Below are positions 1 to 64,000 of a DNA stretch of 64,000 bases, one piece after another. The position numbers were made by a program, and so were the translations under genes. Under the pieces are notes generated by a model. The model ran no database searches and was not told the DNA's origin. It saw only the letters and a program-made list of their open reading frames with translations. Positions within the stretch are counted from its first letter, which is position 1. Each line of letters begins with the position of its first letter. Where the stretch lies: the NCBI RefSeq assembly GCF_016863135.1, contig NZ_BOOH01000036.1, positions 1 to 64,000 of the forward strand, given 5' to 3'. Origin of the DNA: Planobispora longispora. Its GTDB lineage: Bacteria; Actinomycetota; Actinomycetes; Streptosporangiales; Streptosporangiaceae.

Positions 1-40
1 CCCGTCACCCGTCACCGGGGCATGGTTCCGGCCGGGACGT

Positions 41-727
41 TCACACCGTTCCCGCCGGGACCGGCGGCCGGGCGGCCGGCCTCCACCGCTCGTCGGTCAT
101 CCGGATCATCGCGATGCCCACGACGCCGAAGACCAGCAGCAGAATCGCCGGTCCGGCGTAGCTGACCAGCTGGTTCCCGGCTCTCGTCCCGCCGATCCAG
201 ATCACCATGCCGGACAGCACCCCGGCCGGGAACCACCAGCCCGCGTGCCCGGCGCGGGCATAGGCCGCGGCCACCGCGACCAGTCCGAGGAAGGAACCCG
301 CCATGCCGGGGATCTGCCAGGCGAAGATCATCGCAGGCTGGGCGGCGTCCCGCATGATCGCGGTGGCCTGTTCCACCGTGAGCTGCTGGTAGGCGACGAT
401 GTCGAAGAAGTCCGAGATCATCAGGGCGGAGAAGTTGATCAGGCCCAGCACGGTCACCGCTCCGGCCACGTTGGCCAGGACCGCCCCCTTCCCCCGCACC
501 ATGTGGACCAGACCGATCACGCCGGGAACCCAGAGCACCCAGGCGTAGTGCAGCAGGGTCGCGCTGATCCCGGTGGCCACGGGGTTGCGGGCATAGCCGA
601 GGACCTCGTCGGCTCCCGCGATCAGCGGGTCGACGACCATGCCGAGCAGGAGGCAGAGAGGGGCGAGGAGAAGGCTGACACCCGCGGCCCGGCGGCGGAA
701 GGCGTCGGGGTTGCTGAATCCGAACAT
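41..727 (-). CDS. Polytopic membrane protein, unknown function
   Basis: A 228-residue protein with about six hydrophobic segments: roughly residues 15-38, 60-78, 85-108, 133-155, 163-180 and 188-210. Acidic/polar loops separate them and the tail is short, Pro/Arg-rich and cytoplasmic-like. There is no signal-peptide cleavage site, catalytic motif or cofactor motif that I can recognise. It is transcribed away from the two-component pair starting at 890, so the 728-889 interval is a divergent promoter region. The divergent pair is a plausible regulator/target arrangement, but nothing in the sequence proves it. Sure that it is a real gene (high-GC codon bias, continuous frame); function unknown. 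Confidence 0.75.
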   Translation of the reverse strand: MFGFSNPDAFRRRAAGVSLLLAPLCLLLGMVVDPLIAGADEVLGYARNPVATGISATLLHYAWVLWVPGVIGLVHMVRGKGAVLANVAGAVTVLGLINFSALMISDFFDIVAYQQLTVEQATAIMRDAAQPAMIFAWQIPGMAGSFLGLVAVAAAYARAGHAGWWFPAGVLSGMVIWIGGTRAGNQLVSYAGPAILLLVFGVVGIAMIRMTDERWRPAARPPVPAGTV

Positions 728-889
728 GGCGGGAACGTTAGAGACGGAGCCCGGTCCGCGTCGTCAACGCCCGCTTCGACGCCCCGTCCGCCCCGCGGGT
801 GATGTCCACACCCTGAGACGGCCCAGCCAACCGGACTTATCCCCCGCAAGACGGATTCCCCGCCACGATCTTCCCTTTACGCTCGCCTC

Positions 890-2044
890 ATGAGTCACCG
901 CCCGCCCCCTACCCCCGTCGACTGGCTGATCTCCCTGGCCGTCCTGCTGTTCGGCGTCGCCGAAGAACTCGGCGGGCGCTCGATGGATCTCTCCCGCCGT
1001 CCCCTGTGGTGGCTCGGGGTGGTCGCGGCCGCCGCGATCCTGGTGCTGGTGCGGCAGCGGGCGCCGTTCACCGCGCTGGCCGTCTACGCGTCGATCAACA
1101 CGCCGCTGACCGCGTACTACGGCGAGATATCGGCCGCCTGGCAGTTCTACGTCCATCTCCTCCTGCTGTTCACGCTGCTCGGCGTGGTCCCGCTGAAGGA
1201 CCGGCGGGCCGTCGCGGGGCTGGCGGCCACGGCCGTGCTCTGCCTGGTCCTCCTCTTCATGGCCAGCTCGATGGTCACGGCCGGCGACGTCGCGGTGCTG
1301 CTGGTGATGTCCTCCATCGCGGGCGGCGCGGGCGTGGCCGTACGGCATCACCGGCATGTCGCCCTCCAGGCGCAGGAGCGCGGCGAGCTGCTCGCCCGGG
1401 AGGCGGTGACCGAGGAGCGTTTCCGGATCGCCCGTGAGCTGCACGACGTCGTCGCGCACAGCGTCAGTGTGATGGTCATGCAGGCGGGCGCGGCGCGGCT
1501 GATGCTCCATCCCGACCAGGCCGTCGAGCGCGAGGCGCTGAACGTGGTGGAGGAGACGGGGCGCGAGGCGGTGGAGGAACTGCGCCTCATGGTCGGGCTG
1601 CTGCGGACCGGCCCCGAGAACGACGGGCTCGCCCCGCAGCCGAACCTGACCCGCCTGGACGAGCTGGTGGAGCAGATGCGCGCGGCCGGTCTCGACGTGC
1701 GCCTGACCATCGAGGGCACCCCCGTCCCGCTGCCGGCGGGCCTGAACCTGTCGGCCTACCGGATCGTCCAGGAGGCGCTCACCAACACGCTCCGGCACGC
1801 GGGGCCCACCGCGTCCGAGGTGAAGGTCTCCTACCGGTCCCGGATGCTCTGCCTGGACATCCTCGACGAGGGCCCCCGCGACGGGCGGGCGCCGGGCGCG
1901 GAGGGGACGGGCCACGGCCTGGTCGGCATGCGCGAGCGCGTCGCGCTGTTCCACGGCCGGCTCGCAGCCGGTCCGCGGCCGGGCGGCGGGTACGGTGTGA
2001 GCGTCTCGCTCCCCCTCTCCGGAAGGATCACGGTGGTCACGTGA
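890..2044 (+). CDS. Sensor histidine kinase, NarL/HisKA_3 type
   Basis: A 384-residue membrane histidine kinase. Four to six hydrophobic segments occupy residues 12-155. The dimerisation/phosphoacceptor helix follows, with ELHD at 183-186 (phospho-His185) preceded by RFRIAR, the HisKA_3 signature. The HATPase_c domain has an N-box (EALTNTLRHA) near residues 298-307 and a G-box (GHGLVGMRERV) near residues 343-353. There is no extracellular sensor domain, so the stimulus is probably sensed within or at the membrane. It ends in a GTGA overlap with the response regulator, so the two are translationally coupled and form one pathway. The signal is unknown. The divergent membrane protein at 41-727 is a possible partner or target. 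Confidence 0.92.
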   Translation: MSHRPPPTPVDWLISLAVLLFGVAEELGGRSMDLSRRPLWWLGVVAAAAILVLVRQRAPFTALAVYASINTPLTAYYGEISAAWQFYVHLLLLFTLLGVVPLKDRRAVAGLAATAVLCLVLLFMASSMVTAGDVAVLLVMSSIAGGAGVAVRHHRHVALQAQERGELLAREAVTEERFRIARELHDVVAHSVSVMVMQAGAARLMLHPDQAVEREALNVVEETGREAVEELRLMVGLLRTGPENDGLAPQPNLTRLDELVEQMRAAGLDVRLTIEGTPVPLPAGLNLSAYRIVQEALTNTLRHAGPTASEVKVSYRSRMLCLDILDEGPRDGRAPGAEGTGHGLVGMRERVALFHGRLAAGPRPGGGYGVSVSLPLSGRITVVT

Positions 2045-2682
2045 CCGTCTCCGTTCTCCTCGCCGACGACCAGGCGACCGTCCGCCGCGGGCTCCGCCTC
2101 GTCATCGGCACCCAACCGGACCTGCGGGTGGTCGGCGAGGCCGCCGACGGCCGGGAGGCGGTGGAGGCCGTTCGCCGCCTCCGGCCCGACGTGGCGCTCC
2201 TCGACATCTCGATGCCCGGCATGAACGGCATCGCCGCCGCCCGGGAGCTCCTGGCCGATCCCGAACCGCCCAGGATCGTCATGCTGACGACCTACGACAC
2301 CGACGAGAACCTCGAAGGCTCCCTGCGCGCGGGGGTGAGCGGCTTCCTGCTCAAGGTGTCGCCGCCCGAGCAGCTGTTCACGGTGATCCGGACGGCGGCG
2401 AGCGGCCTGGCGGCCCTCGACCCGGCGATCACCGCCCGGGTGATGGCGGGCTACGTGGGGGCGCCGGCGGAGCAGGGCGACCTCACCCCCCGCGAGCGCG
2501 AGGTCCTCACACTGATCGGCCGCGGCCTGGCCAACGCCGAGATCGCGGCCGCCCTGCACATCAGCCTGTCCACCGTCGCCACGCACATCAACCGCCTGCT
2601 CGCCAAGCTCTGCCTGCGCGACCGCGCCGAGGCCGTCCGCCACGCCTACGAGCACGGCCTGGTCCGCCCCCGCGACCTGTAG
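2041..2682 (+). CDS. Response regulator, LuxR/NarL family
   Basis: A 213-residue two-domain regulator. The receiver domain (residues 3-120) has acidic residues D9/D10, phospho-acceptor D55 in the stretch LLDISMPG, a conserved Thr near 82 and Lys near 105. The GerE-type HTH (about 148-205) contains LTPREREVLTLI and IAAALHISLSTVATHI. The start is the GTG overlapping the kinase stop by 4 bases; no independent start is needed. By family knowledge the partner kinase phosphorylates D55 and the dimer binds DNA. A likely target is the divergent promoter region 728-889, but that is inference. Confidence 0.93.
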   Translation: MTVSVLLADDQATVRRGLRLVIGTQPDLRVVGEAADGREAVEAVRRLRPDVALLDISMPGMNGIAAARELLADPEPPRIVMLTTYDTDENLEGSLRAGVSGFLLKVSPPEQLFTVIRTAASGLAALDPAITARVMAGYVGAPAEQGDLTPREREVLTLIGRGLANAEIAAALHISLSTVATHINRLLAKLCLRDRAEAVRHAYEHGLVRPRDL

Positions 2683-2707
2683 GGGCCGGTGGCGCGGCGG
2701 CCGGCCC
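2683..2707. terminator. Convergent hairpin between response regulator and MCP gene
   Basis: GGGCCGG at 2683-2689 pairs perfectly with CCGGCCC at 2701-2707 around an 11-base loop, directly after the regulator stop. There is no T-tract, which is usual for actinomycete hairpin terminators. It lies between two convergent genes and could serve both. Confidence 0.45.
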
Positions 2708-2778
2708 AGGTCCGTGACATCCGGCGCCCGGCGGCCGGCGGCCGGCTCGCAGCCGTCCGGCCGCCGATCCGTGACGCC

Positions 2779-2824
2779 CCGTCCGGCCGTCAGCGCTGGA
2801 ACCGTCCGGCCGTCAGCGCTGGAA
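2779..2824. repeat. 23-bp tandem duplication covering the MCP stop codon
   Basis: A 23-base unit is repeated exactly twice (2779-2801 and 2802-2824). The second copy contains the last codons and stop of the minus-strand chemoreceptor gene; the first copy lies just past the stop. It is a recent slippage duplication that leaves the protein end unchanged. Confidence 0.85.
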
Positions 2825-4387
2825 CCGCTCGGCGAGCGCGTTGAGGTTGTGGGCAAGCTCGGCCAGCTCCGTGGCCGCCGTCTCGGTCCTGGTCGCGCCG
2901 TCGTGGGTGGTGCGGGTCGCCTCGGCGACGTTCAGGATCGAGCTGGTGATGTCGCTCGAGGAGCGGGAGACCACGTCGATGCCGGCCCCGATGGACTGGG
3001 TGGCCTGGCTCTGCACCTCGATCGCGGCGACGATGGAGCGCTGGATCTCGTCGATGCGGTTGATCACCGAGCCGATGCGGCCGATGGCCTCGATCGCGTT
3101 CTCGGTGTCGCCCTGCATCGCCGCGACCTTGCTCTCGATGTCCTCGGTGGCGGAGGCGGTCTCCTGCGAGAGGTCCTTGACCTCCCCGGCGACGACGGCG
3201 AAGCCCTTGCCCTGCTCACCGGCGCGGGCGGCCTCGATCGTCGCGTTGAGCGCCAGCAGGTTCGTCTGCTGCGCGATCGAGGTGATCATGTTGACCACGG
3301 CTCCGACCTCGCCGCTGGAGGTCCGCAGCCGCTCGATCGTACGGTTGGTGGTCGTGGCCAGGCCGACCGCCTCGGCGGCGACCTGCACGGCCTCGGTGAC
3401 GGCGCCGTTGATGTCCCGGATGGAGGCCTGGAGGCTCTGCGCCGCCTGGTTGGTCGAGCTGACGCTCTCGGAGACCTGGTCCACGTTGGACGAGGCGTTG
3501 TGGGCCTGGTCGGCCGCCGTCTGGGCGCCCGTCGCGAGGTTGCGGCTGGTGTCCGAGAGCCGCTCGGAGGCGGAGATGAGAGCCGCGGCGTTGTCGGCGA
3601 TCTCCCCGATGGCCCCGCGGACCGTGACGACGACCTGGTCGAGGCTCGTGCCGAGCTCGGCGAGCTCGTCGGTTCCCCCGATGTCCGCCCGCACGGTCAG
3701 GTTCTTGTCCGCCAGGCTCTTCATGGCCAGCACGCAGGAGCCGATGCGGCGCGACACCCGCCGGGCGAGCAGGACCGCGGCGCCGCCCAGCAGCACCGCG
3801 GCCAGTCCGGCGGTGACCAGCGTGAGGGTCTTGGCGTCGTCCGCCAGGGCCACGGCCGCCGCGGAGGTCTCCTCGGCCTCGTCGGCGATCGCCTTCTCCA
3901 GCTTGGGCAGCGCCTCGTCGAACCGCTGGTAGCGGCTCTCGAAGTCGGGCCGCGCCTTGGCCGCGCCGATCTGCTGCGGGTCGCTGACCACCCGGCTGGC
4001 CAGGGTCACCACCCGCTGCCCGGCGGCGATCAGCTCGTCGGTCGCGCCCTCGAGCTCCTTCACCTCACCGGCCAGCTCCGGCTGGAGCCGGACGATCTGC
4101 GCGAAACTGTGGCGCAGATCCGACACGTGGCCGCCGAGCAGGTCCAGCACCTCCTGCCGCTCGGCGCTGTCCCGCGTGGTGATCGCATTCAGGACGTCGC
4201 CGCGGAACGCCACCCGGGCGGTGTCCGCCGCCCCGACGGCCTCCAGAGCCGCCGCCGCGGTGCTCGCCTCGCGCTGCGCCTCCTCAAGCTGGGAAATGCC
4301 CTGATAACCGATAAGTCCCGCTGTCGTGACCATGACGAAGCCTGTCGCCGCCAGGGCCAGGATCTGGTGTCGGATCGTGAGTCTCAT
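2813..4387 (-). CDS. Methyl-accepting chemotaxis-like transducer
   Basis: About 524 residues. TM1 lies near residues 8-28 and is followed by a helical external sensor (4HB_MCP-like, about 30-185). TM2 is at about 187-209, HAMP at 210-262, then a long MCP-signal coiled coil whose hairpin tip [16 protein letters not shown] (about 390-406) is the CheA/CheW contact region. I chose ATG at 4385-4387 because GAAGAGG sits just before it on the minus strand; an upstream ATG at 4402 would put that ribosome site inside the gene. No che genes are in view, and filamentous actinomycetes are usually non-motile, so the partner may be a non-flagellar CheA-like or other signalling system (inference). Confidence 0.9.
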
Positions 4388-4524
4388 TGCCGCCTCTTCC
4401 ATTGCTTGTCCGGTGAATCGACAGGCAAGAGGCGAAGCTGAGGGCTCAGGTGACGTGAGTCACTGCCGATTTGCAGATTCGCAGAGAAGAACCGGCAGGC
4501 TCTCCGATCATTCAAGGACGTCCC

Positions 4525-5379
4525 ATGCGCATCACCCCGTGGCTGGCGGCTCTCGCCACCGGCATCCTCATCACCGGCTGCTCGGCCGACCCGGGCTCCC
4601 CGGAGGGCTCCGGCACGGCGGCGCCCTCCACCGCCCGCTCCCACGTGCCCGACGACATCCGGCGGGCGGGAGTCATCGTGATCGGCTCCGACATGACGTA
4701 CGCGCCCATGGAGTTCGTCAAGGACGGCGAGCAGACCGGCTTCGACGTCGACCTCGCCAACGCCATCGCCGCCAAGCTCGGCCTGAAGCTGGACATGCGG
4801 CAGACCCCGTGGGGCGAGCTGCTCGCCAAGGCGGAGTCCGGCGAGGTCGACGCCTCCATGTCGTCCATCACCGACACCGCCGAGCGGCAGCAGCGGGTCG
4901 ACTTCGTCGACTACCTCAACGTCGGCTCCGTCGTGGTCGCGCGCGGCAAGATGGACGGCGAGGGCATCACGGCGCTGTGCGGCCAGCGGGTCGCCGTCCC
5001 GATCGGGACCATCTACGTCGGCCTCGCCGAGGCGCAGAACGACCGCTGCCCGGCGGGCAACCGGCTGACGATCGTCCCCGTCGAGGCGCTGTCCGACTCC
5101 AAGGGCGCGGTGCTCGCCGGGAAGGCCGACGCCTACCTCGACGACTTCCCGCCGGGGGCGGTGGCCGTGCAGGAGAACTCCTCGCTGCGCATCTCCGGGC
5201 CGCAGATCGAGGCGGCGCCGTACGGCATCGCGATCGGCAAGGGCAAGGGCACCCTGAAGAAGGCCGTCCAGCAGGCCCTGTACGAGCTGTTCGAGGACGG
5301 CACCTACGACGCGCTGCTGAAGAAGTGGGAGATCGCGGAGGGCTCGCTCAAGACCGGCGCCATCAACGGCGGCGCCTGA
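4525..5379 (+). CDS. Solute-binding lipoprotein, family 3 (amino-acid type)
   Basis: A 284-residue extracytoplasmic binding protein. The type II signal peptide ends in LITGC, with the lipid-attachment Cys at residue 19. The SBP_bac_3 fold follows, with MTYAPMEF and GFDVDLANAIAAKLG in the first lobe, typical of amino-acid/polar solute receptors. I chose ATG 4525 (not the in-frame start at 4471) because AAGGAC lies 6-11 bases upstream and it begins the signal peptide. No permease or ATPase gene adjoins it, so it is an orphan receptor that must share a transporter encoded elsewhere. The ligand cannot be told from sequence. Confidence 0.9.
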   Translation: MRITPWLAALATGILITGCSADPGSPEGSGTAAPSTARSHVPDDIRRAGVIVIGSDMTYAPMEFVKDGEQTGFDVDLANAIAAKLGLKLDMRQTPWGELLAKAESGEVDASMSSITDTAERQQRVDFVDYLNVGSVVVARGKMDGEGITALCGQRVAVPIGTIYVGLAEAQNDRCPAGNRLTIVPVEALSDSKGAVLAGKADAYLDDFPPGAVAVQENSSLRISGPQIEAAPYGIAIGKGKGTLKKAVQQALYELFEDGTYDALLKKWEIAEGSLKTGAINGGA

Positions 5380-5414
5380 TCCCGGCGCAGCCCCCATCGC
5401 GGGATGCCTCGCTG

Positions 5415-5873
5415 TCAGGATTCCTTCGTACAGGTGAGCACGATGGTGCTGCCGATCTTGACCTTGCTGCCCGGACGATGCGACTGCTTGGTCACCGTCC
5501 AGTTCTCCGGGAGGATCACGATCGTGTCGTAGGGATCCTGCGAGCCCAGCTTGATGTTCTTGAACTCGTCCCAGCCCTGGTCAACCAGCCACTGCTTCGC
5601 GACTGCCGCGTTCTGGCCCTTGAAGTCAGGCAGTTTGACGTATTCGGGCTCGTCCTGAGCAGCCTCGGGAAGTCCGGTGTCCTCCGGCACCGCCCGCGCG
5701 GCCTTGGTGCCGGCCGTCCGGTCCGGTGCCGCCATCGTGTCCGATGTGCTGCTCGTACCGCTCACGGCCACACCGCCGAGGCAGCCCGCCCCCAGGGCGA
5801 GGATGGCGATCAGCGCGACGGCGGCACCGGAGAAACCGCGCCGCGCGGGCGGCATGGAGGGCTGGTAGGTCAT
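5415..5873 (-). CDS. Membrane-anchored PASTA-domain protein
   Basis: 152 residues: a short Pro/Arg-rich cytoplasmic tail, one TM helix (about residues 14-37, AAVALIAILALGAG), a Ser/Thr-rich linker and one PASTA-like domain (about 75-150, beginning VKLPDFKGQNAAVAKQWL). PASTA domains bind muropeptides/beta-lactams and usually sit on the outer end of PknB-type kinases. Here the domain is on a separate protein, and a kinase lacking TM and sensor parts lies just upstream on the same strand (6151-6945). ATG 5871-5873 was chosen because AAGGA lies 6 bases upstream; a longer frame reaching 6083 runs through a pseudogene. Convergent with the binding protein. Confidence 0.8.
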   Translation of the reverse strand: MTYQPSMPPARRGFSGAAVALIAILALGAGCLGGVAVSGTSSTSDTMAAPDRTAGTKAARAVPEDTGLPEAAQDEPEYVKLPDFKGQNAAVAKQWLVDQGWDEFKNIKLGSQDPYDTIVILPENWTVTKQSHRPGSKVKIGSTIVLTCTKES

Positions 5874-5887
5874 TGAGAGTCCTTGGG

Positions 5888-6078
5888 TCAGGCGGCCAGG
5901 GCCGCATCCAGGTAGGTGATGTCGCCGGCCACGGCATAAAGGCGCCGGCTGAGCAGGCGGGGACGGGACACGACGGCGACGTGCACGTCGCGGGCGGTCA
6001 GCCAATCGGCGAAGGCGACCCGACCAGGTTCTCGATGTCCAGTGAGTGAATCGACCGTCCGTTACGGAGGGATCGCAT
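5888..6078 (-). pseudogene. Remnant of a NYN-domain-like gene (start and end only)
   Basis: On the minus strand an ATG at 6076-6078 opens a 26-codon frame containing SLDIENLVGSP, which resembles the opening strand of NYN/PIN-like nucleases. It stops, and another frame continues with DWLTARDVHVAVVSRPRLLS...AVAGDITYLDAALAA to a stop at 5888, which resembles the C-terminal strand/helix of the same kind of protein. The middle, where most of the domain would be, is missing, so this looks like a gene with a large internal deletion plus a frame change. The family assignment is from memory of the motif, not a search. Confidence 0.5.
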
Positions 6079-6150
6079 CGCAACCCCTACTCGCCTCTAC
6101 TGCATCTCTAAAGAGAGAGTAAAGGCTGTGAACAGGGTATGCAAGTACTT

Positions 6151-6945
6151 TTACTGTGAAAGGTTCATCAGTTGAGCCGTGGACGGACGACTATCAGCAC
6201 TCTTATGCAGGGAGGCGGCGACAACATCTCGGAGCGGCGTTGGAAGCATCCGTACGTCGGGATCGTGGTTGACGATCTGGTCGGCGACAGCCCAGGCAGA
6301 CCGGCCATCGAAGGCCAGGCGGCCGGTGGCGGCGAAGTACATGGTGACGCCCCAGCTGAAGACGTCCGAAGCGGGGCCCACCCGGCGCCCCTCGGCCTGC
6401 TCTGGCGACATGAACGCGGGAGTGCCCGCCGCCCCGGCCGAAATGGTGAGACGGTCGACGGCCCGGGCGATACCGAAGTCGATCACGCGGGGACCGTCCT
6501 GCGCCATGAGGACGTTGGCCGGCTTGAAGTCCCTGTGCACCACACCGGCTCCGTGAATCCCCTTGAGCGCGGCCGCCGTCACGATGGAGAGCCGGATCAG
6601 ACTGTCCGCAGGGCGTGGCCCCTCACGATGGATGAGCTGCTCAAGTGAGGGCCCGGGAACGTACTCGCTGACGATGTACGGCGTGCCGTCGTCGATGCCG
6701 ACATCGAGTACCCGAGCGGTGGCGAACCCCGGCACCCGCGGGTCGGAATCGGCCTCGGCCAGGAAGCCCGCCTGCTCACCGAAGGCCACGCGGGCGTGCA
6801 AGAGTTTGAGCGCAACCTGCCGACCGTCAGGCGACCGGGCGAGATAGACCGCTCCCTGTCCTCCTTCACCGAGCTTGGCCAGAAGAGCGTACGGGCCCGC
6901 CCAGCGCAACACGGACGAGGTCACATGACCCGCGGACGAAGCCAT
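6151..6945 (-). CDS. Soluble Ser/Thr protein kinase (catalytic domain only)
   Basis: About 264 residues. Gly-loop LGEGGQGAVY, catalytic Lys47 in VALKLL, HRD loop VVHRDFKPANVL, metal-binding VIDFGIA, activation-segment end GTPAFMSPEQ. The protein stops at the end of the catalytic domain (RPSTAQLMN), with no juxtamembrane, TM or sensor region, unlike PknB (about 600 residues). Downstream on the same strand come the NYN-like remnant and a TM-PASTA protein, so the two halves of a PknB-like receptor are encoded separately here. The start is uncertain: ATG 6945 has no clear ribosome site, and GTG 6924 or the longer frame to 6987 are possible. It overlaps the end of the small membrane ORF upstream. 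Confidence 0.85.
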   Translation of the reverse strand: MASSAGHVTSSVLRWAGPYALLAKLGEGGQGAVYLARSPDGRQVALKLLHARVAFGEQAGFLAEADSDPRVPGFATARVLDVGIDDGTPYIVSEYVPGPSLEQLIHREGPRPADSLIRLSIVTAAALKGIHGAGVVHRDFKPANVLMAQDGPRVIDFGIARAVDRLTISAGAAGTPAFMSPEQAEGRRVGPASDVFSWGVTMYFAATGRLAFDGRSAWAVADQIVNHDPDVRMLPTPLRDVVAASLHKSADSRPSTAQLMNLSQ

Positions 6946-7177
6946 ACGGCCGGGGACGTAACCGACGCGAGGAAGCCGCCAGCACACCCACTTCGACCGC
7001 GAAGCAGGCCCCCGCGATGATCCACAAGGTGTGGCTGCGCAGCCGGTAGGCCATGTAGGCGACCACGAACGGGATCGGCAACCCGCCGCAGCAGAAGAAC
7101 GGCACCAGCACCCAGCGCAGGCTCAGACGCTGAACCTGCCCGGTCCGGCGGGCGACCCGGTCCGAGTAGAAAGTCAT
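6866..7177 (-). CDS. Small membrane protein, two TM segments
   Basis: 103 codons with two convincing hydrophobic helices (about residues 21-45 and 50-68), a basic N-terminus and Arg-rich linkers. The frame runs about 80 bases into the kinase gene on the same strand and stops inside the kinase glycine loop. That long overlap makes the exact end or the reality of the gene doubtful. No ribosome site is obvious before ATG 7177. If real, it would be co-transcribed with the kinase. I do not recognise the family. Confidence 0.45.
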   Translation of the reverse strand: MTFYSDRVARRTGQVQRLSLRWVLVPFFCCGGLPIPFVVAYMAYRLRSHTLWIIAGACFAVEVGVLAASSRRLRPRPYGFVRGSCDLVRVALGGPVRSSGQAR

Positions 7178-7291
7178 GATCCGAATGATAGGCAGCGATC
7201 AGTGATGGATCGCGGCTTCAGCCCAGCGGACCCCGGCCGGTGATCCACAGCGGCAACCCCGTCGCGCTGGAGCCAATCGCAACCACAACTT

Positions 7292-7334
7292 AGTCAACTA
7301 TAATTGAGTCAACTACAGTGCGGTCATCTATATT
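7292..7334 (+). promoter_or_regulatory. AT-rich promoter with direct repeats before DUF234 ATPase
   Basis: A conspicuous AT-rich patch just before the ATPase gene. AGTCAACTA occurs twice as a direct repeat (7292-7300 and 7307-7315, 15-bp period), and a perfect TATAAT lies at 7299-7304 between them. A second -10-like TATATT is at 7329-7334. This looks like a promoter flanked by a repressor site. Assignment is from sequence pattern only. Confidence 0.5.
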
Positions 7335-7341
7335 TAGACTC

Positions 7342-8763
7342 ATGAGCAAACCCGACCATGTCTTCGATCGCGAACAAGAATGGGCGAGCCTGGTCGGGTT
7401 CGCCTCGGATACGGGCGCAGGCGCCCGCCTCGGTGTGGTGAGCGGCCGTCGCCGCCAGGGGAAGAGCTACCTGCTGCAGGCCCTGGCCGGCAGCATGGGC
7501 GGCATCTACTTTCCCGCACTGGAGGTGACCGAGGCGGTGGCGCTGCGCCTGTTCGCAGATGAGCTGATCAGGTTCACCGGGGCGCCCGTCCCGGCCTTCC
7601 GCGACTGGATCGATGCCATCCCCTACCTTTTCGGCGTCGTCCGCGATCGTGCCATCCCCGTCGTGTTCGACGAGTTCCCCTATCTGGTCAAGGCGTCTCC
7701 CGAGTTGCCCTCGATCATCCAGCGAGAGCTGGGCCCCGGAGGTTCCGGAGCTTCCAGCAGCGCCCGCGTTCTCCTCTGCGGATCGGCGATGTCGGTGATG
7801 GGCGGTCTGCTGTCGGGCACGGCCCCGCTGCGCGGGCGCGCAGGACTGGAGATGGCCATCAGGCCCTTCGGCTACCGCCAGGCCGCTCGTTTCTGGGACA
7901 TCGACGACCCGCGGCTGGCGGCGCAGGTCCACGCGGTGGTGGGCGGGACTCCGGCCTACCGCAGGGAATTCGTCCGCGGCGACGCTCCGTCCGGGCCCGG
8001 CGACTTCGACGACTGGGTGGTCCGCACGGTCCTGAACGCCGGGGCGCCGCTGTTCAGAGAGGCACGCTACCTGCTTGCGGAGGAGACGGAGATCCGCGAT
8101 CCCTCGCTCTACCACTCCGTTCTGGCCGCTGTCGCCGACGGCAACACGACATCGGGCGGGATCGCCGGTTACGTGGGCCGCAAGTCCAATGAGATCGCCC
8201 ATCCGCTGCGCGTACTGGAGGACAGCCATCTCCTGGTCAAGGAGCGCGATCTCTTCCGGCCGAACCGCAGCTACTACCGGGTGGTCGAGCCGCTCATCAC
8301 CTTCTATCAGGCGATCATGGTCCGCGAGTGGGCCAGGCTGGAGCGCGGGGACGCGGCAACGGTCTGGCGGGGCAGCCGGGGGCGCTTCCTGTCACAGGTC
8401 GTCGGCCCCCACATGGAGGTGCTCTGCCGGGAGTACGCCCTGCACGCCGACCCCGCGGCGGGCGAGGTGGGAAGCGGAGTGGTTCCCGATCCGTCCAACC
8501 GGACGCAGATCCAGATCGACGTCGCCGTGCTCGCGCCCGCCGACCACGGGCGTCCACGCCGGATCCTCTCCCTGGGCGAGGTCGAGTGGGACCGGGTCAT
8601 GGGAGCCGAACACGTGGCGCGGCTGCGGCGCGCTCGCGACCTCCTGGCCGTCAAGGGGTTCGATACCCGAGACACTGTTCTGACCTGCTATTCAGGAGCC
8701 GGATTCAGCACCGGCATGGAGAGTGACGTCCGCCTGGTCACCGTCGACGATCTCTACGCCTGA
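7342..8763 (+). CDS. DUF234-type AAA ATPase with nuclease-like C-terminus
   Basis: 473 residues. Walker A GRRRQGKS at about 35-42, Walker B PVVFDEFP at about 107-114, sensor-like LLCGSAMSVM, a winged-helix segment (about 250-310), then a C-terminal PD-(D/E)xK-like fold with QIDVAVL near 390 and GEVEW near 411. This is the archaeal-ATPase/DUF234 architecture. The family is widespread in archaea and actinobacteria, often in accessory regions; its biochemical role is unresolved. I chose ATG 7342 over GTG 7318, which would overlap the AT-rich promoter. A second member lies at 36975-38351. Immediately downstream is the restriction island, so a defence-related role is possible but unproven. Confidence 0.85.
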   Translation: MSKPDHVFDREQEWASLVGFASDTGAGARLGVVSGRRRQGKSYLLQALAGSMGGIYFPALEVTEAVALRLFADELIRFTGAPVPAFRDWIDAIPYLFGVVRDRAIPVVFDEFPYLVKASPELPSIIQRELGPGGSGASSSARVLLCGSAMSVMGGLLSGTAPLRGRAGLEMAIRPFGYRQAARFWDIDDPRLAAQVHAVVGGTPAYRREFVRGDAPSGPGDFDDWVVRTVLNAGAPLFREARYLLAEETEIRDPSLYHSVLAAVADGNTTSGGIAGYVGRKSNEIAHPLRVLEDSHLLVKERDLFRPNRSYYRVVEPLITFYQAIMVREWARLERGDAATVWRGSRGRFLSQVVGPHMEVLCREYALHADPAAGEVGSGVVPDPSNRTQIQIDVAVLAPADHGRPRRILSLGEVEWDRVMGAEHVARLRRARDLLAVKGFDTRDTVLTCYSGAGFSTGMESDVRLVTVDDLYA

Positions 8764-8966
8764 TCACTCCTCCCCGAACGACATCGCACCGACTTCTGTG
8801 AACGATAGACACAGGGATAATCCCCGGTGTGTACATAACCATGAATGAGTGCTAGCGTCGCTGTCAACGGTGCATGCCACCGAGACTGAAGAAGCACATG
8901 CTCGTCGATGAGACGCCTGCGAGACTGGGCGGGATGTCCCATTGATCGAAGGAGAAGGGCCACCAC

Positions 8967-11444
8967 GTGGCGAAGCTGACGCTGCCGCAGCTTGAGCGGC
9001 ACCTGTTCGGGGCCGCGGACATCCTCCGCGGCAAGATGGACGCCTCGGAGTTCAAGGAGTACATCTTCGGGATGCTCTTCCTGAAGCGGGCCTCCGACCA
9101 GTTCGACGTGGTCCGCGACGAGCTCATCAAGAAGTGGGTCTCCCAGGGCAGGTCGCAGCAGGATGCCGAGCGGATGGCCGCCGCGCCCAGCTTCTACCGG
9201 GGTGAGAGCTTCTACGTCCCGCAGGAGGCGAGCTGGCAGCACATCAAGGGCCGGTCGCGCCAGAAGAACGTCGGCGACATGCTCAACAAGGCGCTGGCGG
9301 CGCTGGAGAACGCCAACTCCACCGCGCTCGAAGGCGTCCTCGAGCACATCGACTTCACCCGCAAGGTCGGCCAGTCCACCATTCCGGACAAGCGCCTGCA
9401 GCAGCTCATCGACCACTTCTCCCGAGTACGGCTGCGCAACCAGGACTTCGAGTTCCCCGACCTGCTCGGCGCCGCCTACGAATACCTGATCGGCCAGTTC
9501 GCCGACTCGGCCGGCAAGAAGGGCGGAGAGTTCTACACGCCGCGTGGCGTGGTCCGGATGATGGTCCGCCTGCTCAGACCCCGACCCGGCATGGCCGTCT
9601 ACGACCCGTGCGCCGGCTCGGGCGGCATGCTCATCCACGCCAAGGAGTTCATCGACGAACACGGCCTGGACTCCCGCGACCTGACCCTCGCCGGGCAGGA
9701 GTACAACGGCGGCACCTGGGCCGTGTCGAAGATGAACATGATCCTCCACGGGGTGCTCAACGCCGACCTGCAGAACGACGACACCCTGGCCGAGCCCAAG
9801 CACATCCGGGACGGCGAGCTCGCCCGCTTCGACCGGGTGCTCACCAACCCCCCGTTCTCGCTGAACTACTCCTTCTCCGACCTGAAGCACAAGGAGCGCT
9901 TCAAGTACGGCTACGCCCCGGAGACCGGGAAGAAGGCGGACCTCATGTTCGCCCAGCACGTCCTGGCGGTGCTCACCCCCGACGGCCTCGGCGCCACCGT
10001 CATGCCGCACGGCGTGCTCTTCCGCGGCGGCAAGGAGCAGGAGATCCGCAAGGGCGTCATCGAGGACGACCGCCTGGAGGCGGTGATCGGCCTGGCTCCC
10101 AACCTGTTCTACGGCACCGGCATCCCGGCCTGCATCCTCATCCTCCGCGGGACCGCCCCCCGCCCGGCCGAGCGGCGGGGCAAGGTGCTGTTCATCAACG
10201 CCGACCGCGAGTTCACCGCCGGCCGCGCGCAGAACCACCTCGATCCGCAGCACGCCGAGAAGATCGTCGCCGCCTACGAGGAGTACCGGGACATCCCCGG
10301 TTTCGCCCGCGTCGTCGATGTCGAGGAGCTGCGCGAGAACGACTTCAACCTCAACATCCGCCGCTACGTCGACAACGCTCCCCCGCCGGAGCCCCAGGAC
10401 GTCCGCGCCCATCTCCACGGCGGCGTGCCGAAGTCCGAGGTCGAGGCCAAGGCCGGGCTCTTCCAGGCGTTCGGCGTCGACCCGGCGACGCTCTTCACCG
10501 AGCGGAGCGGGCGAAGCGATGAGCACAGCGCCGAGCGCGACGCCGACTACTACGACTTCCTCCCCGAGGGCTGGAAGGCGACGGCCGAGCGCCTTCCCTC
10601 GCTCGCCGCCCCCGCCGAGGCCCGGCTGCGCGAGGCGTTCTCCGACTGGTGGGGACGGCACAGCAAGCGGCTGGTCGAGCTGCCCGACACGCACAAGGTC
10701 ATGGAGGTCCGGGCCGACCTCCTCGACTCCTTCGTCACCGACCTCAAGCCGCTCGGCCTGCTGGACCGCTTCGACCTGGCCGGCGTGGTCGCCGCCTGGT
10801 GGGGCGAGGCGCAGTACGACATCAAGACCCTCGGCCTCAACGGCTTCGAGGGCGTGGTGGAAGGCTGGCTGACCACCATCGAGTCGGCGTTCGAGCTGGA
10901 CGAGGAGGAGCTCGAATACTGGGACAAGCAGAAGGTGGCGGCCGAGAAGCGCAAGGCCCGCGACCACCGCGTCGTCCCGGCGCTGATCCCCGACTACCTC
11001 GCCGAGCTGGAGGAGGCCGAGGCGGCGTACGCCGAGCTGAACGCCCAGTACAAGGCGGCCACGGCCAAGCCCTCCGAGGAGGACGAGGAGGCCGACGAGC
11101 CCGCCGAGGACCAGCTCTCCGAGGATGAGCTCAAGGCGCTGAAGTCCCGTACGGCCGCCGCCCGCAAGAAGGTCGGAGCGTTGGAGGACCACTTCCTGCC
11201 CCGCCTCCGCATGGCCGTCGCCGCTCTCGACGCCGACTCCCGCCGCGATCTGGTCCTCGACGTCCTCCGGGCACAGCTCACCTCTCGTCTGGAGTCCCGT
11301 ACGGCTGCCAACCGCCGACTCTTCGAGAGCGCCTTCCGCACCTGGGCCGACAAGTACGCGGTAACCCTCCGCGACCTCGAAGCCCAGCGGGAAGCTGTCA
11401 CCGCCAAGCTGGACATCCACCTCAAGGAGCTCGGCTATGTGTGA
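8967..11444 (+). CDS. hsdM: Type I restriction-modification DNA methylase subunit
   Basis: 825 residues; adenine-N6 methyltransferase of a type I complex. N-terminal HsdM helical domain ([20 protein letters not shown] at the start), SAM-binding motif [10 protein letters not shown] near 211-220, catalytic NPPF near 293-296. The usual HsdM is about 500-550 residues. Here a roughly 300-residue C-terminal extension is added, rich in Glu/Ala/Lys with a very acidic patch (about 705-720) and probable coiled coil. GTG 8967 follows GAAGGAGAAGGG. It overlaps hsdS by 8 bases, so methylase and specificity subunits are coupled. First gene of a six-gene operon. Confidence 0.95.
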
Positions 11445-12675
11445 CCTTCCTGATGGGTGGAGGCCGGTTCGGCTACGGGATACGGGAACCTGGCTATCAG
11501 GAGGAACACCGTCCACAGACGAGCCACGCTTTTGGGGTGGAGACATCCCATGGATCAGTGCCGCAAGCATGAAGGACTTCTACATTCAGGATTCCGACCG
11601 GAGACTCACCAAGAGCGGGTCATCAGCTGGGACCCGGCTCGTGGAGAAGGGCTCGGTGCTCTTCGTGGTTCGGGGCATGAGCCTGAAGAAAGAGTTCCGA
11701 GTCGGTGTAGCGCAACGAGAAATCGCCTTTGGACAGGATTGCAAGGCGATTATTCCTCGTCATGACATTTACGGAACTTTTCTCGCACTGGCACTAAAAG
11801 TGCGAGCCAACGAAGTTCTAAGTATGGTTGACGAGGCCGGACATGGGACTGGACGTCTACCTACAGACCTGATCTCCAAGCTTATGGTTGGCGTCCCGCC
11901 CCTACCAGAGCAGCGGCGGATCGCGGAGGTCATCGACACTTTGGACTCCAGGATCTCAAACCTCAATCTCGCGATGAAAAAGCAGCTCAAGACACTTGAT
12001 GGAGTCGCGGATCAGCTGCTCACCGAAGATGCGAGCACAGTAGGTCTGGTTCGCCTGGGTGATTCACTCGTGGACATCGAAGCGGGCTGGAGTCCGCTGT
12101 GCGAGGAAATCACTCCCCCGCCCAACAAATGGGGAGTCCTCAAGGTGAGCGCAGTAACTTCGGGAAGCTATATCGCATCGGAATCAAAGACGCTTCTTCC
12201 TGGAATGCATCCGCGACCTGAGCTTGAAGCTCGTGCCGGTGATCTTATTCTCTGCCGGGCAAACGGTGTAAAAAGTCTTGTGGGCGTGACTACCCTGATT
12301 AGGGAAACACCACCCAAGCTTATGCTCTCGGACAAGCTCATGCGTCTTGTCACCAATAGAAATATTGTAGACAACGCGTACTTAGAGCTGGCCCTCGCCT
12401 CCGCGGGCGTTCGCCGGCAAATCGACGCGATCACGAGCGGGAGCAGCGGCCAGAACAACATATCCCAAGGCTTCGTCAGGATGCTGAGGATCCACCTTCC
12501 CTCGCTTCCTCGGCAACGCCAAGTTGTCGCATGCACCGAAGCGGGACGTGATCTGATGCACGGCCTGAAGGAGGAGCGCGACAAACTGCTGACCCTTAAG
12601 CGGGGACTCATGGAAGACCTGCTGACCGGGCGGGTCCGGGTTTCAGAAGCGGAAGCCGTACTGGAAGACCTTTAA
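11437..12675 (+). CDS. hsdS: Type I restriction-modification specificity subunit
   Basis: 412 residues with two target-recognition domains (about 1-160 and 205-365), each followed by a conserved helix: [19 protein letters not shown] near 153-171 and LPRQRQVVA... near 360-395 ending [16 protein letters not shown]. It sets the bipartite DNA target of the methylase and nuclease. It starts at ATG 11437 inside the hsdM end (ATGTGTGA). Base composition falls clearly inside the gene (runs such as 11750-11830 and 12340-12390 are AT-rich beside about 70% GC neighbours), typical of horizontally swapped recognition domains. The target sequence cannot be read from the protein. Confidence 0.95.
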
Positions 12676-12681
12676 TCCTTG

Positions 12682-12706
12682 CCGGGGCGGCCACGCGCCG
12701 CCCCGG
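12682..12706 (+). terminator. 10-bp GC hairpin between hsdS and hsdR
   Basis: CCGGGGCGGC at 12682-12691 pairs perfectly with GCCGCCCCGG at 12697-12706 around a 5-base loop, 7 bases after the hsdS stop and 60 before the hsdR start. No T-tract follows. It could be a partial terminator or mRNA-processing site that lowers hsdR expression relative to hsdM/hsdS, so that methylation precedes restriction (inference). Confidence 0.5.
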
Positions 12707-12766
12707 GACCAGGGTGATTTGTTCAGAGATAACGTTGTTCGGGGGTTTACCGAGGGGAGTCGGACG

Positions 12767-15700
12767 GTGACCGACTACGAGTACACGCTGGTCGAACGGC
12801 CGCTGATCGAGCAGCTGAAGGGCATGGGCTGGCAGCACCTCGCCGGGGCCGAGCATGGCGCCGTGATCCCGATGCTCCCGAGGATGTCGGGGCGACGCTC
12901 CTTCGACGAGGTGGTCCTCGAAGACCGCGTCAGGGACGCGATCGAGCGGATCAACGGGGACTGGCTGGACGACCGGGGGATCAGCCAGGCGTTCAACGCC
13001 CTGACCCGGGTGCCGGCGGCGAACCTGCTGGAGGCCAACAGGCAGGTCACCGAACTGCTGGTCAACGGCATCCCCATTGAGGACCCCGCGACCGGCAAAT
13101 CACGAACGGTCCACTTCATCGACTGGCGGAACCCGGGCGACAACGACTTCGTCGTGGTCAACCAGTTCCGCGTGGACATCCCGGGGACGGGCGGACACAA
13201 GCAGATCGTCCTGGATGTCGTGCTCTTCGTGAACGGCATCCCGCTGGTCGTCGTCGAGTGCAAGAAGCCCACCGAGAGCAACCTGGGCGCGGCGGTCGCC
13301 CAGCTCCGGCGGTACTGCGCCGGCGGCACCGGGAACCCGAAGCTCTTCCACCCGGTCCAGCTCACCGTGGCCACCAGCGGGGAGGACGCCAAGCTGGGGA
13401 CCTTCACCGCCAAACTCGAACACTACGTGCCCTGGCGCGATCCCTATCCGCTCACCACGGCGCAGCTCGCGGAGAAGCTGGGCAAGGGTGAGAAGCAGCT
13501 GAGCAAGCAGGAGATCCTGGCCGCCGGTGTGCTGGAGCCGGCCAACCTGCTCAACATCGTCCACAACTTCGTCACCTTCATGACCACCGACGAGGGTGTC
13601 ACGGTCAAGGTCGCCCCGCGCTACCAGCAGTTCCGCGCGGTGGAGCGGACCGTCCAGCGGCTGCTGCACGGCGAGCCCGGCCGCAGGGGCGGGATCATCT
13701 GGCACACCCAGGGCTCGGGCAAGAGCCTGACCATGACCTTCCTGGTCCGGCGGCTGCGCTCGATCGCGGAGCTGGCCCACTACAAGGTCGTGGTGGTCAC
13801 CGACCGGACCCAGCTGCAGAGCCAGCTCAGCGAGACCATGCAGCTCAGCAACGAGAAGCTGGACGTCGCCAAGAACAGCGCCCGGGCCAGGACCCTGCTC
13901 GGCCGCACCGGACCGGGCCTGGTCTTCGTGATGATCCAGAAGAACCAGAGCGGCGTGCCCACGGACCGGTTCGACATGGGCGAGGTCAACACCGACGAGT
14001 CCATCGTGGTGCTGATCGACGAGGTGCACCGCTCGCACACCGCCTCCCTCGGCGCGAACCTCCGGCAGGCGCTGCCCGGCGCCGCCCGGATCGGCTTCAC
14101 CGGCACCCCGATCATGACGAAGAAGGGGCAGCGCAAGACCAGCGTCGAGCTGTTCGGCTCCTTCATCGACACCTACCGCCTGCGGGAGGCCGAGGAGGAC
14201 GGCGTGATCGTGCCGATCCTCTACGAGGGTTTCAAGGTCAAGGGCGCGCTCCAGGACGGCCAGGACATGGACGAGCTCTTCGAGGAGGAGTTCGAGGACC
14301 TGACCGACGAGGAGCGGCAGCAGCTCCACCGGCGCTGGGCTACCAAGGGGACCGTCTCGACCGCCCAGAAGCTCGTGGACGTCAAGGCCAAGCACATGCT
14401 CCGCCACTACGTGGACAAGGTGCTGCCCGAGGGGTTCAAGGCCCAGGTGGTCGCGCACGACCGGGAGACCACCGTGCGCTACCGGGAGGCGTTCCTGGAG
14501 GCCCGCGACGAGCTGGTCCGGGACATCGAGAAGCTCTCGCCGCACCTGCTCACCCGGAGCCTGGACGAGCTCAGGCCTCGGCAGGCGCAGCTCGTCAAGG
14601 CGCACCGGCAACTCGACCTCATCAAGCGGATGGACTTCGTGCCGGTGATCTCCGAGGGGGACACCGAGCACGAGGACCGCTACGCCGAGTGGACCGACGA
14701 GGCCAAGCAGAAGCAGCGCATCGAGGGCTTCGTCCGGCCGTTCGGCGAGAACGACATCGCCTTCGTCATCGTCAAGTCGATGCTGCTCACCGGCTTCGAC
14801 GCGCCGATCGAGCAGGTGATGTACCTCGACCGCAGGCTGGAGATGCACGACCTGCTCCAGGCGGTCGCCCGGGTGAACCGGACCGCGGACGGCAAGCCGT
14901 ACGGGTACGTGGTCGACTACCGCGGGGTGGCGCAGAACCTGGTGGACGCGCTCAGGGTCTACGCCGACGAGGAGTTCGAGGCCGAGGAGGGCGCTGACGT
15001 GGCCGGCGCGCTCCGCGCCCTCGCGGCGGAGATCGGCAAGCTGGACCCGCAGCGGCAGCGACTGAGGAATATGTTCCGGGACTACCTGGATGTCGAGAGC
15101 TGTGTCCGGGAGCTGGCCGACCCGGCGCTGCGGGACCGGTTCACCGTGGAGCTCGCCCGGTTCGCCCGGACGGTCAACACCGTCCTGCCCGATCCGGCCG
15201 CCAAGCCGTACCTGGACGACGTCAAGCGGTTCTCGGTGATCAAACTGACCGCGAACCGGCGCTACCGGGTGGACGGCGGCGAGTTCGACCCGGGCGCCTA
15301 CGGCCAGAAGATCAAGATGCTCATCGACGAGCACGTGACCTCGCTCGGCATCGAGCAGCAACTCCCGCCGATCGCGCTGACCGCGACCAACTTCGCCGCC
15401 AGGGTCGAGGCGATGACGGGCGGCTCGCGGGCCAAGGCCTCGGAGATGGAGAACGCCATCCGGCACCACATCACCGTCCACGCCGGTCAGGACCCCGCCC
15501 GCTACCAGCTGCTCAGTGAACGTCTGGAGCAGATCCTGACCGAGCTCAAGGACGACTGGGACGCCCAGCTCCAGGCGTTCAAGGACATGATGGCCGACGT
15601 CGTGGAGGACCGCCGGGACAATCCGCACGGCTTCAGCCCGGCCGAGTTCGCCGTCTTCGGCCTGCTGGTCCAGGAGCTGGCCACCTCCGCCGAGGATGTC

Positions 15701-15928
15701 GAGGAGGTACGGTTCGCCGACGCGACCCGGGAGATCGTGCGGCTCGCGAGCGAGACGATCCACCGGCGCGACTTCTGGGACAAGCCCTACGACGTGGACG
15801 TCTTCCGCAGCAAGATCTTCGAGATCCTGGTCATGCACGAACTCGGTGAGCCGGACCAGATGGAAGTGGTCGCGGACAAGGCCCGGGACGCCATCAGCCA
15901 GAACCGCTCGGCCGTACCCAGGGCGTGA
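12767..15928 (+). CDS. hsdR: Type I restriction endonuclease/translocase subunit
   Basis: About 1053 residues. N-terminal PD-(D/E)xK nuclease with VVECKKPT near 162-169; SF2 translocase motor with Walker A TQGSGKS near 315-321 and DEVH box VLIDEVHRSH near 414-423; motif SATP-equivalent GFTGTPI; motif VI QAVARVNR near 703-710. A C-terminal helical domain contacts the methylase. I chose GTG 12767 because GAGGGGAG lies 8-15 bases upstream and it begins the typical TDYEYTLVERPLIEQL; a TTG at 12719 would also keep frame. It follows the hairpin after hsdS and is 7 bases before the next gene. Confidence 0.95.
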   Translation: MTDYEYTLVERPLIEQLKGMGWQHLAGAEHGAVIPMLPRMSGRRSFDEVVLEDRVRDAIERINGDWLDDRGISQAFNALTRVPAANLLEANRQVTELLVNGIPIEDPATGKSRTVHFIDWRNPGDNDFVVVNQFRVDIPGTGGHKQIVLDVVLFVNGIPLVVVECKKPTESNLGAAVAQLRRYCAGGTGNPKLFHPVQLTVATSGEDAKLGTFTAKLEHYVPWRDPYPLTTAQLAEKLGKGEKQLSKQEILAAGVLEPANLLNIVHNFVTFMTTDEGVTVKVAPRYQQFRAVERTVQRLLHGEPGRRGGIIWHTQGSGKSLTMTFLVRRLRSIAELAHYKVVVVTDRTQLQSQLSETMQLSNEKLDVAKNSARARTLLGRTGPGLVFVMIQKNQSGVPTDRFDMGEVNTDESIVVLIDEVHRSHTASLGANLRQALPGAARIGFTGTPIMTKKGQRKTSVELFGSFIDTYRLREAEEDGVIVPILYEGFKVKGALQDGQDMDELFEEEFEDLTDEERQQLHRRWATKGTVSTAQKLVDVKAKHMLRHYVDKVLPEGFKAQVVAHDRETTVRYREAFLEARDELVRDIEKLSPHLLTRSLDELRPRQAQLVKAHRQLDLIKRMDFVPVISEGDTEHEDRYAEWTDEAKQKQRIEGFVRPFGENDIAFVIVKSMLLTGFDAPIEQVMYLDRRLEMHDLLQAVARVNRTADGKPYGYVVDYRGVAQNLVDALRVYADEEFEAEEGADVAGALRALAAEIGKLDPQRQRLRNMFRDYLDVESCVRELADPALRDRFTVELARFARTVNTVLPDPAAKPYLDDVKRFSVIKLTANRRYRVDGGEFDPGAYGQKIKMLIDEHVTSLGIEQQLPPIALTATNFAARVEAMTGGSRAKASEMENAIRHHITVHAGQDPARYQLLSERLEQILTELKDDWDAQLQAFKDMMADVVEDRRDNPHGFSPAEFAVFGLLVQELATSAEDVEEVRFADATREIVRLASETIHRRDFWDKPYDVDVFRSKIFEILVMHELGEPDQMEVVADKARDAISQNRSAVPRA

Positions 15929-15935
15929 AGCTGGC

Positions 15936-16652
15936 ATGCTGGTGACCGTGAGTGATTTTCCCGGGGTCGTCCGGGTCGGCGATCTGGAGGTCGCCGTCTC
16001 GGTGAGTGAGCGGCGCAAGAGCGTCCGCCTCACCGTCGAGCGGGACGCCTCGGTCACCGCGGTCGTGCCACCCCAGACCTCGGCCTCCGAGCTGACCACG
16101 CTGGTGAAAGCCAAACGACCCTGGTTGTACGGCAAGATCGCCGAGAAGCGGGAGCTGGGTGAGGCGCCCCCGGACAAGACGCTCGTCTCCGGGGAGGGCT
16201 TCCGCTATCTGGGCCGTTCCTACCGGCTCCGCCTGGTGCAGGAGGGTGATGTCCGGCTGATCCGCGGCCGGATCGAGCTTCCGGAGGGCGGCGGCGTCAA
16301 GGAGCTGGTCGGCTGGTATCGGCGAGTCGGCCAGCCGTGGCTCACCAGGAGAATCCAGCCCTGGGTGACTCGGATGGGGGCCGAGCTCACCGGGCTGCGG
16401 GTCCGCCCGCTCGGTTACCGGTGGGGGTCGTGCTCCCGCGACGGTCAGGTCAACATCCACTGGGCGACCATGCAACTTCCTCCGAGCCTGATCGACTATG
16501 TGCTGGTGCACGAGCTCGCGCATCTCCATCGGGCCGATCACGGTGCCGAGTTCCGGCGGATCGTCGAGCGGGCGCTCCCCGGTCACGAGGACTATCGCGA
16601 GCGGCTCCGCCGCGCTGGAAATGATCTTTGGTTGCCGGAGGAAGGGCTGTAG
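15936..16652 (+). CDS. YgjP/DUF45-type metal-dependent hydrolase
   Basis: About 238 residues, an M48-like zinc metallopeptidase of the YgjP (WLM/SprT-related) group. HExxH motif VHELAHL near 191-197 with a downstream His (ADHGAEF), preceded by RWGSCSRDGQVNIHW, a YgjP hallmark. ATG 15936 lies 7 bases after hsdR; GTG 15942 or 15948 are alternatives. Genes of this type are recurrent neighbours of hsdR, but their role in restriction is not settled; trimming or removing stalled restriction complexes is a guess. Its stop TAG abuts the next ATG, so it is inside the operon. Confidence 0.88.
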   Translation: MLVTVSDFPGVVRVGDLEVAVSVSERRKSVRLTVERDASVTAVVPPQTSASELTTLVKAKRPWLYGKIAEKRELGEAPPDKTLVSGEGFRYLGRSYRLRLVQEGDVRLIRGRIELPEGGGVKELVGWYRRVGQPWLTRRIQPWVTRMGAELTGLRVRPLGYRWGSCSRDGQVNIHWATMQLPPSLIDYVLVHELAHLHRADHGAEFRRIVERALPGHEDYRERLRRAGNDLWLPEEGL

Positions 16653-18461
16653 ATGCACGACGACGTCCTGGTCAACGCCGTGGACATCGCGCGGCTGGCC
16701 GACGTCGGCCGGGCCGCGGTGAGCAACTGGCGCAAGCGGTTCGACGACTTCCCCCAGCCGGTGGGCGGCACCGCCTCCAGCCCGGCCTTCTCCCTGGCCG
16801 AGGTGGAGCAGTGGCTGCGCAAACACGATCGGTATGTCGAGGTCGCGCCGCTGGAACGACTCTGGCAGCGGCTGCGTAGCAGCACCGACGACCTGCGGCT
16901 GGGCGAAGTGGTGGCGGACGCCGGCGCGGTCCTGTTAGGTGAGAAGACCGACCTCGGCAGGGCCCTGGTGGAGCAGATCCAAGAGGTCGGACAGGCGGAG
17001 GGAACGGTCGCCGCCTTCGACGGGATCTGCGAGCGCTACGTCGATCTCCACTCCCGGCGCCTGCTGGCCACACCATCCGAGGTGGCCAGGCTGATGGTTG
17101 CAATCGGCGCGACCTCGGGCGGCGCGGTCCTCGATCCGTCGTGCGGGATCGGCACGCTGCTGCTGGAGTCCGAAGGCAGCCAGGTGTTCGGCCAGGAACT
17201 CAACGAGACCACCGCCAGACTCGCGGACATCCGGCTCCGCCTCCGCGGCTACCGGGTGCGGATCGAAGTGGGCGACTCGCTGCGTGCCGACGGCTTCGCG
17301 GGCACGCAGGCCGACGCGGTGATGTGCAACCCGCCTTTCAACGAACGTTCCTGGGGATACGACGAGCTGACCAGCGATCCGCGCTGGGAGTTCGGCCTGC
17401 CGCCCCGCGGCGAGTCCGAGCTGGCCTGGGTGCAGCACTGCCTGGCGCACGTCCGCCCCGGCGGACTCGTAGTGATCATGATGCCGGGTACGGCGGCCGG
17501 TCGGCGCCCCGGCCGCAGGGTGCGGGGGAACCTGCTGCGCGCGGGAGTGCTTCGGTCGATCATCAGTTTGTTCTCCGGGGCCACTCCCGCCTCCAGCGGT
17601 GCGCCGGACCTGTGGGTGCTCCGCAAGCCGGAACCGGGCGACGAGCCACCGTCCGAGGTGCTGATGGTCGACGCGGGCGAGGACACGGCGCTGGCCGAGA
17701 GGGCGTGGCGGGCCTTCGACAGAGGTGATGAGCTGCCCGGGAACAGCCGGGTGGTGCGCATCATCGACCTGCTTGACGACGAGGTCGATCTGACGACGAG
17801 TCATCGCGTGGCGGTGCAGGAGCCCTCGTCCGGATTCACCGTGATGAGCGATCGCCTGTCGGCGTCGATGAAGGCTCTGGCGCCTCCCAAGCTGGCTTCC
17901 CGGCCTCGGCGGGATCTGGCGATGACCACCATCGGCGAGCTGGCCCGTGCCGGGGTGGTCGCCGTCATGCAAGGCCCGGTCAAGCTACCGGACGAAGGCG
18001 ATCTGCCCGTGCTGACCGCCAAGGACCTGCTGCTCAACCGGGCGCCGAGCGGCCGGATCGGTGACTCCCCGGGGTTGGTGCGCATCGAGGCGGGTGATGT
18101 GGTCGCGCCGCTGCTCGCCGGCAGCGGCGCGGTGCCACGGGTGATGGACCGGGCGGGAGCCGTGCTCGGGCCTCAACTACTGCTCTTCCGGGCCGATCCC
18201 GAGCGGCTCGATCCCCACTTCCTCGCCGGTTGCCTGCGCGCCGGGGGCGCCGCGGGTGCCCGGACCGGCTCCGCCGTACGGCTGGACTCCCGGCGGGCGC
18301 CACTGCCCAGGCTGGCGATCGAGGAACAGCGCAGGTACGGCGAGGCATTCCGGCAACTGCTCGCCTTCGAAGACAGCGCCAGGGCACTGCGAGAGATCAG
18401 CGATAATCTTGTCGCTGCCGGGATCGACGGGCTTCTCGATGGGAGCCTGACGCCCGAGTGA
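16653..18461 (+). CDS. HTH + N6-adenine methylase + TRD-like single-chain protein
   Basis: 602 residues. N-terminal HTH (about 5-55: DIARLADVGRAAVSNWRKRF...WLRKHDRY) unlike that of HsdM. Methylase domain with DPSCGIGTLLLE near 160-171 and catalytic NPPF near 225-228. After about residue 420 comes a specificity-subunit-like half (IGELARAGVVAVMQGP...LPVLTAKDL...LPRLAIEEQRRYGEAF...DNLVAAGIDGLLDG) resembling one TRD plus conserved helix. So this is a second, self-contained DNA methylase in the same operon. Start ATG abuts the previous stop (TAGATG). A rare TTA codon occurs at codon 95. It could modify a second site, or regulate the island through its HTH. Sure of the methylase; the TRD-like part is moderate. 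Confidence 0.85.
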   Translation: MHDDVLVNAVDIARLADVGRAAVSNWRKRFDDFPQPVGGTASSPAFSLAEVEQWLRKHDRYVEVAPLERLWQRLRSSTDDLRLGEVVADAGAVLLGEKTDLGRALVEQIQEVGQAEGTVAAFDGICERYVDLHSRRLLATPSEVARLMVAIGATSGGAVLDPSCGIGTLLLESEGSQVFGQELNETTARLADIRLRLRGYRVRIEVGDSLRADGFAGTQADAVMCNPPFNERSWGYDELTSDPRWEFGLPPRGESELAWVQHCLAHVRPGGLVVIMMPGTAAGRRPGRRVRGNLLRAGVLRSIISLFSGATPASSGAPDLWVLRKPEPGDEPPSEVLMVDAGEDTALAERAWRAFDRGDELPGNSRVVRIIDLLDDEVDLTTSHRVAVQEPSSGFTVMSDRLSASMKALAPPKLASRPRRDLAMTTIGELARAGVVAVMQGPVKLPDEGDLPVLTAKDLLLNRAPSGRIGDSPGLVRIEAGDVVAPLLAGSGAVPRVMDRAGAVLGPQLLLFRADPERLDPHFLAGCLRAGGAAGARTGSAVRLDSRRAPLPRLAIEEQRRYGEAFRQLLAFEDSARALREISDNLVAAGIDGLLDGSLTPE

Positions 18462-18477
18462 TCTCTCTGGAGGCACC

Positions 18478-19917
18478 GTGTCCCTCTTCCTCGGCCGCTA
18501 CCGGCTCGCCCCGATCCCCCTGGGCCGCGGCGGCATGGGAGAGGTCTGGGGCGCTGAAGACGAGACACTCGACCGCCGGGTGGCGATCAAGTTCGTCTTG
18601 ATCCCGGACCCGGATCTGGACAAGCGGTTCGCCCGGGAGGCCAGGGCGCTGTCCAGGCTGTCGCACCCCGGCGTCCCGGCCCTCTACGACTTCGGGTCCG
18701 AGAACGGCCGCCGCTACATGATCATGCAGTTCGTGTACGGAAACGGACTGCACGACGTCGTCGCCGAGCATGCCCCGGTCTCCGTCGGCTGGGTGGCCTC
18801 GATCGGCGCCCAGATCGCGTCGGTCCTGGAGGCCGCCCACGAGCAGAAGATCCTGCATCGGGACCTGAAGCCGTCCAACCTCATCCTGCGCCGGGACGGC
18901 TCGATCAGCGTCCTCGACTTCGGGCTGGCCTTCATGCACGAGCCGGAGATGACCAAGGTCACCCGGACCGGGCAACAACTCGGCACCGCCGCCTACATGT
19001 CGCCCGAGCAGGTCGAATGCGATCCGGCCACGGAGCGCAGCGACATCTACTCCCTGGGCTGTGTGCTCTACGAACTGGCCACCGGTCGCCCGCCGTTCCA
19101 CGGACCGAGCGAGTTCAGCGTCATGAGCCAGCATGTGCGGACACCGGCCACCCCCGCAGGACGACATCGGGCCGACCTCCCCAGAGGCCTGGACGAGCTG
19201 CTGATGGCGATGATGGAGAAGGACCCGGGGAACCGGCCTGCCGACGCGCGCGAGGTGTATGAGCAGCTCATGCCGTACCTCTCGGGAACAGGGCCTCTGG
19301 GAGATATGACGGCCGCCGACGCGAGCCCGTTGACGCTCTACTCCCGTGCGCTGAGCCGGACGGTCATCGCCGGTCCCTCCGCACCGACCCCCAGGGAATC
19401 GGCGGCGCGGCACGACTTCAGCCGGGGCGATGTCCGGCGGGCCCGGCGCGAGGCTCAGTCGCTGGTCCGGGAGTCCCGGTACGGTGAAGCCGTCGCCCTC
19501 CTGGAGGATGCCGCCGCGCACGCGCCGCAGGAGCCGGGACTGCGGGAACAGCTCGCGGAGGTCTGGATGACCGCGGGCGACCACTACCGAGCCGCCCAGG
19601 AGTTCCGGGCTCTGGCAGCGGCGACCTCCCCGGAGGAGGCGTTCCACCACCGGCTCCAAGAGGCGGCCTGTCATCGGCACCTCGGCGACACCGAACTGGC
19701 TCTGCACCTCATGACCGCGCTGCTCGCCGACGCCGCGGCGGAAGACGACCCCCAGGCGCTGGAGCTCCGGCGCCAGATCGGTGAACTGGAGCTGGACGCG
19801 GGTCTCCTGGAGCGAGCCGAGCGGACCCTCACGGCGCTCCTCTCCGATCTCGATCGGATCTACGGCGCCGGTCATGCCGCAACGGAGCGAGTCCGGAAAC
19901 TGCTCACATCGCTCTGA
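18478..19917 (+). CDS. Ser/Thr protein kinase with C-terminal TPR-like region
   Basis: 479 residues. Kinase domain 5-270 with Gly loop LGRGGMGEVW, Lys38, HRD Asp129 (ILHRDLKPSN), DFG Asp147 and GTAAYMSPEQ. There is no TM segment. Residues about 310-479 form helical repeats (AVALLEDAAAHAPQEPGLREQL...RERTLTALLSDL), a TPR-like module. GTG 18478 follows GGAGG at 18468-18472. The gene is 16 bases behind the methylase, so it is the last gene of the restriction operon. Kinases act in phage defence in Pgl/BREX (PglW) and Stk2; a kinase coupled to a complete hsdMSR set suggests regulation or abortive signalling (inference). Confidence 0.9.
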   Translation: MSLFLGRYRLAPIPLGRGGMGEVWGAEDETLDRRVAIKFVLIPDPDLDKRFAREARALSRLSHPGVPALYDFGSENGRRYMIMQFVYGNGLHDVVAEHAPVSVGWVASIGAQIASVLEAAHEQKILHRDLKPSNLILRRDGSISVLDFGLAFMHEPEMTKVTRTGQQLGTAAYMSPEQVECDPATERSDIYSLGCVLYELATGRPPFHGPSEFSVMSQHVRTPATPAGRHRADLPRGLDELLMAMMEKDPGNRPADAREVYEQLMPYLSGTGPLGDMTAADASPLTLYSRALSRTVIAGPSAPTPRESAARHDFSRGDVRRARREAQSLVRESRYGEAVALLEDAAAHAPQEPGLREQLAEVWMTAGDHYRAAQEFRALAAATSPEEAFHHRLQEAACHRHLGDTELALHLMTALLADAAAEDDPQALELRRQIGELELDAGLLERAERTLTALLSDLDRIYGAGHAATERVRKLLTSL

Positions 19918-20030
19918 CCCGCTGGTGGAAGGGCTGTTCAACCGCTGGCGCCATCTCGGGATCAAAGCCCCAATCAGCAGTAAGGATGTCGTAACCGGGC
20001 AGCAATCTGCGTGAGTTACCCTCCGGTCAC

Positions 20031-21182
20031 ATGCACACCAGGAAGCTCGCCCTCGTCGGCGTGGTCACGGTGGCGGCCCTGGCCGTCCCCGCGACCGCCT
20101 CGGCGTCCCCCGACAAGTCCGTGACCGTCACCGTCATGGGCACCTCCGACCTGCACGGCAACACCCTGAACTGGGACTACTTCAAGAACGCCGCGTTCTC
20201 CGACAGCCGGGGCAACCACGTCGGCCTGGCCAAGGTCTCGACGCTCGTCGACAAGATCCGGGCCGAGCGCGGCGCGGACCGCACCCTGCTGTTCGACTCC
20301 GGCGACACCATCCAGGGCACGCCGCTGGCGTACTACTACGCCAAGATCGAGCCGGTGAACGAGACCGGCGAGCTCCACCCGATGGCCCGCGCGATGAACG
20401 CCATCGGATACGACGCGGTGACGCTGGGCAACCACGAGTTCAACTACGGCCTGCCGCTGCTGGCCACGTGGGTCAAGCAGATGAAGGCCCCGGTGCTCGG
20501 CGCCAACGCCGTCCACGCCGGGTCCGGCCTGCCCGCCTACCGGCCGTTCGTCATCAAGACGATGCGGATCAAGGGCGAGAAGCCGGTCAGGGTCGGCGTG
20601 CTCGGCCTGACGAACCCGGGCGTGGCGATCTGGGACAAGGCCAACGTGGAGGGCAAGCTGCGCTTCACCGACCTGGTGCAGAGCGCCAAGAAGTGGGTGC
20701 CGGTCATCCGCGGCCTCGGCGCCGACGTGGTCGTGGTCACCGCGCACGCGGGCGACAACGGCATGTCGTCCTACGGCGGCGACCTGCCGATCGAGAACGC
20801 CTCGGCCATGGTCGCCGAGCAGGTCCCGGGCGTGGACGCCGTGCTGTTCGGGCACGCGCACAACGAGGTGGCGCAGAAGTTCGTCACCAACAAGGTCACC
20901 GGGCAGCAGGTGCTGCTGACCGAGCCGGGCCGGTGGGGCCAGCGGCTGAGCGTCCTGGACTTCCGGCTCGCCAAGCAGCGCGGCAGGTGGACCGTCGTCG
21001 GCAAGTCCTCCACCACGCTGAACACCAACACCGTGGCCGAGGACCCGAAGATCGTCTCGCTCATGAAGGAGCAGCACGACACGACGGTCAAGTACGTCAA
21101 CACGGTCGTCGCCCAGTCCAGGGAGCAGCTGTCCGCGGCGGAGTCTCCGTACAAGGACACCCCGATCCTGGACTACATCTAG
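20031..21182 (+). pseudogene. 5'-nucleotidase/metallophosphatase, N-terminal part cut by element
   Basis: 383 codons, then a TAG contributed by the integrated element. Signal peptide residues 1-26 (ending ATASAS), then the full metallophosphoesterase domain: SDLHGN near 39-44, DSGDTIQG, GNHEFNYG, GHAHNEV. The frame breaks after PILDYI, just after the catalytic domain. The missing continuation (substrate-binding 5_nucleotid_C domain) begins in frame at 30839. Rejoining ATC at 21177-21179 to CAG at 30839 restores an uninterrupted protein of about 585 residues, the family's normal length. The truncated product could still be exported and keep all metal ligands; whether it is active is unknown. 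Confidence 0.92.
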
Positions 21183-21190
21183 AACATGCG
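21173..21190. other. attL junction
   Basis: Host sequence (GGACTACATC) passes into element sequence (TAGAACATGCG) across the shared CTACATC core. The first element base supplies the T of the premature TAG. The half-site TAGAACAT is the mirror of ATGTTCTA at the other end. Confidence 0.85.
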
Positions 21191-21507
21191 ATCAGGCAAG
21201 GTTCCCGACGAACCTGCTTCCTGATCACTCCGACGCACCCCGATGCTCAGCAGTCGAGCAGAGGGGTTTTTACATGTCCAAACACGGCTCAACGCTTCAC
21301 CCCTCGCAACTACGAGCAGGGACGTCAGGGACGCCAAGACATGATCGGCGACAAGTATCACTACAGGGTCAAGGGCAGCCCGCCTGCGGCGGCCTGCCGC
21401 GCGTCCGGGCGGCTGCTGGCCGCGCTGCGGCTCTCCGGCCGGTCGCGGCCAGCACCGCCCACGCGCAGATATTCACCTTAGTAAATGCCTGTCTCGATTT
21501 GTGCACT
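21183..21507. other. Element left end, no gene
   Basis: 325 bases with no supported ORF. It holds a long imperfect dyad at 21190-21224 (ATCAGG ... CCTGAT enclosing AGGTT ... AACCT), which may be a terminator or recombination-accessory site near attL. A GC-rich inverted stretch at about 21400-21450 precedes the 3' end of the cargo gene. Confidence 0.5.
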
Positions 21508-23907
21508 TCATAGATCATGTAGTGCAGTTTGCGCCTCCTCATGTCCGAGCGTCGCAGCACGCCGATACCACTCAACAGCATCGTCACGCCTGGTCGGAAA
21601 GAAGTGCGATAGTAGGACACCTAGCTGATACATTGCATCAACCTCCCCTGCATCAGCTGCCTTGAGAAGGTATCCCTCCGCTTCCGTAAGGCGATCAACT
21701 GCCATTAACATAACGCCGAGATCGCGCATCGCCGGAGGATATCCCTGATCAGCCGCCGCCCTCATCCAGGGGCCCCCATCTGGAAGCTGGAGAGCAAGCA
21801 TCGTGAAGGAGAGGAGTCTCATAGCCTCATGGTGGCCCGCCTCTGCTGCCTTCGCGAGATGCTCTTTGGCGCCCTCTAGGTCCCCCTGTGAAAGGAGAAT
21901 AGATCCGGCTTTGAATGAAGCGAGCGGATAATTTGCATCCAGGGATAGGTTCAGCCATCTCTCCGATTCCGCGGCATCCCCCAAAGTGGAAAACCTGTTG
22001 CTTAAAGCAAGCATTGCCGATGGACTTCCGAGATCAGCTGCCTCAAGCCACAGTTCCATCGCCTTGTCCGCTTCTCCGTCTTGCATCGCGAGGTGCCCGA
22101 GGAAAGACAATGCACGCGCGTTTTGCAACTCTGAAGCACGAATTAAGAGGTCCCGAGCTTCTTCAAGATTACCAAGGATGGATTGCGCCACGGCAAGGTA
22201 ATACATGGATTCACTATCATTATCTACGCTCGAAGGATGAAAGCCATTCACTACGTGGGTCGCCTTAGCGTCATCCTTCATCATCTCGTCTAGCCATTTT
22301 TCAGCCTGACTGTTGCCTAACTCGGCACAACGCAGAAGCCACGAAAAGGCCTCAGTTGCAGTATTATTGGAGAGGCTGGCAAGGTATCCCCAATTCTTCA
22401 TAGCTTTGATATCCCCCGTTTTTGCGGCCTCCCTAAATGTAAGCATTGCCATTGCTCCGCGCTTCTTGTCCGACTCCGTGAGCGAGCGCGGCTCTAGAGG
22501 TTCACCTTCACGGATCAGGGCTGGACTCATAAGAGCTAGGCCCAGTCGCTCCAGGACTCGTGCGTTCTGAGGATCCTCCGCCAAGATGGAGCGATAAGCA
22601 CGGATTGCGATATCGTCCCTCTTCAAGAGGAAAGCAGCATCACCGATGGCCCGCAATTCATCGTCCCATGCACCTTCAAGCACGACATTCCAGACGCCGT
22701 CTGGTATCGCAGCGACACCTTCTCGTTGCGTATGGTCGACCAGATAGTCAAAGGGCTCGTAACCGCCTTCATGTGGAACCAAACAGCCGCTAGCGCCTTG
22801 CACGGGCATGGCTGCCCACTCAATTGCGCTCGTCATACCATCGGATTCGAGGGATATATCCCGACGCAAATAGAAGACGCACGCTTGCTGCAACAGTGAA
22901 GCCGGTGCTGGTCTGCGAAAACCAGCTCTTCGAATATCTATTGCGGCAGAGACTATTGCAGCGCCAACTTCTTCGTCTCCCGCCATTCCCGATTCCCACT
23001 TGCGGAGAATCTTTGGGCCCGCCGACAGGTACTCCGCGAAACCGAACTCGTCGGCTCGCGCAAGAGCTTCACGAATGCGAGGGTCAGAGCTTGAGAGCTC
23101 GCTAGCCCGACGCTTCTCCGCGTCGTCCAAATCGCGTCTCACTCTTATTATTCGAGCGCGAGCGAGTGTCTCCGCTACGGATCGCAAGACCTCCCTGTCT
23201 TGTGAGTCAAGGATTCGCCTCTCCTCGATTCTGAGGGTACCGATAGCGACTACGGCCCTCTTTTTAGCAGGACATAGGGCCTCCAGAATTCGCGCATTCA
23301 GGCCGTGGAGCAAATAATATTCAATATTGTCAAGCCAGATGACTGTACCTTTTAGCTCGACATGGGCGTCAGCTAGGACTTCAAGGGATTTCGCATTTGC
23401 TGGAATTAGAAGTTTTCTGTCCGGAAAGAGGCGACTCGCTGCTTCATAGGCGCTTCGTGTCTTCCCTGCCGCTGATCGCCCTTCGAGGATGACAAGACCA
23501 CCGCATTGCAGAGCCTCTTCAAGTTCCTCGTCGTAGCCACGTGGCACATATACTGGTACGTCATCTAGTTGAGAGGAATCGTCAGAACCGCATGGGACTT
23601 CCAAGGAAGGGTGAACTCCAAGCTTCACGGGCTCGAAATAGCTGCCTACCTTGGGCAGGCGTCCGCGGCGATTAACCCCTAGGGCATGGAGTCGGAGAAG
23701 CTTTGCACGGCTCGAGCCGGAAATTACCGACCCTTTGATCACTTCCTTAATTGGGTCGGTAAGTATGGCGACGACGAGTACTGCAATCGCGCCAGTGGCA
23801 GCGGTTAGCCATGCAGGGAGAGAAAGTTTCTGTAGCAGCGCGCCAGCGATGGCGGCACCTGCCAGTAGTAAGCCTAAGAACCCCAGAACCCAGCCACGTG
23901 CACGCAT
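21508..23907 (-). CDS. Membrane-anchored P-loop NTPase with Sel1/TPR repeats (element cargo)
   Basis: 799 residues. Two TM helices (about 7-25 and 32-50), a short linker, then an NTPase module with Walker A GRSAAGKT at 143-150 and Walker-B-like GTVIWLDNIEYY at 187-198. A helical region (about 230-440) follows, then roughly ten Sel1-like repeats to the C-terminus (units such as AMKNWGYLA, ARALSFLGHLA, AMYQLGVLL). NTPase plus repeat sensor is a STAND-like layout, as in several defence proteins; here it is anchored to the membrane. Base composition is clearly lower in GC than the chromosome and codon choice is relaxed, so it is foreign even within the element. No effector domain is recognised beyond the TM region. 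Confidence 0.85.
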   Translation of the reverse strand: MRARGWVLGFLGLLLAGAAIAGALLQKLSLPAWLTAATGAIAVLVVAILTDPIKEVIKGSVISGSSRAKLLRLHALGVNRRGRLPKVGSYFEPVKLGVHPSLEVPCGSDDSSQLDDVPVYVPRGYDEELEEALQCGGLVILEGRSAAGKTRSAYEAASRLFPDRKLLIPANAKSLEVLADAHVELKGTVIWLDNIEYYLLHGLNARILEALCPAKKRAVVAIGTLRIEERRILDSQDREVLRSVAETLARARIIRVRRDLDDAEKRRASELSSSDPRIREALARADEFGFAEYLSAGPKILRKWESGMAGDEEVGAAIVSAAIDIRRAGFRRPAPASLLQQACVFYLRRDISLESDGMTSAIEWAAMPVQGASGCLVPHEGGYEPFDYLVDHTQREGVAAIPDGVWNVVLEGAWDDELRAIGDAAFLLKRDDIAIRAYRSILAEDPQNARVLERLGLALMSPALIREGEPLEPRSLTESDKKRGAMAMLTFREAAKTGDIKAMKNWGYLASLSNNTATEAFSWLLRCAELGNSQAEKWLDEMMKDDAKATHVVNGFHPSSVDNDSESMYYLAVAQSILGNLEEARDLLIRASELQNARALSFLGHLAMQDGEADKAMELWLEAADLGSPSAMLALSNRFSTLGDAAESERWLNLSLDANYPLASFKAGSILLSQGDLEGAKEHLAKAAEAGHHEAMRLLSFTMLALQLPDGGPWMRAAADQGYPPAMRDLGVMLMAVDRLTEAEGYLLKAADAGEVDAMYQLGVLLSHFFPTRRDDAVEWYRRAATLGHEEAQTALHDL

Positions 23908-24665
23908 AGCACCAACCTGAGGATAGGATCGGTAGAAAGAACAATATACACCTGAACGCCGACATGAAGCTTGTGCACCGCTTCCAATGCCTCGGGCTTT
24001 GGTGGCACTGCGCTCCGGATCAGCTTGCCATAGATCAATGTGGTGCAGCTACCGCTCTTGTTGATGAACAGCAGTGCCGTAGTGCAACAAGACCTCAGGT
24101 GATTACATACCCCGCCCGTAATCGGGTTGTGGCCGTGACGATCGCTCACTTCGATTCTCGCCAGCCGTGGTTGGGGCGATCGGCTGCCGCGACCCTCCTT
24201 CGTCGGGCCTTGCCACCGGATGACCACGGTTGAGGTGACAGCAGCGCTGACAGCAACGTCCTCACACGCCGACACATCCGCGCCACCCTCCACACGCGCC
24301 TGACCAGTGTGCCGATCAGCCGAGCAGGGTGATTGCTCCGCCTGAAAAGCGGATGGTCACGCCACGTCGCTTGACTGAGCGAACGTGGGACATGCTCGGG
24401 ATGATCGCGCAGGAGTACGAGCCGTCCAGGGCATCCGCACAGGTCGGACGGCGTAAGGCAGCCGTACAGCTGCCACTCTCCCAACGTAGGTGCCTTCGAT
24501 TTGCTTGCCGGAGCGCACCGCTTCGCCACCGGCCCCAACCGCTACACGGCCCCTACGGGGGCTCCGCATTGGCGCCGGCCGCTCCGCTTCCATGAGCGAT
24601 CCCCGCGTTGCCGAGACAAGGCGTGGTGACGCCGTCCCTCCAGACCTCACGTCACCACGCCCGTC
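23908..24665. other. Gene-poor stretch of the element
   Basis: 758 bases between the cargo gene and the small-gene pair. Several frames are open but none has a believable start, composition or domain; stops and low-complexity translations suggest degraded sequence. It contains the cargo gene's promoter on the minus strand, just after 23907. No tRNA, hairpin terminator or repeat array was recognised. Confidence 0.5.
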
Positions 24666-24953
24666 CTACCGGGCTCTTCCGGACAGGAGGGCTGTCCAGA
24701 CTGCCCGAGCCTCATTGATCGGCCAGCGCGGAGTCTCGCGCACCTCGGGCATGTCGTCGAGCTGGACGGTGCGCCGGATGAACGCCTGTCCGCCGCCCTG
24801 ACACAGTTCGTAGACCGTGGCACGGCATACACATGTCCACGCCATCGGTCGCACCCGTTCCAGGGTCCGGTACGGCATCCGCCAGGCTAGGCGGATGTGA
24901 TCACGCTGGGCCATCGCTACGTGCGGGCTCACACACTCCTCCAGCACGATCAT
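24666..24953 (-). CDS. Small conserved-looking element protein A
   Basis: 95 residues, soluble, with two Cys (CVCRATVYELC) and a basic aromatic core (IRLAWRMPYRTLERVRPMAW). Its ATG overlaps the stop of the next gene (ATGA at 24950-24953), so the two are translationally coupled. The arrangement of two tiny minus-strand genes divergent from an XRE-TPR regulator recurs in streptomycete genomes as I recall. Function unknown; probable target of the divergent regulator. Confidence 0.65.
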   Translation of the reverse strand: MIVLEECVSPHVAMAQRDHIRLAWRMPYRTLERVRPMAWTCVCRATVYELCQGGGQAFIRRTVQLDDMPEVRETPRWPINEARAVWTALLSGRAR

Positions 24954-25252
24954 GACGTCCTGCCCGACGACTCCGGCAAGGGATGTACGACCCGCAGAGC
25001 CTCATAGCGCCGAGCCACACGGCGAGCGGCCCGCGCCGGATCGGTGGCCGGATGCCAGGCGTATATGAAGCGCTGGCGCTGAGCGTCCCAGCCGGTCCGC
25101 CACCAGTAGCGATCGTCCTTGCACCAGACGACCAGGCCCGTCCAGACCGACACCAGCGCCAAGCCGTATCCATCGTGCACGTCAGCGGAGATGCCGCAGC
25201 CTTCAAGCGCGAGTTGCAGTTGCTCGGCTATGTAGAGCGGGGAAGCACTCAT
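24950..25252 (-). CDS. Small element protein B, coupled to protein A
   Basis: 100 residues, beginning MSASPLYIAEQLQLALEG, with a Trp-rich middle (VWTGLVVWCKDDRYWWRTGW). It looks like a compact alpha/beta protein that senses or binds something rather than an enzyme, but I do not recognise it. It is the first gene of a two-gene unit ending at 24666, divergent from the regulator at 25367. No clear ribosome site precedes ATG 25250-25252. Confidence 0.65.
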   Translation of the reverse strand: MSASPLYIAEQLQLALEGCGISADVHDGYGLALVSVWTGLVVWCKDDRYWWRTGWDAQRQRFIYAWHPATDPARAARRVARRYEALRVVHPLPESSGRTS

Positions 25253-25366
25253 GCAACGATCATCGATGGGGAGAAAGCCCAGGTGAATGCTGTAGTGCTC
25301 TCGGTGCTGAGGGTATTCTCCTCAGGAATATCTGTGCGATGGCATTTCCGCGCCTAACCTAGCGTT

Positions 25367-26620
25367 ATGAATCAGGACGAAGGCCGTCTGCCGCCTCAGT
25401 TCTGGTCTATGCCCATCGTGGCCGCCGCTCTTGCCGAATGCGACATTCCCGCCGTTCTCGCCGAGGTGCAGCGCGCCAGCGGATGGACGCAAGGCCAGTT
25501 GGCTGAGGTGGTCGGTTACTCCCAGAGCTGGGTGTCCAAGGTGCTGCGCAATCGTCAGCCGCTCACCGTGGACCAGGTCCGGGAGATATCAATCCGAATC
25601 GGGATCCCGCTTCACCTGCTCCGATTCGGTGCCCGAGGGGATGACGATCCAACGAAACGCAGAGAGTTCGGCAAGGCGGTGGCCCTCACAGCGCTGACCG
25701 CCATACCGCTGCCCAGACGCGCGGAGGTAGACGAGACCACCGCACCTACTCTGACCGGAATCACCGGCGCGCAACGACGCTTGGAGTCCACGACGCCCGC
25801 TCGCGAGCTGGCACGGGGAGCCGTTGCCCATGTGGACCTCGCGGGCCGGATTCTCGGACGCGCGGGGCGATCGAGCTTCGCTGATGACATCCGCGCGGTG
25901 ATGAGCGAGGCCGCCGGGTTCACCGCATGGGTGCATGCCGACATGCACGACACCGGCACCTCGCGCACCTACTACCGTCTGGCGATCGACAGCGCCCGCC
26001 AAGCTAGGCATTCCCTGCTGGCCGGTTACATGATCGGCAGCTTGGCTGCCTTCGAGATCGACACCGACGATCCCGCATTGGCGTTAGGACTCCTCACGCA
26101 GGCCCGAAAGGAGCTCGGTGAACGGCCGCCAGCGACCGCACGGGCGTGGCTGTCCAGCATCGAGGCTCTAGGTCATGCGACAGCCCGTAACGCCTCTGCC
26201 GCTCTAGAGTCGCTGAAACAGGCGGAGTCGGCGGTGGTGGCCAGCGAGAGGACATCCACTCCGCCATGGCCGTGGGTCTTCCCGTTCGACCATGCCAAGC
26301 TCGCGGGCTACCGGGCGCTGGTCATGGTACGGCTCGGCCGCGCCGATGAGGCCGTGACCGCGTTCGCCGAATCGCTGTCCTCAGCTCAGCCCGCGACCAA
26401 GCAACGCGGGGTGCTGATGACTGAGATCGCTACGGCCAAGGCCCTGTCCGGCCACTACGACGAGGCGTTCCACCTGATATCCAACGCCCTGACAGTCGGG
26501 GTTACCTACAGTTCCGAGCGGATCATCCAGCGCGCCAGGCGGTTCCGGAGGACCTACACCGGCCCTATGACGTCCGGCGTCCGCGCGTTCGATGAGCAGC
26601 TTCGGGCAACTCTCCTCTAG
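25367..26620 (+). CDS. XRE-family regulator with TPR-like C-terminus
   Basis: 417 residues. HTH at about 33-85 (WTQGQLAEVVGYSQSWVSKVLRNRQPLTVDQVREI), then a helical TPR-like region to the end, as in many actinomycete XRE-TPR regulators. ATG 25367 lies so close behind TAACCT/TAGCGT promoter-like motifs that the mRNA may be leaderless. It is divergent from the small gene pair and followed 11 bases later by the SLOG gene, so it forms an operon with it. A TTA codon (L in PALALGLL) could make expression depend on the bldA tRNA. It likely controls the element or a nucleotide-signal response. Confidence 0.85.
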   Translation: MNQDEGRLPPQFWSMPIVAAALAECDIPAVLAEVQRASGWTQGQLAEVVGYSQSWVSKVLRNRQPLTVDQVREISIRIGIPLHLLRFGARGDDDPTKRREFGKAVALTALTAIPLPRRAEVDETTAPTLTGITGAQRRLESTTPARELARGAVAHVDLAGRILGRAGRSSFADDIRAVMSEAAGFTAWVHADMHDTGTSRTYYRLAIDSARQARHSLLAGYMIGSLAAFEIDTDDPALALGLLTQARKELGERPPATARAWLSSIEALGHATARNASAALESLKQAESAVVASERTSTPPWPWVFPFDHAKLAGYRALVMVRLGRADEAVTAFAESLSSAQPATKQRGVLMTEIATAKALSGHYDEAFHLISNALTVGVTYSSERIIQRARRFRRTYTGPMTSGVRAFDEQLRATLL

Positions 26621-26631
26621 AAAAGAAGAGC

Positions 26632-27108
26632 ATGATCCGCATCGCCGTCTCCGGCCACCGTGGCCTTTCCCCCGCAACTACCGCCCTGATCGACGACGGG
26701 ATCAGAAGAGCGTTGGCCGAGTACGCTCCGGAGATCACAGGCTTGTCCTGCCTGGCGGATGGAGCCGACCAGATCTTCGCCCGTGCCGTCATCGACCTGG
26801 GCGGAATCCTGGAGGCGATCATTCCGGCCCACCGCTACCGGCAAGGACTGCCCGCCGAGACCTACCCGGAGTACGACGCCTTGCTCAACGCGGCCAAGCG
26901 AGTTCACCGGCTGGAGTTCACCGAATCCACTTCCGAGTCGCACATGGCCGCGAGCCTGATCATGCTGGACAACGCCGACGAGTTGTTCGCCGTCTGGGAC
27001 GGTAAACCCGCGCGAGGGTATGGCGGGACGGCGGACGTCGTGGCCGAGGCCCGTAAACGCGGGTTGACCGTTCGCGTGATCTGGCCAGAGGGAGTTGAGC
27101 GCGACTGA
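26632..27108 (+). CDS. SLOG-fold nucleotide-binding protein
   Basis: 158 residues, starting MIRIAVSGHRGLSPA with a GADQIFA segment and a C-terminal TADVVAEARKRGLTVRVIW, as in SLOG/YpsA/DprA-like Rossmann proteins that bind nucleotides or nucleotide-derived signals. It lies 11 bases after the XRE-TPR regulator, a pairing that suggests ligand sensing coupled to transcription control. No catalytic partner is in the element. Family assignment moderate; ligand unknown. Confidence 0.75.
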   Translation: MIRIAVSGHRGLSPATTALIDDGIRRALAEYAPEITGLSCLADGADQIFARAVIDLGGILEAIIPAHRYRQGLPAETYPEYDALLNAAKRVHRLEFTESTSESHMAASLIMLDNADELFAVWDGKPARGYGGTADVVAEARKRGLTVRVIWPEGVERD

Positions 27109-27121
27109 GGACACCGGATCG

Positions 27122-28534
27122 CTATGGGGGTCCGGACCTCTCATCTTCGTACCGGGCGATCCGGCGAGCTGTGGTGATTCGTTGCCGGATGTGCTCGGCC
27201 CAGAAGGCTTCGCCGTGGCGGTGCCCGCTCCCGGCGTAGCGCCAGTCTTGCACGGTGATCGTTTCTCCCTCCGCCGGGTCAGGTAGGCCGAGGATCGCCC
27301 GTGCTTGCATGGCTCGGTGATCGGCGCGTGCTTGGCGCAGGTCTCCCAGAGTGATGGAGTAGTGGCGGCTCTTGGTCGAGAAGTGCCCACCGTAGCCGAG
27401 CATGTGAGCCCACTGCCGGAGCGGCACATCCCGGTACTGCGGAAGATCACCGAGGACGAAACACGTCAAGATCATGCGCCGGGCGTGCTCGGTCACGTCC
27501 AAGCTGGTCACGTCCCAGACGTTCCGGATCGGACGGTCTACGGCTCCGGCGGATTCAGCCCCTTTGGTGGCGTACTTGGCCACGTAGGAGGCCACCCGTT
27601 GATCGCTGACGCCGTCCAACTCGGTGGAGACGTAGACCGGCCGGACGTCGAGCTGATCACCCCATCCCAGGGCCAGCGACAAACGATGGCCGTCCGGAAC
27701 GGAAACCGTGACCTGCCGGGCAGCCTGCCGGATCATCTGATCCAGCATGGGAACGGTGGCCCAGTCCGGCGGCCGGTCGGTTGGTCCCTCCGGGCCGTCG
27801 AGCCGGATGACGGCATGGAAGTGGACCAAGCCACGCGCCTGGTACTCGGCGACCTTGGCGTACGACAGGCGCAGCATCCGGCGCAGCTCGGTACGGCTGA
27901 CACCGAGCAGCCGAGCGAAGACGGACGGCACGGTCTTGGTGAACTCCCGCCAGAGCCGTCCCGCATGGGCGTTCCACAACACCGCGTTCCGGTAGTCGTA
28001 GCAGTCCATGCAGAGGGGTTGCCCGAGCTGGGGGTCGTCGCGGTCATGGTGGGTGCCGCAGCTTTCGGGCCGCCCGTGCTCGCATACCGGGAAGTCGCGT
28101 CGAGGACGGCACGGCAGGACCTTGCCGTTCTTCTCTCTACGAGCATGGACCGCGCCGAAGGAGGGAGCGGTGAACGTGGCGAACACGCGTGGATGTTCAC
28201 TCACGTCCTCCGGAACGCCCTTACCGCCACGGAGGCCGGAGATGATCAGGTGATAGGTGTCGTCCCGGTAAGTGGCCGAGCAGGACGGGCAACGGGACGC
28301 GCGCCGGTTGCCGCATGCGGTCAGCAGAAACCCGGTGGGTTCGTCGGCGGTCCGGTAGATGTCCAGGACCTCACCCGTTCCGGCGTCCACGGTCAGGCGT
28401 TCCCCGTGGAGCCGGACGGGCTGAGCGCAGCCGCCAGTTGCGTACACCATGCGTTGCCACCGGGCGAAGTCCGGCATGGCTGCACGCTGTACGGCGGCCA
28501 GGATGTCAGGCGAGAACGGCGGGACATCGCTCAT
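27122..28534 (-). CDS. RepSA-like HUH replication initiator
   Basis: 470 residues. Cys clusters at 82-85 (CPSC), 151-159 and 175-178, HUH motif HFHAVI at 238-243 and the catalytic-Tyr motif YVAKY at 317-321, the arrangement of actinomycete rolling-circle initiators such as pSAM2 RepSA. It would nick the element's origin and drive replication after excision. I chose ATG 28532-28534, with GGGAGGG about 8 bases upstream, over an upstream frame reaching 28630. It overlaps the preceding small gene by ATGA. It converges with the SLOG gene with a 13-base gap. Confidence 0.92.
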   Translation of the reverse strand: MSDVPPFSPDILAAVQRAAMPDFARWQRMVYATGGCAQPVRLHGERLTVDAGTGEVLDIYRTADEPTGFLLTACGNRRASRCPSCSATYRDDTYHLIISGLRGGKGVPEDVSEHPRVFATFTAPSFGAVHARREKNGKVLPCRPRRDFPVCEHGRPESCGTHHDRDDPQLGQPLCMDCYDYRNAVLWNAHAGRLWREFTKTVPSVFARLLGVSRTELRRMLRLSYAKVAEYQARGLVHFHAVIRLDGPEGPTDRPPDWATVPMLDQMIRQAARQVTVSVPDGHRLSLALGWGDQLDVRPVYVSTELDGVSDQRVASYVAKYATKGAESAGAVDRPIRNVWDVTSLDVTEHARRMILTCFVLGDLPQYRDVPLRQWAHMLGYGGHFSTKSRHYSITLGDLRQARADHRAMQARAILGLPDPAEGETITVQDWRYAGSGHRHGEAFWAEHIRQRITTARRIARYEDERSGPP

Positions 28535-28722
28535 GCGGCATCCCTCCCGCTCTCGGCGGGGACGGTTGGAGCGGCATCGGCCCGCTGGTGAGAGAACTCG
28601 ATGCCGTAGATGGCAGCGATACGCCACCACTTCTCGGGTGAACGCTCAGGGGCCTGAGCGATCATGCGCTTAGTCCACTCCTCGATAAGCGCGGCTTGCG
28701 GTACCGGTCCTCTGGGTACCAA
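28531..28722 (-). CDS. Small protein coupled upstream of rep
   Basis: 63 residues, TTG start at 28720-28722 with GGAAAGGAG 5 bases upstream, ending in an ATGA overlap with rep. It contains ALIEEWTKRMIAQAPERSPEKWWRIAAIYGI, a helical basic/aromatic segment. Its position between the non-coding origin-like region and rep is where these elements carry excisionase or replication-helper genes. I see no clear winged-helix excisionase motif, so the role is open. Confidence 0.65.
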   Translation of the reverse strand: MVPRGPVPQAALIEEWTKRMIAQAPERSPEKWWRIAAIYGIEFSHQRADAAPTVPAESGRDAA

Positions 28723-28784
28723 TTCGCTCCTTTCCTCGCAGGGAAAGCCGCCGCCTGCATCGGGAAAAGGGCGAGCGCCATCGC

Positions 28785-28809
28785 CGGATATGCCGGAACG
28801 GCATATCCG
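28785..28809. repeat. 25-bp perfect dyad upstream of rep
   Basis: CGGATATGCCG (28785-28795), GAA, then CGGCATATCCG (28799-28809): 11-bp perfect arms and a 3-base loop. About 60 bases upstream of the small gene preceding rep. Candidate Rep nicking hairpin or operator. Confidence 0.75.
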
Positions 28810-29112
28810 CTCTTGCGGTGGTGTCTCTTTCAGCGAGAGCGCGGAGTGTTAGGTTTTGCGCGACGGTTTAGCCAGGTGAGCACTGCCGTTAGTGTGGGCC
28901 TACCGCTGGCCGGGTCCCCCCAGCGGAACGGCTCGTCATCGTTTTATTGCCTGGTGGCGTTCTGTGCTCGATCTGTCGCGGCTGGTGTCTCGCTGCTTCC
29001 CGAAGTACGGGGCTTTTTTCGTACTCACATTTGTACCACTCGAAAGGTGAATGTATGCAGACCAAGGTTCCCTGCAGTTCATTAACCGTGCGTCCCCGTG
29101 AGAGTGCCTAGA

Positions 29113-29147
29113 CGTCCAGTGGCGTCCGGTTGCGTCCCATGGCGTCC
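29113..29147. repeat. Four short iterons, 10-bp period
   Basis: CGTCC occurs at 29113, 29123, 29133 and 29143 with exact 10-bp spacing, i.e. on one face of the helix. Three of the four are GCGTCC; the first is ACGTCC. Candidate binding array for Rep or for a regulator. Confidence 0.5.
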
Positions 29148-29188
29148 GACCGCATGCGGTTGCATCTGATCGTTTGAGGAGCATAAGT

Positions 29189-29228
29189 AAGGGAGCTGAC
29201 GCCTTTTGGTAAGGTAGCCAGCTCCCTT
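29189..29228 (-). terminator. Hairpin after the integrase gene
   Basis: AAGGGAGCTG (29189-29198) and CAGCTCCCTT (29219-29228) form 10 perfect pairs with a 20-base loop. It lies 30 bases past the integrase stop on the minus strand, so it probably ends that transcript. Confidence 0.55.
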
Positions 29229-29257
29229 GATCGACGAGGACGTCTCAGGACGTCCGG

Positions 29258-30796
29258 TCAGTCTTCCCGCCAGACCGGTTCCAGCAGATCGGGGTTGAAG
29301 GGCTTGTAGCCCCCGCCCGCCGGATGGACGATCACGGCGAGCAGCTCTTCCCGGATGTGTGCTCGCTTCTGCGACAGAGCCAGACCGCCTTCTTCTTCGG
29401 GCAGGTCCCAACGACGGCGGAGTTCGGTGATGTCGATCGCCGAGCTTGCGCGCTGACGCTCGACCGAGGCGGCATGCCTGTTCTTCTCCGCACGGAGCCG
29501 ACTGATCGTCTTCTCAAGCCGGGGAAGGGCACTGAAGAAGAACTCGTTGCTGACTTCCTCGCTCTCCCATTTCGCCGTCAGAGCATCACGGCGCTTCATG
29601 GCAGCGGACAACTCATCTTCTTTGTCCCAGGAGGAATCCTGTTCAGGGGCGTTGAAGACCGCTCCCGCTTCCATGAAGTTCAGGACGAGCTGAGAGATCG
29701 CGAAGTCCACCAGGTCACCGCGCCGACTGACACCACCGCACCCGCCCGCGCCTTTCGACTGGCACTGATAGAGGTGATAGTCCTTCCCCTTCGGCTTTGA
29801 CGCCCGCAGCCGCTTGTTGCAGATCGTGCCGTTGGGCATCAGCCGTCCACACCGGAGGAACCCGGTAAGCAGATAGGTGTGCTCCCGCCAATCCTGTGAG
29901 AGAGGGCCGGAGACAGCCCCGTCGCTGCCCACTTGGTGGCCTTTCCGGCTGTCGATGATCGCTTGTACGGCGAGCCACTCTTCCGGGGTGAGAATCGGAG
30001 TCCACTGGCCGACGACGGGGTTGCCCTCCGCATCCCGTACGAAGTCTCCGTTGAGCCGACGCCAGCCGCACAACCGGGGAGCGGCCAGCATGGTCCCCAA
30101 GGTCTGCACTCGCCAGGGGTTGCCCCGAGGGGTCAGCACGCCCGCCTTCTGCCACTCCGTCACGATCGAGTTGAGGGAACGGCCCGCGATGAAGTCACGC
30201 GCGGCCTTCTGGATGAGCGGAGCTTCGGCAGGGTCGAGGGCCAGGCGATCGGCCTTCCAGCCGAACGGACGCACCCCGCCCACCGGCTTGCCCTGCATGG
30301 CCCGCGCCTGATGCGAACGGCGCATGCGGCGCTGGATCTTCCGAGCCTCCATCTTGGAGATGACCACGCCGAACATGCCCATGCTCTCTACGTCCTCGCT
30401 GTAGAGGTTCTTGACGCTCTTGGAGTCGGCGAAGACGAAGCCATCGTTGTAGGTGAACGCGTCAACGAAGCGTTCATAGTCACCCGAACGCCGGGCAAGG
30501 CGGTCATCGGCCACGACCACCACACCACGGACCGGCGTGCCGTCGGGGAGTTGGCCCTTGCGCAGGGCTACGAGCATCGCTTCGAAGCCGTCGCGGACGA
30601 CATCGGCCTTCGAGGCGGACTTGTCGTTGTCGGTGAACTGATGCACAACAGTCCACCCGCAACGGGCAGCAGTCTCGTGGTTCACGATGTGCTGGTCCTT
30701 CACACCGTGTTCGTCCTTCTTGGTGTCCGCCGAGATGCGAGCGTATGAGACCACCGGGATCGGGGAGTCTGGCCCCAGCGCGACCAAGCGTGGCAT
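29258..30796 (-). CDS. Large serine integrase
   Basis: 512 residues. Resolvase domain with the nucleophile in SYARIS (Ser22) and the arginine-bearing VVVVADDRLARRSGDY. A recombinase domain (about 175-290: GGVRPFGWKADRL...TPRGNPWRVQTLGTML) follows, then a zinc-ribbon (CGRLMPNGTICNKRL...YQCQSKGAGGC) and a C-terminal coiled coil (about 395-450). ATG 30794-30796 has a near-perfect AAGGAGG site. The start lies only 36 bases from the attR core, the usual int-attP arrangement. It recombines attP with a site in a 5'-nucleotidase gene. A longer frame up to 31300 is only the nucleotidase gene read backwards. Confidence 0.95.
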   Translation of the reverse strand: MPRLVALGPDSPIPVVSYARISADTKKDEHGVKDQHIVNHETAARCGWTVVHQFTDNDKSASKADVVRDGFEAMLVALRKGQLPDGTPVRGVVVVADDRLARRSGDYERFVDAFTYNDGFVFADSKSVKNLYSEDVESMGMFGVVISKMEARKIQRRMRRSHQARAMQGKPVGGVRPFGWKADRLALDPAEAPLIQKAARDFIAGRSLNSIVTEWQKAGVLTPRGNPWRVQTLGTMLAAPRLCGWRRLNGDFVRDAEGNPVVGQWTPILTPEEWLAVQAIIDSRKGHQVGSDGAVSGPLSQDWREHTYLLTGFLRCGRLMPNGTICNKRLRASKPKGKDYHLYQCQSKGAGGCGGVSRRGDLVDFAISQLVLNFMEAGAVFNAPEQDSSWDKEDELSAAMKRRDALTAKWESEEVSNEFFFSALPRLEKTISRLRAEKNRHAASVERQRASSAIDITELRRRWDLPEEEGGLALSQKRAHIREELLAVIVHPAGGGYKPFNPDLLEPVWRED

Positions 30797-30821
30797 GACG
30801 CCTCCTTGAGAACCTCGCCTC

Positions 30822-30838
30822 AAGGAATGTTCTACATC
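30822..30838. other. attR junction
   Basis: Element sequence GGAATGTTCTACATC passes into host sequence CAGAAGGTGCAG. CTACATC at 30832-30838 matches 21173-21179; the half-site ATGTTCTA mirrors TAGAACAT at attL. Confidence 0.85.
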
Positions 30839-31447
30839 CAGAAGGTGCAGACCGAGACGGTGAAGAAGGCCCTGGAGGGGACGGCCGACGCCGCCCTGCC
30901 GGTGCTGTCGATCTCCGCGCCGTTCAGCCGCAGCGCGGTCTTCCCCGCCGGCCCGGTCAGCGTCCGCGACATGGCGGGCCTGTACATCTACGACAACACC
31001 CTGATGGCCGTCAAGCTCACCGGCGCCCAGCTCAAGGAGTACCTGGAGTATTCCGCCAGGTACTTCAACCAGCTCGCCCCCGACGCCCCGGTCGACCTGG
31101 CCGCCCTGACCAACGCCGGCGGCACCCCCGACTACAACTACGACCAGTTCTCCGGCGTCACCTACGACATCGACGTCGCCAAGCCGGTCGGCCAGCGCAT
31201 CACCGGCCTGTCCTACCAGGGTCAGCCGGTCACCGCCGACCAGCAGTTCGCGGTCGCCATCAACAACTACCGCCAGTCCGGCGGCGGCGGCTTCCCGCAT
31301 GTCACGACCGCCCCGGTCCTGTACAACGCCCAGGTCGAGATCCGGCAGGCGCTGATCGACTACGCCACCGCCACCGGCACCATCGACCCGGCCGCCTTCG
31401 CCGAGCCCAACTGGAAGCTCACCCGCGAGGGCCGGCCCCTCTTCTGA
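30839..31447 (+). pseudogene. 5'-nucleotidase, C-terminal part
   Basis: 202 codons in frame with the broken 5'-nucleotidase at 20031-21179, starting QKVQTETVKKAL and holding the substrate-binding 5_nucleotid_C domain (LPVLSISAPF, GLYIYDNTLM, NYRQSGGGGFP). It has no start codon with a ribosome site of its own; a TTG at 30806 opens the frame but lacks one. It is likely untranslated unless the element excises. High-GC host codon use resumes exactly at the junction. Confidence 0.9.
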
Positions 31448-31486
31448 CGGGCTGACGGATCGGTGAGCTGACGCCCTCCTGACGGC

Positions 31487-31522
31487 GGAAGGGGGTGACC
31501 GGGCGCCCGGTCACCCCCTTCC
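31487..31522. terminator. Strong bidirectional terminator palindrome
   Basis: A perfect palindrome with 18-base arms, GGAAGGGGGTGACCGGGC and its complement, spans 31487-31522 with a minimal loop. It lies between the nucleotidase 3' end and the convergent rhomboid gene and would terminate both. Confidence 0.8.
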
Positions 31523-31537
31523 ACCCGCCGGCGGACC

Positions 31538-32197
31538 CTAGCGGAGGTCATCGATCTCTTTCAGCAGCGCGGTCGCGGACCCCGGCGGGGCGGCCGGAGC
31601 CGGCGGGCGGGGGCTCTTGCGGTCACGGAACAGCCAGCCGCCCAGCAGGCCGCCGATGAAGCCGAACAGGTGCGCCTGCCAGCCGATGCCGTCCTCCTGG
31701 GGCAGCAGCCCGGGGAACTGGTAGGAGAAGCACAGCGCCATGACCACGCCGATCACGATGTCGATCAGGTGCCGGTCGAACAGGCCGCGCACCAGGATGT
31801 AGCCGAAGTAACCGAAGAGCACGCCGCTCGCCCCCGCGCCCACGCTGCCCGCCTCGGAGGTGAACCAGGCCCCCAAGCCGCTGACCAGGATGATGAGCCC
31901 GGTCACCCAGAAGAACCTGGCCACCCCCCGGTAGGCGGCGAGGAAGCCGAAGATGAACACCGGCCCGGAGTTGGCCTGGATGTGGCCCCAGTCCCAGTGC
32001 AGGAAAGGCGCCGTGGCGATCTCGGGCAGGCTCGCGGGGTTCCACGCCTGCAGGCCGTGCTCGCGGCTCAGAGCGTAGCCCGACGCCCAGTTGGCGATCT
32101 GCACCAGCCAGATGAGGACCAGGAAGCCCACCATCACCCAGAACGCCTTGCGGGCCTCAGCGACCATGATCTCTGCTGTACGGCCTCCGGCCTCCAC
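31538..32197 (-). CDS. Rhomboid-family intramembrane serine protease
   Basis: 219 residues with six TM segments. The catalytic dyad is visible: Ser124 in GASGVLFGYFG and His176 in HLFGFIGG; the loop HWDWGHIQAN supplies the L1/TM2 polar residues. GTG 32195-32197 follows GGGGAGGGA; ATG 32167 is an alternative. It cleaves TM substrates within the membrane; the substrate is unknown. The C-terminal tail is Pro/Ala-rich and cytoplasmic. Confidence 0.9.
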   Translation of the reverse strand: MEAGGRTAEIMVAEARKAFWVMVGFLVLIWLVQIANWASGYALSREHGLQAWNPASLPEIATAPFLHWDWGHIQANSGPVFIFGFLAAYRGVARFFWVTGLIILVSGLGAWFTSEAGSVGAGASGVLFGYFGYILVRGLFDRHLIDIVIGVVMALCFSYQFPGLLPQEDGIGWQAHLFGFIGGLLGGWLFRDRKSPRPPAPAAPPGSATALLKEIDDLR

Positions 32198-32353
32198 GCG
32201 ATCCCTCCCCGCTCACCCGACCCCGCGGCCCGCGCCCCGGAGCGGTCCGCACTCTGAAGCGTCCGCGCTCTGAAGCGTCCATGCCCTGGAGCGGTCCGCG
32301 TCCCGGACGCGAGAACCTTATCCGGACGGAGGTCACGAATACAGGCCCAGGAC

Positions 32354-32788
32354 TCAGCCCAGGCGGGAGGCGAGAACCTCGGCGCGGGCCAGCTGGACCT
32401 CGCGGGCCTTGCGCGCCGCGAAGGTCAGCAGCGGCCGGGCCCACGCGCGCACCACGAGCGTGTCCTCGACCTCGGTCCCGCCGTCCTTCCCCGTCAGCCG
32501 GAACCGGTAGTCCAGCCGTACCCCGCCGGGGCTGGCCACCTCGCCCTCCACGGTCTCGTCCGTGCTCCGCAGCGTCACCTTGATCAGGTTGTCGTACTTC
32601 ACGACGCCGAAGAACCTGAACCGCTCGACCGAGACGTAGCGCGTCTCGGTCTCCCCGTGCCGGACGTCCTGGACCGCGACGACCAGCGGCGAGAGCCCCA
32701 CGTAGCTCTGCGGCTGGCTCAGGTGCGCCCGGAGCGCCGCCGGGCTGTTCCGTACATGAAAGGTGTGGCGCAATGTGACTCTTGGCAT
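32354..32788 (-). CDS. SRPBCC/DUF2505-type protein
   Basis: 144 residues, MPRVTLRHTFHVRNSP start, alternating strands and a C-terminal helix ending RAEVLASRLG, matching the START/SRPBCC hydrophobic-ligand fold of DUF2505 proteins. There is no signal peptide or TM. Monocistronic and divergent from the micro-ORF at 33063. Ligand unknown. Confidence 0.75.
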   Translation of the reverse strand: MPRVTLRHTFHVRNSPAALRAHLSQPQSYVGLSPLVVAVQDVRHGETETRYVSVERFRFFGVVKYDNLIKVTLRSTDETVEGEVASPGGVRLDYRFRLTGKDGGTEVEDTLVVRAWARPLLTFAARKAREVQLARAEVLASRLG

Positions 32789-33062
32789 ACTTCGCCCCCA
32801 TTCGAAGATCTTTACGGGGAGACACTAACGGCTCCGGGCGCGGCGGACCCCCGATGTCACTCATCTCGTCCGAGGCGAATCGGGACGGCGCCGAAGGGGA
32901 TGCAGGAGGGCGAGACGTCTTCCAGCGTGCGGACTGTTTTCGTCCGACCGCAGGTGGCGAGGGGGACGGGCGCGGAGCCCGCCGCACCTGATGCGCCAAT
33001 AGGTGTTTCTTGGCCGCCGCATGGGTAACACAGGTGATCAAGAGCAGATAAGGAGCGGCACT
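32789..33062 (+). promoter_or_regulatory. Upstream region of the first 31-residue ORF
   Basis: 274 bases of promoter-type sequence divergent from the SRPBCC gene. Near the micro-ORF it has AAGGAG at 33050-33055 (7 bases before its GTG). Farther up is a CGGAC/GTCCG hairpin element at about 32930-32946 and a short CACCT/AGGTG dyad (32985-33005). No other gene is supported. Confidence 0.5.
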
Positions 33063-33158
33063 GTGAAGAGAGTCCAGATCGTCCAACGTCCGCGCCCACC
33101 CCGTAAGCCGGTCTCACTCGACCTGCGGACGCCCTCCGGCCGGATTCTCCCCTTCTGA
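33063..33158 (+). CDS. 31-residue Pro/Arg-rich micro-protein, copy 1
   Basis: GTG start, AAGGAG 7 bases upstream, 31 codons, TGA at 33156. N-terminus MKRVQI, centre PRPPR, then LDLRTPSG and C-terminus LPF. Net charge about +7 with six Pro. It is 25/31 identical to the ORF at 40715 with the same length, start context and end. At the identical positions most codons differ by synonymous changes, so the protein is under selection. It is a stand-alone gene, since the next gene is on the opposite strand. No signal peptide or known family. Too short for usual gene callers. Confidence 0.85.
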   Translation: MKRVQIVQRPRPPRKPVSLDLRTPSGRILPF

Positions 33159-33162
33159 CCCC

Positions 33163-34287
33163 TCAGCTCGCCTTCAGCGCTTCTGAGAGATCCTCGGCGT
33201 ACAGCCAGCCGGTGGCCCTCTCGTAGAAGTGCCTGAAGAAGATCGGCATGATCAGCTCATTGACCCGGCGGCCGACCGGTCCCGCCGTCTTGGCGTCCCG
33301 GTTCGCGCTCGCGGCCCTGGCCATCTTCGCCACCCGGGCCCGGCGCTCACGGTCGTAGCGGACCAGCGCGGCGGCCACCGAATCCTCCTCCCGCACGGCC
33401 CTGGCCAGGACGACGGCGTCCTCGACGGCCATGGAGGCGCCCTGCCCCGCCCCCACCGGATGCGCGGCGTCCCCGAGGAGAACGGTCCGCCCGTCCTGCC
33501 AGACCGGCACCTCCGCCAGCACGTGGTGGAGCGTCGGGCGGTGCAGCCGGACCGCCGCTCCCAGCACCGCCGACGGCGCCCCGTCGAGGCGGTGGAGCTC
33601 CTTCACGCTCTCCAGGCTCGTGTCCGCGGGCTCCTCCGGACTGCAGACCTGGGCCGACCACCAGACCTCCCCGCCCGGTGCGGTGATGTGGATGAAAGCC
33701 CCGTGCCGCGTGAAGACCATGTTGAACACGCCGGGATCGGCCGCGACATCGCCGGGGACCCGCTCCGACACCCCGGAGACCGTGTAGATCCCGGCGTAGC
33801 GCGGCTCGGGCGCCTCCCCGGCCAGCGTCCTCCTGGTGACCGACCAGATGCCGTCCGCTCCCACCACCAGGTCGGCGCCGGCGGCCTCCGCCGTGATCGT
33901 CTCCGGCCCGACGCGCCTGCCGGTGACGATCTCGGCGCCCGCGCGGACCGCCGCGGCGCGCAGCTCCTCGACCAGGTGACCCCGCATGAGCGTCACGCTG
34001 TTGCGGGGATCGCCTGACAGACGTCCGCGGGGGACGTCGCCGAGCAGCCTGCCGGAGCCGCCCCACATCCGCTGGCGCGGCACCTCGAAGCCCCGCGCGG
34101 CCACCGCCTCCGCGCATCCCAGCGCGCTCAGGGCGCGCAGCCCGTTGCCCGCCAGGCTCAGGAACGAGCCGACCTCACCGCCGGGCTCCTCGTACGCCTC
34201 GACGACGGTGACCTCCGCTCCGACCTTCCGCAGCGCGACCGCGCTCGCCGCGCCGGCCACCCCTCCGCCCACCACGAGTGCGCGCAT
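33163..34287 (-). CDS. FAD-dependent monooxygenase
   Basis: 374 residues. FAD-binding [24 protein letters not shown] (GxGxxG near 8-13), DG motif [12 protein letters not shown] and the second FAD motif [22 protein letters not shown]. This is the PHBH/FAD_binding_3 class that hydroxylates aromatic or polycyclic substrates with NAD(P)H and oxygen. ATG 34285-34287 follows AAGGGGGCG. It is divergent from a TetR gene with a dyad operator between them, so it is probably the TetR target. Confidence 0.88.
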
Positions 34288-34299
34288 GGCGCCCCCTTC

Positions 34300-34332
34300 A
34301 CTGAATTCATATTCACCGAATGTCGATTCAGT
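34300..34332. promoter_or_regulatory. Dyad operator between monooxygenase and tetR-like gene
   Basis: ACTGAAT (34300-34306) and ATTCAGT (34326-34332) form 7-bp perfect arms, with a nested TTCATA/TATGAA pair (34306-34311 and 34331-34336). The AT-rich dyad in the divergent promoter fits a TetR operator. Confidence 0.55.
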
Positions 34333-34377
34333 ATGAAGATTGCTAACGTCGGGAGTCAAGGGACGGGAGAAAGATCG

Positions 34378-35019
34378 ATGGGCGTGCGCAAGGCGAGGGC
34401 GGCGGAGACCGAGGCCGCGCTGAAGGACGCGGCCCGCCGCCTCTTCGCGGAGCGCGGCTACCTGAACACCAAGATCACCGACATCACGGCCGCCGCCGGC
34501 CGGGCCACCGGCTCCTTCTACGACCACTTCGCGGGCAAGGAGGAGTTGCTCCAGGCGCTCATGCGCGACATGGCGGCCCAGGCCGACACCGAGATCGGCG
34601 TCGACGCCCCCTCCGGTGACCCGCACGGCCATCCCCGCGACCACGATCTGACCGACCCCGCCCAGCTCCGCGACCACGTCGCCGTCGCCTGGCACGTCTT
34701 CCGCGACCATCTCCCGGTCATGGTCGCCCTCTTCCAGTCGGCGATGACCGAGCCGCCGGGCTCCGGCCGCGCCTGGACCGCCCTCACCGAGGACACCGCC
34801 GTCCTCCGCGACCACCTGGAGTACCTGCGGGAGCGCGGCCACCCCCTGCCCGGCGATCCCACCGTCGTCGGCGCGGCGATGGGCGCGATGTTGTCGATGT
34901 TCGCCTACGCGGCGCTGGCCTCGGGCGAGAAGGGCCCGGAGATCACCGACGACGAGGCGATCGACACCCTCACCCGCCTCCTCCTGCACGGCCTGGCGGG
35001 TCCGGCCGCCGGCGGGTGA
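34378..35019 (+). CDS. TetR/AcrR-family regulator
   Basis: 213 residues. HTH about 12-58 ([39 protein letters not shown]), then a helical ligand-binding domain. ATG 34378 follows GGGAGAAAG; the frame opens earlier at 34333 but that start would lie in the operator dyad. Divergent from the FAD monooxygenase, which it probably represses in response to a small hydrophobic ligand. The downstream ketopantoate-reductase-like gene (25-base gap) may be in the same transcript. Confidence 0.88.
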
Positions 35020-35044
35020 ACCCCGCTGTGGCAGGATCGCGATC

Positions 35045-36025
35045 ATGCGCTACATCGTGATCGGGGCGGGGGCCGTCGGCGGGACCATCGGCGGGCGGCT
35101 CTTCCAGGCGGGCCACGACGTCCTCCTCGTCGCCCGCGGCGCCCACCACGACGCGATCCGGCGCGACGGCCTGCGCCTGCTCACCCCCGGCTCCGCCCGG
35201 ACGCTCGACGTCCCGGTGACGCGCGGCCCGGTACGGCTCCGCGACGGCGACGTGCTGATCCTGGCGGTCAAGTCACAGGACACGGTCGCCGCGCTCGATC
35301 CCTGGTCCCGGGACGCGCCGGTGGTGTGCGCGCAGAACGGCGTGGCCAACGAGCGCATGGCGCTGCGCCGCTTCGAGCGGGTGTACGGCATGTGCGTCTG
35401 GCTGCCCGCCTCGCACCTGGAGCCCGGGGTCGTGGCGGCCCACGGGGCCCCGAAGTCGGGCCTGCTCCAGCTCGGCCGCTACCCGCGCGGCGCCGACGAG
35501 CTGTCCGAGCGGATCGCCGGGGACCTGTCGGAGAGCTCGTTCGCCGGCGTCGCCGTACCGGACGTGATGCGCTGGAAGTACGCCAAGCTGCTGGGCAACC
35601 TGGGCAACGCCTACGAGGCGCTCTGCGGTCACGCGCCCGGCCACGAGCCGATCATGAAACGGGTGCGCGCCGAGGGCCGGGCCGTGCTGGACGCGGCCGG
35701 GATCGCCTACGCCTCCCCCGAGGAGGAGCGCGCGCGGCGCGGCGCGCAGGTGGAGGTCCGCCCGATCGAGGGGGTGGAGCGCGGCGGCGGCTCCTCCTGG
35801 CAGAGCCTGGCCCGCTCCAGCGGCTCGATCGAGGCCGACCACCTCAACGGCGAGATCGTCATGCTCGGCCGTGAGCTGGGCGTCCCCACCCCGGCCAACG
35901 GGGTGCTGCAGCGCGAGGCCGATCGCGCGGCCCGCGAGCGCCTGTCCCCCGGTTCCATGGCCCCGGAGACCCTCGCCGCCCTCATCGACGCCGAGGCGCG
36001 CCGGACCGGTCCGGCCCCGGACTGA
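35045..36025 (+). CDS. Ketopantoate reductase-like (ApbA/PanE family) oxidoreductase
   Basis: 326 residues. N-terminal Rossmann fold GAGAVGGTIGG, NADP-binding VLLVARG, VKSQDT, CAQNG (as in family CLQNG), catalytic Lys in WKYAKLLGNLGN, C-terminal ApbA domain with SSWQSLARSSGSIEADHLNGEIV. In PanE this reduces ketopantoate in CoA synthesis. Here it follows a TetR/monooxygenase pair, so it may act on another 2-keto acid. Start ATG 35045 is 8 bases after GGCAGGA. Confidence 0.85.
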   Translation: MRYIVIGAGAVGGTIGGRLFQAGHDVLLVARGAHHDAIRRDGLRLLTPGSARTLDVPVTRGPVRLRDGDVLILAVKSQDTVAALDPWSRDAPVVCAQNGVANERMALRRFERVYGMCVWLPASHLEPGVVAAHGAPKSGLLQLGRYPRGADELSERIAGDLSESSFAGVAVPDVMRWKYAKLLGNLGNAYEALCGHAPGHEPIMKRVRAEGRAVLDAAGIAYASPEEERARRGAQVEVRPIEGVERGGGSSWQSLARSSGSIEADHLNGEIVMLGRELGVPTPANGVLQREADRAARERLSPGSMAPETLAALIDAEARRTGPAPD

Positions 36026-36040
36026 GCGCGGGCCGGAAGG

Positions 36041-36769
36041 TCAGGAGAACGGGGTCTTCGGGCGTTCCTGCAGGACCCCGTCCACGTAGACGTCGACCTT
36101 CTCGTCGTAGAAGGCGATCAGCCCCGCGATGCGCTGGCTCTCCTCCAGCGGGGTCCGGTAGGACCAGGCCAGGTCCGCGTGCCCGTTGACCGACCAGTAC
36201 TCCGCCTGCCCCTTGTACGGGCAGCGGCTCGCCGTCCCGGTGGGCGTGAGCAGGTCGAGGCGGACGTCGGTCTTGGGCAGGTAGTAACGCGGCGGCAGCC
36301 CGGTCTCGAACAGGATCCGGGCGTGGCGGGAGTCCGCCACGGTCACCCCGTCGACCTCGACCCTGATGTGGCGGGAGGAGGGCAGGATGTCCACCCGCGC
36401 GTACGGGTCACGGGGATGGACGTAGACCTCCTCGTCCTCCTCGAACCAGGCGTCCATCGCCTCCCACTCCAGGCGCACGTGTCCGCGCAGCTCCTCGATC
36501 GGGGAGTCGGGGTAGGCCAGCGCGGCGTCGGCCACGCCCCCGATGTCGTAGAGGACCCCGTCACCGCGGCTGGGTGATCGCCTGGTCCCGCCGTTGGGCT
36601 CGAGCTCGGCGGTGACGTCCTCGCGGGGGATGTAGTAGGCCGGGTAGTGGGGGATCTCCCAGACCAGCAGCGGGCGGACGGTGTCGGCGACCGCCCTGCC
36701 GCCGAGGAAGGCCCGCACTCTCTTGGCCGACGGTTCGATCCGGACGCGTCCACGAGTGATCGGCTCCAT
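36041..36769 (-). CDS. Double DUF427-domain protein
   Basis: 242 residues made of two DUF427-like beta modules (about 15-110 and 130-235), each with an RP/YYxP pattern (PAYYIPREDV; PRYYLPKTDV) and CPYKGQAEYWSV. Function of the domain is unknown; it is common in actinobacteria. ATG 36767-36769 follows GGGGGA; a longer frame to 36859 has no ribosome site. An upstream dyad GTAAGA-N5-TCTTAC (36870-36886) could be an operator. Confidence 0.82.
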   Translation of the reverse strand: MEPITRGRVRIEPSAKRVRAFLGGRAVADTVRPLLVWEIPHYPAYYIPREDVTAELEPNGGTRRSPSRGDGVLYDIGGVADAALAYPDSPIEELRGHVRLEWEAMDAWFEEDEEVYVHPRDPYARVDILPSSRHIRVEVDGVTVADSRHARILFETGLPPRYYLPKTDVRLDLLTPTGTASRCPYKGQAEYWSVNGHADLAWSYRTPLEESQRIAGLIAFYDEKVDVYVDGVLQERPKTPFS

Positions 36770-36869
36770 TCCCCCGCCAACCCCGCACCGGCCCCCGCTA
36801 TTCCCGGCCGGATCCAACGGCCGACTCCCACGGGGTTGATCTCCGGGCTGTTTTGTCATTTACGTCTAA

Positions 36870-36886
36870 GTAAGATCCGGTCTTAC
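36870..36886. promoter_or_regulatory. Dyad upstream of DUF427 gene
   Basis: GTAAGA (36870-36875), TCCGG, TCTTAC (36881-36886): perfect 6-bp arms in an AT-richer promoter stretch about 100 bp before the DUF427 start. Possible regulator site. Confidence 0.4.
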
Positions 36887-36974
36887 GTAGATCCGATCGA
36901 CATTCCCCGCTTGGCATAAGAAGTGTCACAACGGCTTCCGGTCTTCACCCGGACTCCATACGCCCGATCGGCGG

Positions 36975-38351
36975 TCAGGATGGTCGCGGGGCGAAGATGT
37001 CCGCAGCGGTGACGCACATGACATCGGCGCCCGCGTTGGTGACGGACTCTCTGGCGCATACGGCGTAGCGGAGTTCCCCGGGACTCTTGGTCAAGTGCGC
37101 CGCCTTCGCCGCGAGGTCGGCAGCGATCCGTCCCGCGTTCACCCTCCTTCCCCATTTCGCCTCACCGACCAGAATCGGCGTCCTGGACCGGCCGCTGAGG
37201 GCCACCGCGTCGATCTGGTGCTGGCCGTCACCCCGCCACCACGGCCCGATCGCCACCACCTCGGGCCCGATCTCCGTGGCTCGGAGTCTCAGATGATCAC
37301 GGAATGCCTCTTCCCAGGCGTCCCCCATGTGATCGTCCAGGGAGGCCATCAGCACCGGCAGGACCGTCTCGCCGAGACCCCGATCGATCTCGGGCAGGAC
37401 ACGCGAGAGCGCGCCCAGATAGAAGGCGAGAAAGTTGTCGGTGATGCGGTAGACCTTGCGGCGGGTGCGCGCGGACTCCGTGACCGGCTGAAGCCTCTCC
37501 ACCAGACGGAGGGCCAGCAGATCGTTGAGCGTGCGCGTCGGATCGGCGCCGATCGCGTCGGCGATCTCGTTGTGCTTGGTGCAGCCCTCGGCGATGGCCT
37601 GAAGCGTGGCAGCGAGATGCGCTCCCTGCCCCGCCTCGGTGGCGAGCACGAGATCCCCCTCGCGGATCATCCTCGCGTCGGGACGACAGGCGAGCCGTTT
37701 GAGGTTGTCCTCGATCGAGAGTTCCTGTCTCCACCACGAGAGGTAGAGAGGCATGCCGCCGAGGATTCCGTACACCAGAGCACGGTCCGCCGGGGTCAAG
37801 CCGGGCAGCATCTCGGCCGCCTCATGCGGGCGGAACGGATGCAGCTGCATCGTCAGGTCGAACCGGCCGTAGAGAGGCGCGCGGTATTCCTGGATCGCCT
37901 GCATCGTACGGACGGCCGAGCCGCACAAGACAATGCGGAGTTTGGTCTGCCCGTGGGAGTGGTCGAGGAAGGCACGGAGCACGCCTTCCAGCTCCGGCGC
38001 CTGCCCAATCATCTCCGGGAACTCGTCGAGCACCAGCAGCAGCGGTTCCTCCCGCGCCTCCCGGCCGAGATGGTCAAGTGCCTCGTCCCAGTTCCCGAAG
38101 GGACGTGCGCGAAGGTCCCTCGTAGGAGAGCGGATGGCATCAGCGGCCCGGTAGGAGAACTCCTCTAATTCGCGGCGGGGTGTGCGATTTCCTCCGGTGT
38201 GGAAGACCACTCGCCTGTCTGACGCGAACTCTTGAAGAAGGGCCGTCTTACCCACGCGTCTCCGGCCCCAGACAAGGGCGGGCCGCGCGTCCGGCTCCCC
38301 CCACCATTCCTTCAGTGCTCCCAGTTGCTCTTGCCGTCCGACGAAAGTCAT
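36975..38351 (-). CDS. DUF234-type AAA ATPase with nuclease-like C-terminus, second copy
   Basis: 458 residues. Walker A GRRRVGKT at 29-36, Walker B LLLVLDEFPEMIG, IVLCGSAVRTM, a winged-helix region (EGCTKHNEIADAIGADPTRTLNDLLAL) and a C-terminal PD-(D/E)xK-like fold (HQIDAVAL ... LVGEAKWG). Same architecture as 7342-8763, with ECK-like EAKW in place of EVEW. ATG 38349-38351 is the family-typical start (MTFVGRQEQL). A frame opens further upstream at 38442 and would add a repetitive DV/DI-rich leader translated from the inverted repeat at 38364-38411; that seems unlikely. No strong ribosome site. Confidence 0.82.
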   Translation of the reverse strand: MTFVGRQEQLGALKEWWGEPDARPALVWGRRRVGKTALLQEFASDRRVVFHTGGNRTPRRELEEFSYRAADAIRSPTRDLRARPFGNWDEALDHLGREAREEPLLLVLDEFPEMIGQAPELEGVLRAFLDHSHGQTKLRIVLCGSAVRTMQAIQEYRAPLYGRFDLTMQLHPFRPHEAAEMLPGLTPADRALVYGILGGMPLYLSWWRQELSIEDNLKRLACRPDARMIREGDLVLATEAGQGAHLAATLQAIAEGCTKHNEIADAIGADPTRTLNDLLALRLVERLQPVTESARTRRKVYRITDNFLAFYLGALSRVLPEIDRGLGETVLPVLMASLDDHMGDAWEEAFRDHLRLRATEIGPEVVAIGPWWRGDGQHQIDAVALSGRSRTPILVGEAKWGRRVNAGRIAADLAAKAAHLTKSPGELRYAVCARESVTNAGADVMCVTAADIFAPRPS

Positions 38352-38363
38352 AGGAACAACGTA

Positions 38364-38411
38364 ACCGACCTGGATGTCGGCGACATCGATATCGCCGACA
38401 TCCAGGTCGGT
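38364..38411. repeat. Perfect 20-bp inverted repeat upstream of DUF234 ATPase
   Basis: A 20-base arm (38364-38383, beginning ACCGACCTGG) and its exact complement (38392-38411) flank an 8-base centre, ending 13 bases from the ATPase start codon. As RNA it would form a very stable hairpin covering the leader. The unit GACATC/GATGTC recurs further out to 38432. Candidate operator or translational switch. Confidence 0.8.
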
Positions 38412-38611
38412 GACGTCGGTGTCGGTGATGTTGCCATGCATAGCTGGATCTTCGGAGCATCGGAGCTCTTGAGCACCCCGAACGGGCTTTTCGGGAGCGG
38501 CGAGCGCTCGATAACCCCTTGCCAAAGCGGCGGAAACCAGGGAGGTTTGCCCCGGCCGATCGGCGTGCCGACGCGCGCCCCGGCCCGATGTCACCTGCCG
38601 AAAGGACCTCC

Positions 38612-39304
38612 ATGACCGATTCGACGCCGCACGTCGACACCCCCGCCGCGGCCCCCCGGCCCGTCCTCGACCCCGCCGTCGGCGATTACCTGCTCGCGCA
38701 CTGCTCTCCCGCCGACGAGCTGCTCCGCGAACTCGCCGCCGAGACCCGCCAGGCCACCGGCGACGCGGCCGGAATGCAGATCTCCCACGACGAGGGCGCC
38801 TTCCTGACCATGCTGGTCCGGATGACCGGCGCCCGCCGGGCCGTCGAGGTGGGCGTGTTCACCGGCTACTCCTCCATCTGCATCGCCCGCGGCCTGCCCG
38901 CGGACGGCCACCTGCTCGCCTGCGACGTCAGCACCGAGTGGACCTCCATCGCCGAGCGCTACTGGGAGCGCGCGGGCGTGGCCGGGCGCATCGAACTGAG
39001 GATCGCGCCCGCGATCGAGACCCTGCGGGCGCTCCCGGCCGAACCGGAGATCGACTTCGCCTTCATCGACGCCGACAAGACCGGCTACCCCGCCTACTAC
39101 GAGGAGCTGGTCCCGCGGCTGCGGCCGGGCGGCCTCGTCGTCCTGGACAACGTCTTCCTCGGCGGCCGCGTGTTCGATCCCGCCTGCCAGGACGAGGCGG
39201 CCGTCACCATGCGCCGCGTGAACGAGATCGTGGCCGGTGACGAGCGGGTCGACTCGGTGATGCTGCCCGTGCGCGACGGCGTCACGGTCGCCCGCAGGCG
39301 CTGA
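38612..39304 (+). CDS. SAM-dependent O-methyltransferase (caffeoyl-CoA type)
   Basis: 230 residues. SAM-binding VEVGVFTGYSSICIA, AFIDADKTGYPAYYEE (metal-binding Asp), LDNVFLGGRVFD. This is the class I, Mg-dependent catechol/caffeoyl-CoA O-methyltransferase family. ATG 38612 follows AAAGGACC. Divergent from the ATPase across the palindrome region. Substrate likely a catechol or flavonoid-like phenol; pathway unknown. Confidence 0.88.
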   Translation: MTDSTPHVDTPAAAPRPVLDPAVGDYLLAHCSPADELLRELAAETRQATGDAAGMQISHDEGAFLTMLVRMTGARRAVEVGVFTGYSSICIARGLPADGHLLACDVSTEWTSIAERYWERAGVAGRIELRIAPAIETLRALPAEPEIDFAFIDADKTGYPAYYEELVPRLRPGGLVVLDNVFLGGRVFDPACQDEAAVTMRRVNEIVAGDERVDSVMLPVRDGVTVARRR

Positions 39305-39381
39305 CCTCCCGAACGTCGCGCACGCCCGGATCCTCGGGCATCCGCCCGTTCCGGAGGGCCGCCGGGGGGCATTCTGGGGAC

Positions 39382-40605
39382 ATGCGGCGGATGGCGAAGG
39401 TGCGGGTGGCGGTCGCGACCGCCGGTGTCTGTCTCGTGGCGGCGTGCACGGCGGGCCGTACGGCGGCGCCCGCGTCCTCACCGGCGCCGGAGCGCCCGCC
39501 GGCGTCCGCCTCCCCGGCCGCGCCGGGCCGCGCCACGGCTCAGGGCGCGACACCGGACCCGCGGGCCACCGGGGAGGTCGCGGCGGCCCCGGAATGGAAG
39601 GTCGCACCCGATCCCGAGCTGTCGGGCAGCGCCGCCCTGGTGGACGTGGCGGTCGCCGGGCCGGGGGACGTGTGGGCCGTCGGCTACCAGGAGAGCGCCG
39701 AGGATCGGGAGGGCTCCCCCGCCGTCGTCCGATGGGACGGGACGCGATGGCGCGAGGTGCCCGTGAACGAGCAGGACCTGTACCACGTGGAGGGCGTCAG
39801 CGCGGGCGCGCCGGACGACGTGTGGATCGTCGGCAACGGCGAGACCGCCGTCGCTGCGCGCTGGGACGGACGGCGGTGGACGCGGGAGCGGCCGTTCGGG
39901 GTCGCGCAGGACTACCGGTTCACCGACGTCGCGGTCTCCGGCGGACGGGCGTGGTTCACCGCCAACAACCGGTCGGGAACGGTGATCCTGGAGTGGGGCG
40001 ATGGCAAGTTCCGCAACGCCTACCAGAGCGGCGGGACCCTGCGGGCGATCACCGTGAAGGACGGGCACGTCTGGACGGTCGGCGACAACGAGTCGAGGCC
40101 GATGATCCTGCACGGCACCGGCGACGCGTGGGAGACCATCCACATCCCGGACATCCCCGGCGGCAGGCTGAACCGGGTCTGGCAGATCTCACCGTCCGAC
40201 GTCTGGGCGGTGGGCGAGATCACGACCGGCTCCCCCGATGTGCACGACGGCCGCCCCTCCGAGCCGCTGTCCCTGCACTGGGACGGGTCTCGCTGGACGC
40301 GCGCGGAGCTGCCGGTCGCCCGGGGCTCGCTGCACGGGGTCACCGCGTTCGGCGGTGACGACGTCTGGGTCAGCGGCGTGGACGCCGACCATTCGGGCCA
40401 GCCGCTCCTGCTCCACTTCGACGGCGCCCGCTGGACCGCGCAGTACGGCCCGCTGCTCCGGCCCTACGAGGAGGACCAGCAGTACGAGGTGTCCGACGAC
40501 GTCCGGCGTACCGGCATCGCCCGGGTCCCGGGCACCGGGACGCTCTGGGTCGTCGGCTCGGTCGGCTGGGGGGACGCGGAGACCGGCTTCACGCTGCGCC
40601 GCTGA
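39382..40605 (+). CDS. Lipoprotein with WD/Kelch-like beta-propeller
   Basis: 407 residues. Type II signal peptide with lipobox LVAAC (Cys22), a long Ala/Pro/Ser spacer (about 25-70), then repeats containing DVWAVG, DVWIVG, HVWTVGD, DVWAVGEI, DVWVSG, TLWVVGS, i.e. six or so propeller blades. Exposed on the cell surface; a binding scaffold. Start could be ATG 39382 or 39391. No partner gene apparent. Confidence 0.82.
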   Translation: MRRMAKVRVAVATAGVCLVAACTAGRTAAPASSPAPERPPASASPAAPGRATAQGATPDPRATGEVAAAPEWKVAPDPELSGSAALVDVAVAGPGDVWAVGYQESAEDREGSPAVVRWDGTRWREVPVNEQDLYHVEGVSAGAPDDVWIVGNGETAVAARWDGRRWTRERPFGVAQDYRFTDVAVSGGRAWFTANNRSGTVILEWGDGKFRNAYQSGGTLRAITVKDGHVWTVGDNESRPMILHGTGDAWETIHIPDIPGGRLNRVWQISPSDVWAVGEITTGSPDVHDGRPSEPLSLHWDGSRWTRAELPVARGSLHGVTAFGGDDVWVSGVDADHSGQPLLLHFDGARWTAQYGPLLRPYEEDQQYEVSDDVRRTGIARVPGTGTLWVVGSVGWGDAETGFTLRR

Positions 40606-40628
40606 GCCCCGCCGCCCCGGAGTCCGGA

Positions 40629-40649
40629 TCTGAGACGGGAGGTCTCAGA
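40629..40649. terminator. Perfect 8-bp hairpin after the propeller gene
   Basis: TCTGAGAC (40629-40636) and GTCTCAGA (40642-40649) pair fully around GGGAG. It lies 24 bases past the lipoprotein stop and 66 before the micro-ORF. Either a terminator without T-tract or part of the micro-ORF leader. Confidence 0.55.
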
Positions 40650-40684
40650 AAGCGGACGAAACAAGCCGCTGGATGGCGTAGTCT

Positions 40685-40708
40685 CTCCCAAACTCCAACA
40701 AATGGGAG
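40685..40708 (+). promoter_or_regulatory. Hairpin sequestering the ribosome site of the second micro-ORF
   Basis: CTCCCA (40685-40690) is complementary to TGGGAG (40703-40708), which contains the GGGAG ribosome-binding site of the ATG at 40715. Loop 12 bases. Such pairing would lower translation unless opened, as in translational switches. Copy 1 at 33063 has no equivalent hairpin. Confidence 0.5.
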
Positions 40709-40714
40709 TAAGAC

Positions 40715-40810
40715 ATGAAAAGGGTTCAAATCCTGCAGAAGCCTCGTCCGCCCCGCCAGCCCGCCCCGCTCGACCTCCGCACCCCCTCAGGGCGACCGCT
40801 GCCCTTCTGA
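40715..40810 (+). CDS. 31-residue Pro/Arg-rich micro-protein, copy 2
   Basis: ATG start with GGGAG 6 bases upstream, 31 codons, TGA at 40808-40810. N-terminus MKRVQI, centre PRPPR, then LDLRTPSG and C-terminus LPF; net charge about +6, eight Pro. It differs from copy 1 at residues 7, 9, 15, 17, 18 and 28 only. At the 24 other identical non-start positions 17 codons carry synonymous differences, so the two are old duplicates kept by selection. Ends 219 bases before a lipoprotein gene on the same strand. Function unknown; not seen in any family I know. Confidence 0.87.
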   Translation: MKRVQILQKPRPPRQPAPLDLRTPSGRPLPF

Positions 40811-41029
40811 CGCGCATATGCCCCCCCTGACCGTACGGGTGCCCTTCCGGCCCGTATGGGCGATCACGGCGGACCGCGCCTGCCATGACCAGGGCGGACG
40901 GTTCCGCGCGCCGCAGGGCGCCCGCCGGTCCCGCCCACAATCGAGTCCTTCCTGTAAGCCCCGTGTAAGTGATCCGCAAGGAGAGCCCTCTACCTTCTGA
41001 TCGTCACACTTTGCAATGAAGGGCTAGAA

Positions 41030-41416
41030 ATGTTCCGCCTTCTCTCTCCCCGCCGCATCGCCGTCGCCGTCGCGGGGGCCGCACTCATCTCCACCACCGC
41101 CGCCTGCGGTGCCGGCGCCAACGCCTCCCTCTGCGCCGACGCACAGAAGCTTTTCACCGACTACTCCTCCTCGGCTCCCGCCGCGTCCGCCGACCTCGCC
41201 AAGCTCAACGAGCTGAACGCGAAGTTCGCCGCGGACCTGAAGGCGCTGGCCGGCAAGGCCGACGGTGACCTGGCGTCCGCGCTCGGCGACCTCGCCAAGA
41301 CCTGGGACGGGCTGCAGATCGACCCCAGCAACCCGAGCGCGGCCATCTCCGCCGCTCAGGAACTGACCACCAACCTCACGCAGGCCGCCGCCAAGATCGA
41401 AGGCGCCTGTTCCTGA
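41030..41416 (+). CDS. Small secreted lipoprotein
   Basis: 128 residues; N-terminal RR and hydrophobic stretch, lipobox TTAACG (Cys26), then a helical Ala/Lys/Leu-rich domain (coiled-coil-like, about 35-125) with two further Cys (LCADAQ near the start, EGACS at the end) that may form a disulfide. ATG 41030 has AAGGGC 6-11 bases upstream. No recognised family. May share a transcript with the micro-ORF at 40715. Confidence 0.75.
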   Translation: MFRLLSPRRIAVAVAGAALISTTAACGAGANASLCADAQKLFTDYSSSAPAASADLAKLNELNAKFAADLKALAGKADGDLASALGDLAKTWDGLQIDPSNPSAAISAAQELTTNLTQAAAKIEGACS

Positions 41417-41730
41417 CAGATCTCGCAAGATCTTCCAGGACCTGTGTCCTCGGTGGGGCGAGGGCACGACCGGGCACGGCCGCCGTACCGCCTGTCGGGG
41501 GGGCAGCGCGGTGCGGCGGTCGCGCCCACCACCGGCCCGGCCGACGAGCCGCCGCGCCGATTCCACACAGGCACGACCATCCGGATTCCTACTCCATGCG
41601 AGTGCGCCGCAGGTAGAGCAGCCGGCACGGTGAGGGCCCCCTCCCGTGCTGGCTTCATCGTTTTCCAGACCCTGCAGCTGAACCACCACCTGAGCGCGGT
41701 ACGGATCAGCGATCCCGAGAGGGATCCCGC
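41417..41730. other. No gene seen; left flank of IS graveyard
   Basis: 314 bases of ordinary high-GC sequence with several shadow frames on both strands but no believable start or composition. A local dyad (TCCCGAGAGGGA, about 41713-41724) precedes the transposase remnant. No clear left terminal repeat was found. Confidence 0.5.
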
Positions 41731-42468
41731 CTGTGCGCGGTGATCGACTCGCGAGCATCAGATCGTCGGAGTACGGCGCTCCCGATGGCGCCGCCTCGGC
41801 CCCGGACAGCAAGCCCTCCTGGTCCTGGCACATCTACACGGGCGGTGACACCTACGCCCGCCTGGCCGAAGGGTTCGCCATCGGCACCACTACCGCCTGG
41901 CGCTACGTGCGCGAGGCGGTCGACCTGGTCGCCGCCTTGGCCGACGACGTGCACACCGCCGCGTGGAAGGCCTCCCGCCTGGCCTACGCCGTCCTGGATG
42001 GCACGCTTGTCCCGATCGACCGGCTGGCCGACGATGCGCCGTACTACTTTCGGAAAACATCACCGGCACGGGGTGAACGTGCAGTTCCTCGCCGATCCGG
42101 CCGGCCGCCTGGTGTGGGCCTCGCCCGCGCTGCCCGGCGCCGTGCACGATCTGACCGCGGCCCGGCGGACCGGCCTGATCGGCGCCCTTACCGGGGCCGG
42201 TGTCCAGGTCTTCGCCGACCAGGGATATCAGGGTGCGGGCGGCACGATCCGCACGCCGTTCAAGCGCCACCGGCACCGGCCGCGCCTGTCGCGCCACCAG
42301 AAGTCCGTCAACCGCGCCCACGCCCGTATCCGGGCGATCGGGGAACGCGCCGCCGCGACCCTGAAGGCGTGGAAGGTGCTGGTCCGGCTGCGCTGCTGCC
42401 CGCGCCGCGCCGCCACGATCGTCCAGGCCATCCTCGTCCTGCAGCTCATCGAGGAGAACCGCTACTGA
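41731..42468 (+). pseudogene. IS5-type (DDE_Tnp_4) transposase remnant
   Basis: Three frames join into one transposase: RWRRLGPGQQALLVLAHL, then DTYARLAEGFAIGTTTAWRYVREAVD...GTLVPIDRLADDAPYY, then GKHHRHGVNVQFLADPAGRLVW...CCPRRAATIVQAILVLQLIEENRY. Frame changes fall at about 41836 and 42050. The N-terminus is missing or damaged. DDE residues: Asp in LDGTLVPID, Asp in VFADQGYQG, Glu in RAIGERA. A dead insertion sequence; ends at 42468. Confidence 0.85.
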
Positions 42469-42777
42469 GGATGAAAAACGCTCCTGGTGCCCGCTACCTC
42501 GTTACGAGCGACACCCTGCAACCATCCAACCTTATATAAGTCCACTGCCACATCATGAAACATTTCCTATTCTACAGGACACGCAAAATTGCTCAGTGCC
42601 CAGGCATGGCCTCCGACATACCAGCAGGCCGAACCCACGCCAAGGCCACCGTCCCGAACACTGAGCAATTTAAGGAACTCCAGCTAGACATCGGCTACCC
42701 AGCCTTACACAAATGCCGCCCTGTACCCTTCACCGCAAAGGACAGACACCACTGGAATTCCCTAGCGTCAGACAGGT
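42469..42777. other. AT-richer intergenic stretch with long-arm inverted repeat
   Basis: 309 bases of lower-GC DNA without a supported gene (one frame at 42555 lacks a ribosome site). Contains the 13-bp inverted repeat at 42586-42671. The composition resembles the secreted-protein gene next to it, not the chromosome. Confidence 0.5.
42586..42671. repeat. 13-bp perfect inverted repeat, MITE-like
   Basis: AAATTGCTCAGTG (42586-42598) and CACTGAGCAATTT (42659-42671) enclose 60 bases. The 86-bp unit has the size and shape of a miniature inverted-repeat element or deleted IS, but no target-site duplication is visible. Could instead be a long-loop RNA hairpin. Confidence 0.6.
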
Positions 42778-43062
42778 CTAGATTTCCCGCAGCAGATGAT
42801 ATTCAGTGTTGCTGACTCTAGCGCACCTGACATTGATACCCTGCGCCGCGTAAGGGAGACTGTTTGCCGCACACAGGCTAAGTGCACTACGTCCGTAGTA
42901 TATATCTATGAGCACCCAGGCCGCAGCCCGAACCGTCGAGCTCGCCCCTACGGCAGACGAAGACGCGGCTTGCGGTGACGATGCCGCTTCGGCTGGAGCT
43001 GAAAGGAATACACCCAGAGCTAAAGAGATGGCAGCACTGAGCGCCGCATACTTAATCTTCAT
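42778..43062 (-). CDS. Small secreted protein with one Cys pair
   Basis: 94 residues. Sec signal peptide 1-26 (MKIKYAALSAAISL...APAEAA), then a Ser/Ala linker and a compact C-terminal region (WVLIDIYYGRSALSLCAANSL...NVRCARVSNTEY) with two Cys positioned for a disulfide. Strong ribosome site GAGGGAGC before ATG 43060-43062. Lies alone between insertion sequences in low-GC DNA. Looks like an exported peptide or inhibitor; no family recognised. Confidence 0.75.
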   Translation of the reverse strand: MKIKYAALSAAISLALGVFLSAPAEAASSPQAASSSAVGASSTVRAAAWVLIDIYYGRSALSLCAANSLPYAAQGINVRCARVSNTEYHLLREI

Positions 43063-43267
43063 TGCTCCCTCGACTCTCTTGGAGTTTCTCCAACACCTGA
43101 AAGCATTACACTCAAGCAGAATCTGACCAAGAGGCCAAAGGGTGCTTTATAAATTCGTTACCATATAGCGTGTAGCAATTATCTGACCTTCTGCAATACT
43201 CATCGCCCCCCTTCTCGTAAGGCAAACACTTTCTGCTCAACGTACTGACCGCAGGGCCGAAGCGTTC
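43063..43267 (-). promoter_or_regulatory. Promoter region of the secreted Cys-pair protein
   Basis: 205 bases of AT-rich DNA upstream (minus strand) of ATG 43062, ending at the left end of the IS256-type element. No ORF. The composition contrasts with the flanking IS and chromosome. Confidence 0.4.
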
Positions 43268-44637
43268 GGGAGTGTAAGAACAACGGTGTAACTCCTGATC
43301 AAGGAGAACGCACCTGATGAGTACTGTGATCCAGGCATCGACGGAGATCGACCTGGAGGACGCCGCAGTGGCGCGCAACAAGCCCGAGGACTCAACAGGT
43401 CGGCAGCTGGTGGCCCGGCTGGTCGATCAGGCCCGCGCCGAGGGCATAGAGCTGGTCGGGGAGAACGGGCTGCTGGGCCGGCTGACCAAGCTGGTGCTGG
43501 AGTCCGCTCTGGAGGGTGAGATCACCGACCATCTCGGCCACGACAAGCACGAGCGCTCCGGCAACGAGACCGGCAACACCCGCAACGGCAGCCGGTCCAA
43601 GACCGTGCTCACCGATGTCGGGCCGGTGGAGCTCAGCGTGCCGCGCGATCGCGACGGCAGCTTCGAGCCGAAAATCGTGCGCAAGCGGCAGCCGCGCCTG
43701 TCCGGCGTCGATGAGATGGTCATCTCGCTGGCCGCCAAGGGCCTGAGCACCGGGGAGATCTCCGCGCACCTGGCCGAGGTCTACGGCGCCGAGGTGTCCA
43801 AGCAGACGATTTCCACCATCACCGACAAGGTGCTGGAGGGCATGGCCGAATGGCAGAACCGGCCGCTGAATGCGGTCTACCCGGTGATCTTCGTCGATGC
43901 CATCCACGTCAAGATCCGCGACGGTCAGGTCGCCAACCGGCCCATCTACGTGGCACTGGCCGTCACCGTCGACGGCGAGCGCGACATCCTCGGGCTATGG
44001 GCCGGTGACGGCGGCGAGGGCGCCAAGTTCTGGCTGCATGTGCTGACCGAGATCAAGAACCGCGGCGTCGGCGATGCGCTGATGGTGGTCTGCGACGGGC
44101 TCAAGGGCCTGTCACAGGCCATCGAAAGCGTCTGGCCGCAGGCGGTGGTGCAGACCTGCGTGGTGCACCTGCTGCGCGCGAGCTTCCGCTACGCCGCCCG
44201 CCAGCACTGGGACGCCATCGCGCGTGCGTTGCGGCCGGTCTACACCGCGCCGACCGAGGCCGCCGCCCTCGAGCGCTTCATGGAGTTCGCCGAGCTCTGG
44301 GGCGGCCGCTATCCGGCGATCGTGAAGCTGTGGGAGGACGCCTGGGCCGAATTCGTGCCCCTTCCTCAACTTCGATGCCGAGATCCGCCGGGTGATCTGC
44401 TCGACCAACGCCATCGAGGCGGTCAAGGCCCGTGGCCATTTCCCGAACGAGCAGGCCGCGCTCAAGTGCGTCTACATGGCGATCATGAGTCTGGATCCGA
44501 CCGGCAAGGGCCGCAAGCGCTGGGTCACCCGCTGGAAGGCCGCGCTGAACGCCTTCGCCATCACCTTCGACGGCCGCCTGACCCCGACCAGCCGATAACT
44601 AATCAAGATCGAGATACACCGTTATCTAGACACACCC
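43268..44637. mobile_element. IS256-type insertion sequence, degenerate
   Basis: Left end GGGAGTGTAAGAACAACGG (from 43268) and the complement of the right end (to 44637) GGGTGTGTCTAGATAACGG share an imperfect terminal repeat with the core AACGGTGTA and about 20 of 28 bases matching. Length 1,370 bp. No exact 8-bp target duplication remains (flanks AAGCGTTC and AGGCTTAC), so it is old or was rearranged. Confidence 0.75.
43317..44598 (+). pseudogene. IS256-family (mutator) transposase, frameshifted and deleted
   Basis: Reads as an IS256 transposase from ATG 43317 (MSTVIQAS) to about 44360, with LVLESALEGEITDHLGH, YPVIFVDAIHVKIRDG (first Asp) and VCDGLKGLSQAI (second Asp). At about 44360 an extra C (CCCC for CCC) shifts the frame. 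The rest (FDAEIRRVICSTNAIE...ALKCVYMAIMSLDPTGKGRKRWVTRWKAALNAF) follows in another frame to 44598. Inside that part the usual stretch after STNAIE (SVNARIRR) is missing, an in-frame deletion of about 24-27 bases. Two independent lesions, so inactive. Confidence 0.88.
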
Positions 44638-44756
44638 AGGCTTACGGCGGCTATATCTTCTGGAGGACCCCCAGAGTGCGTTACGTGAGCCTCTGACCGC
44701 GATGTCACAGTGTAATCGCATGGACTTGTAGCGTTGCTGCCGGTTGGTGGGTCCGG

Positions 44757-45596
44757 ATGTACTGGGATGACTCGATGACCGAGCGCAAGTCCTACCCGAG
44801 CGACTTAACCGACGCGCAGTGGGCGTTGATCGAGCCGGTTCTCACGGCATGGAAGGCCGCCCACCCCTCAGTCAGCGGCCACAAGGGCAACTACGAGCTG
44901 CGCGAGATCGTCAACGCGATCCGCTACCAGGGACGAACTGGCGTTCAATGGGACTACCTCCCCCACGATCTGCCGTCAAAGGGCGCGACGTACTACTACT
45001 TCGCCAAGTGGCGCGACGACGGCACCGACAAGACGATCCACGACCTGCTGCGCTGGCACCTGCGCGAGAAGAAGAAGCGATTAGCCGACCCGAACCTGGT
45101 CGTGCTGGACACCCAGAGTGTCCACGTCGCGGCCGGAGTCTCCGCCTCCGCCACCGGAAAGGATGCCGCGAAACGGGTACCAGGCAGGAAACGGGGCCTG
45201 GCCGTAGATGTTCTCGGGCTGGTCATCCCGGTCGTCGTCCTCGCGGCCTCTACTCATGACAACGCCGCCGGGATCGCTCGGGTCGCCGCCGTCACCGAGG
45301 GCGCCGTGACCAAAGCGCTGGTCGACCAGGGGTTCAAGAATACGGTCGTCGCCCACGGGGCCGGCCGGGGGATCGAGGTAGACATCGTCGAACGCAACCC
45401 CGCCGGCAAAGGGTTCGTCCCCCAGCCGAAGCGCTGGATCGTCGAGCAGACCTACGGAATCTTGATGTTCCACCGGCGCCTGGTCCGCGACTACGAGCAC
45501 CGTCCCTCCAGTTCCGAATCACGGGTGTATTGGGCAATGACGGATGTGATGTCCCGCCGTCTGACCCGTGCCGCCCCGTCCTGGCGGTGGACATGA
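44757..45596 (+). CDS. IS5-family transposase, intact
   Basis: 279 residues, with IS5-type N-terminal domain (SDLTDAQWALIEPVL...GRTGVQWDYLPHDLP), first Asp in VVLDTQSVH, second Asp in LVDQGFKN and Glu in WIVEQTYGILMFHRRLVRDYE. ATG 44757 or ATG 44772 may be the start. It ends in an ATGA overlap with the passenger frame. A TTA codon (KKKRLADPN) is present. DDE acid set complete, so possibly still mobile. Confidence 0.88.
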   Translation: MYWDDSMTERKSYPSDLTDAQWALIEPVLTAWKAAHPSVSGHKGNYELREIVNAIRYQGRTGVQWDYLPHDLPSKGATYYYFAKWRDDGTDKTIHDLLRWHLREKKKRLADPNLVVLDTQSVHVAAGVSASATGKDAAKRVPGRKRGLAVDVLGLVIPVVVLAASTHDNAAGIARVAAVTEGAVTKALVDQGFKNTVVAHGAGRGIEVDIVERNPAGKGFVPQPKRWIVEQTYGILMFHRRLVRDYEHRPSSSESRVYWAMTDVMSRRLTRAAPSWRWT

Positions 45597-46021
45597 CCCG
45601 GCCTGATGCCCGCCCGACCCCGTAACCTGGCTCCTGGACCGGCTGGACGCCCGTGAGCAGGCTTTGACCTGCCAGATCGCGCAGACCCAGGCCGAGACCG
45701 ACACCCTGACCGCGCCTAGGCGAACTCAGCGAGATGATCGAGCATCTGCGGATCAGCCGCAAGACCCTCATCTCCCTCGCCGAAGAAGACCCCGCCCCGG
45801 CCGAGCCACCCGCCGTCTTCGATCATCCCGCCTACCAGCAGATCCTCACCGTCTTCGCCGAGACCAGCGGCTCTCTGCGCGCCCGCGACCTGGCTCTGGC
45901 GATGGACCTGCCCTTGACGCCCAACGGCATCCAAAACGTCCGCGCCAAGCTCAAACGCCTGGCCAGCCGCGGCATCCTCGTCGAAACCGAGCCCGGCTTG
46001 TTCACCCAGCCGCGCCCGTAG
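45593..46021 (+). pseudogene. IS5 passenger gene, two frameshifts
   Basis: Begins in the transposase stop (ATGA), but the frame changes at about 45624 (to TWLLDRLDAREQALTCQI) and again at about 45717 (to LGELSEMIEHLRISRK). It then reads cleanly to 46021 with PAYQQILTVFAETSGSLRARDLALAMDLPL...KRLASRGILVETEPGLF. Coiled coil plus winged-helix-like domain, a known accompaniment of actinomycete IS5-type transposases, probably a DNA-binding helper. Inactive as it stands, unless programmed frameshifting is used. Confidence 0.75.
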
Positions 46022-46104
46022 ACCGAACGGTGAATCGCCGACCAACAGAGCTAATCCAGCCGCAACGACGAAAGGGGCATCAGCTCGCGTAACGCACTCT
46101 CAGA

Positions 46105-47232
46105 TCATCGCCTGAGCGCGCGAGCCTGTTCGTAGCAGCGGTCGAAGCCCTCCAGCACGGCGGGCCAGGAACTTGCGACCGGCTCGGTCGCCCGATTGTG
46201 CGCGGCGATCGACTCGCGCAGCTCGCGGTCGCGGGCCAGCCGGGCGACCGCCGCCACCAGGTCGTCGAAGCTCCGGCCGAGCAGGCCCTCCTTGCCCTGG
46301 TGGACGAAGTCCGCCACGCCGCTCTGCGCCCGCGCCACCACCGGGACCCCGGCCGACCTGGCCTCCAGCGCCGCCAGCCCGAACGACTCGCGGGGCGCCG
46401 GGGCGACGAACACATCCGCCGAGGCGAGGACCTCCCGGATCTGCTCGCGGCTGTACCGGCCGGGCAGGGAGACCCAGCCCGTCATCCCGTTGACCCGCAG
46501 GTAGCGCTCCATCTGCGCCCGCGCCGGGCCGTCCCCGACGATCGTCGCCCGCAGCGGGACCTCGGACGGTACCCGGGCCCGCGCCTCCTTCAGCAACCGC
46601 AGCAACCGGACCGGGTGCTTGCGCGGCGCCAGCCGTCCCACGGCCACGACGTGCACCGCCGCCGCCCGGCTCACCGCGTCCCGTACCGCCGCGCCGTCCG
46701 GCACCCGCACGGGACGCCAGCCCGACACGTCGAGGCCGTTGGAGACCACGTGCACCGGCACGCCCGGCCCGGCCACGGCGCGGATCGGACGGGCGGCGGC
46801 CCCGCTCACCGCGGTGCCGACCAGCCTCCAGCGTTCCCACCCGAACAGCAGGCGCAGCCCCCGGTAGACCCCCGCGGTCACCGGGTCCCACATGCTGTGC
46901 ACGGTCACGACCATGGGCAGCCGGGCCCGCGCCGCCGCGCGCACGCCCATCCAGGCGAACGGCGAGACCGCGCCCGTGTGCACGTGCACCACATCGGGCC
47001 GCCGGGCCGTCATCAGCCGGAGCAGGTGCCCCGTCCCGGCCGGGTGGACCGGGAGATCGAACGGGAGCTTCGCGACGATCCGGTGCACCCCCGGCAGGGG
47101 GTCCCCGGGAGTCGCGGTCGCCACCTCGACCTCGTGGCCCGCCTCGCGCTGCATCCGGATGAGATCGGCGACCTGCACCTCGATCCCGCCCAGCCGGGGG
47201 AGGTAGCAGTCGCTGACGTGGAGGATCCTCAC
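46105..47232 (-). CDS. GT4-family glycosyltransferase
   Basis: 375 residues. N-terminal MRILHVSDCYLPRLGGIEVQ-type start, VVHVHTGAVSPFAW, and C-terminal nucleotide-sugar domain with VGRLAPRKHP and ESFGLAALEARSAGVPV (EX7E). GTG 47230-47232 gives the family-typical start; ATG 47253 is possible. Divergent by about 35 bases from a PIG-L deacetylase, the pair used for example in mycothiol- or GPI-like GlcNAc chemistry, so the two may act in sequence (inference). Confidence 0.88.
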   Translation of the reverse strand: MRILHVSDCYLPRLGGIEVQVADLIRMQREAGHEVEVATATPGDPLPGVHRIVAKLPFDLPVHPAGTGHLLRLMTARRPDVVHVHTGAVSPFAWMGVRAAARARLPMVVTVHSMWDPVTAGVYRGLRLLFGWERWRLVGTAVSGAAARPIRAVAGPGVPVHVVSNGLDVSGWRPVRVPDGAAVRDAVSRAAAVHVVAVGRLAPRKHPVRLLRLLKEARARVPSEVPLRATIVGDGPARAQMERYLRVNGMTGWVSLPGRYSREQIREVLASADVFVAPAPRESFGLAALEARSAGVPVVARAQSGVADFVHQGKEGLLGRSFDDLVAAVARLARDRELRESIAAHNRATEPVASSWPAVLEGFDRCYEQARALRR

Positions 47233-47267
47233 GCTGCCAGGGTAGCCCCGCATGAGATCATGCTTGC

Positions 47268-48098
47268 GTGGCCGCTTCCCTGACTTCCCGGACTCCCGGC
47301 ACCGCAGTCTTCTTCCACGCCCATCCCGACGACGAGGCTCTGCTGACCGCGGGCACCATGGCCATGCTCGCCGCCGAGGGGCACCGCGTGGTCCTCGTCG
47401 TGGCGACCTCCGGAGAGCTGGGGCAGGCCGACATCGCGCCGGGCGAGGCGCTGGGCGAGACCCGGATCGGGGAGCTCCGCAAGTCCGCGGCCGCGCTGGG
47501 CTGCGCCCGGGTGGTCAACCTCGACTACGGCGACTCGGGGCTGGCGCCCGGCGGCGGGATCGCCGAGGACCGGCCGCCGAACGCCTTCATCGACGCCGAC
47601 GTCGAGGAGGCCGCCCGGCGGCTGGCCGGGATCCTCGCCGAGGAGGGGGCCGAGCTGCTGACGATCTACGATCCCGCCGGGGGGTACGGCCATCCCGACC
47701 ACGTCCAGGTGAACCGGGTCGGCAGCCGGGCGGCGGAGCTCGCGGGCACCCCGATCGTGCTGGAGGCCACGGTCAACCGCGACCCGCTGCTGCGCGGCCT
47801 GAAGCTGATCAGCAGGTTCTACCCCCAGCTGGACACGCGGGCCTTCGAACGGGCCTACACCTCCGGCGAGGAGATCACCCACCGGGTGAATGTGCGCCGC
47901 TTCGCCCGGCAGAAGCGGGCGAGCATGGCGGCCCACGCCACCCAGGCCACCGGCGCCGACACGCGCACGCTGGGCGTGATGCTCAAGGTCCCGCACCCGC
48001 TCTACCGGCTGGTCTTCGGAACCGAATGGTACGTCCGGCGGGGCCTGCCCCCCGGCGCCCGGCTGAGGCACCCCTTCGAAGTTCCTCCCCAAGGATGA
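47268..48098 (+). CDS. PIG-L (LmbE-like) deacetylase
   Basis: 276 residues. Zinc/catalytic motif HAHPDDE near 17-23, GYGHPDHVQVNR near 140-150, C-terminal hydrophobic end. Family enzymes remove acetyl from GlcNAc conjugates (MshB, GPI deacetylase). GTG 47268 start; no strong ribosome site. Divergent from a GT4 transferase, upstream of a UPF0104 membrane protein 34 bases away; together they may build or transfer a glycolipid. Confidence 0.88.
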   Translation: MAASLTSRTPGTAVFFHAHPDDEALLTAGTMAMLAAEGHRVVLVVATSGELGQADIAPGEALGETRIGELRKSAAALGCARVVNLDYGDSGLAPGGGIAEDRPPNAFIDADVEEAARRLAGILAEEGAELLTIYDPAGGYGHPDHVQVNRVGSRAAELAGTPIVLEATVNRDPLLRGLKLISRFYPQLDTRAFERAYTSGEEITHRVNVRRFARQKRASMAAHATQATGADTRTLGVMLKVPHPLYRLVFGTEWYVRRGLPPGARLRHPFEVPPQG

Positions 48099-48132
48099 GC
48101 TCCGGACCGGCACACTTGGTCCAGGGGGTTAC

Positions 48133-49194
48133 ATGAAGAACAGATGGGTCCAGATCGGACTGTCAGTCATCTCGCTGGGCCTGGCCGCCACGCTCGTCGT
48201 CTTCCTCCCGCAGATCGTGCGGGCGCTGACCGGCAAGACGGTCTCCTGGACCGAGATCGGCGCCCGCTTCGCCGCCCTGGACTGGCAGACCGTCGCGCTG
48301 ATGACCGCCGTCTGGCTGGCGAGCCTGCTCGCCTACACGTTCGTGCTGACCGCCTCCCTGCCCGGGCTGAGCCATCCGCAGGCCCTGACCCTCAACGCCG
48401 CCGGCAGCGCGGTGAGCAACCTGCTGCCCTTCGGCGGCGCGGCCGGGGTCGCGCTGACCTTCGCGATGACCAAGGGGTGGGGCTTCCCGGCCCGGGCCGT
48501 GGTGGTCTCCACCCTGTCCAGCGGGATCTGGAACACGCTTTTCCGGTTCATCCTGCCCGCGGTGGGCATCGTCGCGCTCCTGGCCAGCGGGCAGGCGCTC
48601 AACCCCACGGTCGTCAGGGCGGGCTGGGTGGGGGCCCTGTCCATCCTGATCCTGGTCGCCGTGGTGACCGCCGCCCTCTACTGGGACCGCGCCGCCGCCC
48701 TGCTCGGCCGCGCCCTCGACGCGCTGGCCCGGCTGGCGCCCCGCAGGATCCGTCCCGCCGGGCACGCCGCCTCCGGCGCGCTGGAGAGGCTGCGCGCCGA
48801 CACCTCCACGGTCGTGCGGAGCCGCTGGCCCGGCCTCACCCTGGGAATGATCTCCTTCCTGGGGTTCCAGTGGCTGATCCTGATCTGCTGCCTGCACGCG
48901 ACCGGCGCCTACCCCGGCCTGGCCCAGTCGATCGCGGCCTTCGCCCTGTCGCGGGTCCTGACCACCGCGGTGGTCACCCCGAGCGGGGCCGGGATCATGG
49001 AGGCCGGGACGGTCGGCGCGCTGGTCTTCTTCGGCGCCCCGTCGGATTCGGCGACCGCCGCGGCACTGCTTTTCGGGTTCTGGACCTACACTGTCGAAAT
49101 CCCCTTCGGTGGTCTGGCCCTGGGCGCGTGGGCACTGCTGAGGCGGCGCGAAGGCGCCGCCTCGACTCCCGTCAAGGAGCCGGTCGGCCGGTAG
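48133..49194 (+). CDS. UPF0104/LPG-synthase TM-domain membrane protein
   Basis: 353 residues with eight hydrophobic segments; conserved SNLLPFGGAAG, SGIWNTLFRF, TPSGAGIMEAG as in UPF0104 (lysylphosphatidylglycerol synthase TM / putative flippase) proteins. ATG 48133 follows GGGGG. Likely co-transcribed with the PIG-L gene. By family it could flip or modify a lipid-linked substrate. The catalytic GNAT half of MprF is absent. Confidence 0.82.
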   Translation: MKNRWVQIGLSVISLGLAATLVVFLPQIVRALTGKTVSWTEIGARFAALDWQTVALMTAVWLASLLAYTFVLTASLPGLSHPQALTLNAAGSAVSNLLPFGGAAGVALTFAMTKGWGFPARAVVVSTLSSGIWNTLFRFILPAVGIVALLASGQALNPTVVRAGWVGALSILILVAVVTAALYWDRAAALLGRALDALARLAPRRIRPAGHAASGALERLRADTSTVVRSRWPGLTLGMISFLGFQWLILICCLHATGAYPGLAQSIAAFALSRVLTTAVVTPSGAGIMEAGTVGALVFFGAPSDSATAAALLFGFWTYTVEIPFGGLALGAWALLRRREGAASTPVKEPVGR

Positions 49195-49315
49195 GGGTGC
49201 GTGCGGGTCCTCCCCTCCGGAGAAGGTCGCGGGCACTCCGGGGGACGCTCATACCAGGCCAGATTGGGAAAGACCTTGTGCGCAATTCGAAAGCCCGCAT
49301 ACCGTGGCGGCTGAC

Positions 49316-52300
49316 ATGGTGGCGTTCCGGGTTCTCGGTCCGGTCGAGGCGTACTCCGGTGACGACGGGCTCGACCTGGGCGGGCTGCGGCAGCGTGCCG
49401 TCCTCGCCCGGCTTCTCGTCGCCCGCGGACAGGTCGTGCCGGTCGACACGCTTCTCTACGATCTGTGGGACGACGACGCCGCCAAGGGCGCCCAGTCGGG
49501 CCTTCAGGTCTACATCTCCCGCCTGCGCCGGGTCCTGGAGCCCGGCCGTCCGCGCGGGGGCCCCAACCGGCTGCTGGTGACCGTCGCCTCCGGCTACGCG
49601 CTGCGCATCGCGCCCGACCAGGTCGACGCGCTGCGCTTCGAGGCGCTGGTCCGCTCCGCCGGAGAGCACCTGGAGAGCGACGACCCGGCCTCCGCCCGGG
49701 TGGGCCTGGAGAAGGCCCTGGGCCTGTGGCGCGGCACCCCGTACTCCGACTTCGCCGACCAGCCGTGGGCCGAGGCCGAGGTGAACCGGCTGACCGAGCT
49801 GCGCCTGGTCGCCCGGGAGCGGCACGCCGACACCGGCCTGCGCCTGGGCATGCCCGCCGAGGCCGTGCCCGACCTGGAGGCCCTGACCACCGAGCACCCG
49901 CTCCGCGAGGAGGGCTGGCGCCTGCTCGCCCTGGGCCTGTACCGCTGCGGACGCCAGGGCGACGCGCTGGCCGCGCTGCGCAAGGCCCGCACGATCCTCG
50001 CCGACGAGCTCGGCATCGACCCGGGCCCGGCCCTGCGCAAGCTGGAGTCCGACATCCTGGCCCAGGATCCCGGCCTGCAGCTGCCCGTCCCGCAGCGCCA
50101 GCAGCGTCCCGCGGTGGTCGCCGACACCTGGCCGCCCCGGCCCACCATGGCCCAGGTGGAGCTGCCGCCGCTGGAGCCCGAGCCCTTCGTCGGCCGCGAC
50201 GCCGAGCTCGACCGGCTGGTCACGGCCGCCGGCCGGGCCGCCCGCTTCACCGCCGCGGTGCTCAGCGGCGACGCGGGCGCGGGCAAGACCACGCTGGTCC
50301 GCCAGCTCACCAAGCGCCTGTCCGCCGACGGCTGGACCACCGCCTCCGGAGCCTGCCCCGACAGCAGCGCCACCCCGCCCGGCTGGGCCTGGGTGGAGAT
50401 CCTGCGCACCCTGGTGGCGATGACCGGGCCCGGCGAGTACGCCCCGCTGCTGGCCCCGCTGCTCGACGACGCGGCCCCCGTCCCCGACGACGACCAGGCC
50501 TCCGGCGGCTTCCGGCTGCACCGGGCGGTCGGGGGTTACCTGGCCTCGGTGGCCAGGGAGACCCCGATCCTGCTCACGCTGGAGGACCTGCACTGGGCCG
50601 ACGACCAGACCCTCGCGCTGCTGCGCGCGCTGCCGAGCCTGCTGGCCGGCAGCCGGGTGCTGCTGGCGGTGACCTGCCGCGACAGCGAGCTGACCGATCA
50701 GCAGGCCGACGTGCTGGCCGCGCTGGCCAGGCTCGGCCCGGTCCGGGTGGCCCTGTCCGGCCTCGACCCCAAGGCGGTGGCCGAGCTGGTCCGCGCGACC
50801 TGCGTGCGCGAGGTGGACCAGGAGGCCGTCGAGACCATCGTCGAGCGCACCCACGGCAACCCCTTCTTCGTCCGTGAGACCGTTCGCCTGCTCGACGCCG
50901 AGGCGACCAGCGACCGCGCCACGGCCGCCGAGGTGATCTCCGGGGTCCCGTCCGGGGTGCGCGACGTGCTGCGGCGGCGGATCTCCCGGCTGCCCTCGGA
51001 CGCCCAGCAGATCCTGCTCCAGGCCGCGGTGATCGGCCGCGACGTCGACGTGGACGTGCTGGTGGACGTGGCCGGCGACGAGGACGCGGTGGTCGACGCC
51101 GTCGAGGCCGCGCTGCTGGCGGGCCTGGTCACCGAGCCGGGTCCCGGCATGCTCCGCTTCGACCACGACCTGGTCCGCGACACTCTTTACTCGGACGCCT
51201 CCCGGCTGCGCCGCTCCCGGCTGCACGCCGCGGTGGCGGCGGTGATCGAGCGCAGGAACCCCGGTGACGTGGCCGCGCTGGCCCACCACTACGACGCGGC
51301 CGGCACCACCGAGACCGCCGTCAAGGCGGTGCGCTACGCGGGCCTGGCCGCCGAGCAGGCCGAGCGCCGCTTCGCCCATCGGGAGGCGGCCACGCTGTGG
51401 GAGCAGGCCATCTCGGCCTTCGACCGCTCCGGCGTCACCCAGACCCCGGAGACCGCCCGCGAGCGGCTCCAGCTCACACTGCGGCTGATCAAGGCGCTGG
51501 CCCTCTGCGGCGACATGACCGCGGCCCGCGGGCGGCGGCGTGAGGCGATGGAGGCGGCCCGGCCGCTCGGCGACCTGGAGCTGACCGCCCGGGTGGCCGC
51601 GTCGCTGGCCGTACCGCACAAGGGCATGGCCCGCGACTTCACCCGCACCGCGTGGGAGATCGTGGACGTCGCCGAGCAGGCGCTGGTCGAGCTGCCCGCC
51701 GCCGAGCAGTCGCTGCGGGCGAGCCTGCTGGCCACGGTCGCGCTGGAGCTGGAGGGCTCGGCCACCTCCCGGGGCGAGCAGGCGTCGCTGGAGGCCGAGG
51801 AACTGGCCCGCAGGACCGGCGACCCCGCGCTGCTGGCGACCGCGCTGAGCGGGCGCCTGCGCCAGTCGTACGGCATCACGCCGGTCGGCGAGCGGGAGCT
51901 CATCGGCCGGGAGCTGCTGGAGGTCGGCAAGGCCAGCGGCCAGGTCGCGGTCCAGGCGCTGGCCCACCTGGTGCTGATGGAGTGCGCGGCCGCCTCGGGC
52001 GCGTTCGCCGACGCCGACGCGCACGTCGCCGCCGCCGAGCAGCTGGCCAGGCAGTACGGCCTGTCCGCCCCGGCCGCCGTCGGCGCCTGGTACGCCGGGC
52101 AGCGCCTGATGATCGCCGGCGACTTCACCGGCGCGCAGCGGGCCTACCGGGAGGCGGCCCGGCTGACCGGCCGGGCCGGGATGCTGGAGGGCCGCCAGGA
52201 CCTGCCGCTGATCACCACGTTCTGCCTGCACCTGGTCAACGGCCGGGCGGCGGAGATGGTCGAGCCGCTGGGCGAGGCCCACCAGCGCGGCGCCAAGTGG

Positions 52301-52696
52301 ACGCTGGACGCCTACGCCGTGGCCCTGGCCTCGGCCGGGCACATGCGCGACGCCCGGGCGCTGCTGACGGTCAAGACGCCGGTCCGGCCCGACTTCCTGT
52401 ACGAGCTGGCGATGATCTGGCGGGCGCTGGCCGGAATGCTGCTGGACGACCGGGAGCGGATGACCGAGGCGTACGACACGCTGAAGCCGTTCGCCGACCG
52501 GATCGCGGGGGCGGGCACCGGAGTGGTCGCCCTCTGGCCGGTCGCGCTGACGCTCGGCGACCTGGCGCTCCGGCTGGGCTTCACCGACGCGGTGAAGCCC
52601 CACTACGAGAAGGCCCTGGAGGTGGCCCGCCGGGTCGGCGTGCCCCGGTGGGTGGAGGCGGCTCAGCGTTCCCTGGGCCAGGAGACCGGCGGCTGA
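49316..52696 (+). CDS. SARP-family regulator with AAA/STAND ATPase and TPR-like part
   Basis: 1126 residues. OmpR-type winged helix (1-95, FRVLGPVEAYSG...SGYAL), BTAD domain (about 97-245), Walker A SGDAGAGKTTL near 316-326, Walker B PILLTLEDLHWADD, and a C-terminal TPR-like region (about 650-1126). AfsR/large-SARP architecture; such proteins activate secondary-metabolite clusters. I chose ATG 49316 because the conserved domain begins there; GTG 49304 is the alternative. No biosynthetic cluster is in view, so the target is unknown. Confidence 0.9.
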   Translation: MVAFRVLGPVEAYSGDDGLDLGGLRQRAVLARLLVARGQVVPVDTLLYDLWDDDAAKGAQSGLQVYISRLRRVLEPGRPRGGPNRLLVTVASGYALRIAPDQVDALRFEALVRSAGEHLESDDPASARVGLEKALGLWRGTPYSDFADQPWAEAEVNRLTELRLVARERHADTGLRLGMPAEAVPDLEALTTEHPLREEGWRLLALGLYRCGRQGDALAALRKARTILADELGIDPGPALRKLESDILAQDPGLQLPVPQRQQRPAVVADTWPPRPTMAQVELPPLEPEPFVGRDAELDRLVTAAGRAARFTAAVLSGDAGAGKTTLVRQLTKRLSADGWTTASGACPDSSATPPGWAWVEILRTLVAMTGPGEYAPLLAPLLDDAAPVPDDDQASGGFRLHRAVGGYLASVARETPILLTLEDLHWADDQTLALLRALPSLLAGSRVLLAVTCRDSELTDQQADVLAALARLGPVRVALSGLDPKAVAELVRATCVREVDQEAVETIVERTHGNPFFVRETVRLLDAEATSDRATAAEVISGVPSGVRDVLRRRISRLPSDAQQILLQAAVIGRDVDVDVLVDVAGDEDAVVDAVEAALLAGLVTEPGPGMLRFDHDLVRDTLYSDASRLRRSRLHAAVAAVIERRNPGDVAALAHHYDAAGTTETAVKAVRYAGLAAEQAERRFAHREAATLWEQAISAFDRSGVTQTPETARERLQLTLRLIKALALCGDMTAARGRRREAMEAARPLGDLELTARVAASLAVPHKGMARDFTRTAWEIVDVAEQALVELPAAEQSLRASLLATVALELEGSATSRGEQASLEAEELARRTGDPALLATALSGRLRQSYGITPVGERELIGRELLEVGKASGQVAVQALAHLVLMECAAASGAFADADAHVAAAEQLARQYGLSAPAAVGAWYAGQRLMIAGDFTGAQRAYREAARLTGRAGMLEGRQDLPLITTFCLHLVNGRAAEMVEPLGEAHQRGAKWTLDAYAVALASAGHMRDARALLTVKTPVRPDFLYELAMIWRALAGMLLDDRERMTEAYDTLKPFADRIAGAGTGVVALWPVALTLGDLALRLGFTDAVKPHYEKALEVARRVGVPRWVEAAQRSLGQETGG

Positions 52697-52722
52697 CCCG
52701 TGTCACGGAGATCGGCTGCCGG

Positions 52723-52739
52723 CCGTCGCCGGGCGACGG
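52723..52739. terminator. Hairpin between SARP gene and secreted protein
   Basis: CCGTCGC (52723-52729), CGG, GCGACGG (52733-52739): 7 perfect pairs exactly between two convergent stops, enclosed in a wider GCTGACC/GGTCAGC dyad. Probably serves both genes. Confidence 0.6.
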
Positions 52740-53267
52740 TCAGCAGCTGACCTGGAACTTCTCGCTGAGCATGGTGTCCCCGCCGTCGACCGAGAGCTTC
52801 ACCCGGTACCAGCCGGGGTTGTCGACGATCCGGGGCTCCCACTCGACGGTCTCGCTCCGGCCGGTGAAGGCCGAACCGGAGGTCATGTAGACGCGCCAGC
52901 TCTTGCCGGCGGCGCTCCAGCGCTCGAGGCGCCAGCCGTACGAGACGACGCCCTCGGGGTCGGCGTTCTCGATCACGCTCTGCACCCGGTAGGGCTTCGC
53001 GCAGCCCTGGGTGCCGGTGATCGCGCTGACGGTGAGCTTGCCCGACGCCGGGATCGCGTCGGTCGTGACGGGGACCGCCTCCGCGGACAGGCTCACCGTC
53101 TGCACGGGAGCGCCCGCGGTCGCGTTCGCCCGGGACTCGCCGGAGGCGTCCCGGGACGCCTCCACCCCCACGTAGGCCCCGGTGAAGGCGAGCGTGGCGA
53201 CCAGCAGCTTCACGACGCTTCCGGCCCCACTCGCCAGTACCGGCGTGACACTGCTTCGCGGACTCAT
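52740..53267 (-). CDS. Membrane-anchored extracellular protein, Ig-like
   Basis: 175 residues: one N-terminal TM/signal anchor (about 13-37, VVKLLVATLAFTGAYVGV), a Thr/Ala/Ser-rich spacer and a beta-sandwich-like domain (about 75-175) with two Cys (GTQGCAKPYR ... FQVSC). ATG 53265-53267 lies behind AAGGTGTG; an in-frame ATG at 53276 is possible. No recognised family. Confidence 0.7.
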   Translation of the reverse strand: MSPRSSVTPVLASGAGSVVKLLVATLAFTGAYVGVEASRDASGESRANATAGAPVQTVSLSAEAVPVTTDAIPASGKLTVSAITGTQGCAKPYRVQSVIENADPEGVVSYGWRLERWSAAGKSWRVYMTSGSAFTGRSETVEWEPRIVDNPGWYRVKLSVDGGDTMLSEKFQVSC

Positions 53268-53419
53268 GACACACACCTTCTTTCGTCACTCATATGTGTA
53301 CGGCGGAAGGGTTGATCTCCGCTTGCGGTGCGCTTGCAGTGCCCCGGCGGCTGAAGATGAGGTAAGCCTGTCCTAATATCTAGTATCAGTTGGCGAAGTG
53401 ATCCTGGCGGTGGTGCGCG

Positions 53420-53959
53420 GTGAACCGATACGTTTCGGCGGCTATCCCCGACCCCACCGCCCCGGCGGTCCTGATCCCGTTCCTGCTGGGCATGGTCGGT
53501 CTCTTCGCCGCCTTCCAGGTCTACTACTGGGTCGGCCACAAGCTCGGCCCGAAGATCTACGCCTCCCGCCTGGGCAGGAAGGTCGGCGACGACAGGATCC
53601 GCCAGGCCGAGGCGTTCGTCGCACGGTGGGGCGCCCTGGCCGTCTACGGATGCTTCTGGGTCCCCGGCGTGCGGCACTCCCTGCCCTGGGTGGCCGGGGT
53701 GCTCAGAATCTCCTATCCGAAGTATCTCGTCGCCAGCGCGCTCGGCTGCCTGACCTGGTGTCCCGTGACATACTTCGGGCTCTACTCGGTCATCTGGGGC
53801 TGGCTGGCGCTCGCCGGGCGTTCGCCGCTCACGGCGGGGGCCGTCGCCGCGGTCGTGATCGTGGCACTCGCGGTGTTCGTACGGCGCCGCCGCGCGGCCG
53901 CCGCGGAGGACGCGCCCACGCCCGCGAAGGGCTCGCCGTCCCCCGGTCCGCGAGGGTGA
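53420..53959 (+). CDS. DedA-family membrane protein, short
   Basis: 179 residues with four to five TM helices and the DedA signature RWGALAVYGCFWVPGVRHSLPWVAGVLRISYPKYL. It is shorter at the N-terminus than usual DedA proteins (about 200-220). GTG 53420 has a weak ribosome site. DedA proteins are undecaprenyl-phosphate/lipid flippases in several bacteria; here the substrate is unknown. The tail is Pro/Ala-rich and charged. Confidence 0.75.
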   Translation: MNRYVSAAIPDPTAPAVLIPFLLGMVGLFAAFQVYYWVGHKLGPKIYASRLGRKVGDDRIRQAEAFVARWGALAVYGCFWVPGVRHSLPWVAGVLRISYPKYLVASALGCLTWCPVTYFGLYSVIWGWLALAGRSPLTAGAVAAVVIVALAVFVRRRRAAAAEDAPTPAKGSPSPGPRG

Positions 53960-54049
53960 TTCCTCACGATCGAGCCCCTGCGCCACGGATATCAATATTT
54001 CAATAGCCAAACTCCCAAGAAGCGTGTCTTTGCGGTGGGTTCTGCCACG

Positions 54050-54991
54050 ATGATCCGTATGCATAACGGGGGAATCCGCCTCATCGCCTGTGCCGCCCTG
54101 ACCGGCCCAACCCTCCTGGTCTCCGGGTTCGCCACGCCGGCCCACAGCGCGCCTGCCCGCCACGCGCCTGTCTACACAACCGCGCCCGCCCCGCCCGCCG
54201 CGTTCACCGCGCCCCTCGCGCCCGCCGTGCACGCCCGCGCGGCCTACCTGGTCGACACCACCACGGGAACGGTCCACCTGAGCAAGCGCGCCACCGAGCG
54301 GGTGCCGATCGCCAGTCTCACCAAGGTCATGACGGCCTACGTCGTGCTGCGGGAGGCCCGGCTGGGCGACGTCGTCACGGTCAGGAAGCCGGACGTCCGG
54401 CACGCCAGGCGGAACGACGCCACCCACGCCTCCCTGCGCCCCGGGGAACGCCTGACCGTCCGGGACCTGCTCTACGGCGTGATGCTCCCCTCCGGCGCGG
54501 ACGCCTCCCACGCGCTGGCCCGCGTCTACGGCCCCGGCCAGGCCAGGTTCGTGGCCAAGATGAACGCCGCGGCCCGCGCTCTGGGCCTGGAGGACACCCG
54601 CTACAGCAACGCCGACGGGCTGCCCAAGCCCCGGGGCGGCGGCTACTCCACCGCCTTCGACCAGGCGAAGCTGGCCGACGTCGTGCTGCGCGACCCGGTG
54701 CTGTCGGTCATCGCCGCCGAGGACCGGTACGTCGTGCCCAGAACCGGGGTGCACCGCGCCCACACCTGGACGAACACCAACAAGCTGCTCCGCCGCGTCC
54801 CCGGCGCGCTGGGCGTCAAGACCGGTTACACCCGCGCGGCCGGCTACTGCCTGTCCTTCGCCGCCGACCTCGACGGCCACCGGGTGATCGGCGTCCTGCT
54901 CGGAGACCCGAAGTCCGAACGGCGCTTCCGCACCGCCGAACGCCTCCTGAACTGGGCCTCCGCCCAGACGGCCTACGACGGAGGCCTCTGA
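54050..54991 (+). CDS. D-Ala-D-Ala carboxypeptidase (PBP5-like serine peptidase)
   Basis: 313 residues with signal peptide (cleavage after about residue 35, HSA). Active-site SxxK: Ser89-Leu-Thr-Lys92; second motif SGA (Ser148) in place of SxN, as in the K15 group (SGC) variation; KTG at 257-259. It trims or cross-links peptidoglycan stem peptides outside the membrane. Start uncertain: ATG 54050, ATG 54059 or GTG 54035. There is no C-terminal anchor, so it may be released or wall-bound. Confidence 0.87.
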   Translation: MIRMHNGGIRLIACAALTGPTLLVSGFATPAHSAPARHAPVYTTAPAPPAAFTAPLAPAVHARAAYLVDTTTGTVHLSKRATERVPIASLTKVMTAYVVLREARLGDVVTVRKPDVRHARRNDATHASLRPGERLTVRDLLYGVMLPSGADASHALARVYGPGQARFVAKMNAAARALGLEDTRYSNADGLPKPRGGGYSTAFDQAKLADVVLRDPVLSVIAAEDRYVVPRTGVHRAHTWTNTNKLLRRVPGALGVKTGYTRAAGYCLSFAADLDGHRVIGVLLGDPKSERRFRTAERLLNWASAQTAYDGGL

Positions 54992-55052
54992 CCGGCTCCC
55001 GTCTCCGCTCCGCCCTTCCGAGGCCGGGCGCCGTACCGGGTGGGCGCCGGGA

Positions 55053-55895
55053 TCAGGGGCGCGCGGTCCCGCGCATCAGGCCGTGGCAGGCGATGGCGGC
55101 GGCGGCCACCACGTTGAGGGAGTCGACGCCCAGGTCCATCGCCGCCGGGCTCATCGGGATGCACACCGGCTCGTCGGCCTCGTGCAGCCAGCGGGAGGAC
55201 AGCCCGTCCCCCTCGGACCCCAGCAGGAGCGCCACCCGTTCCCCCATCTCGGCCTCGTCCATGGGGGTGGCGCCCTGGTCGGGGGTCAGCGCCAGCAGCC
55301 GGCAGCCCGCCGCCCGGAGCTCCTCCAGCCCCGAGTACCAGTTCTCCATCCTGGCGTACGGGATCGCGAACACCGCCCCCATGGAGACCTTCACCGACCT
55401 CCGGTAGAGGGGGTCGGCGCAGCGGGGTGAGAGGATCACGGCCTCGACGCCCAGGGCGGCGGCGCAGCGGAAGATGGCGCCGACGTTGCCGTGGTCCACG
55501 AGGTCTTCCAGGACCAGGACGCGGCGGGGCGCGTCTCCCGCGCCGGCGCCCGCACCGGAGGTTCCACCCAGGATCTCCGCCACCGCGGGCAGCGGCCGCC
55601 GTTCCATCGAGGCGAGCGCGCCCCGGTGCACCGGGAAACCGGCGATCTTCTCCATCACGTCGTCGTCCACCACGTGGACCCGGTCGCCGAGACCGGCCAG
55701 GACGTCGTCCAGGGAGGCGGCCCAGCGGCGGGTCAGCAGCACCGAGCGGACCGGGTAGCCGGCGGCGACGGCGCGGCGGATCACCTTCTCCCCCTCGGCG
55801 ATGAAGAGGCCGTGCTCGGCCTCCAGGCTCTTGCGGAGTTCGACGTCGCGCAGACCGGCGTAGTCGGCGAAGCGGGGATCGAGGGCGTCAGGCAC
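55053..55895 (-). CDS. SpoU/TrmH-family RNA 2'-O-methyltransferase
   Basis: 280 residues. N-terminal substrate domain (FIAEGEKVIRRAV), SPOUT fold with EDLVDHGNVGAIFRCAAALG, LGSEGDGLSS and IPMSPAAMDLGVDSLNV. Methylates a tRNA or rRNA ribose; exact target unclear. It overlaps the upstream DUF4184 gene by 8 bases, so it is coupled. Confidence 0.9.
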   Translation of the reverse strand: MPDALDPRFADYAGLRDVELRKSLEAEHGLFIAEGEKVIRRAVAAGYPVRSVLLTRRWAASLDDVLAGLGDRVHVVDDDVMEKIAGFPVHRGALASMERRPLPAVAEILGGTSGAGAGAGDAPRRVLVLEDLVDHGNVGAIFRCAAALGVEAVILSPRCADPLYRRSVKVSMGAVFAIPYARMENWYSGLEELRAAGCRLLALTPDQGATPMDEAEMGERVALLLGSEGDGLSSRWLHEADEPVCIPMSPAAMDLGVDSLNVVAAAAIACHGLMRGTARP

Positions 55896-56661
55896 TTTCG
55901 AATCCTGCCATGACCCGCCTGAGCTGCCAGGTGACCGCGTAGGCGAGCAGCCCGAGGCAGCAGCCGACCATCACCCCGGCGCCCAGCCGGGTCAGCACCG
56001 CGGAGCGGCTGTCGGGCGGGAAGAGCAGGGGCCAGGCGGCCGTCCACAGCAGGATCGAGCCGGCGGTCGCCGCGAGGACGGCGTAGCGGGTCCGGACGGA
56101 CAGCGCCAGGCGCTCCGGCACCGGCCGGGGCTCCATCCGGTTCAGCCCTCGCCAGGCCCACGCGACCACGGCGGCCAGGCCGATGACCGTGGAGACGTAC
56201 TGGAACACGCGGAACAGCGGCAGCACCCCGGCCACCCGCGTGTCCAGCCACTGCCAGCCCCAGAGCTCCGCGCTGTAGGAGTGGGTGAAGGAGTCCCACA
56301 TCATGTGGGTGAACGCGCCGATCACCCCTCCGGCGAGCACCGCCGGCAGGCGGCGCGGGCCGTACCGGCCGGGGGCGAGGGCGGCCGCGCGGCCGGACAG
56401 GGAGGGCGGCAGCAGGGCGGTCAGCGGGTCGCGCAGCAGGCCGTGGAAGACGATCATCAGTAGCGCCACGGCGAGGGGCGCGAGGGTGAGGACCCCCGCC
56501 GGGGAGTGCCAGATCACGTAGTCCGGCAGGAACGGCAGGAAGATCGGCAGGTCGGGGACCATCGTGCCCAGCGCCAGCGCCCAGGGGTCGAGCACGCGGC
56601 GGATCCGCTCCGAGGAGATGAGCGGGAGCACCGCCGCGATGTGACTGGGCGTGAACGGCAT
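55888..56661 (-). CDS. DUF4184 integral membrane protein
   Basis: 257 residues with six to seven TM helices; start MPFTPSHIAAVLPL and HMMWDSFTHSY motif (His/Asp cluster) as in DUF4184 proteins, which resemble YdjM-type metal-dependent hydrolases of the membrane. Its end overlaps the SpoU gene by 8 bases. Function unknown. Confidence 0.8.
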   Translation of the reverse strand: MPFTPSHIAAVLPLISSERIRRVLDPWALALGTMVPDLPIFLPFLPDYVIWHSPAGVLTLAPLAVALLMIVFHGLLRDPLTALLPPSLSGRAAALAPGRYGPRRLPAVLAGGVIGAFTHMMWDSFTHSYSAELWGWQWLDTRVAGVLPLFRVFQYVSTVIGLAAVVAWAWRGLNRMEPRPVPERLALSVRTRYAVLAATAGSILLWTAAWPLLFPPDSRSAVLTRLGAGVMVGCCLGLLAYAVTWQLRRVMAGFESA

Positions 56662-56801
56662 GCTTCCCCCGTAGCGGTTGATATGTCCACGGTGCAGCTT
56701 ACGCGGCCGGGCCGGTCACCGAGCGTCCGGAAAAGCGAGGCGATATAACGGAGGGTGAACAATCGACCACTGAACGCTCCGACGGGAATCCGGAGGCCAC
56801 C

Positions 56802-57446
56802 GTGACCGAGCGGACCGCTGATCACGACGTGCTCCGGCGGGCGCCCGGCGAGCGATGGCTGCGGGACGCGCGCAGGGCGCGCATGTTGTCGCTGGCGACC
56901 CTGGTCTGGCTGGGCGCCGAGAGCGGGCTCGGCATCGCCGCCGGGCTGCGGGCGCACTCGGTGGCGCTGATCGGCTGGGGCGTGTGGTCGCTGGTGGAGG
57001 CCCTGGCCAGCCTCATCGTGGTCTGGCGGTTCACCGGGGCGCGGACCTTCTCGGCGGACGCGGAGGAGCGGGCGCGCAAGGCGGTGGCGGTCAGCTTCTG
57101 GCTGCTCGCCCCCTATCTCGTGATCCATGTGGCGCACGACCTGGACGCCGGGCACCGGGCCGGGCCCAGCGCGCTCGGTATGGCGGTGACCGCGGTGAGC
57201 CTGGTGGGCATGCCCGTCCTGGGCCTGGCGAAGCGGAGGCTGGGCGCGCGGCTCCACTCGGCGGCCACCGCGGGCGAGGGAACCCAGAACCTGATGTGCG
57301 CGGCGCTCTCCGCGGGAGTGCTGGCCGGGCTCGGCCTCAACGGCGCCGGCTGGTGGTGGGCCGACCCGGCGATGGCCGTTCTCCTGGCCGCGACGGCCGT
57401 ACGGGAGGGCCGGAAGACCTGGCGCGGGCACTCCTGCTGCCACTGA
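56802..57446 (+). CDS. CDF-like cation transporter, TM domain only
   Basis: 214 residues with six hydrophobic segments; resembles the membrane domain of cation-diffusion-facilitator transporters, but His/Asp metal motifs are weak and there is no cytoplasmic CDF domain; C-terminal GHSCCH could bind metal. GTG 56802 follows GGAGGCC. Possibly a member of a CDF-related family of unknown substrate. Confidence 0.65.
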   Translation: MTERTADHDVLRRAPGERWLRDARRARMLSLATLVWLGAESGLGIAAGLRAHSVALIGWGVWSLVEALASLIVVWRFTGARTFSADAEERARKAVAVSFWLLAPYLVIHVAHDLDAGHRAGPSALGMAVTAVSLVGMPVLGLAKRRLGARLHSAATAGEGTQNLMCAALSAGVLAGLGLNGAGWWWADPAMAVLLAATAVREGRKTWRGHSCCH

Positions 57447-57463
57447 TCCACCCCCTCTTCACA

Positions 57464-57478
57464 GTCTCCTCCGGAGAC
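57464..57478 (+). terminator. Hairpin after the CDF-like gene
   Basis: GTCTCC, TCC, GGAGAC at 57464-57478: 6 pairs and a 3-base loop, 18 bases past the stop. Confidence 0.45.
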
Positions 57479-57632
57479 CCAGCCGTTCCTTACCGATACG
57501 TAGCGTCATATCGGCACTAAAAGGGCTGTTTTGCCACAGTAAGCGTTACCAGTACAGTTCCGTGAATATTGCGGCGTACCTCCAGATAAGGTGACCCGCT
57601 AGCTTCATGACACCGACACCGAAGAGGGCATC

Positions 57633-59408
57633 GTGGGCGGACGGCACCGGACGGATGAACTCGACGACGGCTACGGCTCCTACAACGCGCCGGCCCGGCG
57701 GCGCCGGGGCGGGCGGAGCAAGGTGCTGGTCCCGCTCGCGGGATCCGTCGCCCTCGCCGTTCTGCTCGGCGTGGCGGCCTTCGTCATCATCAACCGGGAT
57801 CCGGAAGGCTGCTCCGGAGACGAGGTCGCCCTCCGGGTCACCGCCTCGCCCGACATCCAGCCCGCCGTGGCGCGGGTCGCCGAGCGCTTCAACAAGGCCG
57901 GGCACGACATCGACGGCAAGTGCGCGAACGTCAAGGTGACCAAGGCGGCCTCGGCGAAGGTCGCCGCCGGGCTGAGCGGGAGCGGCGGCAAGATCGGCGC
58001 GATGGACATGTGGATCCCCGACTCGTCGTTGTGGGTGGCCGGCGCCCGCGTGAAGAACCCGGACCTGCCCGCGCCGGGCAAGTCCGTCGCCCAGTCCCCC
58101 GTCGTCCTGGTGGCGTCGGGCTCGATGGTCCCGAACCTGAAGAAGGCGTTCGGCGAGGCCAGCTGGAGCGGCATGATCAGCGCCACGAACGCGGCCAACG
58201 TCGACGGGCCCGGCCGCAAGGTGCGCGTGCTCGCGCTGGACCCCGCGCTCAACGCCGCCGGGCTCGGCGCGCTGCTGGCCGCCTCCGGGGTGGCCACGGC
58301 CGCCGGCATCGGCCAGGAGCAGCTGGTCGGCGCGATGAAGACGCTGTCCGGCTCGACCGTCAAGGACCAGGAGGCGCTGCTGTCCAGCCTGGGCGTCAAG
58401 GGCCGCCGCACCCCGCTGGGCATCTCCTCCGAGCAGGGCATCTGGGCGTTCAACACGACGAAGAAGCCCGAGGCCCCGGCCGTGCCGCTCTATCCGGCCG
58501 AGGGCACCTTCAACCTCGACTACCCGGTGGTCATCACCACCGGGGACCAGGAGGTCCGCAAGGTCGCCGAGGAGTTCACCAAGGAGCTCGGCACCGACGC
58601 CGCCCGCAAGGACCTGTACGACCAGGGCTTCCGCACCCCGGACGGCAAGGGCGGCACGGCCATCTCCGAGACCGACGGTTTCCAGGCCAAGGCCCCGCAG
58701 GCGCTGGACATGCCCGACGCCAAGACCGTCGCGCGGATGTCCCAGTCGTGGTCGCGGATGAACCTCGGCACCCGCCTGGTCACCCTGCTGGACATCTCCG
58801 GCACCATGGCGCTGCCGATCCCCGGCACCGGCCTGACCCGGATGCAGGCGATCAGCAAGATCGCCCTTGAGGGCATGCAGCTCTTCCCGACCAGCAGCGA
58901 GATGGGGCTCTGGCAGTTCTCCACCGACCTCGACGGCCCGGGCGTGGACTACCTCGAGACGGTTCCCGTCGGCCCGCTGACCGAGACCGTGGACGGCGTG
59001 CTCCGCCGGGATCTCATCCGGCAGAAGCTGGCGACGGTCCAGGCCAAGGCGACCGGTGACACCGGCCTCAACGACACCCTCGCCGCCGCCTACAAGATGA
59101 TGAAGGACACCTACAAGAGCGACAAGATCAACACGATCCTCATCCTCACGGACGGCGCCGGCAACGACAACCCGGGCGGGATGACCGACCAGCAGATCGT
59201 GAGGTTCCTCAAGAAGGAGTTCGACCCGGAGAAGCCGGTCAGCATCATCCTCATCGCCTACAGCCCCGACGCGGCCGGGGGCAAGCGCCAGATGGACGCC
59301 CTGGCCAAGGCGACCAACGGCGACGCCTACGTCGCCAAGGAGATCCTCCAGATCCGCAAGTTCTTCCTGGACGGCATGGCGCGCCGCCTCTGCTCCCCCA
59401 ACTGCTGA
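57633..59408 (+). CDS. Membrane-anchored binding-protein/VWA fusion
   Basis: 591 residues. Cytoplasmic N-terminus (Tyr/Gly/Arg-rich), one TM (about 31-53), then an extracytoplasmic substrate-binding-like domain (about 65-370: VTASPDIQPAVARVAERFNKAG...SVAQSPVVLVASG) and a VWA domain (about 380-591) with MIDAS DISGT at 387-391 and TDGAGNDNPGG. GTG 57633. The pairing of ligand-binding and metal-ion adhesion modules suggests a surface scaffold. Followed by a strong terminator. Confidence 0.85.
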   Translation: MGGRHRTDELDDGYGSYNAPARRRRGGRSKVLVPLAGSVALAVLLGVAAFVIINRDPEGCSGDEVALRVTASPDIQPAVARVAERFNKAGHDIDGKCANVKVTKAASAKVAAGLSGSGGKIGAMDMWIPDSSLWVAGARVKNPDLPAPGKSVAQSPVVLVASGSMVPNLKKAFGEASWSGMISATNAANVDGPGRKVRVLALDPALNAAGLGALLAASGVATAAGIGQEQLVGAMKTLSGSTVKDQEALLSSLGVKGRRTPLGISSEQGIWAFNTTKKPEAPAVPLYPAEGTFNLDYPVVITTGDQEVRKVAEEFTKELGTDAARKDLYDQGFRTPDGKGGTAISETDGFQAKAPQALDMPDAKTVARMSQSWSRMNLGTRLVTLLDISGTMALPIPGTGLTRMQAISKIALEGMQLFPTSSEMGLWQFSTDLDGPGVDYLETVPVGPLTETVDGVLRRDLIRQKLATVQAKATGDTGLNDTLAAAYKMMKDTYKSDKINTILILTDGAGNDNPGGMTDQQIVRFLKKEFDPEKPVSIILIAYSPDAAGGKRQMDALAKATNGDAYVAKEILQIRKFFLDGMARRLCSPNC

Positions 59409-59421
59409 TCTCCGCGCTGTG

Positions 59422-59458
59422 CGGCTGGTGCCCCAAGGGCACCAGCCGTTTCAGTTTT
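59422..59458 (+). terminator. Intrinsic terminator of the VWA gene
   Basis: CGGCTGGTGCCC (59422-59433), CAA, GGGCACCAGCCG (59437-59448): 12 perfect pairs, followed by TTTCAGTTTT. The best rho-independent terminator in the window. Confidence 0.85.
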
Positions 59459-59575
59459 CCCAGCTCATGCCGGGTGGGCATACCAGGACAACTCCCTGCG
59501 GACAGGTGACGTCCTACGCGTGTGGGGTCTCGGGCGTGGCCCGTGAACGAACCCGTCTCGCGGGAGGAAAAGTCC

Positions 59576-61204
59576 GTGCCCGTATGGCCGACCGTCGGCC
59601 GAGCCGACGACCAACGACTCGCGCAGGCACTCCGGCGTGCCGACACCCAGGCGCCCGCGATCCTCTTCGACGCCTACGCCGAACGTCTCAACGACTACGC
59701 CTGCTCGCTGCTGTCCGACCGGGACGGCGCGGCGGAGGCCGTGCACGACGCCCTGGTCACCGCGCAGGGGTGCGCGCACCAGCTGGGCGACCCCGGGCAC
59801 CTGCGGCCCTGGTTGTACGCGCTCGTCCGGTTCCAGTGCGTGGCCAGGACGTCCGGCGGAGCCCAGAACGGGCAGGGCCCGAAGGGCGGGCAGGGCACGA
59901 CGCCGCTGCCGGTCGTGGAGGGCCACGACGACCCCCGGGAGCGCGAACTGGCCGCCCTGGTGCAGGAGGCCCTGGCGGAGCTGGGCGGGCAGGAGCGCGA
60001 GATCCTGGAGCTGGCCCTGCGGCACGGTCTGAGCACCGGCGAGGTCGGCGCGGTGCTCGGGCTGACCTCCAGGCAGGTCACGGCCCGGCTCGACCGCGCC
60101 CGCACCCACCTGGAGAACACCGCCGCCGCGGTCGTGCTCGCCCGGGTCGGCCGGGCGCACTGCCCCGACCTGTCGGCGATGGTCGACTCCTGGGAGGGGC
60201 CGCTCCCCCCGATGTTGCGCCGGAGGCTCTCGGGGCACATCGCCCGCTGCGAGGTCTGCGCCGAGCAGCGGGACCGGCACGTCTCGGCCGGACGCCTGCT
60301 CGACCTGGTGCCGGTGGTCTTCCCGCCCCTCTCGCTGCGCCGCAGGGTCGTCGAGACCTGCGTGAATCCCGAACTGGACGGGGCCCGCACCGCCATCGTG
60401 GAGGCGAGCGACCGCTTCGGCCGCGACGGTTTCCCCGTGGTGCCCGAGCACCGGGCCGCGCCGTCCGCCGCGGCGCGCAAGCCCACGCGGCGCAGGCGGC
60501 GGGGCGGGCGCGGCGTCCCGGCGGCGGTGGCGGCCGCGTGCGTGCTGGCCGCCACCGCGGGGGTGATCCTGGTCACCGGGCAGGACCTCGGCTCGGGACC
60601 GGCCGGGCGGGCCGAGGCCGCGCCGGGGCCGGAACCGGCGGCGACCACCTTCGCGCCGGATCCGGAGACCTCCGGGCCGGACGTCCTCCCCTCCGGCGAG
60701 AGCCCGGAACCGGATCCGACTCCCCCGCCGGACCCCACCGAGAGCGGGACGCCGGCCTCCGCCTCCCAGCCGCCCCGGGCGCCGGCGACCCGGCGTCCGG
60801 CCGCCCAGCGCTCCCGGACCAGCCGCGCGCCCGCCGTCCAGCCCCCGGCCGGGCGACTGATCGTCTCCTGCCCTCCGGACGTCGACCAGGGCGCGGGCCA
60901 GATCCGGCTCACGGCGCGCACGGCCGCCGTCGCCTGGTCGGCGTCCGCCTCCGGCGGATTGACCGTCCATCCCCGCCAGGGACGGCTCAAGGCGGGTGCG
61001 AGCGGAGTGATTTGGGTCACAGTTTCCGACCCCTCCGAGGGAGGCTCAGGGCAGGTCTCGTTCCGCTCCGCCGCAGGTGGGAGCAGTTGCCCGTTCGTAT
61101 GGGAAACCCCGGAACCACCGGAATCCGAGCCTCCGACGGACCCTCCGCCGACGCCTTCCGAGAGCCCTTCCCCCGACCCCGGATCCGAGACGGCGACCCC
61201 TTGA
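59576..61204 (+). CDS. ECF sigma factor fused to zinc-binding anti-sigma, TM and surface domain
   Basis: 542 residues. Sigma region 2 (about 15-80) and region 4 (about 138-182, REILELALRHGLSTGEVGAVLGLTSRQVTARL), then HIARCEVC (HxxxCxxC zinc motif of anti-sigma factors, about 221-228), one TM (about 317-338, after RRRRGGR), a long Pro/Ser/Glu spacer and a beta domain (about 420-510), then a Pro-rich tail. So sigma, anti-sigma and sensor are one chain. GTG 59576 follows GGGAGG. Sigma-anti-sigma fusions are known among actinobacterial ECF groups; release presumably needs proteolysis. Confidence 0.85.
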   Translation: MPVWPTVGRADDQRLAQALRRADTQAPAILFDAYAERLNDYACSLLSDRDGAAEAVHDALVTAQGCAHQLGDPGHLRPWLYALVRFQCVARTSGGAQNGQGPKGGQGTTPLPVVEGHDDPRERELAALVQEALAELGGQEREILELALRHGLSTGEVGAVLGLTSRQVTARLDRARTHLENTAAAVVLARVGRAHCPDLSAMVDSWEGPLPPMLRRRLSGHIARCEVCAEQRDRHVSAGRLLDLVPVVFPPLSLRRRVVETCVNPELDGARTAIVEASDRFGRDGFPVVPEHRAAPSAAARKPTRRRRRGGRGVPAAVAAACVLAATAGVILVTGQDLGSGPAGRAEAAPGPEPAATTFAPDPETSGPDVLPSGESPEPDPTPPPDPTESGTPASASQPPRAPATRRPAAQRSRTSRAPAVQPPAGRLIVSCPPDVDQGAGQIRLTARTAAVAWSASASGGLTVHPRQGRLKAGASGVIWVTVSDPSEGGSGQVSFRSAAGGSSCPFVWETPEPPESEPPTDPPPTPSESPSPDPGSETATP

Positions 61205-61306
61205 CCTCTTGACCACATCTTGGGGCATGTCCCGACATCTCTTTGCTGTCAGGTAAACCATGGACAGATGCCAGACGTCGGCGTTGACGTCCATGCGTGG
61301 CAGTTG

Positions 61307-61321
61307 GTCACATGAAGTGAC
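61307..61321. promoter_or_regulatory. Short dyad before glycan cluster
   Basis: GTCAC (61307-61311), ATGAA, GTGAC (61317-61321), 36 bases before the small membrane gene. Possible regulator site. Confidence 0.35.
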
Positions 61322-61356
61322 GATCAGCCACCCCTTTGCCGTCCGGGAGCCAGGAG

Positions 61357-61728
61357 ATGTCGATCAACATGCGGGTGTTCACCTGGGCACTCGCTCTCGC
61401 GTGCGTCGCGGGCGCCGTGCTCGCACTCACGGAGAGCGAGAGTCCGCTGCGCCTGTTTTTGACTCCCCTGTTCCTTCTGGTGGTGCCCGGGGCCGCGGTC
61501 ACAGGGCTGCTGCGCGACCGCGACCCCCTGGCGGCGCTGTCAGTGGGGGCGATGGCCAGTCTCGTGGTCAACGTCCTGCTCGCCACCGCGATGCTCTCCT
61601 TCAACGCATGGTCGCCGCGTGCCGGCGTGGCAACGATCGCAGTCCTCAGCGGCTTCATCTACGTACTACGTCTTCTGTATCGGGGGAGCGGGAGCATGCA
61701 GACCGAGCAAGGGACCGTGTCACGGTGA
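61357..61728 (+). CDS. Small membrane protein, glycan cluster
   Basis: 123 residues, four hydrophobic segments (about 5-24, 30-50, 58-80, 88-106), polar Gln/Ser/Thr tail. ATG 61357 or 61369. It overlaps the next gene by GTGA, so it is coupled to the FemX/GNAT-like enzyme. Possibly a scaffold for surface glycan synthesis; no family recognised. Confidence 0.7.
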   Translation: MSINMRVFTWALALACVAGAVLALTESESPLRLFLTPLFLLVVPGAAVTGLLRDRDPLAALSVGAMASLVVNVLLATAMLSFNAWSPRAGVATIAVLSGFIYVLRLLYRGSGSMQTEQGTVSR

Positions 61729-62852
61729 ACATCAGCATTGTTCGCCCAGACGACCTGGGGGATCCCGAGATCTCCCGGTGGCGGGAGCTTCAGAGGGCGG
61801 ATCCGGCCCTCGACAATCCCTTTCTGTCCGTGGAGTTCGCGCTGGCCATGGGGCGGCTGCGCGACTACGTCCGCGTCGCCGTCGTCGAGGACGACGGCGA
61901 GATCATGGGGTTCTTCCCCTACGAGCGGCACGGCTTCGGGATCGGCAAGCCGCTGGGAGGGTTCCTCACCACCTGTCACGGGCTGATCTCCGCCCCCGGT
62001 CTGCGGTTGAACCCGCGCGACCTGCTGCGCGCCTGCAAGCTGACGGTCTTCGACTTCGACCACATGGTCGCGGACCAGCCGGCCTTCGCGCCCTACCAGA
62101 CCGACGTACGGCCCGTCCCCGTCATGGATCTCGGCGACGGGTTCGACGCCTACGTCGAGCGGGTCCGCGCCAACTCCGCCAAGAACTACAAGACCGTCCG
62201 CTACAAGGAGCGCAAGCTCGACCGCGAGCAGGGCGGGCTCCGCTTCGAGTGGGACTCCGCGGACTCCGGGGCGCTGCGGCAGCTCATGCGGTGGAAGTCC
62301 GACCAGTACCGCCGGACCGGCCGGGTGGACCGCTTCGCCCAGCCGTGGATCGTCCGGCTGCTCGACGAGATGCACGCCGAGCGGTCGGCCGGCTTCGCCG
62401 GCGTGCTGACCATGGTCTACGCCGGGGACACCCCCGTCGCCGGTCACTTCGGCCTGCGGACGGCCGACACCCTGGTCGGCTGGTTCCCCGCCTATGACGT
62501 CGAGTTCGCCCGCTACTCCCCCGGCATCGTGCATCACCTGCTCATGGCGGAGCACGCGGCCGGCGCGGGCCTGCGCCGGGTCGACATGGGCAAGGGCGGG
62601 CGCGAGTACAAGAGCTGGCTAAAGAGCGGCGATCTTTTCGTCGCAGAGGGGCGCGTTTCTCGCCCGTCGCCCACGGCCGCCGTTCACTGGATGGGTCGGA
62701 CACCTGTCAACAAAGCACGCACCATCGTGACCGACCGTCCTGAACTGTATCGACTAGCCGACCGTGTTCTGAAAGGTTTCGGCCGGATGCGCACATCCGT
62801 CCAGAGCCAATCGGCCAGCACCGTCGTCAAGGAACCGTGGGGGGCCGGCTGA
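61725..62852 (+). CDS. FemX/GNAT-like acyltransferase
   Basis: 375 residues with two GNAT-like halves; C-terminal half VERVRANSAKNYKTVRYKER...FRLR-type, and VYAGDTPVAGHFGLRTADTLVGWFPAYDVEFARYSPG...MGKGGREYKSWLKSG matches BioF2-like/FemAB-type acetyltransferases of exopolysaccharide and wall clusters. GTG 61725 overlaps the upstream stop. Likely adds an acyl or amino-acyl group to a surface glycan. Confidence 0.82.
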   Translation: MNISIVRPDDLGDPEISRWRELQRADPALDNPFLSVEFALAMGRLRDYVRVAVVEDDGEIMGFFPYERHGFGIGKPLGGFLTTCHGLISAPGLRLNPRDLLRACKLTVFDFDHMVADQPAFAPYQTDVRPVPVMDLGDGFDAYVERVRANSAKNYKTVRYKERKLDREQGGLRFEWDSADSGALRQLMRWKSDQYRRTGRVDRFAQPWIVRLLDEMHAERSAGFAGVLTMVYAGDTPVAGHFGLRTADTLVGWFPAYDVEFARYSPGIVHHLLMAEHAAGAGLRRVDMGKGGREYKSWLKSGDLFVAEGRVSRPSPTAAVHWMGRTPVNKARTIVTDRPELYRLADRVLKGFGRMRTSVQSQSASTVVKEPWGAG

Positions 62853-63027
62853 GCCGGCCCCCCACCGTCCCGCGTACCTCACTTCACAGCACCCAGCCGC
62901 CGCCAGGACCCTTCATGCATCCCTCACCGCATTCGCCAATCCTCCCGATCGCCACGATCGTGTCTGGCTCCGGGGCCCTCTGGCAGTCATTCCTGACGAC
63001 CGACCGCCCGGAAGGACATCTGTAAAC

Positions 63028-63855
63028 ATGAGTCCCGACAGCACCAACCCCGCGGCCAAGCCACCGCTGATGTCGATGCCGCCGGTTGAGCGCTTCACTC
63101 CGCTCACCCCGCACCTCGCCATATCTCCCACGGTCAGCGTGGTGGTTCCCGCCATGAACGAGGCGGAGAACCTGCCGCACGTGTTCGCCACGCTGCCGCA
63201 GTGGATCCACGAGATCGTCCTCGTGGACGGCAACTCGGTGGACGACACCGTCGCCGTCGCCAAGAAGCTGCGCCCCAACATCCGCGTGGTCACCCAGACG
63301 GGCAAGGGCAAGGGAGACGCGCTCGCCGCGGGCTTCGCCGCCTGCACCGGCGACATCATCGTGATGATCGACGCCGACGGGTCCACCGACGGCCGGGAGA
63401 TCATCCAGTTCGTCGGCGCGCTGGTCACCGGGGCCGACTTCGTCAAGGGGTCGCGCTACGCGACCGGCGGCGGCAGCGACGACCTCACCTTCACCCGGAC
63501 CTTCGGCAACAAGATGCTGACCGGCCTGGTGAACAGGATCTACGGCACCCAGTACAGCGACCTGTGCTACGGCTACAACGCCTTCTGGGCCCGCCACCTC
63601 GACGTCCTGAACGTCGACTGCCCGGGCTTCGAGGTCGAGACCCTGATGAACATCAGGGCCGCCAAGGCCGGGTTGAAGATCCAGGAGGTGCCCAGCCACG
63701 AGCGCTGCCGGATCCACGGGGAGAGCAACCTCCGCGCGGTCCGCGACGGCCTGCGCGTGCTCAGGACGATCATCAAGGAGTGGCGCACCAGGCCCGCCGC
63801 CATGTTCCCCGAGCCCCAGGCGGCCACCGCGGCGGCCGACCAGGGCGCCGCCTAG
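63028..63855 (+). CDS. GT2-family glycosyltransferase
   Basis: 275 residues. VSVVVPAMNEAENLPHVF, EIVLVDGNSVDDT and metal-binding IDADGS near 114-119; typical dolichol-phosphate-mannose-synthase-like GT2 (long N-terminal leader, no TM). ATG 63028 after GGAAGGAC. Transfers a sugar from a nucleotide donor to a lipid or glycan acceptor; next gene is another GT2. Confidence 0.88.
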   Translation: MSPDSTNPAAKPPLMSMPPVERFTPLTPHLAISPTVSVVVPAMNEAENLPHVFATLPQWIHEIVLVDGNSVDDTVAVAKKLRPNIRVVTQTGKGKGDALAAGFAACTGDIIVMIDADGSTDGREIIQFVGALVTGADFVKGSRYATGGGSDDLTFTRTFGNKMLTGLVNRIYGTQYSDLCYGYNAFWARHLDVLNVDCPGFEVETLMNIRAAKAGLKIQEVPSHERCRIHGESNLRAVRDGLRVLRTIIKEWRTRPAAMFPEPQAATAAADQGAA

Positions 63856-63857
63856 CC

Positions 63858-64000
63858 ATGAAGAGCAGTGTCGTCATCTGCGTCTACACCGAGGAGCGCT
63901 GGGAGGACATCCGAGCGGCCGTCGCGTCGGTGGAGCGGCAGACCCGGAGGCCACACGAGATCATTCTGGTGGTCGATTACAACCCGGATCTGCACCTCAT
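63858..64000 (+). CDS. GT2-family glycosyltransferase, partial at window end
   Basis: Opens MKSSVVICVYTEERWEDI...IILVVDYNPDLHL, the first strand, helix and D-containing strand of a GT2 fold, and runs off the window. ATG 63858 lies 3 bases after the stop of the previous GT2, so it is in the same operon. Confidence 0.8.
   Translation, partial: MKSSVVICVYTEERWEDIRAAVASVERQTRRPHEIILVVDYNPDLHL

Follow-up and report, generated by a model that had tools for sequence, protein, structure and literature searches.

SidA of Caulobacter, a protein of about 29 amino acids, is a damage- or stress-inducible membrane inhibitor of division. The microproteins described here are similar in size, and part of the family has a predicted damage-type promoter, but they have no membrane segment and their motif is different. 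An Arg/Pro-rich stretch, present in proline-rich peptides of insects and mammals (oncocin, apidaecin, and Bac7), occurs also in one microprotein subfamily. To our knowledge, the signature of the family, DLR(T/S)PSGRxLP(F/Y), has no counterpart in the insect proline-rich peptides. DUF5999 proteins, like the microprotein, are small and actinobacterial, and their gene adjoins that of the microprotein in part of the loci. A turn of DUF5999 (...TGELLPDG) is a little like the SGRxLP of the microprotein, but DUF5999 has a predicted beta fold (AlphaFold pLDDT 86) and invariant Cys and His residues, and the microprotein has neither. Homology between the two was rejected, with no match of the microprotein to PF19462 and an hhalign probability of 0.2%.

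In mycobacteria, the PafBC-dependent RecA-NDp regulon is expressed from RecA-independent damage promoters. In the parts of the two papers available to us, the consensus is given as tTGTCRgtg-N8-TAnnnT (PMC5656591), PafBC binds the promoter in vivo (PMC6789036), and no such microprotein is named. An element resembling TGTCRGTG-N8-TAnnnT is found before part of the microprotein family and, in the genome of the window, before recA and other genes.

The window (the whole stretch of 64,000 nucleotides of Planobispora longispora DNA that was analyzed) contains two copies of the microprotein gene, with the following features.

33005..33029, + strand: upstream block pair of copy 1, GTTTCTTG plus CATGGGTAAC, conserved in copy-1 orthologues
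33050..33055, + strand: Shine-Dalgarno AAGGAG of copy 1, seven bases ahead of the GTG
33063..33158, + strand: microprotein gene copy 1 including the stop, 31 amino acids, GTG start
40663..40684, + strand: putative promoter region of copy 2, with the -10 TAGTCT at 40679-40684
40704..40708, + strand: Shine-Dalgarno GGGAG of copy 2, six bases ahead of the ATG
40715..40810, + strand: microprotein gene copy 2 including the stop, 31 amino acids, ATG start
40831..40860, + strand: GC-rich hairpin 3′ of copy 2, a candidate terminator without a T run, with a stability not above that of shuffled sequences

Both ORFs are intact, and they translate into MKRVQIVQRPRPPRKPVSLDLRTPSGRILPF (copy 1) and MKRVQILQKPRPPRQPAPLDLRTPSGRPLPF (copy 2), each followed directly by the stop codon. 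The preliminary description of two 31-residue ORFs, each with its own ribosome site, stands, and its counts are exact: with both starts counted as M, six residues differ and, at 17 of the 24 identical non-start residues, the codons are different (pS 0.78, pN 0.14). Directly 3′ of copy 1 lies a convergent gene for a FAD-binding domain (33163, - strand). Copy 2 is preceded by a same-strand gene (39382-40605) with no convincing Pfam match and followed by a putative lipoprotein gene (41030-41416). In six genomes (G000, G001, G002, G003, G008, and G018), both copies occur on one strand, 2.6-7.7 kb apart, so that the pair goes back to an old local duplication whose synteny has been preserved. The two genes had been presented as stand-alone and in unrelated contexts, which is only partly right for copies that are syntenic local duplicates. 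A profile search yields a third, more distant paralogue in this genome, on contig C20: MRRIRIKRPQTRRPIRVPELDLRSPSGRRLPY.

With the window peptide as query, 17 of 61 genomes have homologues (E<1e-3, best E 1e-14); nearly all are full length and none is broken by a stop. In the family sample, 82 of 151 genomes contain one to five copies. The class-level sample gives about 39 positive genomes out of 297 (E<=1e-5) and the phylum-level sample 6 out of 296, one of these outside the class. Searched with a degenerate DNA pattern of the tail, named genomes yield at least 119 stretches, a sample in which column counts overstate the conservation of the tail since it was drawn with the motif pattern; the protein- and profile-driven searches (61, 297, and 151 genomes) are free of such preselection and constitute the unbiased evidence. 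Among the matches listed are the genera Streptosporangium, Nonomuraea, Microbispora, Herbidospora, Actinomadura, and Thermomonospora, and also Streptomyces, Kitasatospora, Streptacidiphilus, Yinghuangia, Kribbella, and others. The same pattern is found on two phage contigs. A tblastn search against annotated phage and plasmid records gave no match, although the low-complexity filter may hide matches. Altogether 164 distinct peptides were gathered from Streptosporangiales, Streptomycetales, Kribbella, and other Actinomycetes; 178 loci were taken, with an acceptable start in 175. We did not observe any match to the microprotein in Pfam, NCBIfam, PHROGs, or PDB sequence searches, nor the tail motif in the literature searched. 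The firm result, as read from the sequences, is that the microprotein constitutes an undescribed actinobacterial protein family, as had been proposed.

Most of the 175 members are 30-33 residues long. The short N-terminus, M(K/R)R(I/V)x(I/V), is conserved across the family, the middle is a variable, basic, Pro/Arg-rich linker, and the near-invariant tail, (L)DLR(T/S)PSGRxLP(F/Y), ends directly at the stop codon. The mean net charge is +6.8, with 19% Pro; Cys is present in only 4 of the 164 peptides, and no hydrophobic signal sequence or membrane segment was found in the family. With 63 aligned members, AlphaFold returns an extended chain with no secondary structure (pTM 0.16). The start is ATG or GTG in 170 of 175 members, and at least four of the six bases of GGAGGA are matched in 163 of 175, a count to be read with the fact that starts were partly picked by that criterion.

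Identity is 0.74 within the ORF and falls in the flanking DNA to 0.29-0.30, the level of unrelated sequence. The pooled pN/pS is 0.26 over 576 related pairs. At invariant residues several synonymous codons are in use, and the constraint thus acts on the protein. The serine at position -8 is encoded by TCN in 147 of 148 cases, with AGY amounting to 31% of the Ser codons in neighboring genes. Since no single base change turns TCN into AGY or the reverse, this pattern favors common descent and opposes convergence. The window ORFs are, on these signatures of selection, protein-coding and under protein-level selection. That the ORFs arose by chance, or are a recent DNA repeat, can practically be dismissed: the pN/pS, the unrelated flanks, and the family-wide codon pattern all stand against it and nothing was found in its favor. 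The preliminary description had likewise excluded chance ORFs and seen old duplicates under strong protein selection; the check it had proposed, a search for homologous short ORFs with their dN/dS, led to the homologues and the pN/pS given above and did not refute this view.

The sequence TGTCRGT-N9-(T/C)AnnnT lies upstream of 15 of the 175 members, with 0.03 expected from shuffles and a single occurrence among 1321 neighboring genes. Of the 13 microprotein-DUF5999 operons, a group in which the -10 starts with C or G and not with T, 12 have the element if a G is also accepted in the leading position of the -10; it is found in none of the 64 other DUF5999 upstream regions examined. Many copy-2 orthologues have TGTCRGTS as the 8-mer ahead of the N8 spacer, and those of G001, G003, and several more genomes have the element with a -10 TAGTCT. 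In copy 2 of the window the 8-mer is degenerate (AAGCCGCT), the -35 half being lost here and in the orthologue of G002. The element is absent upstream of copy 1, and most members of the family do not have it. In the genome of the window, the pattern of the published consensus gives 19 sites and the reversed pattern 0. The genes 3′ of the sites (named from their sequences, with a Pfam check on two) include recA, radA, uvrD, a helicase, ligA, a ClgR-like regulator, and two WYL-type regulators. The excess of sites and the presence of DNA-repair genes downstream make the element credible in this lineage. Part of the family is placed behind predicted RecA-independent (PafBC-type) DNA-damage promoters.

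Copy 1 has a different upstream region. The blocks GTTTCTTG and CATGGGTAAC recur in its orthologues, separated by DNA that varies. The pair resembles a sigma-B/F promoter (GTTT-N14-GGGTA) and is a putative one. Elsewhere in the genome, matches to GTTT-N-GGGTAAC occur only near chance, and sigma-B control of copy 1 is for this reason a guess.

As for the neighborhoods, a fixed downstream partner was rejected, because the next gene shows no strand preference and no neighbor recurs throughout. DUF5999 (PF19462, E 1e-34) is found near 22 of the 178 loci. In 21 of these 22, it shares the strand of the microprotein gene and is either its direct neighbor or separated from it by one gene. The microprotein gene precedes DUF5999 in 13 loci (Nonomuraea and relatives) and follows it in five (L045, L066, L092, L093, and L195); in three others the order is DUF5999-HATPase-microprotein (L131, L143, and L157). 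At roughly two DUF5999 genes in each genome, we estimate that on the order of 0.1 of the 178 loci would adjoin one by chance. Several of the 21 loci are mutually orthologous, so that there are fewer independent events than loci, and most members have no DUF5999 neighbor. A small HATPase_c_2-type protein is encoded directly 5′ of the microprotein in seven loci (Pfam check on one).

DUF5999 itself is present in 144 of the 151 genomes of the family sample. At least two DUF5999 genes occur in 68 of the 82 genomes with the microprotein and in 6 of the 69 without it (raw counts, uncorrected for phylogeny). With genomes of at least 7 Mb only, the proportions are 61 of 70 and 1 of 12, again uncorrected for phylogeny. 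DUF5999 was not found in the literature searched, and its AlphaFold model has no significant match in searches against PDB and viral folds.

Other readings have to be weighed against these data. The conserved residues run right up to the stop codon, a feature of termination-arrest peptides, and the penultimate residue is Pro; the ORF could be a leader or arrest peptide. Its translation would then control a gene farther down the transcript by means of the C-terminal residues, which would act at the ribosome. On the other hand, the next gene is on the - strand in 91 cases and on the + strand in 81 (64 and 62 within 250 nt), neighbor clustering of the 178 loci gives no constant downstream gene, and copy 1 runs straight into the convergent gene at 33163. 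Rfam, searched with the region, returns mir-3913 alone, with matches on both strands that lie far under the gathering score. Such a leader is very unlikely. Still less probable is a proline-rich peptide that binds the ribosome tunnel like oncocin, apidaecin, or Bac7. The PRPPR of the window copies, the net charge, and the Pro content would fit, and the preliminary description had drawn the analogy with the insect peptides; however, PRPPR is present in just 33 of the 164 members (131 are without it), and the selection falls on the C-terminal DLRTPSGRxLPF/Y, which is the family-wide signature. The analogy is not supported.

A RiPP precursor or an exported signal peptide would also be short, present in multiple copies, and conserved in its tail. 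Yet, among the 178 clustered loci, no biosynthetic gene, modifying enzyme, protease, or transporter recurs as a neighbor; the scarcity of Cys and the absence of a hydrophobic signal sequence point in the same direction, and in a RiPP the core would vary, whereas here the tail is conserved. We regard this as quite unlikely. Being basic and short, with a near-invariant tail and no fold of its own, the microprotein could also be a small structural subunit, since lost from some lineages, of a conserved machine such as the ribosome or RNA polymerase. This is an improbable reading too, given the patchy occurrence in the family sample, the divergent paralogues, and their differing promoters, with which a stoichiometric subunit is hard to reconcile.

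The best model, to which we give a probability of about 0.5, is a stress-linked cytosolic microprotein whose C-terminus would dock on a partner. The protein would have no stable fold of its own and, acting as a linear motif, would dock by its free C-terminal tail on a conserved partner. This partner would plausibly be DUF5999 itself or a protein that DUF5999 and the microprotein both bind, and the basic linker may contact nucleic acid or another acidic surface. Production would occur under stress, upon DNA damage in some lineages and within other stress regulons elsewhere, and paralogues with different promoters would feed one partner. DUF5999 is the best candidate for the partner of the tail. 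Translation in vivo, the docking, the identity of the partner, and the physiological role of the microprotein are what we infer from these patterns. A wider version of this model is tentative and rather doubtful: a new stress module in which a dedicated receptor, either DUF5999 or a partner that both share, would bind the tail as its ligand and the paralogues would be under several stress promoters, including those of the RecA-independent damage regulon.

A multi-copy family with a conserved twelve-residue tail thus occurs in several actinobacterial orders, and none of the curated protein libraries searched contains it; the probable reason is that its genes have only about 31 codons. DUF5999, a domain of unknown function, would gain its first genetic partner. 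Beyond mycobacteria, the family also points to predicted new members of a PafBC-type damage response.

Across the microprotein family, the codon for the serine of the tail motif (codon -8) is TCA in 22% of cases, against 2.7% of the serine codons in neighbouring genes, and GC3 is 0.82 in the microprotein genes versus 0.91 in their neighbours. In Streptomyces wedmorensis (locus L144), a frameshift separates the N- and C-terminal halves (within about 150 bases ending at the stop codon of the tail), reflecting either a sequencing error or a decayed copy.

In the DLRSPSGRRLPY subfamily (L031, L109, L117, L129, L156, and other loci), a gene of the carboxymuconolactone-decarboxylase family adjoins the microprotein gene, with, in some loci, a sigma-factor-like gene also nearby. 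Upstream of several members, CAAGCG direct repeats are followed by a -10-like box. The microprotein is also present on two phage contigs of IMG/VR (L217 and L218). In L217, a DUF932 gene (Pfam) is divergent from the microprotein gene; in L218, the protein encoded downstream looks similar but had no match in a Pfam search.

The window contains the following features, possibly linked to mobile elements:

27122-28630, minus strand, replication-initiator-like ORF
29258-31300, minus strand, recombinase-like ORF
30806-31447, plus strand, 5′-nucleotidase-like fragment, beside the preceding ORFs
41733-45596, cluster of transposase-like ORFs of several IS types, downstream of microprotein copy 2

The first two ORFs mark a possible integrative element in the region 27122-31447, perhaps inserted into the 5′-nucleotidase-like gene.

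For DUF5999, the AlphaFold model is confident, and a PDB fold search with it gave no significant match. Because C2, H4, C8, H25, and C34 are invariant (alignment A5, L115:6811-7002 and relatives), a putative metal site is suggested.

In the P. longispora genome, candidate RecA-NDp/PafBC-type promoters (pattern sites L219-L237) precede recA, radA, uvrD and ligA, as well as a ClgR-like gene and genes for WYL regulators. At several of these sites, the start codon follows after just 6-8 bases, a spacing that would be as for leaderless transcripts.

What the first reader, a model, noticed from the sequence alone, without database searches (positions are those of the whole stretch)
38364..38432. Perfect 20-bp inverted repeat just before the second DUF234 ATPase
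The 48-bp palindrome has no mismatch in 20-bp arms and ends 13 bases from the start codon. Surrounding GACATC/GATGTC copies make both strands read as D/V/I-rich frames. It is far longer than typical operators in the window and has no IS beside it. It may be an autoregulatory site, an RNA switch, or a structure the nuclease-like ATPase acts on.
Basis: seen in the sequence. Interest (0 to 1): 0.55.

Follow-up and report, generated by a model that had tools for sequence, protein, structure and literature searches.

The report
Defence ATPase reads its own operator
The palindrome is part of a regular row of short DNA sites in front of a gene for a suspected anti-virus enzyme, and comparison of many relatives suggests that each such enzyme recognises the sites in front of its own gene and so controls its own production.

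Summary
It comes from a phased array of five 9-bp near-palindromes (GTCGGCGAC type) at -78, -63, -48, -33 and -18 from the ATPase ATG (38351, minus strand), exactly 15 bp apart. The last one abuts a -10-like TACGTT at -12, as in a leaderless promoter. The array is kept upstream of orthologues whose flanks differ, is not coding, and is unique in its genome. The feature is family-wide. Arrays with a 15/16-bp period precede 100 of 121 DUF234 ATPase genes (Actinomycetota plus plasmids of other bacteria and archaea), against 13 of 235 control genes. The motif differs between subfamilies. In one clade the motif base at half-site position 4 follows protein residue T272, at the predicted start of the ATPase's own HTH recognition helix (rank 1 of 345 columns, p=5e-5). 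In a second clade, recognition-helix residues rank first for two of four site traits. Best explanation: the ATPase (phage-defence candidate PDC-S27) binds the array through its own winged-helix domain and represses its own promoter. Binding, sign of regulation and defence are not shown. I found no description of the arrays in the library searched.

The parts
36975..38351 (-). DUF234-type AAA+ ATPase gene, 458 aa plus stop; ATG at 38351
   Evidence: Pfam ATPase_2 (2.2e-19) and DUF234 (2e-10); PADLOC PDC-S27 1.9e-34
38361..38369 (-). array site at -18, GTCGGTTAC; its 3' end overlaps the -10-like hexamer
38376..38384 (-). array site at -33, GTCGCCGAC
38391..38399 (-). array site at -48, GTCGGCGAT
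38406..38414 (-). array site at -63, GTCACCGAC
38421..38429 (-). array site at -78, ATCACCGAC (weakest, outermost)
38358..38363 (-). -10-like hexamer TACGTT at -12 to -7 of the ATG (leaderless promoter, inferred)
   Evidence: TANNNT at -12 in 20 of 36 genes of the clade; fewer than 4 at any offset in 235 controls
38364..38411 (.). the reported 48-bp palindrome (20-bp perfect arms), produced by the sites at -18 to -63
37515..37577 (-). helix-turn-helix region of the ATPase (residues about 259-279); T272 codon at 37536-37538
   Evidence: T272 is first of 345 columns for half-site base 4; profile alignment to 2qen covers this region

Best explanation
The element is a dedicated operator array. The DUF234 AAA+ ATPase binds through its own winged helix-turn-helix domain to five 9-bp near-palindromic sites spaced exactly 15 bp, which span the ATPase's own leaderless promoter (-78 to -10), and it represses its own transcription. 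Across the family each ATPase travels with its own array: the motif changes from subfamily to subfamily and the recognition helix changes with it. For a candidate defence nuclease this would keep the protein scarce until its repression is relieved. Shown here: the array, its period, its conservation with the gene, its presence across the family, and residue-base covariation. Inferred: physical binding, repression rather than activation, leaderless transcription, and the link to defence.
For: 2) The homologous segment begins at the outer part of the array and ends just after the stop codon, in different immediate surroundings (L008, L009). 3) A triple-site pattern with up to 3 mismatches occurs only here in 8.84 Mb. 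4) 15/16-bp arrays: 100 of 121 DUF234 genes at p<=0.05 against own shuffles, 13 of 235 control genes; with periods 12/13, 18/19 and 20/21 only 17, 12 and 17 of 121. 5) Recognition code: with Thr272 the half-site base 4 is mostly G in 17 of 18 genes; with Ser/Ala it is mostly A in 13 of 15. T272 ranks first of 345 columns in a phylogenetic ANOVA, p=5e-5. In a separate clade of 26, recognition-helix residues S284 and A283 rank first of 337 for base 2 = T and base 3 = G. 6) A TANNNT -10 at -12 in 20 of 36 clade genes.
Against: No binding or expression data. The predicted structure is poor in the HTH region (pLDDT about 45), and Pfam HTH matches there are below cut-off. L150 (Ser, but G) and L161 (Ser, tie) break the code, and L120 (Thr) has T/C. 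For half-site base 3 in the first clade the top column is G54, outside the HTH. In the second clade two of the four trait scans (base 2 = A, base 3 = T) have their top column outside the helix. 21 of 121 genes fail the array test. A whole-family mutual-information scan was swamped by relatedness and did not single out the helix.
Confidence: 0.74

Rival explanations
1. The array is read by a different, host-encoded regulator (a stress or phage-response repressor), and the ATPase is only its target.
For: Autoregulation was not measured; promoters are often controlled from elsewhere.
Against: Paralogues in the same genome have unrelated repeats, so one regulator would not serve. The triple-site array occurs once in the genome. 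No neighbour is shared by the 12 plasmid loci viewed. The ATPase's own recognition helix co-varies with the sites.
Confidence: 0.1
2. The array is a DNA substrate or loading platform for the ATPase-nuclease itself (assembly, licensing or cleavage), with promoter effects secondary.
For: PD-(D/E)XK-like residues are kept: D381 invariant, K399 at least 90% among 38 relatives. Sites at 15/16 bp would suit stacking of an oligomer. TnsC shows weak AAA+ similarity.
Against: The array sits over a -10-like element at a fixed distance from the start codon, the natural place for an operator. Nothing shows cleavage.
Confidence: 0.1
3. The array is an end of a mobile element, or an iteron-type origin.
For: Array plus gene behaves as a transferable unit: homology breaks in the outer part of the array and just after the stop codon, and in L009 the unit lies on the other side of the methyltransferase gene.
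Against: No second copy of the array in the genome at up to 3 mismatches and none visible in the 3' flanks printed. The genes are chromosomal as well as plasmid-borne.
Confidence: 0.03
4. An RNA hairpin or riboswitch in the 5' leader.
For: The window copy would fold as a perfect hairpin if transcribed.
Against: Direct-repeat arrays without hairpin potential occur in the same position (for example L018, L055). A -10-like hexamer at -12 implies that the repeat is not transcribed.
Confidence: 0.03

Closest known systems
PDC-S27 (PADLOC phage-defence candidate; ATPase fused to a PD-(D/E)XK domain)
   Same: The window protein matches PDC-S27 at 1.9e-34 over residues 2-312. The 2026 archaeal survey counts 3503 in Archaea and 4562 in Bacteria and calls most PDCs unvalidated (PMC12988326, passages and one section).
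   Different: The passages read say nothing of an upstream array or of autoregulation. Defence activity was not tested here.
SSO1545 (2fna) and the Walker-type ATPase 2qen, solved relatives
   Same: A profile of 38 relatives aligns to 2qen over positions 2-310, AAA+ plus the HTH region, E=4.4e-22, and to 2fna, 7e-17.
   Different: No DNA target is known to me for either; that is recall, since the 2fna paper is not held.
IniR, mycobacterial AAA+ transcription regulator
   Same: An ATPase likened to SSO1545 that binds and activates a promoter (PMC5760070, passages).
   Different: IniR has a MalT-like domain and a C-terminal HTH and controls the iniBAC operon; the window protein has DUF234 and an internal HTH, and its only recognised site is its own.
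Autorepressors with tandem operators (for example LexA, lambda CI; recalled)
   Same: A protein bound to repeated palindromic sites over its own promoter.
   Different: Here the binder would be a AAA+ ATPase-nuclease, with a 15/16-bp phased array whose sequence diversifies within one family.
PDC-S01-type ATPases (AAA_14 + DUF4143)
   Same: Sister architecture; 5 of 22 have a single long inverted repeat near the start.
   Different: 0 of 22 have a 15/16-bp array.

Membership tests
DUF234-type AAA+ ATPase (PF01637 + PF03008) | ATPase_2 and DUF234 domains above curated cut-offs | tested here: met
   70.6 against 33.2 bits and 41.4 against 22.5 bits
DUF234-type AAA+ ATPase (PF01637 + PF03008) | internal winged helix-turn-helix between the two domains | tested here: inconclusive
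   Profile aligns to 2qen through this region; Pfam HTH matches are sub-threshold; model pLDDT is low
PDC-S27 defence candidate | match to the PDC-S27 model | tested here: met
   E=1.9e-34
PDC-S27 defence candidate | protects against phage | not testable with these tools
   needs an experiment
Autoregulatory operator | sites overlap the gene's own promoter and travel with the gene | tested here: met
   the promoter itself is inferred from the -10-like hexamer
Autoregulatory operator | site specificity tracks the protein's own recognition helix | tested here: met
   T272 first of 345; S284 and A283 first of 337 in an independent clade, for two of four traits
Autoregulatory operator | direct binding and change of transcription | not testable with these tools
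   needs gel shift, footprint, reporter
Transposon or IS end | matching terminal repeat at the other end | tested here: not met
   triple-site pattern unique in the genome at up to 3 mismatches; none visible in the 3' flanks
IniR/MalT-type regulator | MalT-like sensor domain and C-terminal LuxR-type HTH | tested here: not met
   Pfam lists only ATPase_2, DUF234 and AAA models at E<=0.001

The most novel reading that the evidence does not exclude
DUF234 ATPases are self-addressed defence switches. Each protein and its phased array form a lock-and-key pair that evolves as a unit, under a simple residue-to-base code at the recognition helix. The AAA+ protein assembles along the 15/16-bp array and is held there as a silent repressor; ATP state or invading DNA releases it, at once freeing the promoter and the nuclease. 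Array divergence would insulate the many paralogues in one cell from each other.
Probability: 0.2. Interest if true: 0.9.

Novelty: new variant of a known kind. Interest (0 to 1): 0.72.

Why it matters
PDC-S27/DUF234 ATPases are numbered in the thousands in bacteria and archaea (3503 + 4562 in one survey, PMC12988326), and I found no mechanism described for them. A family-wide, self-matched operator array gives each one a ready DNA ligand, a reporter and a specificity code to test, and turns an orphan family into an experimentally tractable one. It also offers a natural series in which DNA-binding specificity has switched several times, with both partners readable from sequence.

Tried and rejected
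Coding leader: rejected; there is an in-frame stop in L008. Regulon: a loose two-site pattern gave 595 forward matches in the genome (control 93), mostly a coding bias by my reading, so uninformative; the tight triple pattern gave only this locus. Arrays carried by viruses: three pattern scans of viral contigs gave 16, 0 and 3 stretches, none with a relative of the ATPase in the DNA held; read as chance or simple repeats. Close relatives of the protein in viral contigs: none. Whole-family mutual information: confounded by relatedness. Structure: mean pLDDT 56.6, weak in the HTH; no fold search was made on it. Literature: eight searches of the held library showed no paper on such arrays in the listings; subscription journals are mostly missing. 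The single inverted-repeat score was a first measure, later replaced by the array test.

Rows dropped: of 164 candidate loci 30 gave no usable start or P-loop, and 13 more were duplicates, too short or had N, leaving 121. The clade analysis used 34 of 36 genes; L013 and L014 were dropped for weak arrays. The second clade used 26 of 49, those with GNNA half-sites. For DUF4143, 22 of 30 loci were usable. Loci were mostly the best-scoring matches, not a random draw. Control starts were the most upstream ATG/GTG of ORFs of 200 or more codons.

Full report
What is there. The reported palindrome exists at 38364-38411 with 20-bp perfect arms and heads the list of close inverted repeats in the window. 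It lies directly upstream of a minus-strand gene (36975-38351) for a 458-residue protein with ATPase_2 and DUF234 domains. Read from the ATG, the stretch resolves into five 9-bp near-palindromes at -78, -63, -48, -33 and -18, exactly 15 bp apart: ATCACCGAC, GTCACCGAC, GTCGGCGAT, GTCGCCGAC, GTCGGTTAC. The long palindrome is what results when such sites are stacked with near-palindromic spacers. A TACGTT hexamer stands at -12 to -7 and overlaps the last site.

Orthologues. In Planobispora takensis, Planomonospora parontospora and P. venezuelensis (92, 85 and 89% identical by the tool's best segment) the array is kept. In L007 and L009 it has the same offsets. Two more distant actinobacterial proteins (65-67%) have GTCGGCGAC sites at 15-bp spacing. 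The L008 copy has a stop codon between array and ATG in the frame of the gene, so the repeat is not coding. DNA homology between the window and L007, L008 and L009 starts in or just outside the array and ends shortly after the stop codon. In L009 the unit lies on the other side of the neighbouring methyltransferase gene. In L008 the immediate flanks do not match, and a neighbour found upstream in the window lies about 1 kb downstream.

Paralogues. The own-genome search gave six places including the query. The five others each have a different repeat directly before the start codon, among them GAGTCTC-type, GTAACTTAC-type and two inverted repeats with 16-bp arms. The first ATPase of the window (start 7342) has 15-bp direct repeats of TAGTCAACTA type.

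Family. DUF234 was found in 22 of 61 genomes of the taxonomic family, 37 of 296 of the phylum and 60 of 394 of the class. From these, from the orthologue searches and from 12 plasmid records (Rhodothermus, Methanocaldococcus, haloarchaea, Bacteroides, Vibrio, Fusobacteria, Arcobacter, rhizobia, Desulfosarcina) I had 164 candidate loci. 134 gave a start codon, and 121 unique 90-bp leaders were tested. A score for 9-bp near-palindromes repeated every 15 or 16 bp was compared with 200 dinucleotide-preserving shuffles of each leader. 100 of 121 reached p<=0.05 and 81 reached p<=0.01; of 235 control genes from 20 stretches of 20 kb in genomes of the same sample, 13 and 4 did (a first run gave 99 and 82). 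Other periods gave 12 to 17 of 121. In a plain count of 9-mers with at least 8 matches, direct repeats at 15 bp occur in 37 of 82 leaders outside the window clade against 1.0 in shuffles; in the clade, 16 bp gives 14 of 33 and 15 bp gives 5 of 33, against 0.1 or fewer. An earlier inverted-repeat score gave 27 of 73 leaders against 12 of 235 controls at 12 or more.

The code. In the clade of 36 proteins nearest the window's, half-sites mostly read GT-C/A-G/A. Among 34 genes with an array, Thr at residue 272 goes with mostly G at base 4 in 17 of 18 genes (L120 is the exception); Ser or Ala goes with mostly A in 13 of 15 (L161 ties, L150 is the exception); one Leu has G. I tested every variable column by ANOVA against traits simulated along the tree. 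T272 ranks first of 345 for base 4 = A (p=5e-5) and for base 4 = G (p=6.5e-4), with D270 among the top four. For base 3 the top column is G54, in the ATPase domain, which I cannot explain; A264 and H260 of the preceding helix are second and third for base 3 = A, and H260 is second for base 3 = C. In a separate clade (26 genes with half-sites of GNNA form, mostly GATA, GAGA, GTTA or GGTA) the top columns are S284 for base 2 = T and A283 for base 3 = G (0 of 20,000 simulations each), both at the N-terminus of the same helix, with P278 and R282 in the top six for the latter. For base 2 = A and base 3 = T the top columns lie elsewhere. Two independent clades thus point to the recognition helix of the ATPase itself.

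How it probably works. The -10-like TANNNT stands at -12 in 20 of 36 genes of the clade, against fewer than 4 of 235 at any offset in controls. The array therefore covers the region where polymerase would bind, and transcription would start at or next to the ATG. Occupancy by the ATPase should block its own promoter. Unique occurrence of the triple-site array in the genome argues for a private operator and not a regulon. These steps are inferred, not measured.

What kind of protein. The closest defence model is PDC-S27. A paper read in passages and one section describes it as an ATPase fused to a PD-(D/E)XK domain and calls most such candidates unvalidated (PMC12988326). D381 is invariant and K399 at least 90% conserved among 38 relatives, which fits a nuclease. 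A profile of these aligns to the solved ATPase 2qen across AAA+ and HTH regions. My structure model was too weak in the HTH to add evidence. A sister architecture with DUF4143 lacks the arrays in all 22 genes tested.

Known or new. Autoregulation over repeated operators is an old theme. That a AAA+ ATPase-nuclease family does it with private, phased, co-diversifying arrays was not found in eight searches of the held library, which lacks most subscription journals. IniR shows that an ATPase related to this fold can act on a promoter (PMC5760070, passages). I rate this as a new variant of a known kind.

Noticed in passing
window 36860-36893 (minus strand): Just downstream of the ATPase lies what looks like an orphan array of another DUF234 class (GATCTACGTAAGACCGGATCTTACTTAGACG), resembling leaders of L070/L134 and ending before an ATG at 36859. 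It may be the relic of a lost ATPase (by eye).
   Followed up: partly
   Followed up: partly
window 7290-7342 (+): The first ATPase of the window (no Pfam match at 0.001 over 7420-8760) has its own 15-bp direct repeats TAGTCAACTA directly before its ATG.
   Followed up: partly
L194, L204, L205, L207, L213: DUF4143 (PDC-S01-type) ATPase genes lack the 15/16-bp arrays, but 5 of 22 have one long inverted repeat near the start; this sister family may have its own operator design.
   Followed up: partly
residue G54 of the ATPase (codon at window 38190-38192): This residue in the ATPase domain ranks first for half-site base 3 in the covariation scan, outside the HTH; unexplained.
   Followed up: no
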